Origin: Caulochytrium protostelioides
Taxonomy: Eukaryota; Chytridiomycota; Caulochytriomycetes; Caulochytriales; Caulochytriaceae
NCBI GenBank assembly: GCA_003615045.1
Contig: ML014259.1
Span: forward strand, 1-45,925
Reading direction: 5' to 3'
DNA length: 45,925 nt
Positions 1-45,925 of this stretch are shown here, piece after piece. Below the pieces are notes generated by a model. It worked only from the letters and a program-made list of their open reading frames with translations. It was not told the DNA's origin and made no database searches. The translations under genes were made by a program, and so were the position numbers. Every line of letters starts with the position of its first letter. The first letter of the stretch is position 1.

Positions 1-331
1 GCGCGGCGCCGCCAAAGAGCCCGCCGCCGCCGCCGGCGGTCGTGCTGGCCGCGGGCGCCGCGCCAAAGAGGCCGCCGGCCGCGGGCGCCGGCGCGCCGAA
101 GGCTGAGGGCGCCGCGGTGCTGGCCGCAGGCGCCGCAGCGCCGAAGAGGCCGCCGCCGCCGCCGCCGGCGGGAGGCGCGCCGAAGGCCGAGGGCTGGGCG
201 CCGAAGGCCGACGTGCCGAAGGCCGAGGGCGCGGCGGGCGCCGGCGTGCCGAACGTGGGCGCGGCCGTGCTGGCGGCAGCGCCGGTCGCGGGCGCGCCGA
301 AGCTCGGCGTGCCGAAGCCGCCGAACGCCAT
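1..331 (-). CDS. FG/GLFG-repeat nucleoporin, N-terminal part (cut by window edge)
   Basis: Read on the minus strand from an ATG at 331 in a good context (GCCATGG), the frame stays open for 110 codons to the window edge. It encodes an Ala/Gly/Pro/Ser/Thr-rich chain with eleven FG dipeptides: SAFG-type repeats first, then three LFG repeats (GGLFGA, GGLFGA, GGLFGG) after Gly runs. This is the composition of FG nucleoporins, whose disordered repeats line the nuclear pore channel and bind transport receptors. No folded domain is reached, so Nup98/Nup145N, Nup54/57 and Nup49/58 types cannot be separated. The opposite strand is also open, reading as Ala/Pro/Lys repeats such as GAPKAEG; that is simply the antisense of SAFGAP and is not a gene. 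Confidence 0.8.
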   Translation of the reverse strand, partial: MAFGGFGTPSFGAPATGAAASTAAPTFGTPAPAAPSAFGTSAFGAQPSAFGAPPAGGGGGGLFGAAAPAASTAAPSAFGAPAPAAGGLFGAAPAASTTAGGGGGLFGGAA

Positions 332-1008
332 GGCGACGCGGCGATCAGAAGACGCGACGCGCCTGGGACGCCGTCGATGCCGTCGCGGGGGGCGGGACCG
401 TCAGCGCGGGCAGCGACGCCGTCGCGGAGTCGTGGCCGCGGGAGGGGATCCCGACGGGAGTATGAAACGGGACGAGATGTGTCGCAGAAGCACAGAAAGC
501 GTAGCGGATCGCGGGCAATCGGGCAGATAACGCGCGGAGCGGAAAAGGCGCGTGCAAGGCCCAACGCAGCGGGACGGTGGCGTGATCCGAGGCGAGCGCC
601 GATGCGAATCGGAGCGGCCGACGTCGTCGTCGTGAGAGCGGAGCCACGTGGACCCAGAAAGGCGGAAGCGTCGGGGTCATGTCCGCGGAGGACGCCGCGA
701 CACGCGACCTCGCGTAGCGCGTTGGACGGACGGAAGCTCTGGATTCGCCGCACACTTGAGCTCGGTCGCGGGGGCGGCGCACGGGCACATGGGCGGCGCA
801 AGGCCCCTGCGCCATCGTCGGCGATGGCGACGGCATGGCGTCGTCGGTCCCCCATCCTCCGTCTGAGCTTGCGCGGCAAGGATGAGGCGAGCTAAGCGAT
901 GGCCCGCCAGCCCGCCAGCCCAGAGTTTGAGAGAGCCGCGCTCGTCCTCACGCGTCGTGGGAGAAGCCTCGTTTCGAGTGGTTCGTTGTTATACTACAGG
1001 GACGCGCG
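332..1008. other. Intergenic region without a recognisable gene
   Basis: This stretch lies upstream of the nucleoporin start and downstream of the epimerase stop, both on the minus strand, so it should hold the nucleoporin promoter and the epimerase 3' end. It is GC-rich and open in several frames, but the translations are Arg/Ala-rich with no domain or family motif. I see no RNA gene or clear promoter element. Confidence 0.5.
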
Positions 1009-1671
1009 TCACTGATCGACGTGCTTCTTGACCGAGTCGCGAAGCGTCTCGATGACGTGCTTCGGGTCGTCGGCCTTGAAGACCGCGGTGCCCGCGACAA
1101 TGATGTTGGCGCCGGCCTCGGTCGCCGCGTCCACGGTGTCGAGCGCAAGCCCGCCGTCGACCTGGATGTCGAGGTCCGGATACCGCTCGCGCAGCACGCG
1201 GACCTTGGGCAGGCACTCGGGCATGAACTTCTGGCCGCCGAAGCCCGGCTCGACGGTCATGACCAGCACCATGTCCGCCAGCGCCGCATACGGCAGCACC
1301 GCGTCCACGGGCGTCTTGGGCTTGATGGCGACGCCGGCCTTCATGCCCGTGGCCTTGATCTGCTGGATCAGAGCGGCCGCGTCGCGGGTCGCCTCGAGGT
1401 GGAAGCAGTACAAGTTGGCGCCGGCCTCCGCGAAGTCGTCGACCCATTTCTCGGGGTCCGAGACCATCATGTGGCAGTCGAGGAAGGCGCCAGTATGGTG
1501 GCGCAGCGACTTGATGATGGGCGCGCCGAGCGTGATGTTGGGGACGAAGTGGCCGTCCATGACGTCCATGTGCAGCGCGTCGGCGCCACAGCTGCAAATC
1601 CGCGCGGCCTCCGCACCCAGCTGGGCGAAGTCCGACGACAGCATCGACGGCGAGATCTTGGGCGTCGGCAT
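1009..1671 (-). CDS. RPE1: Ribulose-phosphate 3-epimerase
   Basis: This cytosolic enzyme of the non-oxidative pentose phosphate pathway interconverts D-ribulose 5-phosphate and D-xylulose 5-phosphate. The 220-residue product is the normal length for the family and spans the whole TIM barrel. Visible motifs are the N-terminal [14 protein letters not shown], the metal-binding [16 protein letters not shown] (His34 and Asp36 among the ligands), [12 protein letters not shown], the phosphate-loop region [14 protein letters not shown], and VDGG with the second catalytic Asp. I chose the ATG at 1671 because [10 protein letters not shown] matches the usual start of the family and has A at -3; upstream in-frame codons have no ATG close by and add only a Leu-rich tail. 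No intron is needed. Confidence 0.95.
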
Positions 1672-2251
1672 CGTGCAAAACGACAGCAAAGAGAGCAAGG
1701 AAGCAACCGGCAAAGCCAATCGAAGAGCGCGTCGTCAAGGGTCAAGCGAAGGCCAGGAAGCCCCCGACCCTTGTCGACCGTCCACCCTTGCGGCGTCCGT
1801 ATGCTATCGCGCTGGCAAGGATCGACCGCGTCGTCCTTGGGAGGCCTTCGCGGCACCCGTGATATTGAGTGCTAAGCAGGTGGCGGGTAGGATGATGATC
1901 CCGTGCTTCGCTGTCGGCCGCAGGCCAAGGCGAAGGCGGGCAGCACCCTCGGCGCGACGTGGCGTCGCGTGGCGGGCCTGCGGCAGGTGCCTGCCGGCCG
2001 GCCGGCCTCGGGAAAGAGCAACCACCAAGGCGTCACGCCTCATCGGCCTCGTCGACGTGCCGATCATAGCCAAGACGGCCAAACCCAACGCCAAGACCAT
2101 CCGTCCTCACGCGATCAGGTCACTCGTTCGTAGGATGGGCTCAAAATATGACATGGAATGTTTTAACACCGACCAACAGCCACGCTGGACACCAGGAACC
2201 GCTCCATCCAAGCGCTCCGTGGGCATCATCGGATCCCCAGGAGGCGATGTT
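1672..2251. other. Intergenic region between NAGS and epimerase genes
   Basis: This holds the epimerase promoter and the 3' flank of the N-acetylglutamate synthase gene, both on the minus strand. A short AT-richer patch lies around 2135-2170. Open frames across it give no recognisable protein. Confidence 0.5.
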
Positions 2252-4237
2252 TTAGCTGTCCTTGATGGATTTCATGCGCTTGAAGCTCTGGGGAATACTC
2301 TCGCAGACCGATCGCATCCCGTCCAGGGCGACGTTGCCCGGCTCGCCGTAAAAGAAGACCATCCAGTGGCCGTCGCCCGAGCGGACGTTGCCCATGCTCC
2401 GGGTAAAGTACCACTTGTTGACGGGGTTGCGGGCGTTGCTGCGCCACGCCAAGTCGCGATACCGTGCGCGCAGGCCGGACCACAAGATATCGGCGATGCC
2501 CATCCCTTGGTTCTGCGGCGCAACGGCAAACTTGTCCAGATAAGCGATCCCCTCGTCCTCATGGCCTTCCGTAGACGCCGGCGCCGACGCCGACGACGAG
2601 GCCTGAGCGCGCTCGCGCGTGACGATGGCAAACCCATAGTAGTCGCCGGCCACGAGCACGCAGTCCAGGACGGGCGCAAGCCGCGCATAAAAGGCGGGCG
2701 CATCCAGCGGCTTGCGGAAGGACGTCTCCATGCAGTGCGTGAGTTTCGCGAGATCGACGGTGGCGAGCGAGGTATGCGTCGTCATCTCGAGCCCGAGCTG
2801 GATCACCGTGTAGAGGCGCGTGGGAAGCGTCGCGCCGCGGTTGGCGGCGGACAGCGTCGGCGCGGCCATCCACTTGTCGTCGGCCAGCGGGCGGCGCAGG
2901 ATCACGTAGTTCAGGATCGCCTCGGCGTCGTGTGGCGTGCACGCGACGACGGAGGCGTAGGGCCCCAGGTAGTCGAGCAGGGCGCCGGCATGCGCGAACG
3001 TGCGGCTCGCGGCGGCCGCCGCCGACAGGTGCTTGGCCCGCCGGGGCGGCGCCGTGAGCGCGGCCTCGCCGGTGCGCCGCCACTGCGTCAGGTTCACGAA
3101 CCGCAGCGGGCTGCCCTGGTCGCAGCGCAGGGCGCCGTCGCGGCTCATCAGGAACACGGCGGGCGGCTGGTCGAGCTGGAACGGGAACTGCGCGCGGTAG
3201 GCCTGGATGCGCTCGAGCGGCGTCTGCCAGACGAGGCGGCCGCGCGCGGGGTCCACGCGGCGCGCGCCGGTCGCGGCGTCGACGGCAGGCTGCGGCGCGA
3301 CCACGGGGATCTGCCCGAGGCCGTGGACCGCGGCCATCGACCGCCAGATTGCGTCCCCGCTGCCGTAGACCGGCTGGCACGCGGCGCCCACGCGGTCGAG
3401 GCACTCGGCGACCCAGAATGTGGCCTGGATGCTCTGCGCATACTCGGACCTGTCGGCGGTCGCTTCGGCGCGCATCGCAGCGATGGCCGGCTGGCCATAC
3501 TGCGGGGGGGTCTTCCCATGAGCGGCGGCGGCCATCGGATCCTTCGCGGGGGTGGCGGGGGTCGCCGCACTCGCGTCAGGATGCTCCACGAAAACAACGG
3601 GACGCATCCCAAGACGCGTGAGTCGGGCCAGCGTGGCGCCGACTTTCACGAGATCGTGGTCGGCCGTGCTGCCGTCAAGCACCACGAATCCGACACCCGT
3701 CGCATACGGCGTCCGCGGCGCCGTCTCGGTCTCGATCCCGGCCACGGTCGCCGTCTCGTCCTCGACCGCCGCCGCCGTTGTTGCCGGTGCCGGCACGGGC
3801 GGCCTGTAGCGCGCCAGGAACTGCGTCGCCTCGCGTTTGGTCGGCTTGGCCGCGAGGATGCGGAGCATCAGCTCGCGCTCAGCGGCGACGCCGTGCTGCC
3901 GCGCGCGCTCCGCCTGCACCGAGGCGTCGAGCTCGGCCGCGCGGCGCGCCAGCGGCGCCGTGGCCCCTGGCAGCGTCGACGACGTCGGCGGCGGGGCCGT
4001 GCCGTCGTCCGCGCGGCAGTCGGCCGCGCGGGGGCCGTGGCCCCCGCGCATCGAGGGCAGCGGCGTCGGCAGCAGGTTGTTCTGGATGGCCGTCTTGACG
4101 GAGCCGCGGATCTTGGCGCGGCGGTACGTCGTGTGGGATCGGATCTGCGTGATCGCCGGCGGCATCATGCGCAGCAGTGGCGTTGCTATGAGCGGCAGCT
4201 GCGCGATGAAACCGCACGGCGTCGCCATCGTCAGCAT
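2252..4237 (-). CDS. ARG2: Mitochondrial N-acetylglutamate synthase
   Basis: This enzyme catalyses the first committed step of arginine biosynthesis in mitochondria: acetyl-CoA plus L-glutamate gives N-acetylglutamate. From the ATG at 4237 the protein is 661 residues. Residues 1 to about 50 are rich in Arg, Ser, Thr and hydrophobics and lack acidic residues, as a mitochondrial presequence should. Next come the fungal Arg2 signature LMLRILAAKPTKREATQFL, an amino-acid-kinase-like domain interrupted by Ala/Pro-rich stretches, and a C-terminal NAGS-type GNAT domain with YLDKFAVAPQNQGMGIADIL and WRSNARNPVNKWYFTRSMG, the hallmark acetyl-CoA and glutamate region. A second ATG at 4228 is also possible. 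The frame stays open another 510 codons upstream, but that stretch resembles no protein and I left it out. A regulatory kinase-like domain is expected to mediate arginine feedback. Confidence 0.9.
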   Translation of the reverse strand: MLTMATPCGFIAQLPLIATPLLRMMPPAITQIRSHTTYRRAKIRGSVKTAIQNNLLPTPLPSMRGGHGPRAADCRADDGTAPPPTSSTLPGATAPLARRAAELDASVQAERARQHGVAAERELMLRILAAKPTKREATQFLARYRPPVPAPATTAAAVEDETATVAGIETETAPRTPYATGVGFVVLDGSTADHDLVKVGATLARLTRLGMRPVVFVEHPDASAATPATPAKDPMAAAAHGKTPPQYGQPAIAAMRAEATADRSEYAQSIQATFWVAECLDRVGAACQPVYGSGDAIWRSMAAVHGLGQIPVVAPQPAVDAATGARRVDPARGRLVWQTPLERIQAYRAQFPFQLDQPPAVFLMSRDGALRCDQGSPLRFVNLTQWRRTGEAALTAPPRRAKHLSAAAAASRTFAHAGALLDYLGPYASVVACTPHDAEAILNYVILRRPLADDKWMAAPTLSAANRGATLPTRLYTVIQLGLEMTTHTSLATVDLAKLTHCMETSFRKPLDAPAFYARLAPVLDCVLVAGDYYGFAIVTRERAQASSSASAPASTEGHEDEGIAYLDKFAVAPQNQGMGIADILWSGLRARYRDLAWRSNARNPVNKWYFTRSMGNVRSGDGHWMVFFYGEPGNVALDGMRSVCESIPQSFKRMKSIKDS

Positions 4238-4660
4238 CGTAGCGCTTGCGCCGCTGATGCGATGCGGATCGTCCGGGCGGCCGTGGCGGTCCCAGAGGTG
4301 ATTGAGACGGTGGCCTCGATCCTGATGCCGACGGCGAGACAGACGCCGTTGCGGGTCAGCGGTGGTCGGAAATGTCGACAGCGTCAACAGCGACGACGTC
4401 AACTCCGACGACGACGACGGCGGCGGCGCAGTCGGAAGCCCGTCGGGATGCGAAATGCATACCCCACGGTGGTTGTAGGCGTAGGAAGTCAGTCGCTGCA
4501 GCAATGGGCGCGGACCGGGGAGGCGATCGCCGCGTGCGGCGACATTCGCGATCGCCAGGTCACGTGGTGGGCACGACGGCAGCGCTCCCGCGAGCCGCGA
4601 CATGTGATGATGGCCAACCGCAGGGGTCACCGTCGAGTGAGCAGGAAAGCGCGCGGGCCG

Positions 4661-4717
4661 GGTGGCGGCAAGCGCGCGCGTCGGAGCCGGCGTGGCAGCA
4701 AGCGCGCGCGTCAGAGC
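4661..4717. repeat. Two-copy direct repeat, about 27 bp
   Basis: Two near-identical units with the core GCAAGCGCGCGCGTC and spaced by 30 bases lie in the region upstream of NAGS. Function is unknown; it may be simple replication slippage. Confidence 0.6.
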
Positions 4718-5799
4718 ATGCGTGGAAGCGTGGAGGGCATGAAGAAGCACCCCCAAGGGGAAAGCAGTCGGGCGAGGACGGAGACGGCATGATGGGCGCA
4801 GTATGAACATCGACGTGCCTCCAGGCACCCTTTCAATCCAGTCGACGAATGCGACGCGATGTGACGCGAGAACGATTGGCAAAACACGCGTCTGTTGGGT
4901 GGGAGGTGGGAGAGGGGTGGAGCGTGGTTCCGAAAGGATCGGCAACGAAACAGCGTCAAGCGGCGTTTCCGTGCACAACAGTTCCCCAGAGCGGCGGCGG
5001 CGATTGGAGTTGAGTGCCGACGCATTCAAGAGTTCCGCAGGAACGGGGGGGAACACGCTATTTTGAGATTCCGCATCGCCCATCCAGCGCGCCCCACCAT
5101 CCTCCGATGTGCCGTCCCTCACCGCGACTTTGAGAAGCGCGGCCCAGTATAAAGCGTAGCAGCCAGCATGCCGCCTGAGCCTGAACGCACCCTGCGGGGG
5201 GGTCACGCCCTCCGGCATCTGACTACGCGCAAGCGGTAGATGACCTCGGCCCTCCGCCATCGGCCATCCGCCATACGACGACGCAGCGTGGAGCCGCCGT
5301 GCTCGATATCCATACCACGGCGTGACCGCACGGCCTTTGAAGGCAGGCAGATGGCGAGTCCTCAGATCGCATCGACTGGGGATGATGCCCCGGCCGCCGC
5401 CGTCGATGGCCGCGCGAGCAGCCGCGCCGGTCATGGCGCGCTTAGACCCGAGAAGGCTTTTCCTTGGCGCGCTCTCGCGAGCCGGGGCTCCGGCATGGGG
5501 AGGCGCGACCGTCGGGCCGCGCCTGATGATCCAGGGGCTGCGGGAGCAAGCGTGCGAAGCCAGCGATGCGGCGGAGCCATGGGCCACATGTGCTCGCAGT
5601 GACTGGGCCCATGCGGCGCGAGCCCGTTCCATTCGACTCGGCTCGCCCATGCTGTTCTTCAGTTCGATCGTCGGCCTCGTCGTCGGAAGTGGCGCGGCCG
5701 TTGACAAAACATGGTACGAAGGCGACCCATTCTCAATGCGCACTCTTGAAGGATGGGTTGCCAGCATATGGTGACGCGACGTAAAACCTCTCGTCGCTC

Positions 5800-5846
5800 T
5801 CTACCATCACGGTAACCATCACGAAGACCATCACGAAGACCCTGAG
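5800..5846. repeat. Short tandem repeat with ACCATCACGAAG core
   Basis: Three imperfect units of about 12-13 bases follow one another, the last two nearly identical. It lies in noncoding sequence downstream of ING on the minus strand. Confidence 0.6.
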
Positions 5847-6074
5847 CATGGACGTCATCATGAAAAGCCGCATGCCGGAGCCGCAGAGCCCCTCTCTTGG
5901 CCGCCCGTGGCTTTCGCACGCAACCACAAGTATACTCCGGATCTATACATGAGCCAATCCAAGGTGAGGCTTCAGTGTCCACACAGTGGCCCATAGGGCC
6001 CTGTGCCGCTCCGGGCGCGTCCTGCGTCAAACCTTATGACGGCGGTCCGCCGAACTATTAGTAGTGAAGGGTAA

Positions 6075-8462
6075 TTAGACTTTGCGACGACGCTTGCGTT
6101 CGCTCGCGCTGTGATGTCCGCTCGCCTCGTCCTCCACCTTGACGTCGGCGTCATCCCCGGACCCGAGCCGATCGCCGTCGGTGCCGCCGCCGCCGCTGCC
6201 GCTGCCCGCGACGCCCGCAAGGGGACTGCTGCCGCCCGCCGTCGACGGCGCCGCTGATCCCGCCGCTAGCCGGTCGCCCGCGCCGCCGGTGCCGGGACGC
6301 GCCGCCGCCGCCGTGGCCGCCGCGCCCTCGGCCGAAGCGCCGCCGAGGCCGTCCGAGGGCGGCGGGGGCGCGCCGCTGCGCCGCGCATGGCTCCCGCCGG
6401 CGCCGGAGGCGCTCGTGCCGCGCTTGCTCCGCGGGCCGCCGCCGCCCGCGGATGCCGCCGCGCCGCCCTCACGGCGCGCGGGGGTCGTCGAGGCGGCGCC
6501 CGCGGGACCCGTGCCGGCCGCCGGGGCCGGCGTGGGCGTGCCCGTGGCGCCGGCGGCCGGCGACGCCGACCCACCAGCAACAGCAGCGGCCGCGGACGTC
6601 GCATGGCCGCCGCTGTTGCTGGTGCCACCCGCTAGACGCCGCCGCGCCGCGCAGGTCGGACAGTACCACGTGCCCTTCGGGCTCTCGGTGAGCCCGACAC
6701 ACTCGAGATGGAACCACTCGGTCTCGCACGTTTCGCTGTCGCACGCAATCATCTCGCCGTAGGAGACTTGCCGGCAGAAGCAGTACAGCTCCTCGTCGGC
6801 CTCCATGAGCGCCGGCGCGCCGTGCGCGCCCGACCCGTGGCCGCCGTGCGGCGCCCGTCCCACGTCGGTGCCGGACACGCCCGGCGCGAGCGGGCCGTGG
6901 TAGAGGTCGGCCTGCGACGCGTGCTTCGTGCCGCCGCCGCCGCCGCCGCCGCCGTGCGCGCTCTTGAGGCTCTCGCGGCGGCTGCTCGCCCCGCTGACGG
7001 GCGCGCCGGTGCTCGCGCCCGCGCCGGGCGTCGCCTCTAGCCCGGCAGCGGGGACGGCGCCGACGAGCCGGGCGTGCGGCGTGCTGCCGAGGCCGCCGCC
7101 GGGCCCCGCGCCGCCGCGGCCCTCGGGCCCCAGGCCGGTCGGCAGAGGCGCGAGCGGCCCGACGCCCGCGATCCCGCCGTAGTGCAGCGTGGCGCCCGCG
7201 TAGCCGCCGCCCGTATGGCGCTTCGTGCCGGCGCTCACGGCGCCCGCGCCGTCGCGCGCGCCGGCGCCCGCCACGCGGTGCGGGCTCGCAAGGCCAGGCC
7301 CGGCGAGCGCGCCGACCGCCAGCGCGCCGCCGACCGCGGGGCCGCCCGGGGCCGCCTGGCGGAGGGCCGACGGGAGGTACGCGGCGGCGGCGGCGGCGGC
7401 GACGGCGACAGCGGCCTGGGCGTGCGACGGACTGGCGGCGGCGCTGCCGGCGCCCGCGGGGCCGCGGCGCGCGGGCCCGCCGCGGCCGGACCCGATGCCG
7501 TGGCGCGCGAGGCCCATGCCGTGCACGCGGCCGTCGAGTGGCATGGGCAGCAGCTCGGGTGGCGCCGCGGCTTCCTCGAGAAACGCGGCGGCGCCCGGGG
7601 GCACGGGCGTCCCGGTCTTTTCGGCCATCTCGACCATGCGCCGCATCTCTGCGTTGAGGCGGGCGAGGTGGCGCTCGATGAGCTCGAGCGGCTTCTGGGC
7701 GAGCTGGATCTTTTCGTCCGCGAGCGCCATCGCGTCTTCGTACCGCCGCTGGACCGTATCGAAGAGGGCGATGCCGTCAGGCATCCCGTCGAGGATCTTG
7801 GCGGGGATGTACGCGGCGTTCGCAGGACCCGCGAGGTGCACGCGCTTCATGGACGGGCTGATGTCGGCCGTCGATTCGGGCACCTCAGGGGCCGCGGTGG
7901 AGGCGGCGTCCGCAGCATCCCCGGGCGTCGGTGCGGCCGAGGCCGCTGCGGGGTCGCGGGCGAGAGCCGATGATCCGGCCGCCGTCGGCGCGGGCGACTC
8001 CCGCGCGGACCCGGGCTCGGCCTTCACCGCCTTATCGGCGGTGGGCGTGGCGCCATCGGCGCCCGTGGCCGTGGCGGTCGTCGCAATCGTTGCAGTCGAT
8101 GAGGACGACGCGTGGGGAGCGCTCGTCCGGGCTCCGTTCTTGGCGACGCCGTCCGTGGCCGTGGCGGAAGAGGCGCCTGGAGCCGTGGTGGCCGCCGTGG
8201 TGGGATCGAACGAGCGCGCGGCGTCGGTCGCCCGTGGCGTGGTCGTCGCGCTCGCAGGCTTGCTGACGGCGCTGTGCTTCACGAGCCGCCGCAAGCTCAG
8301 ATCCTCTTGGTTGATCTGGCTGCGGAGTTGATGGAATTCGCGGTCGTGCTCTTCGAGCTCGTGGAGCAGGTGCGCCAACTCTGCGGGGATGTTGTCGATC
8401 GACTGGAGGTATTCCTCCAGCAGGGTCGGCGCATCAAGCACGTGGCTCGGATTGTTCTGCAT
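6075..8462 (-). CDS. ING-family protein with C-terminal PHD finger
   Basis: ING proteins bring histone acetyltransferase or deacetylase complexes to nucleosomes carrying H3K4me3. The 795-residue product has the two halves of the ING helical domain: residues about 12-55 ([19 protein letters not shown] and onward) and about 205-280 (KRVHLAG to MVEMAEK), split by a low-complexity insert of about 150 residues. A long Gly/Ala-rich linker follows, then the PHD finger at about 556-610 ([37 protein letters not shown]). All eight C4HC3 zinc ligands are there, as are the aromatic-cage and peptide-contact positions known from human ING2 (Tyr, Ser, Met, Asp, Trp). Unusually, some 180 further residues follow and end in KRRRKV, a possible nuclear localisation or phosphoinositide-binding tail. 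The start MQNNPSH lies just before the helical domain. Yng1, Yng2 and Pho23 types cannot be separated by eye. Confidence 0.9.
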
Positions 8463-9794
8463 GACGCCTGCCGAGCTGTCGGCCGCAGCGGCACCAGCGT
8501 CCTCAGCGCATCGGCCAGCTCGCCGGTCAAAGGAATGATCGCCGCCGTGTAGGGGCGCGCCAGACCGCGGAGTGCCGTGCGTCAGCGCAGAGTCGAGGCG
8601 TCGGAAGATGTGATACGCGATGCGCGAAATCAAACAAAGGGAGCCGAGTCACCGTCGAGGCAGAGATGGAAACTAGTGCGTTCGATTGCCGCGGCTTTCA
8701 GTGGGCTAGCGGCGCCTGGCTAGCGTGCTGCTGGCCGATAACCGCCGCTCGGGTCGACGCCGATGGAGAGCCCCGCGGCAGAGGCGCGGTGCGGCGGCCC
8801 GTGGCGGACCGCCAGCGCCTGCCGATCATCGTCATGCGCGTGGCACGAGGCCTCCAAGCATCCCGTCGCGTCGCGTCGCGTCGCGTCGTGTCGCGTCGCG
8901 CCGTCGGTGCGGGTGGTCGGCAGGGGCACGGCGTCCGCGGCGGCGGCAGCGTGGATGGACCCAGGCACCTCAGGCTTGGGTAAATCGGGGTGGGACAGGC
9001 CGGGCGAGTACGGCGAGTCGGGGCGGGGTTGGCGCGGCCACGCTGCTCGTGCCGCCTGCGCCGCATCGGCGAAAGCGAAAGCAGCCCTTTCCTAGGCCCA
9101 CCAGCGCTGGGCGCAAGCTCGGATCCGGTCTGCACCGACGCGTGGGGAGGCCGACGCCTATTCGCGCGCTGCGCAATAGCGATGTGTTCATCGCAGCGAT
9201 GGCAATCCTCCTGTCGCCGCCACCGCGCCTGCTCTCGACGAAGCTCAAGCTCCAACTCAGGCTCAGACGCACGCTGGCTTCTCGAGCACCCGACTGGTGA
9301 GGACAGCAACCCCAACTCCGTGGTCCGTGATCCCGCCTTTCTGCGCTATCTCCGCTCCCGATACGCTCTCGTGTGTGTCATTCCACCGTTCCCTCACGGC
9401 ATTTCATACGCGTCCATCCTTCGTCTTTTCGGCTAGAGCTCAGCCCCGTCTCGGTCGCCACTGCCGCCTCGTCGCTGCTATCGTCGTCGTCGCTGCTGCC
9501 GCCGTCGTCGTCGCCGCCCTCCGACCGGATCGCTCTCGCGTGCCTCGCGGCGGCGATCGCTCCGTACAACGGCTCGCGCGCCGTTCTCGTGCCATATCCG
9601 CGCATCCACGCTCGCAAGCCGTCAGCAACGGCGTCGCGACGACGCCTGAGTCTCGGTTGGCGCGACTCCGGCGCTCGGTCGCCACGTGCCCGCGTGCCTC
9701 GGCGCGTGGCTGGCTGATACCCGCATCGTTGGTACCCGCAACGCCAGCGGCTTCTCGCGCGACCAGTTTTCTTGGAATTGTCGCGGCGGCCACG
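8463..9794. promoter_or_regulatory. Divergent intergenic region between ING and SAS-6 genes
   Basis: The two flanking genes start outward from here, so both promoters must lie within these 1.3 kb. No TATA box is obvious. The sequence remains open in several frames, but the products are Arg/Ser-rich and featureless. Confidence 0.45.
8864..8900. repeat. GTCGC pentanucleotide tandem repeat
   Basis: About seven head-to-tail copies of GTCGC with one variant unit (GTCGT), in the ING/SAS-6 intergenic region. Confidence 0.75.
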
Positions 9795-12035
9795 ATGGAG
9801 ATCCTTTACCGGGAGCAAGTCCCCTTTATCATCAAGCAGCGCGACGAGCCGCCCGCCGCAGCCCCCGGCGCAGGTCCGGCGGCGCGGCGCACTCACCGCG
9901 ACCGTAGCCCGTCGCCCGCCGACGAATCGCCGGCGCGTGCCGCGCACGACGGGCCCGACAACGCCGCCGCCGCCGCCGCCGGCCGGCGGCCACGGAGCGC
10001 GTCGCCCTCGAAAAGCCGGTCTCGTCGCCATGGCGGCCGTGGCGGCGGTGGCGGTCATGGCGGCTTGCATGGCGCGGCGCCGCCCGCCGCGTCCTCCGCG
10101 TCCGCATCGGCCGGCGCGCAAGGCCTGCACGGGACCGCGGCGAGCGGCGAGGTGCGGGAACGGCACCACCCGAGCCTGACGCTGCAGATTGCGCGCGTCA
10201 CGGTGCAGCACCCGTACCACGGGACGGCGCTCGCCTTCCAGATCACGGACGAGGCGGACCCCTTCTTTCTGTACAGTCTGACGGTGTCCGAGGAGGCGTT
10301 CCACGTGCTGAAGCACGAGCAGGCGCTGCTGGTGGACTTCCCCGCGTTCCCCGGGAAGGTGATCGAGCTGCTCAATCTGTGTCGGCAGGCCGGCACGAGC
10401 ACGCACCCGAGCTTTGTGGCGCAGCTGGTTGTGCCCGGAGACGATCCGCGGCTGGCCACATTTCAGCTCGTGGAGACGAATTCGTTCAAGAACATTACAC
10501 ATCTGCGGATGAACGTCGTGCCCGGCACCGACGCCATGCTGAACGACTACCTGGCGGGCGTGGTCCAGCAGCTGAAGGCCGAGCGCGTGCAGCTCACGGA
10601 GCGGCTGCACGCGTCCGAATCGCAGCGCACGGCCTCGTCGAGCGAGACGCAGGCGCGCATCGCCGCGCTGGAGCGCGAGGTCCAGACGGCCCGCGAGGCC
10701 GCGGCCGAAGCGCAGAGCAAGCAGCAGCTCACGCACAGCGAGACGCTCGCGCGGATCCGCGAAGACCATCTGACGGAGCGCGCGACGCTGCGGGACGCGC
10801 ATGCGGCGGAGCTGAAGGCGCTGCGCGAGCGCCTCGAGGCGGAGATTCAGACGCTGACGTCGCAGAACGCGGCGCTCCACGCCACGCAGGCGCACCTGCG
10901 CCAGCACACCGCGAGCCTCGAGAAGCACCTCGCCGGCGCGAACCGGCAGATCGAGCACCACATCAAGGACGTGACCACGAGCCAGCAGGCCGCGGCGCGG
11001 GCCGCGGAGCAGCTGGCGGACACAGCGTCGCGGCTCGACGCGGCCCAGGCCACGGTCGCCGAGCGCGACGCGGCGCTGGCCCAGGCACGGGACGTCGAGC
11101 AGACGCTGCGCGGCTCCGTCGAGCGGCTCGAGGAGCGCATCGCGGCGCTGACCGACCAGCGCGCGACGCTCGGGGAGACGTGTGACGTGCTGCGGGCGCA
11201 GGCCCACCAGACAGAATCCGCGCTGCGCGCCGCCGAAGACGATGTCGCGAAGGGCAACGCGATCATCCGCAAGCTCCAGGCCGAGCTGAAGAGCGCGCGC
11301 GCCGCCACGAAGCTCAAGGCCGCGCTCGTCACGCAGCACGAAGCGCTGCTCGAGGAGCGCCGCCAGGCCCTCGCGCAGGCCCACCAGGACCTCACCGAGC
11401 TCAAGGCGCAGCTGGCCGCCGCCCAGCACAAGGAGCAGACCGCCACCACCGAGCGCGAGGCGCTCCAGTCGCAGCTCGCCGACGCGCGCAAGTCCATCGA
11501 AGACAACACCCACGTGATCGAGTGGCTCCACAAGCAACTGAATGAAGACGCGCTGCGCGGGCCGACCACCTACCGGCGGAGCGCCACGGCCTTGGCGGGC
11601 GCCGGCGGGAGCCCCAGCGCGACGACGCGTGGCGCCGGCAGCGGCGCCACCGATGCCGCCGCCGCCGCCGCCGCCGCCACGGCGTATCCCTCGCGACCGG
11701 GCTTCATCTCGTCGGCGGCGCGGGAGGGCGGCCTGCCGTCCGCGCGCGATACGGCGCCATCGCCTCACCAGTTCCTCTACACGAGCCACGGCGCCGGCGG
11801 CGGTCTGAGCCGCGACGCCGGCGGCGCTTCGCGCTCGCGCTTCCTCGCGCCGAACAGCGGCGGCATGCCGTCGTACCAGCCGACATCGACGACGCTGCCG
11901 GAGGACGGCGGGCTCGCCGGGAGCCGGGCGCCGGCCTCCAAGACCTCCGGCGCGCATCCCCACATCATGGGCGGTCTGGCCGGCGTGCGGCCTGCGGCCG
12001 CCGTCGCCGCCAGCAAAAGCAGCTACTTTTCCTAA
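9795..12035 (+). CDS. SAS6: SAS-6, centriole cartwheel protein
   Basis: SAS-6 self-assembles into the nine-fold cartwheel that starts centriole and basal-body formation, so its presence implies a flagellated stage. The 746-residue product begins MEILYREQVPFIIK, matching the first strand of the SAS-6 head. Residues about 127-250 carry the rest of the head: DPFFLYSLTVSEEAF, ALLVDFPAFPGKVIELL and LVETNSFKNITHLRMN. Phe231 in that last motif sits where the head-to-head dimer Phe of the family lies. A coiled coil of about 330 residues follows, with late family motifs GNAIIRKLQAELK and VIEWLHKQLNED, then a disordered Ala/Gly/Ser tail. About 108 residues of Ser/Arg- and Gly/His-rich sequence (19-126) interrupt the head after strand one. 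The frame is open upstream to 9297, but the ATG at 9795 is the one that fits the family. Confidence 0.93.
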   Translation: MEILYREQVPFIIKQRDEPPAAAPGAGPAARRTHRDRSPSPADESPARAAHDGPDNAAAAAAGRRPRSASPSKSRSRRHGGRGGGGGHGGLHGAAPPAASSASASAGAQGLHGTAASGEVRERHHPSLTLQIARVTVQHPYHGTALAFQITDEADPFFLYSLTVSEEAFHVLKHEQALLVDFPAFPGKVIELLNLCRQAGTSTHPSFVAQLVVPGDDPRLATFQLVETNSFKNITHLRMNVVPGTDAMLNDYLAGVVQQLKAERVQLTERLHASESQRTASSSETQARIAALEREVQTAREAAAEAQSKQQLTHSETLARIREDHLTERATLRDAHAAELKALRERLEAEIQTLTSQNAALHATQAHLRQHTASLEKHLAGANRQIEHHIKDVTTSQQAAARAAEQLADTASRLDAAQATVAERDAALAQARDVEQTLRGSVERLEERIAALTDQRATLGETCDVLRAQAHQTESALRAAEDDVAKGNAIIRKLQAELKSARAATKLKAALVTQHEALLEERRQALAQAHQDLTELKAQLAAAQHKEQTATTEREALQSQLADARKSIEDNTHVIEWLHKQLNEDALRGPTTYRRSATALAGAGGSPSATTRGAGSGATDAAAAAAAATAYPSRPGFISSAAREGGLPSARDTAPSPHQFLYTSHGAGGGLSRDAGGASRSRFLAPNSGGMPSYQPTSTTLPEDGGLAGSRAPASKTSGAHPHIMGGLAGVRPAAAVAASKSSYFS

Positions 12036-12882
12036 AATGGCATCATGGCATGTTTATCCAAAGCCGTCTCGTCAGAACTAGTATAAAGGGTGTGATTTCC
12101 CGTCTTGGTACTGTTTGGATTCGATCATCGTCAGCGGGGCGTTTGGACCCCCGGTCATGCGATCGCGAAGGGCCGGGTCATGCGATCCTCCAGTTTTGAC
12201 CGTATGCAATGTTCATGGTCAGGGTCAGGGTCACGGGGCTTTCTCGACGTCAAACAAACCAAAAAAATGTTGCTGCGCATCGGTCGCTTTTCTGGTCGCG
12301 GCGTGGCGCTTTTACAGTCGCCTCTCGGGCCGTGGAGCGCCTGAAGGCGGCCCCGCCCGCCCGCACGATGGATCCGCCACAGGCGGCATGCGGTCGCCTG
12401 CACAGCGTTGTTTGGCATCGCCGGCAGAACCTTGGACCCTGACCAGTATCCTCTGAAAAGCGGCGGCAGCAGCGGCAGCAGCAGCAGAGGGCATCGCCCG
12501 TTGATGTATGCCATTGGACTTCCCTGGCGTCGCCGCTGCGGCGGCCTCGTGCCGATGGGTGGCGTTTCGACAGCGATCAGGGCGGGCGCGCGCCACGATC
12601 CCACGGCCGTCGGCGCGGGTGGCGGCGATGCTGGGGGGACACTGCTGGGGGCCGATGCCGGGGGCCGATGCCGGGGGCCGGCCGAAAGCTTCTTAACTGG
12701 CGGCGTCACTCGTCCGCCACTCGTCCCACCTGACCGGCCCATCGCATGCGCCGCCGGGAGCGATCAGATCTCGTTGTCTGCCGCGGCTGATCGCCACGTC
12801 GATCCAGGTGGACGCCAGCGTCACAGACGGGTGCTGTTCTGGTCCGTCACGTCGTCCGTCACGCCGCTGTCGCCGCGCTTGG
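12036..12882. other. Intergenic region between SAS-6 and START genes
   Basis: Tandem plus-strand genes flank this stretch, so it holds the SAS-6 3' flank and the START gene promoter. A TATAAA lies at about 12079-12084, but it is some 800 bases from the next start. A short 13-base tandem repeat lies near 12647-12681. No protein is recognisable. Confidence 0.45.
12647..12681. repeat. Short tandem repeat, GGGGGCCGATGCC unit
   Basis: Two complete units and a partial third of a 13-base GC-rich sequence, in noncoding DNA. Confidence 0.6.
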
Positions 12883-14691
12883 ATGTTAGGCTTTTCAAAC
12901 GACACGGGCCCTGCGAGTCCTGCTGCTGACGCCCGCTCTTTGGCAGCGCCACGTGGCGACCCCGCGTCACCGATCTTGACCCCAGCATCGACATCAGTAT
13001 CCCAATCCGCATTGTCATCGCCCTCGACATCGACCTCCACCGCGAACGCCACGGCTTGGCGTGGACCTGCCCGAACCAAGACGATCCAACTGACGATCCA
13101 ACCGACGATCCCGACGGCTGTCCCGGCACCGGCCCCGTCGCCTTCTGCATCGGCAACCGTCGGCCCATCTACGCCTGCGCACGTCGTTGTGGCGCCGTCG
13201 TCGCTTCCGCAGCCCTCGCCGGTGCCTGCCGCGCCGTTTGTCTCACCGCGACCACGCACGCCCCGACCTCCGTCGACGATCGTCGATCCCGCGCATTGGA
13301 CCGTTCTGACCATTCTCAGCTGGCTGCTGGTCGCCTCAACGAACCTCAACCGCTTCGCGCTCCTCACTGCGCCTCGAACGACGCCGTTGCTGCGTCCTCT
13401 CGCGCTGCGCGACCCATCCGCCGCCGCTGCCGCCGCCGCCGCCGACGACGACGATAGCGCGTGGCCAGCAGGCGACAGCGCCCACGACGACAACGACGGC
13501 GCGTTGGTGCGTGATCCTGCGGCCGCCGCCGTTTCGATCCCGCCGCCCGTGCGCCCCGCCGCCGCCATGACCGTCGGCAGCGCTGTCGCCATGGCCCAGG
13601 CCGCCGGCGACCCGTACATCCAGTACTACCCCGCGCTCGAGCAGGAGTTCTTGCAGTATGCGGACCTCGACCGCGAGCCCGAGATGTGGGAGCGCGTCCT
13701 CACGGATGTACGCGGCAACTACCGTCTCGATGTCCAGAAGCGCGTCGGGTCGGACTGCTTCTTCCGGCTCGTGGCCGACTTCGAGACCACGCAGGCGGAG
13801 GCGTTCGACTTCTTTGGCGACGCGCAGGCCCGCGCCTCCTGGGACGAGGTCACCGCCGCGTCGGGCGTCGTCGAGACGATCAGCAACATGACCAAGATTC
13901 AGTACCTCCAGACCAAACCCTATTGGCCGACCGCGGCGCGCGACGCGCTCGTCATGTCGTTCGTGCGCCGGCTCGAGAACGGGGGCTACCTGAACGTGAC
14001 GCGCTCGATCGAGGACCACCCAGACTACGTCTCGCCGCCGAACCACGTGCGCATGGAGGCCAAGATCGCCGGCCAGGTCGTCTACCCGCACCCTTCCGGC
14101 GACCCCTTCCGCTGCCACCTCGTCCAGCTCGTCGACGGCGACCTCAAGGGCTGGCTGCCCAAGCACATCGTCGCCATGGTCACGACCCAAGCCTTCCCCG
14201 TCAGCATGCGCAAGGCCAACAAGGTCTTTATCCGCACCATGCATCCGCGCACCCGCTCAGTCCTGATCGACGAGGCCGAGGGGCCGTCGGCGCCGCACGA
14301 CCATGCGGGGCCCACGCACGCGGACGACGCCATGGAGGACGCCGTCACGTCACCCGCGCGCCTGCCGACCACGGCGACCACGCCCACGGCCACGGCGCGC
14401 GCATCAGGCGTGCCGCGGTCGCCGCTCCATACGGCGGTGGCTACTCCCGGCGCGGGCCTGCCGTCGGCGTCCCGCCGCCCGGGCAGCGCGCTCGCGGGGC
14501 CGCGGCCGGCCGGCGCCGTCGTCGCGGCGCGCCGCGGTTGGCTCCGCACGCTCGTGAGCCCGTCGGCGTATGCGCATGTCGTGCAGCGCCTGCACACGCG
14601 GCTCCACGCGCTGCAGCCGTGGATGACGCTCGTCGTGCTGATCCTGCTCTGGCGCGGCCGCATCGGCCGCCGCCGCCTCACCCGCTATTAA
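12883..14691 (+). CDS. START-domain lipid-transfer protein with membrane anchors
   Basis: The START fold is a cavity that carries one lipid or sterol. Residues about 242-456 show it clearly: ALEQEFLQYADLDREPEMW, VVETISNMTKIQYLQTKPY, WPTAARDALVMSFVRRL, and DLKGWLPKHIVAMV with the long C-terminal helix. The WPxxxRD and VVET motifs recall the ceramide-transfer (CERT/STARD11) class, though ligand specificity cannot be read. A hydrophobic segment near residues 139-162 (WTVLTILSWLLVASTN) and a short C-terminal one (WMTLVVLILLW, about 580-591) followed by Arg-rich residues suggest anchoring in an organelle membrane. The start is uncertain: ATG 12883 gives 602 residues, while ATG 13567 gives 374 residues with only the START domain and C-terminal anchor. 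The N-terminal 220 residues are low complexity. Confidence 0.8.
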   Translation: MLGFSNDTGPASPAADARSLAAPRGDPASPILTPASTSVSQSALSSPSTSTSTANATAWRGPARTKTIQLTIQPTIPTAVPAPAPSPSASATVGPSTPAHVVVAPSSLPQPSPVPAAPFVSPRPRTPRPPSTIVDPAHWTVLTILSWLLVASTNLNRFALLTAPRTTPLLRPLALRDPSAAAAAAAADDDDSAWPAGDSAHDDNDGALVRDPAAAAVSIPPPVRPAAAMTVGSAVAMAQAAGDPYIQYYPALEQEFLQYADLDREPEMWERVLTDVRGNYRLDVQKRVGSDCFFRLVADFETTQAEAFDFFGDAQARASWDEVTAASGVVETISNMTKIQYLQTKPYWPTAARDALVMSFVRRLENGGYLNVTRSIEDHPDYVSPPNHVRMEAKIAGQVVYPHPSGDPFRCHLVQLVDGDLKGWLPKHIVAMVTTQAFPVSMRKANKVFIRTMHPRTRSVLIDEAEGPSAPHDHAGPTHADDAMEDAVTSPARLPTTATTPTATARASGVPRSPLHTAVATPGAGLPSASRRPGSALAGPRPAGAVVAARRGWLRTLVSPSAYAHVVQRLHTRLHALQPWMTLVVLILLWRGRIGRRRLTRY

Positions 14692-14804
14692 ACGGCGTCT
14701 CCCACGGTGCCTTGCACGTGCGGGAGTTCACGCCCACTCATCCAACCTAAAAAAAAAGGAACTGGAAGACGTTTTTTGAACAACGATTAAGGGGTTGGGA
14801 GAAA

Positions 14805-14810
14805 AATAAA
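14805..14810 (+). terminator. Candidate polyadenylation signal AATAAA for the START gene
   Basis: A perfect AATAAA lies 114 bases after the START gene stop, within the 206-base A-rich space where this gene and the minus-strand LIM gene converge. An A run (9 A) lies at about 14750-14758. Confidence 0.5.
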
Positions 14811-14897
14811 GAACGCGTGAGCGAAGCAACAGAACGAATGAAAAAGAAAAGCGATATCACAAGAAAACAAGATGGCCCTAGAAGGCCGAGAAGCGTC

Positions 14898-16406
14898 TCA
14901 TACGACCAGGGAGGTGGCGGCCGAGTAGGGCGACCCCCCACCGCTGGCCGCGGCCGCGACGGCGGCCATGTGCGGCCGGTAGTGCTCCTGGCAGACGACG
15001 TCGTCGTCTTGCTCAAAGTACTGGTCGTGCTGGCGCAGGACCTTGCCGCACTGCCCACAGGTGAAATGGTCCACGTGGAACTTGCGCCCGACCGCGCGCA
15101 CGTGGGGCTCGCGCAGGGGGCCGCCGCACGTGGCGCACAGCAGATCGAGCCGCCGGAAGTAGTCCATCTCGCAGCACAGCACCAGCGGTCCGGGCGGCGC
15201 GCCCGGTGGGTCCTTCACGCGGAAGAATTTCTCCGCAATAATGATCGCGCAGTCCTCGCAGCGGAAGCAATCGAGGTGCCAGCGCTTGCCGAGCGCGCGC
15301 ACGAACTGGCCCTGGATGCGCTTCGCGCACTTGTAGCAGTGGGACTCGGACGCCGGCGGCACGGGCGACGCCGCCACGGCAGGCAACGGCGACGGCGGCG
15401 CGTGGCCGCTCATGCCGCCGTGCGTGGACGGCGAGGGCGCCATCAGCGGCGACGCGCGGTCCACGGACGCGCCGTCCCCGGTGTACGCGAGGCTTGGCGC
15501 CGCGTGAGGGTGGTGGTGGTGGTGGTGGTGGTGATGCGCGTGGTGCGCGTGGTGCGCGTGGCTCCTGGCGGCGTCGGGGTCAGCGCTCACCGAGTGGTGT
15601 CGCGGCGTCGGCGACGGCGGGACGGGCGTGGGCCGCTTCAGCGCGGACTTGATGGGCGCCGCGGCGGGCGCCGGCGACGCCGCAGCATAGGGCGACGGCA
15701 TGCGGCCGTCGGCGAGCGTCGGTGAGGCGCGGGCCTGGACGGGCGCGTTGCTGGTGGACACCGACGACCGACGCATGGTGCCGCCGGGCGATAGCGAGTT
15801 GCGCCGCGAGGGCACGTCGACGACATCCTGCCGCACGACGGCGGCGTACCCGGCGGGGTGCGGGATGGCAGGACCGCCACCGCCACCGCTCGCGTCGTCC
15901 GCATACGCCGTCTGCTGGCTGCTGCTGCTGCTCGGCGACATGAGGCTCAGCAGCGACCGGCCGCCGCTCGACTTTTTGCTCGGCTTGATGAGCGCGCGCA
16001 GGCTCGTGGAGCGGTGCGACGCGCTCGGGCCCGGCGCCTGGCTGCTGTCGACGCGGTAGCGTCCGGCCTGGCCCGTATAGTCGCTGCCGCTGCCGCTGCC
16101 GCCATCGCCATCGCCATCGCGGGAGGCGCCGTACCGGATCGGCATCGGCTCAAAGTAAGGATCACCCGCGGCGGCGCCCGATGTTACCGACGTGCCGAGG
16201 ACGTCGCTGCTGCTAGTGGTGGTCGTGGTCGTGGTCGTCGTGTCGCCGGCGGCCGTGGCGTCGGAGCCCGGCGAGGGAAGCAGCGCGGGGTCGTAGAGCG
16301 AGGCGCGGCGCTGGCGGTCGGCGGCGCTGTCGGCCTTGGAAGAGCGGAAACTGGCGTCGGAAAACGCTTTGTTTGTCGCTTTCATGAAGGCCTTCAACTT
16401 CATCAT
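14898..16406 (-). CDS. Protein with two tandem LIM domains, Lrg1/paxillin-like
   Basis: LIM domains are double zinc fingers that bind proteins, often at the cytoskeleton. The 502-residue product has about 350 disordered residues rich in Ser, Pro and Gly, with a Thr run and a His run (HHAHHAHHHHHHHHH), then LIM1 at about 357-415 and LIM2 at about 423-475. LIM1 ligands are CYKC, HLDC, CEDC and a final CxxD; LIM2 ligands are CATC, HVDH (His replacing Cys), CGQC and CQEH. The linker EMDYFRRLDLLCATCGGPL closely recalls the first two LIM domains of fungal Lrg1-type Rho-GAPs, but the protein stops soon after, with neither a third LIM nor a GAP domain; the next gene is only 206 bases away. The start MMKLKAFMKATNKAF is the first ATG pair. 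It is divergent from the transporter gene. Confidence 0.85.
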   Translation of the reverse strand: MMKLKAFMKATNKAFSDASFRSSKADSAADRQRRASLYDPALLPSPGSDATAAGDTTTTTTTTTSSSDVLGTSVTSGAAAGDPYFEPMPIRYGASRDGDGDGGSGSGSDYTGQAGRYRVDSSQAPGPSASHRSTSLRALIKPSKKSSGGRSLLSLMSPSSSSSQQTAYADDASGGGGGPAIPHPAGYAAVVRQDVVDVPSRRNSLSPGGTMRRSSVSTSNAPVQARASPTLADGRMPSPYAAASPAPAAAPIKSALKRPTPVPPSPTPRHHSVSADPDAARSHAHHAHHAHHHHHHHHHPHAAPSLAYTGDGASVDRASPLMAPSPSTHGGMSGHAPPSPLPAVAASPVPPASESHCYKCAKRIQGQFVRALGKRWHLDCFRCEDCAIIIAEKFFRVKDPPGAPPGPLVLCCEMDYFRRLDLLCATCGGPLREPHVRAVGRKFHVDHFTCGQCGKVLRQHDQYFEQDDDVVCQEHYRPHMAAVAAAASGGGSPYSAATSLVV

Positions 16407-16693
16407 GGCGCGAGGCGCCGCAAGCGTGCGATGCCGTCAGCGCAATGGTGGGCGGCGCCAGAGGCCCGCGCGCGCAATCAGGGTGTCGAATCTCGGGTCG
16501 AATCAAAACCCAAGGAGGAGCCGGCCGGGTGTCGGAGCGTCAAACACCGTGTCCAGCACGAGGTCTTGATGCCACGTCTGATACCACCGAGTCGAAGGAC
16601 GAATCAGCTCGAGGGAAGCGGAAGGGCGCAAGAGCGGGCGCAAGAGCGGGCGGGCGGGCGGCCACGAGGCATCGGAGGATCGGCGATGCGGCC

Positions 16694-16742
16694 CGACAAG
16701 ACAAAACAAGACAAGACAAGTCAAGTCAAGTCAAGACAAGGA
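16694..16742. repeat. Pentanucleotide repeat AAGAC/AAGTC
   Basis: About nine head-to-tail units, first CAAGA-type, then CAAGT-type, then CAAGA again, upstream of the LIM gene. Confidence 0.8.
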
Positions 16743-18194
16743 CGATGGCGGCGTATCTCGGTTCAGAGCCTAGGGAGATCAGGAGCGACCGCCATCAGCT
16801 GTTGTGATCGACGTCGCCAGGTCATTCCGACATCGATACTCATACTCATGCGCGGTCTTCCTTTCCGTCGTGGCCACCGTGCGTCTGGGCCGTTTTCGCG
16901 TCATCAGGAGCCGTATGGATCCAGCGGAGAAGACGTGGGTCCTTCCGGGGCCCCGCGCGCAGCTTCCTTCCGCCGTGGCGCTGCTCCTCGGAATGGCCGA
17001 CCGCTCCACCGGGGGCTAAGCCTCGTGCGGGGACCGAGAGAGAGCGAGGATCCTGGAGCAGCGACTGCCGCATCGCCATGCGCGTCCGCGTCGGCAGATG
17101 TCGGTGCCGATGCCGATGCCCGTGCTGTTGCCGACGTCTGCAGACCCGCAGATGCTGACACAGACGCATCCGCATCGCCTGGCCCACACGGTATGGGCCA
17201 GCACAGCACAGCACCAACTTTGCTTGACACCCACACGTGTCCTCGAAGCGTTTTCCCCGTTCAGAAACGGGGGTCGCCCGCGGAGAACGCCGTCTGCGGC
17301 GGTGGGGGTCGGCAGCGCCTTCCGCATCGTACACCTGCGAGCGCTGGATTGATGGAGCACCCACCGCAGATTCGGCAAAAAAATGATGCCACTGCCACCC
17401 AACAATGCTGCCGATGCCGTCGGATGCCCGTTGACCGCCGTCATCCGTGGTCGTGCCTCGCTCGGTGGACGCGCCGTGACCTGGCCGGCCAATTTTGAAA
17501 TGGCGGGTCGCGATCGTCGCACCGCGTCGCGGCAGGCCGAGGGCCGGTGGCCATCACTGCCGGCGGCGGCCGCGACCTCCGGGTGCCGTGCTCGATGGGG
17601 TCGCCAGCGGCAGGCGTGCTCGACCGATCGACCCCATCCGACCTGGCAGACATGCCGCACCGGCCCCGCGGACTCCCACAGGCACGACGCGTCGCCGCGA
17701 TGGCCGAGACCGGGATCCACGGCGGACAGGACGACCGCCAGCGCCGCGCGGCGTCCTGCAGGCGCCGTCGCGTCGTGCCCATACGCGCGCCGCCGCTGGC
17801 GAGGCGTTCCGTGGGAAACCCAGCGCGGCGGGAAGGCTCGCCGACGACCGCGGGTGCGGCGCCCCCGGGCCGCCGGCTGCGCCACCGCCGATGCGCGAGC
17901 TCGGGCCCTGCAGGCATGCACGTGGCCACGTCGTGCTTGGCGGAGGTCTGCGCCGCGTCGCTTAAGCGTGATGCTCCCGCTCCGGCAGACCCGTCGTCGA
18001 TGTCGCCTCGACGGCGGAGATGCGCCGGGAGGCTGGGCGATCTGGAGGCTGTCACGGTCGGGTCAGGCTTCCCCTGAGGTGCCGGGGTGCCGACGGACGG
18101 CGTCGGCGGCTGGCGGGGAAGGCCGTCGTCGTCCGTCGTCACGCCGCCGATGGCCGCCGATGGCCGTCGCTCCCGCAGCCGACAGAGCCACGCT

Positions 18195-18242
18195 GACAAC
18201 GACCACGACGACACCAACGACGACACCAACGACGACAACAAC
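18195..18242. repeat. GAC-rich imperfect tandem repeat
   Basis: Imperfect copies of ACGACGACACCA about 15 bases apart, in the region upstream of the transporter. Confidence 0.55.
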
Positions 18243-18786
18243 CCCTCGCGCTGGACTCCGCCGTTGAGGCACCGATGTGGCGGAGACAAGGAAAAGGAGG
18301 AAAGGGTGCTGCCCATTGTCAAGGCGCGGGCATTGTCTCACTGGACGCGCCGCGCCGCCCGGCTCCGCACGGCACGGCGGCGCACCGGCCGCCATGGATG
18401 GATGTCCCGCCCCGCGCGTGCCACGGCCACAGCCGTCCCATCAGCCGGGTCGGTGGTGGCGACGTCGTGATAGCGACTTGGGAAGATCGCGCGAGGGCCA
18501 CGTGCGTCCGCGTCAGCGCGGCGCTGGACCACGTGGTGCGTGGTGCGGGCAGGCGGCGGCGGCCTGCGCAGGACACAGCGACCGCGGCAGCCGAGACCGG
18601 CGTCCTCGCTGGCTTCACTCAGCGTCCTCGCTGCCGCGATCCTCCCCGCCGACGGTATCGACTGGACCCGACGCGTGCATCGCCGCGCGCAGTGGATGGC
18701 ACCTGCCGTGAAGAGTTCCCCCGCCGCTTCCTCCGACCGCTGCTGACGCCGACCCTGGAACCCGCCGAGCCGTGGATGCTGCGAGG

Positions 18787-21700
18787 ATGATGCGTCGGCG
18801 AACCGGCGGCGGCCCCGACGACGCCGCCGGCGGGGCGGGCATCGACGGCTCCGCCGACGGCTCCGCCGACGGCCTCGTCGATAGCATCCCGCGCGCGCTC
18901 ACGCGCCGCGACAGTCTGCGCAAGCTCCACCACGTAAAGAACGTCGGCATGCTCTCGAGCCTGTGCCTGCTCATCAATGCGCAGATCGGGCCGGGGATCC
19001 CCTTCACGCCGCTGCTCTTCCAAGAAGCCGGCTGGCTCGTGCCGATCATCGCCTTCGCTGTCTTTGCGGTCGTCTCGTCGTTCTCGGTGCTGTTTCTCGT
19101 CGAGGCCATGCAGGCTCTGCCGGGCAACCGCCACTTCCAGGGCACCGTCGAGTATGCGACCCTGATCAACTTCTACTTCGGCAAGTGGTGGCACGTCGTC
19201 GGCCAGGTCTTCCTCTACGGGGCCCTCCAGGCGAACGCGATCCAGTCCATCGTGCTCTGCGCACAATCCTTTGACTACATCCTGCTGGATCTGTTCGGGT
19301 CGAACTGCGGCATCGCCTTCGACCAGGGCCCGCTCTGCGTATACAAGCATGCGCTGCCCCCGAATGCGGCCGTCAGCCCCTTCGGCGACGCCCGGATGTG
19401 TGTCACGGGCGGATTCCTCCTGCTCATCGGCGTCGCGAGCTTCCTCGGACGGTACAATCTCGATGAGACCATGATTGTCCAGAAGATCACGCTGTTCCTG
19501 ACGCTCATGATCGCCTTCTACTGGATCGGCGGGTCCGCCAGTCTGCCGCTGCAGCCGCTGCCGGTCTGCCGGACCCAGGGCCTTGCGCATATCACGGGCA
19601 CCATTATGCTTAACCTCGCATACTCGACCGTCGTTCCTTCCTGGGTCAATATCAAGACCGCCCAGGTCAGCGTTCAGCGGACCGTCTGGACGGCCACCGG
19701 CGGCGCCGCCTTGCTGTACGTGGTCATGTCGCTGCTGCCCGCGATGGCCCTGCAGATCACGGATCCTTCCGGCAACGTCCTCGCTGCCATCAAGGCGTCG
19801 CTGCCCCCGAAGCTGCTTGCGCGCATCTCCATCGATGCCTTTGCTATCGGCATGCTGGCTCCGGCCATCCCCGTCAACTTTATCGTCTCGCGCCACAACC
19901 TCGTCCAGAACGGCGTCCTCGCCCACCGCTGGGCCACCGCCGCCTGCTTCGTCGTGCCCTGGCTCGTCGCGATGCCCATGCTGACCGGCTCCGTCCTGCA
20001 GGACTTCGTCACGTGGTCGTCCCTGATCTTTGTCGGGACCGCCAACTTTGTGATCCCGCTGCTCATCTACCTCAAGGCCGTCCGCTTCCGCCGCACCTAC
20101 AACCGGTACCGGTACCTGACCACTAAGCAGCGTGCCCTGCTGAAGCTCATCCACTGGACGAGCCACCGCATCACCGAATACCTCGCCGCCAACCACCCGG
20201 CGGGCGGCAGCCCAGGCGGCTCCGACCTGGCCGTCCTGCACGGCGGCAGCAGCGCCGACGTGCCCATGATCGCTCGCGCGGGCTCCTATGCCGACGGCGG
20301 GCTCGTCCGCGACGCGCTCGCCGCGCTGGGCGACCCCGCCGATCCCACCGGCGACCCCGTCCATCCCACCGGGGGGGCCATCATCCACGGCGAGCCCATC
20401 CTCTCGACCGACGATGACGACGACGACGACGACGACGATGTCGATGACGACGCATACGGCAACGATCGGATGTCCAACGGATTCGTGGGCAGCGGCAGCG
20501 ACGCAGGACCCACGACGCCCAGCACGGCGCCGATCCCGGCGTCGGTCATGCTGGGGCCCGCGGTGCTGCTGCCCTCAACGCTGGCGCTGGCGCCAGCCGC
20601 CCCTGCCCCCGCCCCCGATGGCGGAACGTCGCCGCCGCCGCTGGCCCCAACGCCCGTGCCGATGCCGACGCCAGGCACGACGCCGACGCCAGGAACGATG
20701 CCGGTTCCGATGCCACGCACCCACCGGCGGCCTGTGCCGCCTAACCGCACGGCGTCGGCGTCCGCCATGACCGTCGCGACGGCGTCGATGCCGCGGCCCG
20801 TGACCGTGCTCGGCGAGACGCCGCCCATGCCCCGCATGATGACCGCCCCGCGGCCGACGATGCGCCACGCGCCCTCGCTCGTCGCCATGCCCGGCTACAG
20901 TCCGCCGGGCGCCGGCATGCCCCTGGACGCCGCGGGTCGCGCCCCGCTCGACCCGCTCGACGTCGACGTCGACGACATGATGGTCACGCTGGACGGCGAG
21001 CTGATGCTGCGGGCGCCGACGCGCCGGCGGCGGCCCTCCCGGCTCGTGGCGGCGCTCACGCTCACGCGTGGCGACTCGGCCGGCAGCCTCGATCCGCGGC
21101 CCTCGCCGGGCGACCGCCTCGCGGGGTGGCGGCAGCGGCTCACGCGCGCGCCGTCGCCGCCCCTCTCGCCGACCCGCGCTGCCTCTGACGCGGCGGCCCT
21201 CCTCGCCCCGCGGACGCCCGATCGTCGGACCGCCGCCGCCGCCGTTACCCCCGCCATCGCGGCGGGTCCGACGCCGTCGCGCATCAGTGTCACGAGCCGC
21301 GTCAGCGGCCGCCGGCTGTCGCCGCATCCGGCGTCGCGCGGCGACACCGCCGCATCGAAGAGCATGCCGCCGCGGCCCGCGGTGATCCTGGCGCAGAGCG
21401 ATGCCGCCTCCGAGCTGGAGGCGCGGCCTTCCCACGGCGGGCCCGTGACGACCATCACGGTCATGGAGCCGGCGAACGACGGCGCCGCGCTCCCCCGTGC
21501 AGATGCGAAGGTGTCGCTGGACCGCTTGCCAGCGCATCTGCATCTGCCGTACGTGGAGCGCGACGAGCGCTCGCGGTCCTGGCTCACGCCGCCGCGGGTC
21601 TCCCTCGCCACGCGGTCCATCACGACGCCCGCCTCGTCCGCGCAGCACGCCGCTTCGGCCGCCTCCTCGGCACACGCCAGCCACGATGCCGCCGCCGCTG

Positions 21701-22911
21701 CCGCCGCCGCGTTGCCGTGGTATGCCGACGGCCGGCTCGCGCCGCCCTCGCCGACCGCGGCCCCCACGACGCCCGATGCACGGTCCCGCGGCGGCTCCTT
21801 CGCCGCGGCCTCCGCCCTCTCCTTATCGTCGTCGCGGTCCCCGGTCTTTCTCGACGAGGACGTGCCCGACCCCGAGGCGCACCTCCCGCAGTCGTCGCTC
21901 GAGCGGCGCGCGACGGCGATGGTGCGCCGGCTCGAGCGCATGGCCGCGCGCGCGCTGGGCCGCACGCCGTCGGACCCGCGGGCGGACGACGCCGCCGCGC
22001 TGCGCCCGCTGCCGACCTTCCACATCACGCAGGCAACGACGCCGCCGCTCTCGCTGGACGAGCGGCGTGAGCTCGATCTTCCACCCGTGCCGCCCGCGCC
22101 CCCGGCGGCGGCGGCGGCATTGCCGTTCTTGGAGGACGTGACGGCGGCCGCCACCACCGCCGCCTCGCCGATGTCACCGCGCGCCCGCCGCGACGTCCTG
22201 AACGACAGCAGCGGCACGCTCATCGCGGGCGAAGACGGCAGCGCCAAACGTGACGGTGCCGCGAAGCATCACCGTCTGGCGCCGCATGTGCCGCTGGCTG
22301 CGCCGTCCGGCACGCTGAAAGGCGCAAACAGTACTAGCGGCAGCGACCGCCGTGTCCCTCCGGCCGTGTTGACGACCACGACGACGATAACCGACCGTGC
22401 GGGCCGGCAGGTGAGTCGCCACCTGACCTCGGAACAGCTCCGGTGCCGCAGCCCGAGCCCCTTCAGCGACGGCGGCGACGCCGAGGCCGAGGCCGAGGCG
22501 AAGCTGGAGCGACATGGGCGTCGCGCGGCCGACGCTGGCAGCGGCCGCGGCCGCGCCGACGACGCGTCGGGCACGGCGGAGGGCATCGCGCTGTGGGCGC
22601 GGTGGCCGTCGTCGCCAGGACCGTCAGCCTCGGCTTCGGCCGTCGGCGCGGCGGGACCGCGGCCGCCATCGGATGTATATCCGACGGATTCGCCGACGCG
22701 CCCGTCTTCGTACGCTTTCGCGGTGTCGTATGGCGATCCGTCGCTCCTGGGCCGTGCCAAAACGCTGCCGGCGCATCCCGATTTCCACGGCCCGGCGTTC
22801 CGGGCGCTGCCGGCGTGGTGCGCTTCGGTCCGCGGGGCGACCGTCGCCGTCTACTTGCTCGTGCTGACCTCCTCAATCAATCTTCTGAATCTCGTGCTCG
22901 GCTTCTTCTGA
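18787..22911 (+). CDS. AAAP-family amino-acid transporter with a giant loop before the last helix
   Basis: Members of the amino acid/auxin permease family (Pfam Aa_trans; SLC32/36/38, fungal Avt) move amino acids across vacuolar or plasma membranes. The 1374-residue product has ten hydrophobic segments in residues about 50-428. The first contains NAQIGPGIPFTPLLFQEAG, the family's unwound helix 1; later ones include MLNLAYSTVVPSWVNIKTA and FVGTANFVIPLLIYL. Then come about 920 residues of disordered Pro/Ala/Ser/Arg-rich sequence with an Asp run (about residues 540-555). The final 25 residues, GATVAVYLLVLTSSINLLN and on, form one more helix at the very C-terminus. AAAP proteins have 11 helices, so this looks like helix 11 displaced by a hypertrophied loop. 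Start ATG 18787 or 18790. Substrate is unknown. Confidence 0.82.
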   Translation: MMRRRTGGGPDDAAGGAGIDGSADGSADGLVDSIPRALTRRDSLRKLHHVKNVGMLSSLCLLINAQIGPGIPFTPLLFQEAGWLVPIIAFAVFAVVSSFSVLFLVEAMQALPGNRHFQGTVEYATLINFYFGKWWHVVGQVFLYGALQANAIQSIVLCAQSFDYILLDLFGSNCGIAFDQGPLCVYKHALPPNAAVSPFGDARMCVTGGFLLLIGVASFLGRYNLDETMIVQKITLFLTLMIAFYWIGGSASLPLQPLPVCRTQGLAHITGTIMLNLAYSTVVPSWVNIKTAQVSVQRTVWTATGGAALLYVVMSLLPAMALQITDPSGNVLAAIKASLPPKLLARISIDAFAIGMLAPAIPVNFIVSRHNLVQNGVLAHRWATAACFVVPWLVAMPMLTGSVLQDFVTWSSLIFVGTANFVIPLLIYLKAVRFRRTYNRYRYLTTKQRALLKLIHWTSHRITEYLAANHPAGGSPGGSDLAVLHGGSSADVPMIARAGSYADGGLVRDALAALGDPADPTGDPVHPTGGAIIHGEPILSTDDDDDDDDDDVDDDAYGNDRMSNGFVGSGSDAGPTTPSTAPIPASVMLGPAVLLPSTLALAPAAPAPAPDGGTSPPPLAPTPVPMPTPGTTPTPGTMPVPMPRTHRRPVPPNRTASASAMTVATASMPRPVTVLGETPPMPRMMTAPRPTMRHAPSLVAMPGYSPPGAGMPLDAAGRAPLDPLDVDVDDMMVTLDGELMLRAPTRRRRPSRLVAALTLTRGDSAGSLDPRPSPGDRLAGWRQRLTRAPSPPLSPTRAASDAAALLAPRTPDRRTAAAAVTPAIAAGPTPSRISVTSRVSGRRLSPHPASRGDTAASKSMPPRPAVILAQSDAASELEARPSHGGPVTTITVMEPANDGAALPRADAKVSLDRLPAHLHLPYVERDERSRSWLTPPRVSLATRSITTPASSAQHAASAASSAHASHDAAAAAAAALPWYADGRLAPPSPTAAPTTPDARSRGGSFAAASALSLSSSRSPVFLDEDVPDPEAHLPQSSLERRATAMVRRLERMAARALGRTPSDPRADDAAALRPLPTFHITQATTPPLSLDERRELDLPPVPPAPPAAAAALPFLEDVTAAATTAASPMSPRARRDVLNDSSGTLIAGEDGSAKRDGAAKHHRLAPHVPLAAPSGTLKGANSTSGSDRRVPPAVLTTTTTITDRAGRQVSRHLTSEQLRCRSPSPFSDGGDAEAEAEAKLERHGRRAADAGSGRGRADDASGTAEGIALWARWPSSPGPSASASAVGAAGPRPPSDVYPTDSPTRPSSYAFAVSYGDPSLLGRAKTLPAHPDFHGPAFRALPAWCASVRGATVAVYLLVLTSSINLLNLVLGFF

Positions 22912-23438
22912 ATCGCTCTTTCCTGGCTCCAATCATTTTTTTTGTGTGTCACTCGCTTAAGTTTCATTTCATCGAACAATGACGACGGCGGCGTGGCCGG
23001 CGGCGAGCGACCGGCCTTCCGTCCCTCATGCCACCTCGCCCGCTGCGGTCCGGCGGGGCTAGGGTCCACGCCGATCTGGAGTCCGCAACGAAGGGGGGCG
23101 CGCACGCGACGGAAGGCCGGGGAAGGGGCGCCGGCTGTCCGTAGCTGGCGTGGTCGGCCCCATGGCTCCCTCACGGTCTCACGGCCGGCGACGCGCGCGA
23201 ATCACGTGGGAACCACGTGGACATCGTCATGGCGCCGACGAAGGCGATCGTCACCACGTCTTCGGCGGCTCGAGCATACCAGCGAACGCAGTCGGGCAGC
23301 GCGGCATCCGAGCCGTCGCCACCCGCGTCGCACCCGTCGAGGGGCGGCCTGGCTCGCGCGGCGCCGTGCGCGCGGCACGCTCGGCCGATCAATGAAGCCC
23401 CCTGAGCGCCTGTGTCGAGCGATCCCGTCTCCGGAGCC
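22912..23438. other. Intergenic region between transporter and sulfurtransferase genes
   Basis: It starts with a T-rich and GT-rich patch (about 22933-22950), which suits a 3'-end processing region for the transporter, and then becomes GC-rich with the promoter of the next gene. No gene recognised. Confidence 0.45.
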
Positions 23439-24807
23439 ATGGCCGCCCGTGTACTGGCCTCAGTGCCGTCCCTGCGCCTGCTTTCGGCCGCGACCCCGCG
23501 CGCCAGCCGCGTGCTCTCGTCCGTGATTCGCGCGGCTTCCTTGACCGTGCCCGCGTCGCCCGCCGCCGCGCCCTCACGCCTCGCCGCGACGCCGTCGCGC
23601 ACAGCGGCTCGGCGTGCGCATCTCGTAGCGCCGCTCGTGGCACAGCACGTGGCACGCGCCATGTCGACAACGACTCCCTGCGCATCGTCGCCGCCGCCGC
23701 ATGCGTCTGCGCTGGTCCAGCCCGAGGACGTCGATCTCGCCACGTGCATCTGCGTCGACGCCTCATGGTACCTCGGCCAGCCCGAAGGCACCGGCCGCGC
23801 GCGGTATGCGCAAGAGCACATCCCCGGCGCGCGGTTTTTTGATCTCGACGCGGTCTCGGACCGCTCGAGCGATCTCCCGCACATGCTGCCGTTCAACGAG
23901 CCGTTCGAGCAGGCCGTCGGCGCGCTCGGCATCACGCCCGCGGACTGCCTCGTTATCTACGACCAGCAGGGCATGTTCTCGGCGCCGCGCGTCTGGTGGA
24001 CCTTCAAGGCCTTTGGCCACGCCGACGTCGTGGTCCTTGACGGCGGGCTGCCCGCATGGAAACGCGCCCGGCGTCCGACCACCGCCGAGCCCACCCCGAT
24101 CAAGGTAAGCGATCTCTCGTTACGGCCCGCTGAAATATAGCAATCGGGCTCAAGAGCAACAAGGCAACGCCTCAATGAAACCCATCAGCATCACGCGTTG
24201 GGGCTGGTGCAAGACGACGAGACCCTCACACGCATGATATGATGTTATTATGATGTTGATATGATGGCCACGCTGTGCTTGATTACACGATCGGCATTGG
24301 GATGCTGGGGCGGGGGCTTCTTGGTGCTCTGTCATGGATCGCCTGGGAGGGCTTCCTCCCATCCAGCCGACGACCTACAGGGCTGCCTTTCAGCCTGAGA
24401 TGCTGACCGACTTCCGGTCGGTGTACAACAAACTCGTGGATTTTACGAGCCCGCGGCCCGACCAGATCATTGACGCCCGGCCCGCCGCGCGGTTCCAGGG
24501 CAAAGCGCCTGAGCCGCGACCGGGGCTCGCCTCCGGTCACGTGCCAACTGCCGTCAACGTGCCCTTCGGCGAGCTGCTCGACCCGGCCACCGGCGGGTTC
24601 CTGCCGGCCGACCGGCTCGCGGCGCGACTGTCGGCCGCCGGGATCGACCTCACGCGGCCGGTCGTCACCATGTGCGGCAGTGGCGTCACGGCGGCCGTCA
24701 TCTACCTCGCGCTCTGGGAGCTGGGCAAGCGCGACGAGCTGGCCCTCTATGATGGCTCCTGGGCCGAGTGGGGGCGGCGCAAGGAAGCGCCGGTCGCAGC
24801 GCCGTAA
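23439..24807 (+). CDS. 3-mercaptopyruvate sulfurtransferase (two rhodanese domains), one intron
   Basis: Exons are 23439-24104 and 24367-24807, giving 368 residues. The enzyme moves sulfur from 3-mercaptopyruvate to acceptors such as thioredoxin. The first rhodanese domain has VDASWYLGQPEGTGRARY, EHIPGARFFDLDAVSD, VIYDQQGMFSAPRVWWTF and VVLDGGLPAWKR; the second has IIDARPAARFQG, HVPTAVNVPFGEL and the active-site loop MCGSGVTA with Cys325. CGSG rather than CRKG points to mercaptopyruvate rather than thiosulfate as substrate. Residues 1 to about 70, starting MAARVLASVPSLRLLSAATP, are a mitochondrial presequence; ATG 23439 sits in a strong GCCATGG context. A second in-frame ATG at 23661 (MSTTTP) could make a cytosolic form by leaky or internal initiation. 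Confidence 0.9.
24105..24366 (+). other. Spliceosomal intron in the sulfurtransferase gene
   Basis: The donor is AAG|GTAAGC and the acceptor TCCTCCCATCCAG|CC after a pyrimidine stretch; length 262 bases, phase 0 on both sides. The reading frame hits a stop soon after the donor, and the second rhodanese domain resumes exactly in phase with PTTYRAAFQPE, the usual start of this domain. The intron is clearly more AT-rich than the exons. Confidence 0.85.
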
Positions 24808-24969
24808 ATCATCCATCAAGCTTCGTCAATCATATCGCCCTGTTCTGGTTTTTGTCCGCTCATGAGCGGTAAGCGCTAACAGACGTGGTCTTTAATTGCT
24901 GTTGGTTCATGGCAACAGATGTGTAAGCGTTGGGGCTCATGGAAACGAGCACGCTCATATCACCCACTC

Positions 24970-25419
24970 TCATCGCGCGCCGGGACGGCCTAGTGCCTGC
25001 ATACCCTGATGCTGGGCTGAAATCACGTAAGTCGGGCGCACATTAAAAAGAAGCTTGTGGCGAATAATGGTCTCGGCTACGTATTCCACGCCGTCATGTG
25101 AGGCCTCGTTGTCGTCGTCGCTGTCGTCGTTGCCATCGTCGCTGCGAACGCGGTTTCGAGCACGGACAGCGGCGTCGGTATGACGGTCACGGCGCACGAG
25201 CATCAGCGGCTTCTTGAGTTTGACGTGCTGGCCTTCGAGCTGGTGGTGGCCAATTTGCAGCGTGGGCTTGCCCTTCGCATTCATGGCGACGCGGCCCAGC
25301 GGCAGTCCGTCAACGCCCGGCGCATGCAGCGCTTCGAGGACACCCTGGACCTCGACGATGGCCCAGGTCGCGGGCTCGCGCTCGCCCGGAATAGGCAGCT
25401 GCAACGGCACTTGGACCAT
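24970..25419 (-). CDS. CTF8: CTF8, subunit of the Ctf18-RFC clamp loader
   Basis: Ctf8 joins Dcc1 and Ctf18 in the alternative replication factor C that handles PCNA at forks and supports sister-chromatid cohesion. The 149-residue product is the size expected for this small subunit. It shows the family layout: TWAIVEVQGVLEAL (strands one and two), LGRVAMNAKGKPTLQIGHHQ, LEGQHVKLKKPLMLV, an acidic low-complexity insert (DDGNDDSDDDNE), then YVAETIIRHKLLFNVRPTYVI, the C-terminal segment that pairs with Dcc1. The start MVQVPLQLPI matches human CTF8 (MVQI). It ends 162 bases from the end of the convergent sulfurtransferase gene and is divergent from CC2D2A. Confidence 0.88.
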   Translation of the reverse strand: MVQVPLQLPIPGEREPATWAIVEVQGVLEALHAPGVDGLPLGRVAMNAKGKPTLQIGHHQLEGQHVKLKKPLMLVRRDRHTDAAVRARNRVRSDDGNDDSDDDNEASHDGVEYVAETIIRHKLLFNVRPTYVISAQHQGMQALGRPGAR

Positions 25420-26729
25420 GGTACGACAGATCGGATCGAGTCAGACCCGAAAGAAAAAGGGGATACGCGGGTCATATGCGGGACGCGGGTGACCGTGAAT
25501 CCGGAAAACTCCGACAGATGCGGGAATTCAAGCGGGCGTGCACATGCCCCGTGAAACGCTTGCTGCTCCGATTGCTGGTCGATGACGCATGGCAGAGGAC
25601 GCGTGAGGAAGAGGACGAATGGTCTCTCTCGTGACGCGTGGTCGACCACGTGATGGACACGTGTCGTGCGCGTAAGTCGGCACATGTGTGGCACCACACG
25701 TCGAGCCCATCGCGTACGGACGATCGGCCAGGGAGCAGGAGCATCGTCAGGCGCGCTGCGCCATACGGCATGTGCCTTCGTCGGCTCTCCTTCGGCCGCG
25801 TTGCCAGCGGCAACGCGGCAAGCTTGGGGTGCGAGAGCGCTGCGCCATGCCACGCGCCACACGCGATCAGTAGAACTTCGAGTCGGAGACATGAATTAAA
25901 TTTTAGATAAATTATGGATGATGACAATTGTTGCCCGCTAAACTCCGACCGATACGCGCACTGCATCACTGCGTGCAAGCACGCCGCCGGTCATGGATCA
26001 CATGTCTCCCTGCCGTGTGCCCCATATCTGATGGCCGATACACACACACAAACTCGCGTCGCTGATCGACTGATCCATTGATGTGGTGTGCGGCAACTGC
26101 AGCGCTTCTCCACTAGGCCCCGCTAGGCGGGATCGGCGGCATTTGAAAATGATCCCCACCACATTACAGGAAGATCAGGCTGATAGCACTCACGCCCGAT
26201 GGCACATGCTCTCTCAACTACTGTACAGCTCCGACCGGGCTCTGCCTTGAACGCCGGCTGAGGACCCAGGGTACTTGAATGAAGCGGATCAATGCGACCG
26301 CTCAGGATGGTGGTCAGGACCAGGCAAGTGCAACCCACGACCACCATTCAGCGCTCATCATGTGAGCATTAAAGTCTCTGCGACTATTGCAGCGGCTACA
26401 GCGATTGCCGCATCCACGCCGTCGACATGCGCACCACCCCGTCCTGAAAGGCCATACTGCCGCTGCTGCCGCACGCAGGGCACCCTTCTCCTCGCCATCT
26501 GGCATCCGCCATCCGCCATCCGCCATCCGCCATCGCGGTGATCGCAGACCCCAACCATCCTGCGAATCGTCGCCTCCTCGGCTCGAACCTCTCCGCATCT
26601 TCGCGGCTCGAGCCGCTTCGCCGCCTTTGTCACCGATTACTGCAGGCTCGCCGCTGCCGTGCTTCTCGGCCGCGTCCGCATCGCCCTTTCGTCGACCCCG
26701 CGTCAATCACGCCTCGACCACACGCCATC
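25420..26729. promoter_or_regulatory. Divergent intergenic region between CTF8 and CC2D2A
   Basis: Both neighbours start outward from this 1.3 kb. It holds an AT-rich patch at about 25888-25930, a short AC run near 26039-26051 and a CATCCGC repeat near 26503-26534. No gene is recognisable; the small open frames are featureless. Confidence 0.45.
26503..26534. repeat. Heptanucleotide tandem repeat CATCCGC
   Basis: Four exact head-to-tail units plus a partial one, about 200 bases upstream of the CC2D2A start. A shorter run of the same kind occurs near 5256-5275. Confidence 0.75.
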
Positions 26730-29700
26730 ATGCTGCCCCCAAGAGCGCCGAGCCACGACCTGCTGAGCCCGGGCAGCAAAGGCGGCCCTGTCAGTAGTAA
26801 CAGCGCCGGCGTGAATCGGGACACGGCACCACGTGGTTACCCGAGTCACGGCAGCGCAGGCCCAGATGACCGTGCCGACGGCAGCACTACCGCGGCCGCG
26901 ACGGCGACGCCCTCGCCCTCGCCCTCACCGTTGCCGTCGACGCTCTCGTCGCGCCGTCCCTCGCTTCACGCGCAGGCCGCCGAGGGATCGGCGGCCACGG
27001 CCGCGGCAGGGAACCCGGGCCCGCCGCCTGAACTGAAGGTAACGCATCGAATGGAATGTCGCACGGCTTGCGTCATGGGCTTTGACTCACCGCAGACCTG
27101 CTTGATCTGCATGGCACTTGCTCTGTCTAGCCCATTCTGAAACTGACGCCATGGCCGATGCCGAGTGCGGCGACGCCGACCACGATGACGCTTGCGACAG
27201 CGGCGGCGCCTACCCCCCTGTTGCCACGGGTCCAGTCCGCCGTACTGCTGGGCGGCGCGGCCGCCCACACTCCGTCGCATGCGGCTCTGCGGCCAACGCC
27301 CTCGGCAGCCACCCTCGCCGCCGTCCATGCCTTCCGGCGTTCGCACTCGACTAGTTCCGGCATCGGTGGCGTGCTCGCTTCTGCGGCGCTCTCCCCGACG
27401 CGCCCCGCCGTCGACGCCGTCGCGGCCGCCGCCGCCGCCATGACGGCCACCGGCATGCTGCCGCGGATGTCGTCCGCCGCGCTGTCGGCGACGGCGACGC
27501 TGCACGCCGCCGAAGGCGCCGGAGACGACGCCGCGGACGGCGCCGCCAGCGGGATGGCGACGGTGGGCATGTCGCCTCCTCGAACGCATCCGGCATGGAT
27601 CGAAGGCGAGTGGAACGCCTGGGCGATGCCGGTGGCGAAGCAGCGGCGGTGGCACGCGGCGCCGCTGGCACTGGACCCCAGCACGGTCGTGCCGGTTGTC
27701 GACGACGTGACCATCACGATGCAGCGCATTGCGCGGGCCGCTAGCTGGTCGCAGGAGACGCAGATGTGGCGCGAGAAGCAGCGGGAGGAAGGCATCTACG
27801 TGGCACGCGCCGCCGTGGCGCCGCCGCCAACGCGATGGCTCGGACAGGTGGCCCGTGGCCGCATTGTGCCTCTCTCGGACGCCATCCATGACGGCGGCCA
27901 CGCATTGCCCGACCGGACGGGCGGGAAGGGCGATCACGTCAGCATTCCGATGCCGACGGGTCATGATTTCGGCGACGGCACGCCCGGCCCGCCAGCCACC
28001 GTGGATGTACCGCCGATGCAGAACCCTTATGTGGACGAGCTGGGCGCCGAGACACGCATTCAGTATGCGCGGCAGTGGTCGTCGACCACGTGGGAGCAGC
28101 TGGCGCAGTCGATGCAGCCGCCGGCTCTCCTCGTGGTGCGCATGGGCCCGTTTCATCTGACCATGCCCAGCCGGTTGGTCCACCCGCAGCTGCGCCTCGC
28201 CGAGCGCCTTGTGGCGTTCAGTGAGCTGCTTGCGCAGCGGATGGAAGCCCGCGAATTCGACTATCTGTGGTCCAAGATTGCGATTTGCCGTGAACGGTAT
28301 ACAGCGATCCGGGTGGACATCAAGACCGCGCAACAGGCCTTTCTCGCGCTGGGGAAACCCAAGTCGCGGCGGGACCGGCAGGCCCTGCATGCGCTGAAAG
28401 CTCAACTCCGCGAGCTGCACCACTACTGGGCTACCTGTCTGGATGAAGCGCTGGAACTGCGGCAGCTGGTTCGCGAGAACCGCTTTTTTGATCATCGCGT
28501 TTCGGAGCAGATCCAGGAATGCTGGCAGTCCCTATTGCGTCAGCAGCTGCAGGACGGCTATGTTGCCACCCCGCTCGACGTGACTTTTGCCCGGAAAAGG
28601 ATTCTGCCGGGTCGTGACTTGGAAGAGCAGCAGCGCCACGAGCTCTATGAGCGCGAGCAGCGCGCCATTCTCCGGAATGCGGAGCGCAAGCGCCAGTGGA
28701 AAAACGATCAGAAGGCGTGGCAGGCGCGCAAAGCCCTCAAGGAGCTCCAGGACGACGCTCGCGACGATGTCCGCGGGCACCAGTTTGCCTCGCTCGCGCG
28801 GCCGCATCATCCCACGCCCTATACGATTGCCGATACGCCGCTTCCGCCGCCGTCTGCCCCGTCGGCACCGTCGCTGTGGACGCGGGCGCGCGGACGCTCC
28901 GCCACCGTGAGCGTCGCTACCGGGCCAAGCGCTCGCGCGGCCGCCGCGCCGCCGTCGCAGGGCTCCCGGACCCGTTCCCGGTCCGGCCGGCCGCAGGCCC
29001 AGGCCAACATGCTGAACCTCGACGGTGGGCACGACAAGCAACGCCGCCGCCGCACCCACAGTCTGCCGGCCTACCGGCCGACCGTCATCGCCAACGACGA
29101 CTTCATGAAGCTACTCCAGGACCTCGGCGTCGCGTCAGCCCCGCCGCCGCCCGCAGCACTCGCGCCGCTCCCGGCTGTTGCGGGTGCGGTCACGCCGGCG
29201 CCCCTGTCCCGGACGGCCTCGCGTGCTGGTACGGCGCCCGTCGACAGTTCAGCCATTATCGACGATCCTCCCTCGGCGTCGGTGTCGGCGTCGTCGGCAC
29301 CCGCGCCCGCGACCCCCACGATGCCGCGGCACCGCGTGCGCTCGAGCGCGACGCGGTCGCTGCTCGTGCGGACGCAGCTCGTGACGCGGCCGTCCGAGAC
29401 GGCGCTTGCCCAGGAGCCCGTAGCGTGGCCGGCGTTCCGGGACGACGCGTTCGACCGCGACTTGCATCGCCGGACGATCGCGGAGCAGGACGCGATGACG
29501 TGGCATCCCGAGATCCTGCTGCCGCGGCTCGCGTGGACGAAGCCGCTGACGCCGGCGCGGGCGTGTCCGCGCGCGGAGCAGCAACGTCGCGCGGACGCCC
29601 TCGCGTCCGTCTTCTCGGCCGCGCTGTGGATCGACGACGCGCTCGTGACGACCACGCCGTGGCGGCCAATCGATCCCGTGACGGGACTCATCAACTGGGG

Positions 29701-32700
29701 CGCAGCGGGCGCGACGTCACATCCGTCGGATCCGTCGGACCCCTCGGGCGATGCCATTCCACCCACGCCGGCGGAGCCGCCGGCGGTGCACGGTGCGCGC
29801 TCGCAGGCGGGGGATTTTCTCGTGGGCCACTGGCTGCTTGGCATGCCGCAGCAGATCCGCGTCGAGGTGCGCGAGCGGCGGCTCCGCGGCATGAAAACCC
29901 GGATCCGGGTGATCGGCGCCACGGACGTCGCAGTCCCGCCGCAGGGCCATACGATGCATGCGGACAAGCTCAAAATCCCCTTCACCCGCGTCGACGACCA
30001 TCGTCGGCCTGCCTCGGCGTCCACCTCGTCCATGTCGCTCGTGCCGGCGGCCACACTATCGTCGGCAGGGTCCCCATCGGAGGCAATGTCGCTGCCGACG
30101 ACAGCAACAACGATGAAGGCCGCCGTTGGATCGGCGGCAACGGCCGGTGCCGCCGCAGACCACGAGCCAGCCATGCACACGGCGGATGCGGGGTACGTCT
30201 ACATGGGCGTCGGCTGGGCGACGGTCTCGGATCCGACACGCGATGGGTGGGACAGCGGCCTCGCGGGCGCCTCGGAGGGCTCTGTTGGCATGATCCCACG
30301 GTACGTCGTTTCGCAGCACCGCCGCATGACGATCCTCCAGCTCTGCGACTGGGTCACCCAGATGCTCTGCACGGCGGCTGTGCTCTCGGAGCAGCGCTTT
30401 CTACCGTTTCTGCGGCTGGCCGAGGCCGCCCGCGCATACCGCGAGCAGGAGAGCCGCCACCTGCGCGCACACCGCGTGTTCCGGCTCGAGCTGCCGGACT
30501 GGTACAGCGACACGACGCTGGCGGTCGGATCGGGCCACTCGCCGACACGTGCGCGGCTGCAGCAGCTTGCGATGCGTGCGCAGGGTCAGCGCGTCTTCAA
30601 GGGCCCGTGCCCCTTCGAGCCGCCCGCATCGAACGCTGCGCCACTCTCGCGCAGTGCTTTCGCCGATGCCGTTGCGGCCTTCGCGTCGCCGTCTGTGCCG
30701 TCCATACCGTCCATCGCGGCCGGGCCCAGCCAGCACATGCTTCTCCGTGCCGCGTCGCTGTCGTCGTCGTCTCACCTGCGAAGCACGGGGGGCCTCGAGA
30801 CAACGGCATCCTCGCCCGGCTCGCTTGGCTCGACGAGTCGTCTCGACGCGCACGTGACGCGGCGAATGCCGCTCGAAGTCGATATGGACGTCGTCCAGCA
30901 GGTCCGCAACCACCTGCTGATCCAGACGGCGCTGCGCCGCGCGCACAGGACCGTGCACGACTACGTTGTCGAGGACACGCCGCCGGCGTTTAGCTTCCGC
31001 TGGGCACGACTCTGGCGCGCATGGTTCGCGGCACCTGTCTACCGGCCCCTGCAGCCGTCGCGGATGGCGCTAACGGCGCCCACGTCGACGAGCCGCAGCG
31101 CGGCCGGCGCCGCAGGCAGCCTGCTCCTTGCTGACGGCGACGTGCCCCACATCAACATCCAAGTGCTGCGCGGCTTCAATCTGCCGGTGCGTGCCGGTGA
31201 GCCGCAAGCCACGCGACTGATGATGGTCGGCGCCTTCTACGACTCGCGGACGCCCACGGTCGTAGCCGACGGCGCGTTCCCGATCTGGCGTGACACCATC
31301 CGGCTCCCGTTTCCGCCGGCACTCGCACAGCTCGCGGTCCAAGGCGCCGGCGACGACGTCGCTCGCACCGCGGCCGTGAAGGACGCCATCTACCTGCATC
31401 TCTACGACGAGCGCCTCGTCGCCTTGCCGAGTACGACGGCCCACTGGGGAACCGGCCACGTAGTCGATGGCCCCGGTCGCAACGCCGCTGCCGCTGCCGC
31501 CGGTGACGACGACAACGAAGACGACGATCGCATATTCCCGGCGATGCGCGGCGAGCGCGTCTGGCTCGGCACCGTCACGATCCCGTTCACGGCGCTGTAT
31601 GAGCAAGGCCGCATCAGCGGAATCTTTGAGGTTCAGACGGCTCCGATCCTGCCGGGGTATACGCGCGCGACGACACCGCTCTCGGACGTGGACCGCCAGC
31701 TGTTTGCGCACCGTCGCGAAACGAAAGCGCCGTTTGTGTCGCTCTTTATCACGCTGGACCCGATCCTGCCGCGGCCGCGGGCGTTGCCGCTGGTCATTGA
31801 GTCCCACGAGACGCCGTCAACGCTGAAGCGGGTCGAAACATACATGCAGCTCGTGCAGCGCGTAACCGAGCAGGCCTACGGCACACCCGCCCAGCGTCCG
31901 GCCGTCGTAGGACAGCCGCACGACCCACGATCGCCGCTGGTGACGCTGCTCGCTGGGCGCTCGGTCCTGGTCATGCGCTTTGTCGCCCCGACTCCGCCGC
32001 CCGAGAGCATCGTTTCGGTCGCCGACGTGCTGCGCTTCGTCGCTGCAATCCCGACCATCAACGCGATGGCCACCTACATGACGACGACGACGCTTGTCTC
32101 CAACCTCGATCAAGTCCTCGACATCGGCGCCGCGAGCCCGCTCGAGCATGCGATCACTCTGTGCAACTACATGCTGGGCCTGGGACTGCCCGCGTACGTC
32201 GTTCTCGGCCGCAGCGTGCTGGAAGGGCAGTCCGCCTATGTCGCCGTGCCGCAGCCGGTGGTGGACGGCGCCGAGAGCGCCGACGGCGCCGACCGCCCGA
32301 GCGGGACCGGGCCTGCGGCGGCGGCGGGACCTGCTGCGGACCGCACCGACGGCGTCCCTCTTCGAAGCGCCGCGGGTGGAAGGCGAAAGCCCGATCCCCG
32401 GCGCCCCGCGGCCGCGCAGCAACTGTTTCTCTACGCGGCGACGACCGGCCGCCGGTATGCCCTGGACGACCCGCACTGTCCCCTGCGCTGCGTCTATGCG
32501 GTGTTCGACCAGAGCAACTACTGGACGCATCTCCATCCGCTGCGCGCCATCGATCTGGTCACGTGGCAGCTGGACGATTCGATGCAGTGGCGCGCTTTCT
32601 GGTCGCACGGCGCCGCCCTGCTCGACCCAGCGCCGCCCCATGACGACCTGTACCTGGCACCCGCGAGCCCCAGCACGCCCGCGACGGCGACCACCGGCGC

Positions 32701-33286
32701 CGGCGTGGGTGGTCGCGGAGCCAACGCCAGTGGCGGCGATGCGCCGCCGTTGACGGTCTGGAGCGTCCAACGGCCGGCGCCATTCCTCACCGAACCTTCG
32801 CCCAGCTTTCTCGTGAAGCTGGAGAGCGCTATCGAACAGCGTCTGGTCACGGGGCTTGAGACGTGGCGCGGACAGCATCCGACCACGTGGCATCGCGGCA
32901 TGGGGCGCACTCTCAAGAGCCTGCTCATCCAGTATGAAGCCGCGTGGTCCCGTCGGCTAGACGCAACGGCGGCGGATAGGACGATGTACGGCCCCGCGGA
33001 GGACCAATGGGCGGATGACCCTGATGATCTGGACGTGTCGGCGCGATATGGGCCGTCTGCGGCGCAGCTGGCCGCCCACCCGATGTTACGTCATGTCACG
33101 AGCGTGGCGCAGCGCCACCCGTGGACGGGCATAGCGCCGCTCCGCGATGCCCTGATGAGCACGGAGGTCCCGATCCATTTCGGCAGCAATATCGAGTATG
33201 CACTCGCCGTCTACTGCGCGGGCCACCCGGGTGGGTTTGTGACGTGCTGGATCTACGTCGCCGTCTTTGCCCGCCGCTTGACGTAG
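26730..33286 (+). CDS. CC2D2A: CC2D2A, ciliary transition-zone protein
   Basis: CC2D2A belongs to the MKS module at the ciliary transition zone, which gates entry to the cilium; human mutations cause Joubert and Meckel syndromes. Proposed exons 26730-27038 and 27131-33286 give 2154 residues. The first 250 residues are low complexity. A helical region (LVHPQLRLAERLVAFSELLA and on) covers about 450-640. A C2 domain lies at about 1443-1623 (HINIQVLRGFNLPVRAGE, PIWRDTIRLPFP, VWLGTVTIPFTALYEQG). The transglutaminase-like C-terminus runs from about 1700: LEHAITLCNYMLGLGLPAYV, CPLRCVYAVFDQSNYWTHL and the terminal NIEYALAVYCAGHPGGFVT, matching the human C-terminus. That fold is thought to be inactive in CC2D2A. 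The 3' exon alone is certain; the first exon is inferred. Confidence 0.9.
27039..27130 (+). other. Inferred intron near the 5' end of CC2D2A
   Basis: Donor CTGAAG|GTAACG and acceptor TTGCTCTGTCTAG|CCC bound 92 bases, phase 0 on both sides. The acceptor's TAG is itself the in-frame stop that ends the downstream reading frame on its 5' side, so the two open frames join neatly here. A branch-like CTCAC or TTGAC lies near 27082-27090. Without this intron, translation would start at the ATG at 27158. Confidence 0.55.
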
Positions 33287-34369
33287 CAAAATAGGTGGTC
33301 CTGGCGCCGTCGTCGGTACGTTGACCCCTCCATTCATACGACTCATTCCCGCGCAACCGCATCCTTCGGGGACCGCATCGATGCGATGCAAGACGAGTCA
33401 ACCGAGGAATATCGCGTTCACGGCCATAGCATCCATCATAGAGACCGGTAATGTGGGGTCCTGGATGACTCGAGACAGACGGGTGGTGCTGGAAAAGGGG
33501 GAAATGTGACATCCTCCTTTCTCTCTCCCTCTCTTTCTGGGGAGTGACGGGTGCAGTTCATACTCAGAGGACTTGCTCTTATACCGTTGCAGGCGAATCG
33601 CCCCGTCTGTCCTCATTCCTGATGCGGTGCATCGACAGTCAAGAACGCCGTCCACGCTGTCAGCCTTCCTCATCGGCCGATGGCGACGGCGCTCTCGCCG
33701 TCATGTAGTTCCCACGAACATAAACGCATAGATACACCCACATCAAAATGTTCCCACTCACTGGTCATCGCGACCGCTCCCGCCGTCATGTCGTGGAACG
33801 ACGTGGGAAGGACAATAGGGTCGGGTTGAAAACCGCCACGACGGTGGGCATTGCATCGCATCGCATGACATCGCCCAACCTCCCGGAGGCGCTAGGGGAT
33901 GCCCATGGATGCTCGGTCGGGCCCTGCCGTCCTTCGTCATGGAGGGGAGCTGTGCCGGCCGCATGCGTGGGAAACGCGTTTCGTGCGCTCTCGCTCCGAA
34001 CCATGGGCGCCCACCATCGCATGGCAGTAGATCTCCCGTTGCATGCACCCGATGCCACTGCTGACGCCGCGGACCGCAAAGGCAGCAGCCGTGTCAAACA
34101 CGACGCCTCATGCTGAGGGTGGGCTGTCAAGGTTGCCGCGAACCTGCAAGACCAATGCCGAGCGCAGGGTCGTCCGCTGTCATCATTTCTCGCCGCGCAC
34201 ACGCACGCGCCGTGGGAAAGCCGTAGGTGAAGACGGTGCGAAGACAGGACGTCTGTCGGCGGCTCGTTTTTTTTTTTCTTTCGGCCCAGCAGGAAGGGCA
34301 GAACCATCGTATCAATTCGACCGTTAATCTACTCTATCGGAGCCCGATTGTGGGCGAGTACGACGGTTT
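33287..34369. other. Intergenic region between CC2D2A and the hydrophobin promoter
   Basis: About 1.1 kb with visibly lower GC content than the genes to the left. No protein or RNA gene recognised. A 10-base T run lies near 34267-34276. Confidence 0.45.
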
Positions 34370-34430
34370 CCACGGTGCCACGCCCTTTGAAAAGGGTACG
34401 ACATCCACGGTGGAAAAGGCTATATAAGGA
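34370..34430 (+). promoter_or_regulatory. Hydrophobin promoter: TATA box with upstream palindrome
   Basis: A strong TATA box (TATATAAGG, 34421-34429) lies about 185 bases before the hydrophobin ATG. Just upstream is a perfect inverted repeat CCCTTT-GA-AAAGGG (34383-34396), flanked by two direct copies of CCACGGTG (34370-34377 and 34405-34412). The leader after the TATA box is pyrimidine-rich, as is usual in strongly expressed fungal genes. No other gene in the window has so clear a core promoter. Roles of the repeats are inference. Confidence 0.65.
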
Positions 34431-34611
34431 GCGGGCGAGCATGGATCATTCTTGCATTTTCTTGTCAAAGCATTATCGTTGATACGACAACCAGAAACTC
34501 AGAACAGCTATCTCATCCACCATCCTCTCCAGCCTTTCCTTCAGCTCTCTCTCCACTTTGAAATCCTTTGGTCTCCCACATTTTTCAACCCTTGATCCTC
34601 GCTTTTTCACC

Positions 34612-35007
34612 ATGCTTGTCAAGACCCTCTTCCTTGTCGCTGCCGGCGCGGCGACCGCTATGGCGCAGGCGCCCAACGAGTGGAAGAACCAGCACGGCAA
34701 CCACCACGACACCGTCGTGCACACGAAGGAGAGCATGGAGTGTGGCTCGCACCAGAAGTCCTACTGCTGCACGCAGACCGTCGCACCGGACGCGCCCGGT
34801 GTCGGCATCCTTGGCTCGATCCTGGACAACCTGTTCATTGGCCTCGAGTGTGTGCCCATCAACCTCAACATTCTTGCGGTGGACAGCACGAGCCAGTGCC
34901 AGAGCAACGTCGTTTGCTGCTCGGGCTCCGAGCTCGATGGCGGCAAGATGGTGATGGGCTGCGATGCCCCGCGCAAGGGGGTCCCCTCCAAGAAGACGAA
35001 GCTCTGA
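34612..35007 (+). CDS. Class-I-type hydrophobin, secreted
   Basis: Hydrophobins are small secreted amphipathic proteins that coat aerial hyphae and spores and make them water-repellent. The 131-residue product begins with a signal peptide (MLVKTLFLVAAGAATAMA, cleavage likely after Ala18). The mature part has exactly eight cysteines in the diagnostic order C, CC, C, C, CC, C: Cys44, 52, 53, 80, 96, 102, 103 and 117. The spacings X7, X26, X15, X5 and X13 fit class I. GLECVPINLNIL after the long loop also recalls basidiomycete class I proteins. The tail after Cys117 is basic (PRKGVPSKKTKL), longer than usual. ATG 34612 (CACCATGC) was chosen over upstream in-frame codons because the signal peptide starts there. 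No intron is seen. Third positions are mostly C, like strongly expressed genes. Confidence 0.88.
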   Translation: MLVKTLFLVAAGAATAMAQAPNEWKNQHGNHHDTVVHTKESMECGSHQKSYCCTQTVAPDAPGVGILGSILDNLFIGLECVPINLNILAVDSTSQCQSNVVCCSGSELDGGKMVMGCDAPRKGVPSKKTKL

Positions 35008-35579
35008 ACTTGAGCACGCTCGGTGTATGCCCCCCTTGTCATCTTTCCCCACTGTTGCTTTTTCGTAGAATTTTCCTGTTGAATTCGTCTCCATGTAACT
35101 GAATCGTTTAACCTCTCTGACATCGTGTTGATCGTGATGCATCAGTGCCAGACACGTGTGCATCGGTGTATTGGGAAATTGAATAGGGGAGAAATCGAAA
35201 TGGGGCACCCCATCGGACACCCCATCTCGTTGGGAAGCGCATTTGAGCTATCCTCGCACAAAATGCGAGGCTGCAAATGCTAATACGCAAGGCAGACTCC
35301 GCTTATCGATGGCGCATCATCGGCGACGTTGTGACCGACAAAAGGGAACGTCGATAACTTTTGGCGAGGACTCCGTCGGCAGGGGCCGGCAATCAACGAA
35401 TGCGCGTGAGCGGGTCGCTATATCACAACGACGCCAATCCCCACAGTGGGTATTCTCGGCCCACCGCTACCAAACCCTGGTATCGATAAACAGGGTTCAC
35501 GATCATCAGAACGTCCTCTCCCGCGACCCTTAGGACGCAGAGGACTAGTAACGAACTCTACCACAACGGTCTTGCACTG

Positions 35580-35636
<57 letters not shown>

Positions 35637-35711
35637 CTCTCTATCTCTCTCTCTTTCTCTCTCTCTCTCGCCTGCCTTTACCCATGATCACCGTTATCTT
35701 TGGTTTTCACG
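35008..35711. other. Intergenic region between hydrophobin and helicase genes
   Basis: This holds the hydrophobin 3' flank (T-rich near 35050-35090) and the helicase promoter with its CT tract. No further gene is recognised. Confidence 0.5.
35586..35669. repeat. CT microsatellite just upstream of the helicase gene
   Basis: About 84 bases of almost pure TC repeats, uninterrupted for about 44 bases and then broken by TTTC and TATC variants. It ends about 42 bases before the helicase ATG. Such pyrimidine tracts often precede transcription starts in fungal genes, so it may be part of the promoter or leader. Confidence 0.95.
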
Positions 35712-38700
35712 ATGGCCGTTACTGAGTTAGTCAACTCGGGGAATTACTCCAACGGAAGGTACCTCTACCGATTCACCGACTCGGGGAGCTCGGATGAAGA
35801 CTCCGCATGGAGCGTCGCCGAAGATCCTCAGCTGTGCGAAACACAGTCCTTGTGCGATGCTACCGATCGCCTCGAACTAGGCCCACATAAGGTCGAAGAC
35901 GACGATGCGGCGCCACTGCTCGACCCGCGCTTCTACAACGAATGCGAGGAGCAGTATCTTCTAGATAACTACGAGGTAGTCCAACAGGCCTGTCGGGACC
36001 AGATCGCCACGTTCATCACCCAGGAAGGTTCGGAGGCGCTGCAGAGAATGCTATCCGACAGGTGGGATTTCCTTCCGAATCCGGATCCGCTGATGGCCAT
36101 CCTTCGGTTCTACGTGCTATCACTGCGCGTCTGCTCCCGCGGGTCTGCAGATTCGCTCCACATGAAGCAACTGCTCAGCCTCCTACGAGTCAGCGATGGC
36201 ATTGGCCTAGCCCTGGATGTCCTGGACACGATGCGGAAGGAAAATTCGCCGCCCGACGTGAAAATCGCCGATATGACCGCCATGACGGTGCAAATCCTGG
36301 CCCGAATGATCAAGGACGATGTAGAGTTCCACTGCGAGGTCCACAACATGCAGCAGTTCGCAGCGCTGAAAAACCACGTGATGCACAAAAATATGCCGTA
36401 TTGCTCGTCGACCATTCGCGCGCAGAGCGCATGGCGGTCCCTGACGGCCTTGCTGCGCTATCGTGCACAGCAGGGCCAGCCCGAGGACATCCCGACTCCC
36501 ACCGGGACCACCGCTTCAGGGATGCTCACCCCGCGGCTCTCCAAGCCCGTAAGCTATGACTTCTACATGGAGCTGCCGGGCCATTTGTCGCTGCTGGGGC
36601 CACGCCACAGCAATGACCACGCAGATATCCGCGACATTGCCGTGGCGCCCACGCTCGATGAGATTATGTGTCCGCGTCCCGCATACCTGCCGCAGCTCGA
36701 CCACCTCGCCTGGTACGTGGAAGGGATGGAAGGTATGTACGATCGTCAGTTCCGACTTATGCGCGAGAATGTCTTTGCACCGGTCAAGAACATCCTGCTC
36801 CATGTTTTACTGGGTGGGCCCAAGCACCCGAAGCCGATAGCGCCGTTCATTCGCTTTTCGCCGTGTCGCATGACGTTCATTGGCATGAACTTTGGGGACG
36901 TGGTCGTGAATATGAGCTTCCCGAAGCTCATGGGCCCGAATGGCCGACCCGCGCTGGGCTCACTGTGGGTGGTGCTTGTCCCCTTACCTCCCCTTCCGAC
37001 GCGCAAGTCGCAAAGGAACCACGTGGCGAGCGACAAGGACAAGGTCGTGGAAATCTTTTTCTTTCAACTGACGCGATGCCCAGCGCCCGAAAATCGCCCG
37101 TCCGTGATATTGTTCGGGGATCCCTCTGCGAATCACGAGGATACGGTTGAAACGGCTCGGCTGAAGTTGTTGAACAGCAACGATACCGCGTTGTCTAAGC
37201 TGCTGTACCATTACGAGATAACCATGCAGTACGTCGACCTGCGTGTGGTCCAGTGCTCGGACGTTCTTCCGGCCACGTTCACCAGCATGCTCGATTTTCT
37301 GAAAAACGGCGACCGGCAGATCTCGCATCGTGCCGTGCTGGAGCCGCAGCTGATGTTCCGCGGCATCCCCATCCAGCCACCCCGATATGTTCGCCGGCCG
37401 CCGTTCGAAGCGTTCCATCTGGCGTCCACCACCACCGATGGGCGCGACATCAGGTTCCATCCGGACAAGCCGTTCGACATGGATCTGTATCTGAAGCACT
37501 CAAAGTTGGATGCTTCGCAGGCAAAGGCCCTCCTGAACGGGCTGTCGCGCTCGATTGCGCTTCTCCAGGGGCCTCCGGGCACAGGGAAAAGTTTTACCAG
37601 CGTCGCCCTCATAAACACCCTGATCGATTCAGGGCTCGCCAACGACGCTCCCATCCTCTGTGTCGCCTTCACAAACCATGCCGTGGATCAGATCCTGAAC
37701 CGCCTGATCGCCCAAGGCGTCGCTCCGAGCAAGATTCTCCGTCTCGGGCCCAACTCGCTCCTGACCACCGTGGCCAAAGAATCGTCGCTGACGCCGAATA
37801 AACCCTTTGGCAACGATTCTTTCAGGCATCTCAGAGATATCCGGAAAGAACTCACGCAACACTTGCAGACCTACGCGTCGCAAGCCCGGATCGTCGCCGA
37901 AGGCATCACGCTGGCCTTGAACCCCCTGCTGGAGGAAGCCTGGGACTACGCCGCGCAGCAAAAGGCGCAATGCCAGGATCCTACCAAAGCGTTTTATCGG
38001 TTTCTCACTGGAAGGGTACCCCGCAGAACTCCGGAACACCACTCGGGCGTGACTTTCACGGAGGAGAACCGCCAACAGATTGGTCGGCAATGGTTTGACA
38101 TTGCGGTGCAGGCCCGCTCAGAAAAATCCGGCGAGATCCTGCAGCGGTACAGCGCCGAAAGCGGCCGAATGGGCAAAGATGCAAAATCGGTGACGGCTTC
38201 AGATATCCGGCAGTCGTTCCGCGTCATGGGCGTGACCACATCGTCACTGGCCAATCGCCTTGACCTTATCCGAGCCGTCCGTCCCAAAATTCTCATCTGC
38301 GAGGAAGCGGCCGAAACTCTTGAAGCGCATTCGCTGATCAGTCTTCTGCCCAGCGTGGAGCATGTGCTGATGAACGGTGATCACAAGCAGCTGCGACCGG
38401 TCGTCTCCTCGTACGAGTTGACCGCGGCGAGTCAGGAAGGCCGTGCCATTAGTTACGATATCTCGTTGTTCGAGCGCATGGTGGCGCCCCCGCCGGACTT
38501 AGCCGCTACCAACGTATTGCCGTACGACACCCTCGAAATTCAGCGACGCATGACCCCTGACGTCTCCAAGCTGATTCGGAAAAGCGTGTACCCTTTTCTT
38601 CAGGACGGTGAGTCAGTGCATGACTATCCCCTGGTACCTGGCATGCTGAACCGCGTGTTCTGGCAGCATCACTACTTCGGCGAAGAATCTGACGAGGAAT

Positions 38701-41402
38701 CGTTCTTCAACCCGTTTGAAGTCGACATGGTGACGGCGTTGGTGAAGTATCTAACGGAGTGCGGAACCAAGGCCCAAAATATCGCCGTGATCACGCCGTA
38801 CAAGTACCAGATGCAGCGCCTGAAGCAGGCGATCTATTCAGCCCTCCAAGTCAGGCCTTATGACCCTCTAGCCGAAGTTCCGACGATCGTGACCGTGGAT
38901 GAGTTCCAAGGCTGTGAAGCCGATGTAGTCGTCGTCTCGATGGTGCGCAGTAACGAGAAACATGAGTGCGGTTTCTTGAAGATCCAGAACCGCGTGAACG
39001 TGATGCTGTCGCGTGCCAAGCACGCAATGTACATTGTTGGCAACGCCGACACCGCGTCGAGAGGGCCCATGCTGGGTGAAGTCGTGGAACAGCTTCGAAG
39101 CGCCCGACTCGTGGGTCCGGCGTTCATGACCGCGTGTCACCGCCACCCGGGCGAAGCCGTCCCGGCCGCCATGCCTGGCGATCTCAGCGAACAGGCGGTG
39201 TGCCGCTCGCTCTGCAACGTGACGATGGCATGCGGGCACCCGTGCGTCAAGTCGTGTCACGGCGACGCCCACCAATGCCGCGCGATTTGCAAGAAGCCTT
39301 TGCCCCAGTGTGGCCATCCGTGCACGCAACAGTGCGGTGTTGCGTGTACGGCCATCTGCCTCGTCGTCGTCGAGACCGCGTCGTCCGACGTGACGCTGAC
39401 GTGCGGTCATCCCGCGCCCGCTAACGCCACGTGCCACGACTTCAGCCACGGGCTGGTGCGTTGCACGCAGATGCGTGACTCCGTTACCCAGCTGCCTTGT
39501 GGCCACGAAGCGCGTCTCAGCTGTGACCAAACGGTCGAGAATTACAGGTGCAAGGAAAAGGTGTCGTTCTTACTGCCGTGTGGGCACGAGAGGTCGGGCG
39601 TTTGTTCGTCGCCCCCGTCCGAGAACGTTAGCTGCAAGGAGCCCGTCACGCTAGGGCGCCCGGACTGTGGGCACCTCGTGTCGTTACCGTGCTGTGAAAC
39701 TGACCGCCCAGCGTCCCCTTGCATGGAAGCGGTCGATGTACTGCTGAAGGGATGCGGGCACCTGGTTCGCGCCGCCTGTCATCAGGCCAAAGACACCAGC
39801 TTGCAGCTTCGCTGCAAGGCTAAGACCACGACAGTTCTTGCCTGTGGGCATGAAGCGGTCATCTCGTGCAGAGCGGTGACGAGGAATAAACCAATCAATT
39901 GCAAGCAGCAGTGTCCATTGCCTTGCGGCCATACGGCCAAATGCTATGAGGCCGTCGACGCCAACAACTATCGCTGCCTCGTCGTCATCGGGACCCGGCC
40001 TTGCGGTCATGAGCAGCTCTGCGGCATGGGAAGTCACTGCGAAGTCACGGTTCCCATCCGGAAGGTAGACGGTGTCGCGCTCCGCCTCCCGACAACAGCG
40101 CCGTGCCACATGGCAAAGACCGTCGGCCGGCAGCTGGCGTTAGAGGAAGCAGCCGCAGTGTCGGCAGTGCTGGATAGCCCATCCCGCGCCGCCCCATGCA
40201 AGCATGGGTTCGACGCGGCGGCTTGCGAGAAGTCGATCGATCTCTATCTGCCATGCGGCCATCGCGCCACGGTCGCATGCCGCCAGACGAGTGATTTGAC
40301 CCAGGTCCCGTGTCCTATCATTTGCACCATAACGTATGAGAACTGCCTGCACGAAAAGAAACTGGCCTGTTCTGAGCTCGAGAAACATCAAACGTGCGAT
40401 GTGTTGATCCCGGTGCTCTGTGTGCGCGGACACCCTCGCGAGTTGACCTGCGGTGAACAAACCACAGCCGACCCAACGCATAAGGAAGCGGAGTGTGAGC
40501 ACCAGGTGGCTCGATCGCTGTCGTGCGGCCATACCGTCGGCGTGCCCTGCTTCCAGGCAGAGACGCCAGTTGAGCCGCGGTGCACGGCTAAGATCATCCA
40601 CGTACTGCCATGTGGCCACAAGACCGATATCGAATGCGCAATGGATGCGCAACAGCGCGACGCAGTTCCTTGCCATCACAAGCTCGAGGTGACGGGGCCG
40701 TGTGGACACTCCCTGGGCACGACCTGCATCAAGTCGCGCAACGAAGATCTGCCCGCGTGCACTGCGCCGGTGGAACGCATTTGCAACGACTGCTCCCATC
40801 GCAGCTTTGTGGCCTGCGCTCGCGCCTCAACCTGGTCGTGTCAAAACAAGGTGATGGCCCCACGACCGGACTGCAAGCACCTGGCCGCGCGAGTGTGTTC
40901 GCAAAAGAAGGCCGCCAAACTCCTCCCTTGTGAAGAGCCAGTAGCCTGCCGCAGAAACAACTGCGGCCATCTCGTCGTCAGGCCGTGCTATCAGAAAGCG
41001 GAGACCCAGGCTCCCTGCGAAGAAGTGGTCAAACACATCTTTGGCTGTGGGCACGGGAAGTCGGTGAAGTGCTCCGAGCAGTCGCATACCATGAAATGTC
41101 CGAAGACCACGGAGACCAAGCTCGCGTGCGGTCATACCATCAAGCACGCATGCAGCGTCACACCTTCTTCGAAGCTGTGCATGAGGCTGATTTCGGCCGT
41201 TAATCCCGACTGCGGTCATCCCTACACCATCCGCTGCAATGAGCATCAGGGACTGAGACCACTGCTATGTGACGAAGATGTCGAGCTTGATGTCGCTGGG
41301 CATTCTCACATCCTCCCCTGTCATCTCGCGCGTATCGTGGGAACGAACCAACTGATTCCCAAGAACAGCTATAACGTACTGGCCAAAATTTTGCACCTGT
41401 GA
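35712..41402 (+). CDS. NFX1-type zinc-finger SF1 helicase (ZNFX1/Hrr1-like)
   Basis: The 1896-residue product is a superfamily 1, UPF1-like RNA helicase. Motif I is GPPGTGKS at 620-627 (Lys626), motif II EEAAE at 864-868 (the variant seen in ZNFX1), then NGDHKQLRP, ITPYKYQMQRLKQAI, TVDEFQGCEADVVVVSMVRS and RVNVMLSRAKHAMYIVGNA. From about residue 1141 to 1860 there is a very Cys-rich array with about eighteen CGH tripeptides, each followed by a Cys five to seven residues on, plus variants such as CLH, CSH and CKH; this is the NFX1-type zinc-finger style. S. pombe Hrr1, a relative, works with the RNA-dependent RNA polymerase in RNAi heterochromatin; animal ZNFX1 acts in small-RNA inheritance and antiviral defence. 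A role in RNA silencing here is inference. Base composition is less GC-rich than most of the window. No intron is needed. Confidence 0.88.
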   Translation: MAVTELVNSGNYSNGRYLYRFTDSGSSDEDSAWSVAEDPQLCETQSLCDATDRLELGPHKVEDDDAAPLLDPRFYNECEEQYLLDNYEVVQQACRDQIATFITQEGSEALQRMLSDRWDFLPNPDPLMAILRFYVLSLRVCSRGSADSLHMKQLLSLLRVSDGIGLALDVLDTMRKENSPPDVKIADMTAMTVQILARMIKDDVEFHCEVHNMQQFAALKNHVMHKNMPYCSSTIRAQSAWRSLTALLRYRAQQGQPEDIPTPTGTTASGMLTPRLSKPVSYDFYMELPGHLSLLGPRHSNDHADIRDIAVAPTLDEIMCPRPAYLPQLDHLAWYVEGMEGMYDRQFRLMRENVFAPVKNILLHVLLGGPKHPKPIAPFIRFSPCRMTFIGMNFGDVVVNMSFPKLMGPNGRPALGSLWVVLVPLPPLPTRKSQRNHVASDKDKVVEIFFFQLTRCPAPENRPSVILFGDPSANHEDTVETARLKLLNSNDTALSKLLYHYEITMQYVDLRVVQCSDVLPATFTSMLDFLKNGDRQISHRAVLEPQLMFRGIPIQPPRYVRRPPFEAFHLASTTTDGRDIRFHPDKPFDMDLYLKHSKLDASQAKALLNGLSRSIALLQGPPGTGKSFTSVALINTLIDSGLANDAPILCVAFTNHAVDQILNRLIAQGVAPSKILRLGPNSLLTTVAKESSLTPNKPFGNDSFRHLRDIRKELTQHLQTYASQARIVAEGITLALNPLLEEAWDYAAQQKAQCQDPTKAFYRFLTGRVPRRTPEHHSGVTFTEENRQQIGRQWFDIAVQARSEKSGEILQRYSAESGRMGKDAKSVTASDIRQSFRVMGVTTSSLANRLDLIRAVRPKILICEEAAETLEAHSLISLLPSVEHVLMNGDHKQLRPVVSSYELTAASQEGRAISYDISLFERMVAPPPDLAATNVLPYDTLEIQRRMTPDVSKLIRKSVYPFLQDGESVHDYPLVPGMLNRVFWQHHYFGEESDEESFFNPFEVDMVTALVKYLTECGTKAQNIAVITPYKYQMQRLKQAIYSALQVRPYDPLAEVPTIVTVDEFQGCEADVVVVSMVRSNEKHECGFLKIQNRVNVMLSRAKHAMYIVGNADTASRGPMLGEVVEQLRSARLVGPAFMTACHRHPGEAVPAAMPGDLSEQAVCRSLCNVTMACGHPCVKSCHGDAHQCRAICKKPLPQCGHPCTQQCGVACTAICLVVVETASSDVTLTCGHPAPANATCHDFSHGLVRCTQMRDSVTQLPCGHEARLSCDQTVENYRCKEKVSFLLPCGHERSGVCSSPPSENVSCKEPVTLGRPDCGHLVSLPCCETDRPASPCMEAVDVLLKGCGHLVRAACHQAKDTSLQLRCKAKTTTVLACGHEAVISCRAVTRNKPINCKQQCPLPCGHTAKCYEAVDANNYRCLVVIGTRPCGHEQLCGMGSHCEVTVPIRKVDGVALRLPTTAPCHMAKTVGRQLALEEAAAVSAVLDSPSRAAPCKHGFDAAACEKSIDLYLPCGHRATVACRQTSDLTQVPCPIICTITYENCLHEKKLACSELEKHQTCDVLIPVLCVRGHPRELTCGEQTTADPTHKEAECEHQVARSLSCGHTVGVPCFQAETPVEPRCTAKIIHVLPCGHKTDIECAMDAQQRDAVPCHHKLEVTGPCGHSLGTTCIKSRNEDLPACTAPVERICNDCSHRSFVACARASTWSCQNKVMAPRPDCKHLAARVCSQKKAAKLLPCEEPVACRRNNCGHLVVRPCYQKAETQAPCEEVVKHIFGCGHGKSVKCSEQSHTMKCPKTTETKLACGHTIKHACSVTPSSKLCMRLISAVNPDCGHPYTIRCNEHQGLRPLLCDEDVELDVAGHSHILPCHLARIVGTNQLIPKNSYNVLAKILHL

Positions 41403-41480
41403 GCTGCTAGAAGCAAGTTGCATCACGCACCGTCTCTGACGGTGTAACTGAAGACGTATGAGCCGTAGTGAATCAAGTAC

Positions 41481-42001
41481 TTGAATTCACGCTGGGTGCG
41501 CCAGTGCCTGGAGCTGTACGGAGGCAAGCAGCGCCCATTTGCCAAGTTCTTGCACTGTGTCGTCGACGGGGCGGCCACGCAGAGTAAGCCCGTGGTGGTC
41601 GATTATGGCGACTCCAAGTTTGCCTCCGGGAGCCAGGGCGAGCTCTCTGTTCCTACTTCTCAGGCGCACAAGGCGTGCGCTCGGTGCTTCCGCACCTTGC
41701 TGGTCGACAAGTTCCGGACGACCCTGGTGCATGCCGAGACGGATCCTGACAGTGGTGCACATCCGGAACACGACGATGGTGCCGATATCTCGCGCGTCCA
41801 AGGCGGGCGCCCACCTGACCGAGCCGACGTCGGTCAACGGGTCCGCCCAACCCAAGTCCATGCCGAGACGATCCTGACCCTGAGCAAAGTGCAAATTCGG
41901 CTTAAGGATGCCGTGGTCAAAGGCCTTCTGTGAGTGATCCCCGCCATGGCAAGTTTGTGAACCGCGACCTGAACGCCTCCACTCTACATCTATCAAAATA
42001 A
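41481..42001 (+). pseudogene. Fanzor (TnpB-like nuclease) relic, C-terminal part, copy 1
   Basis: Fanzors are eukaryotic relatives of TnpB, RNA-guided nucleases spread with mobile elements. The first frame (to 41933) has no ATG and reads CLELYGGKQRPFAKFLHCVV, VVVDYGDSKFASGSQGELSV and LLVDKFRTT, the RuvC region of Fanzor up to its VDEFRTT motif. The catalytic Glu is Lys here (codon 41709-41711). In another frame, KFVNRDLNAS at 41951-41980 is the last RuvC motif (RDxNA) with its Asp intact, followed by a TAA at 41999. The zinc-ribbon Cys pairs are not readable and the frames are broken, and the N-terminal two thirds are missing: the helicase gene ends only 78 bases upstream. It is therefore a dead fragment. 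The family call is from motif memory and needs a profile search. Confidence 0.7.
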
Positions 42002-43016
42002 TATGTGTTTCGTTTGCTCTCGCCTCTGAATGCTCTCGCTCTCTGCATCCTCTCGGTCCTCTCGGTCTGTTGCACGATAAGCTCTCCACGTACCCTTCCG
42101 ACCGGGTCGTGGGTGAAAAGATAATCGACAACATAAAACTCGCCAATGGTACGAAAAATCGCTTTTAAAACGTGATCAGCTACGTCAGAGTCCATGCGAC
42201 TTGGAAAAAAATACAGAATAAGCATGATACACGGCATGTCGTTGCTGCCCCTTTCTACATCTCGATGCTGAAGCCATCATAAAAGAGGTGCCCGATTTGG
42301 AATTCCATCTTGGCGGCAGTGTCCAAGTGCTGCTCTAGCCGATCTACGTACACCCTGATACGGGACTCCTATTCTTTGCGGTCACCGACGATCAAAGAAC
42401 CACGCTAGGGCAACCGCGTGAGACGGTTCAGCGCGCTGGGGTGAGCTTGTCGATGAAGCGCCTCGGGTTCGGGGGGTCGGGACTCCACGGCGGCGGCGGC
42501 GGCGGCCCCACTGAGGCGCATGCGCCCCGCCGGCGCCCGCCGCGTTTCAGAGCCGCCGCGGCGGCGCTCAAACCGCCATGCACGTGGCTCGCGGATGCCG
42601 CAACAATCGCCGGGGGTGACCCGCCAAGGAGCGGGATTGCAGCGTGTGGGATGCGACGTCGAATGGCCACCAAGAATAGCTCCGACGTCCACAGCACGCT
42701 GGCACCATTCTCTGGACGCCGGGCCCCCCTCTGCACCCGCTGCCGACCTTGTAGAAGAACGATACCACCGACTGGACCGCGGCAGCGCTGCTCTCGCTGA
42801 CGGCGCTCCCCCTGCCTGCGCATCCGCTGTGAGCTCCCGCGCCGCACGCGGCCTACTCCGCATCGAGGACCCATCGCGTCGCCGCTCCGCCGGCAGGCAC
42901 TTTCCCCGCCGTGATTCTAAATCTTGCTACATCGCAATCGCCACCGCCCGGGTTGAGATCAACGCGCCGGTCATTCGCGTGCCGTGCGGCCGCCGTGGAT
43001 ATCGACCAGCGCCGCA
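42002..43016. other. Intergenic region after Fanzor relic 1
   Basis: The first 300 bases are AT-richer; the rest is GC-rich and includes a short GGC run near 42490-42508. Open frames on both strands between 42400 and 43026 are Arg/Pro-rich, overlap each other and show no domain. It probably holds the promoter of the next gene and perhaps more decayed mobile DNA. Confidence 0.4.
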
Positions 43017-44969
43017 ATGCTGTTGACACGCGCGACCGAGGAGCGCCTCGAAACGCTGAAGCACGATGTCCTGCGGTACCGGCTGTTTGACCTTGCGGTC
43101 GCGGCGGAGTTTGGACTCTGCTACACGACCACCGGCGGGCAGCTCAGCCGCAGGCCGATCCCGGACTATGCGCACCTGAAGTCGCTGTATCCGCACTTCC
43201 GCCCGCCGCGCGATGCGACCAAGACGGCGTGGACGCCGTCGCCCCTGTTTCTGACGATCATCGATCGTGCGCTGCTCTTCCCGTTCCTCCAATCGATGGG
43301 GCCCGAATACATCGCGACGCTGCGTCGCATGCTGACCCAGCAGCTGCTCGCGCTCGGCGAGTATTGGCAGCGCGCGACGCGGTTCGACCTGCTGATCTTT
43401 GTGACCGACGTCTTCTCTTGGATTCTCGACATCCGCGACCGCCACTGGGACGCCGCGCTCGCTCATGAGAGCCTCGCCCAGCAGGCCCGGCGGCGAACGT
43501 CGAAAGAGGCAGCGCCCGCGTCTGGGAGCCTCGCCTCCGCGAAGCCGCCCCCCACCACGGCGACCTCGACCAGCCGGGAGGGCTCGGCCGGCGGGAACCA
43601 CGGCGGCCCGGCCACGGCGCGCTCGAGTCTTTTCCTGCCCCTGCTGGCTGAGCGCCAGAACAAACTGGGTGTGTCGACGCGGTTCCGTCGCGCCCACGTC
43701 AGCCCTCATCCGAAGCCGTTCGATCGCGCAGAAAAGATGCTCGCGTTCGCCGGCGCACTCGAAGCCTTCTTTGCCCTGACGATGCAGTACTACGCGGAAG
43801 CGCGCAACCGGCCTGGCGCGTGCAGCGACCAGCTTTTCAAGAGCGTCGCCGAGAGCCCGACCGTCGCCGACCTGCCTGCCCTGCACCGCGAGGCCCTCAA
43901 GACGCTGTCGCGGATGATCGCGCACCTCGTCGACAACGTCCTCGACGACGATGCGTGGCGCCACAAGATGACGGGCATCTTCCAGAAGATGCCCGTCGGC
44001 CTCATTTTGACCTCGCTGCGGATGATCAATCCGTCGCCCTTTGTCGAGCGCGTGCTCAAACTATTTCTGTGGCGCCCGCTGGGGATGCAGTCGCTGCTGC
44101 AGAAGCTGGGCACCATCGTCTGCGCATATGACCAGACGATCGCCGCGCTCAAAGTTGCGCGGAGCAAGGTGGCCACGAACGAGGCATGCTACGCCATCGA
44201 GTCCCTTGTCGCCAAGATGAGTCTGACCGAGATGGACTCAGCGGCGCCGCAGGCCCGTGTGGAGCGGCTCTTGCATAAGATTAATCTGACCGCGACCAAG
44301 CCCAACTGCTTGTTCTTGCGCCTCACGATCCGGAAGCGTGAGAAGGACAAGTTTGTTGAGATTCTCGGCGACGCGGCCACCACCGACCTCATCCAGCAGA
44401 TCGCGCGCTCGCTGCCGCCGATGCTTTCGGAGCTCTATAAGGCGGGCGATCTGCCGGCCATTGTCAAAGAGCTCTTCGACCTCGTCCAGGCCTGTTTGGA
44501 TGCCTTGGCCCGGTATGACCAGCCGGACCCCGACTGGCGCGCCATTGTGGACCATCTTCACAAGCTCGTTGTCGCATTCACCAACCGGATCTATCCGCTC
44601 ATCCGGCAGACCATGATGGCCGACAAGGCGACGAGCGTGCTGGTGCAGACCTTTGCCTTTGCGATTGACCAGACCGGTGGCGTCGGACTGCCGCACGGGC
44701 ATACCTGTTTGATCGACACGAGCTTCCGCGTCGACGAAGCCCTCGCAGAGCTCACGGCCGCCGACCGCGTTTCCCTCGATGCCGAGCTCACCGCCGTCGT
44801 TAGCCATATCGCCAACGGCGTCCCCGAGCGCAAATGGGAACCGATGCGGATCTTGGAAGGCAAGGTCATCAAAAGCTACCTGCGCATGCTGCTGACCCAA
44901 ATCGCGGGCCCGAAATGGGCCAAAGCCGTCTTAGGTAAACCGGCCGAAGCAATTTTCGGAGAGATATAA
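43017..44969 (+). CDS. Helical protein of unknown function, possibly PX-associated (DUF3818-like) family
   Basis: I do not firmly recognise this 650-residue protein. It is mostly amphipathic helix without signal peptide or membrane segment. Residues about 1-150 form one conserved-looking block (LETLKHDVLRYRLFDLAVAA, FVTDVFSWILDIRDRHWDAA). Residues about 155-208 are low complexity. The rest forms a second block that includes NPSPFVERVLKLFLWRPLGM, QSLLQKLGTIVCAYDQTI and RKREKDKFVEILGD. The NPxxxVxRxLxLFLxxPLGxxSLLQ pattern reminds me of the region beside PX domains in fungal YPR097W-like lipid-binding proteins, but no PX domain is present, so this is tentative. The ATG at 43017 is the first in frame; the open frame starts 11 codons earlier. 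Codon use is GC-rich like the host genes, so it looks native. It sits between two Fanzor relics. Confidence 0.7.
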   Translation: MLLTRATEERLETLKHDVLRYRLFDLAVAAEFGLCYTTTGGQLSRRPIPDYAHLKSLYPHFRPPRDATKTAWTPSPLFLTIIDRALLFPFLQSMGPEYIATLRRMLTQQLLALGEYWQRATRFDLLIFVTDVFSWILDIRDRHWDAALAHESLAQQARRRTSKEAAPASGSLASAKPPPTTATSTSREGSAGGNHGGPATARSSLFLPLLAERQNKLGVSTRFRRAHVSPHPKPFDRAEKMLAFAGALEAFFALTMQYYAEARNRPGACSDQLFKSVAESPTVADLPALHREALKTLSRMIAHLVDNVLDDDAWRHKMTGIFQKMPVGLILTSLRMINPSPFVERVLKLFLWRPLGMQSLLQKLGTIVCAYDQTIAALKVARSKVATNEACYAIESLVAKMSLTEMDSAAPQARVERLLHKINLTATKPNCLFLRLTIRKREKDKFVEILGDAATTDLIQQIARSLPPMLSELYKAGDLPAIVKELFDLVQACLDALARYDQPDPDWRAIVDHLHKLVVAFTNRIYPLIRQTMMADKATSVLVQTFAFAIDQTGGVGLPHGHTCLIDTSFRVDEALAELTAADRVSLDAELTAVVSHIANGVPERKWEPMRILEGKVIKSYLRMLLTQIAGPKWAKAVLGKPAEAIFGEI

Positions 44970-44983
44970 TGGCATCGATGCTC

Positions 44984-45028
44984 GGTGCCGAAGACCTTGA
45001 TGCCGTAGACCTTGATGCCGAAGACCTG
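44984..45028. repeat. Three tandem copies of a 15-base unit
   Basis: Three units, GATGCCGAAGACCTT and close variants, follow the stop of the preceding gene by 14 bases. The unit is a multiple of three but lies outside any supported gene. Confidence 0.8.
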
Positions 45029-45339
45029 GTAGTCGTAGGACCACCTGCGAGGGATAGGAACGGGGCTCGACCTTGCCTCACATCGGTAGACAGTGTTTGA
45101 TGATATCGAAGTCACGTCGGAAAGCGGATTAAGCAACGCTGGCAATATGATTTTTAGGAAAAGTCTCTAGCCTGAGATTGGCCAGTATCGCTCTTGTCGT
45201 CACAGGCGTCACAGTGAGTCGATCATTTTTTTTACCACGATAGAATCTGAGGAATGCGTCCGCAAATCCCCATTACCATGACCACCGTGAAGAAGCTGTC
45301 ACCAGCCGGCAAGACCGGCGTCTTCAGCGACAGTGTGTA
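45029..45339. other. Intergenic region before Fanzor relic 2
   Basis: AT-richer sequence between the 15-base repeat and the second Fanzor relic. Contains short T runs near 45150 and 45226-45233. No gene seen; the 64-codon open frame at 45254-45448 overlaps the relic on the other strand and is featureless. Confidence 0.4.
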
Positions 45340-45857
45340 TATTTATTTTAATATGTATGAGACAAATCGACGCGATCACCGTACCCTTCAACGCAACATT
45401 GAAATCGCGACTCGCAAGCTTGCCGAATCACACGACAGCAAACCCTGACCACGGTCCCCTTGTGTCGGCTTTGTCCATGCTTCAGGACTACATTCGTCTT
45501 GGAATACACCCGGTTCAGGCGGACCTGTAGACCGACGTCGGCTCGGTCAGGTGGGCGCCCACCTTGGACGCACGAGATGTCGGCACCATCGTCGTGTTCC
45601 GGATGTGCACCACTGTCAGGATCCGTCTCGGCATGCACCTCGGTCGTCCGGAACTCGTCAACCAGGATGGTGCGAGAACGCTGGTCACACGCCTTGTACG
45701 CCCGAGCCTTTTGAAAGGTGATCTCGCCGTTGGCCTCCGGGGGAAAACTTGGATGCGTCATAAGCGACATAGGCCAAGTGACCCTATAGTTTCTGTTTGA
45801 CAGATCCATACGGCCCAGCGCTTGGCACTTAGAAACGCGGTAGGTTTGAACGAGCAC
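45340..45857 (-). pseudogene. Fanzor (TnpB-like nuclease) relic, C-terminal part, copy 2
   Basis: On the minus strand this is a second, inverted copy of the relic at 41481-42001. The open frame reads RAYKACDQRSRTILVDEFRT with the catalytic Glu kept (codon 45654-45656). The preceding KFSPGGQ motif is present but in a different frame (AYDASKFSPGGQ), and the last RuvC motif appears as SRDFNVAL at 45392-45409, again in another frame. At least two frameshifts thus separate the motifs, and no zinc-ribbon Cys pairs are readable. About 105 bases (around 45530-45640) match copy 1 almost exactly, whereas the flanks are clearly more diverged. Upstream sequence runs to the window edge without further recognised motifs. 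Confidence 0.65.
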
Positions 45858-45925
45858 GAAGGAGCATGGACGGATAACCTGATGGAGGATCCTATCGTAT
45901 CTTCATGAGCACCTTCTGGGGGGTT

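Follow-up and report, generated by a model that had tools for sequence, protein, structure and literature searches.

Before the report of Ahrendt et al. in 2018 (PMC6784888), no hydrophobins had been recorded outside of the Dikarya. The paper described 14 such proteins in the proteome of Caulochytrium protostelioides, placed them closer to group 1, tied them to the aerial sporangia of the organism, and presented them, along with one Mortierella protein, as the first hydrophobins from beyond that group. With regard to classification, class I hydrophobins are defined in part by the formation of SDS-insoluble, amyloid-like rodlets, and class IB is the basidiomycete subdivision represented by SC16 (PMC5385502). 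PMC6784888 was the sole paper found in the open-access literature that names both Caulochytrium and hydrophobin, and among the literature matches listed no later study of chytrid hydrophobins was apparent by title or opening abstract. Caulochytrium is not mentioned in the main text of PMC6733946 or PMC12375992, nor are hydrophobins in the main text of PMC6690862 or in the portion of PMC9010356 that was searched. The central claim of the earlier note on the DNA described here, namely that a flagellated fungus encodes a hydrophobin, was already published in 2018, a fact missed by that first reading. Added here are a count of 19 genes, their subfamilies, their TATA promoters, their AT-richer surroundings, and tests for a chimeric assembly.

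The window, which is the whole stretch of DNA that was analysed, comprises 45,925 nucleotides and corresponds to contig C149, in our own labelling, in an assembly that totals 20,945,662 bases over 337 contigs. Where family members share one contig, a letter following its number distinguishes them. In protein database searches, all of the named homologues of the window hydrophobin belong to Caulochytrium protostelioides, a member of the Chytridiomycota, class Caulochytriomycetes, in the NCBI taxonomy. This species, a chytrid mycoparasite, fits the surmise in the earlier note of a zoosporic fungus, perhaps one with aerial sporangia or a mycoparasitic habit. The features of the window are as follows.

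9180..12035, + strand: frame for the centriole protein SAS-6 (SAS-6_N, E = 1e-27)
27131..33286, + strand: frame of 2051 residues for a cilium protein of the CC2D2A/CEP76 type (CEP76 peptidase-like domain above the cut-off, CC2D2A C2 domain below it)
34421..34427, + strand: TATA box, TATATAA, 191 bases upstream of the hydrophobin start codon
34612..35007, + strand: hydrophobin gene, a single open frame of 131 residues plus stop (translation; PF01185 match above the cut-off; dN/dS of 0.20 against the C24a paralogue)
34612..34668, + strand: putative signal peptide, residues 1-19 (by eye and a simple hydrophobic score)
34741..34962, + strand: eight-cysteine hydrophobin domain (PF01185 match in the whole-genome search; cysteine spacing)
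35688..41402, + strand: neighbouring gene of 1904 residues with AAA_11/AAA_12 helicase domains (domain matches)
41480..41930, + strand: copy of a dispersed genome repeat (40 scored matches)
45446..45768, - strand: second, inverted copy of the same repeat (repeat search)

The PF01185 profile aligns with residues 44-117 of the window protein with an E-value of 3e-7, scoring 31.4 bits where the cut-off is 23, a search suggested in the earlier note and one that bears out its assignment. The protein begins with a hydrophobic, signal-like stretch, MLVKTLFLVAAGAATAMAQ, as judged by eye and a simple score. Its eight cysteines are separated by gaps of 7, 26, 15, 5, and 13, and the hydrophobin pattern with class I spacings that had been read from the DNA is indeed present; these gaps lie in the range of class I rather than class II hydrophobins. 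The class II model, PF06766, matched none of the 19 Caulochytrium hydrophobins at an E-value of 0.01 and gave zero matches across the 20.9-Mb genome in a search run without a positive control. On the basis of its profile match and spacing, the assignment of the window protein as a class I-type hydrophobin is supported. Two AlphaFold models, with pLDDT values of 43.5 and 38.9, were too poor for use on the disulphide-bonded β-barrel fold. The gene is genuine, native to Caulochytrium protostelioides, and under purifying selection. A long CT-rich run lies at ∼35585-35670, between the hydrophobin and helicase genes.

A search of the genome with PF01185 revealed 19 loci, all above the cut-off and none with an internal stop, and the cysteine order C-CC-C-C-CC-C is found in each of them. 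The gap between the third and fourth cysteines is 26 in 18 of the 19 members (60 in C25), and that between the fourth and fifth is 15 in nearly all. An alignment and trees suggest about three subfamilies, with the following probable membership.

Window-type group: C149, C24a, C15, C71a, C60b
Second-type group: C1, C40a-c, C48, C60a, C117, C216
Third-type group: C24b, C71b, C232, C177a-b, with C25 as its outlier

Paralogues of the window protein on C24, C15, and C71 are 78%, 69%, and 59% identical to it, respectively, and the dN/dS values for seven chosen pairs range from 0.15 to 0.61. Related CXG81DRAFT and CAUPRSCDRAFT records carry the name Hydrophobin in UniRef. Of two proteins with CAUPRSCDRAFT names, one shows 99% identity with the C15 copy and the other 97% with the C232 copy; these tags presumably denote a separate, single-cell assembly of the same species. 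The proteins described by Ahrendt et al. likewise come from this species, contain eight cysteines, and belong to group 1, but they numbered 14 in a single-cell proteome as compared to the 19 loci in the present assembly (PMC6784888).

Core genes adjoin members of the family, including those for phosphoglucose isomerase, ECM29, SNF2, a replication protein A subunit, and a WLM protein. The regions around the hydrophobins of other contigs list 28 frames of at least 250 residues that are not hydrophobins; 19 of these were scanned against Pfam, and 16 of the 19 showed matches at E ≤ 0.001, one of them having sub-cut-off matches only. Two members differ from the ordinary short hydrophobins in that the domain follows ∼300 Pro/Thr/Ala-rich residues (L009, positions 3130-4332, and L013, positions 3936-5204; 400 and 422 residues). 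In addition, the hydrophobin domains on C48, C15, and C216 (L018, L022, and L016) lie no more than ∼1.1 kb from the end of their contig, in one case less than 200 bases, suggesting that the assembly breaks near hydrophobin genes.

The upstream regions of the family share a promoter element. A TATA[AT]A[AGT] box is located 150-350 bases upstream of 15 of the 18 testable hydrophobin genes as opposed to 3 of 40 other frames (Fisher p = 1.8e-8), the latter having been drawn from both the hydrophobin regions and the control regions with the first ATG of each frame taken as its start. The C48 gene was left out of this count, for it has just 48 upstream bases before the contig end; with its inclusion, and with three hydrophobin frames retained among the other frames, the values are 15 of 19 hydrophobins versus 4 of 43 frames. 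No 8-mer is common to the upstream regions of at least nine of the 19 genes, and only one 7-mer, CATCCTC, is shared to that extent. Such a common TATA box would be fitting for genes with strong, regulated expression.

The 19 sequences were combined into a profile and compared with hydrophobins of known structure. The leading matches were 2nbh (3e-9) and 7s7s (4.6e-9), followed by 6e98 (1.5e-5) and 5w0y (0.0025), with weaker matches to 2n4o (0.12), 6gcj (0.22), and 6e9m (2.9). We take 2nbh and 7s7s to be SC16 of the basidiomycete Schizophyllum commune, 6e98 to be WI1, 5w0y to be SLH4, and 6e9m to be another basidiomycete protein, whereas 6gcj and 2n4o are presumably the ascomycete proteins RodA and MPG1, respectively. 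Given the weak match to 6e9m, the lead of the basidiomycete proteins rests on four of the five. A profile of the third subfamily again placed 2nbh (2.8e-9) and 7s7s (3.2e-9) at the top, with 2n4o third, above 6e9m and 6e98. The window protein alone matched 6gcj only, with an E-value of 0.55, and PF22354, the ascomycete-type Eas model, weakly matched two of the 19 members (best E-value 0.001).

SC16 shows the same cysteine order as the Caulochytrium hydrophobins, and the end of its last loop in 2nbh, GLVNVGCT, resembles the GLVNLGCT of two third-subfamily members. The loop lengths differ, however: the third-to-fourth and fourth-to-fifth gaps are 26 and 15 in nearly all of the Caulochytrium proteins but 34 and 12, as counted, in the 2nbh fragment. 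MPG1 and RodA belong to the same eight-cysteine family, and their matches to the 19-member profile are weak. With respect to clustering with class IB, as represented by SC16, SC3, and Vmh2, 2nbh is the best profile match, its loop lengths are different, and 6e9m falls below two ascomycete proteins; the tree is compatible with a placement either inside or outside of that group.

The remaining genes of the window bear on its source. The SAS-6 frame, whose presence on this contig the earlier note had correctly recognized, is the only match to PF16531 in the genome. For the 2051-residue frame, which had been called CC2D2A, the CEP76 peptidase-like domain is well matched (8.9e-21), but the N-terminal C2 domain that gives CC2D2A its name reaches only 22.8 bits (7.8e-5), under the cut-off of 25; from these matches the name is plausible and the cilium-type assignment stands. 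The two cilium genes are consistent with a flagellated chytrid as the source of the DNA.

The GC content falls sharply from 0.695 to 0.590 near 33.3 kb, past the CC2D2A-type gene and just ahead of the hydrophobin, such that the cilium genes lie in a high-GC arm and the hydrophobin in a low-GC arm. Past this step, the two larger genes have a third-position GC of 0.75 as compared to 0.83 in three genes of the high-GC arm, and their GC at the first and second positions is lower as well. The 14 regions outside the window that hold the other 18 hydrophobins have a mean GC content of 0.643, and ten of them fall below the lowest of seven control regions (0.676-0.721, mean 0.695; Mann-Whitney p = 0.0023), the control being small at seven regions of 6 kb. 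In this small sample, the hydrophobin genes tend to be located in AT-richer stretches.

The low-GC arm also contains the two copies of the dispersed repeat, which is ∼350-450 bases in length. The 40 matches scored from 281 candidates consist of the query itself, the second copy in the window, and 38 copies elsewhere in the assembly, with C3, C13, C24, and C25 among the contigs that carry them; GC in the control stretches taken from C3 and C13 is 0.70. The other copies are 71-82% identical, and several share a degenerate coding appearance. The repeat is, to our eye, reminiscent of a TnpB/Fanzor C-terminus, an identity that was rejected: PF07282 had no match in the genome, and four fragments matched no Pfam family above its cut-off. 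The sole match of a fragment to a solved structure was at the level of chance (E = 0.84).

The change in composition at 33.3 kb could in principle reflect an assembly chimera, with the arm carrying the cilium genes and that carrying the hydrophobin coming from different organisms. The difference in third-position GC points in that direction, as do the absence of any bin with GC ≤0.60 among 21 control two-kb bins and the fact that neither the stretch 33300-34610 nor the DUF3818 gene at 42957-44966, which is single and without a paralogue, has a match elsewhere in the genome. DNA of low GC content is, however, by no means peculiar to the window, for among the 53 two-kb bins that cover hydrophobin loci 11 likewise have a GC content of 0.60 or less, and the DNA surrounding a helicase paralogue on C8 (35% identical) has a GC content of 0.58. 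The hydrophobin itself has a third-position GC of 0.89. Because the repeat in the low-GC arm is dispersed throughout the genome and paralogues of the hydrophobin reside on C24, C15, and C71, a chimera is very improbable. The earlier note had placed the gene in sequence continuous with host genes; it overlooked the GC step just before the gene. Contamination called for a separate test, given that the strain had been cultured together with the ascomycete Sordaria (PMC6784888) and that hydrophobins are typical of ascomycetes; the weak match of the window protein to the Aspergillus-type 6gcj might be read in the same manner. On the other side, a search of a database of 5.8 billion proteins, with nine word-sharing candidates, listed only the query and four other Caulochytrium proteins, and family members recur under the single-cell-type names. 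Near identity to one host species, which the earlier note had named as a sign of contamination, did not appear among the proteins listed in this search. For phosphoglucose isomerase, the 20.9-Mb genome gave a single match, on C71, a contig with two hydrophobins. Since the only homologues listed are from Caulochytrium and that enzyme is single-copy on a hydrophobin contig, an origin of the gene in the Sordaria host is scarcely credible. The reading of the gene as native to Caulochytrium is accordingly retained.

How a chytrid came to possess such a family is a different matter. A first tree of the 19 Caulochytrium sequences and six PDB fragments of Dikarya hydrophobins was weak. The RodA fragment was subsequently dropped because it is truncated and on a long branch, and in the resulting tree the 19 sequences are set apart from the five Dikarya sequences with an SH-aLRT value of 6.9 and a UFBoot value of 74. 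None of three constraints that nest one set with the other was rejected by the AU test (p = 0.277, 0.207, and 0.209). The tree with Dikarya sequences that the earlier note had proposed as a check separates Caulochytrium in its best topology and gives no strong placement either way.

Two explanations were weighed against these data. The genes may have come from a Dikarya fungus by transfer, the donor possibly being basidiomycete-like, and have multiplied afterwards, an account to which we assign just short of an even chance. In its favour are 2nbh and 7s7s as the top profile matches, if these are SC16 as assumed, and the restriction of known hydrophobins to the Dikarya prior to the work of Ahrendt et al. 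(PMC6784888). The basidiomycete preference is nonetheless uneven, in that 6e9m ranks behind the two ascomycete proteins, 2n4o and 6gcj, with the full profile and the third-subfamily profile ranks 2n4o over both 6e9m and 6e98; the separation of the two sets in the best tree, little supported as it is, also runs counter to a transfer. Alternatively, hydrophobins could be older than the Dikarya and have been lost in most other early fungi, a proposal that we hold tentatively, at less than even odds. The Caulochytrium loop lengths, which are the family's own and near-constant, the presence of at least two deep groups, and the one group-2 hydrophobin reported for Mortierella elongata (PMC6784888) would agree with such antiquity. 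It demands many losses, however, and hydrophobins of other chytrids were absent from the matches listed in searches that reach relatives sharing short words. Indeed, no homologue from outside of Caulochytrium was found among those matches, including one search in which the best 7999 candidates were scored. A bolder version of the ancient origin holds that a class I lineage from before the Dikarya survived in Caulochytrium and grew there to at least 19 genes, the majority with TATA boxes, as a coat for the aerial stalk, so that one protein family would serve aerial growth in a flagellated fungus, in mushrooms, and in moulds; taken as a whole, we regard this as doubtful.

The preferred reading, at a probability of roughly 85%, is that the window hydrophobin is native to Caulochytrium protostelioides, is of the class I type, and belongs to a family with at least 19 members; the protein is probably secreted and would form a film at the air-water interface on aerial structures. 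Beyond the gene, its domain, its family, its purifying selection, and the shared TATA box, all of which are directly observed, a sequence of events can be envisioned. Following secretion, as predicted from the N-terminal stretch, the protein would be held in its fold by four disulphides, the pairing of which is presumed from the cysteine pattern. By analogy to other hydrophobins, it may then self-assemble into an amphipathic film where air and water meet, probably on the wall of an aerial stalk, sporangium, or spore. Such a film would lower the surface tension, thereby allowing the structure to rise into the air, and the coat would render its surface water-repellent. Caulochytrium forms aerial stalks and sporangia (PMC6784888), and these are the likely site of action.

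The analysis provides independent confirmation that the hydrophobins of a flagellated fungus form a large family of its own, and the chief suspicions of an artefact are weakened. An ancient family would mean that hydrophobins arose before those lineages of fungi in which the flagellum was lost. A transferred one would mean that a surface coat moved between fungal phyla that have an aerial habit in common. With 19 genes catalogued, the choice between ancient origin and transfer is open to a direct test.
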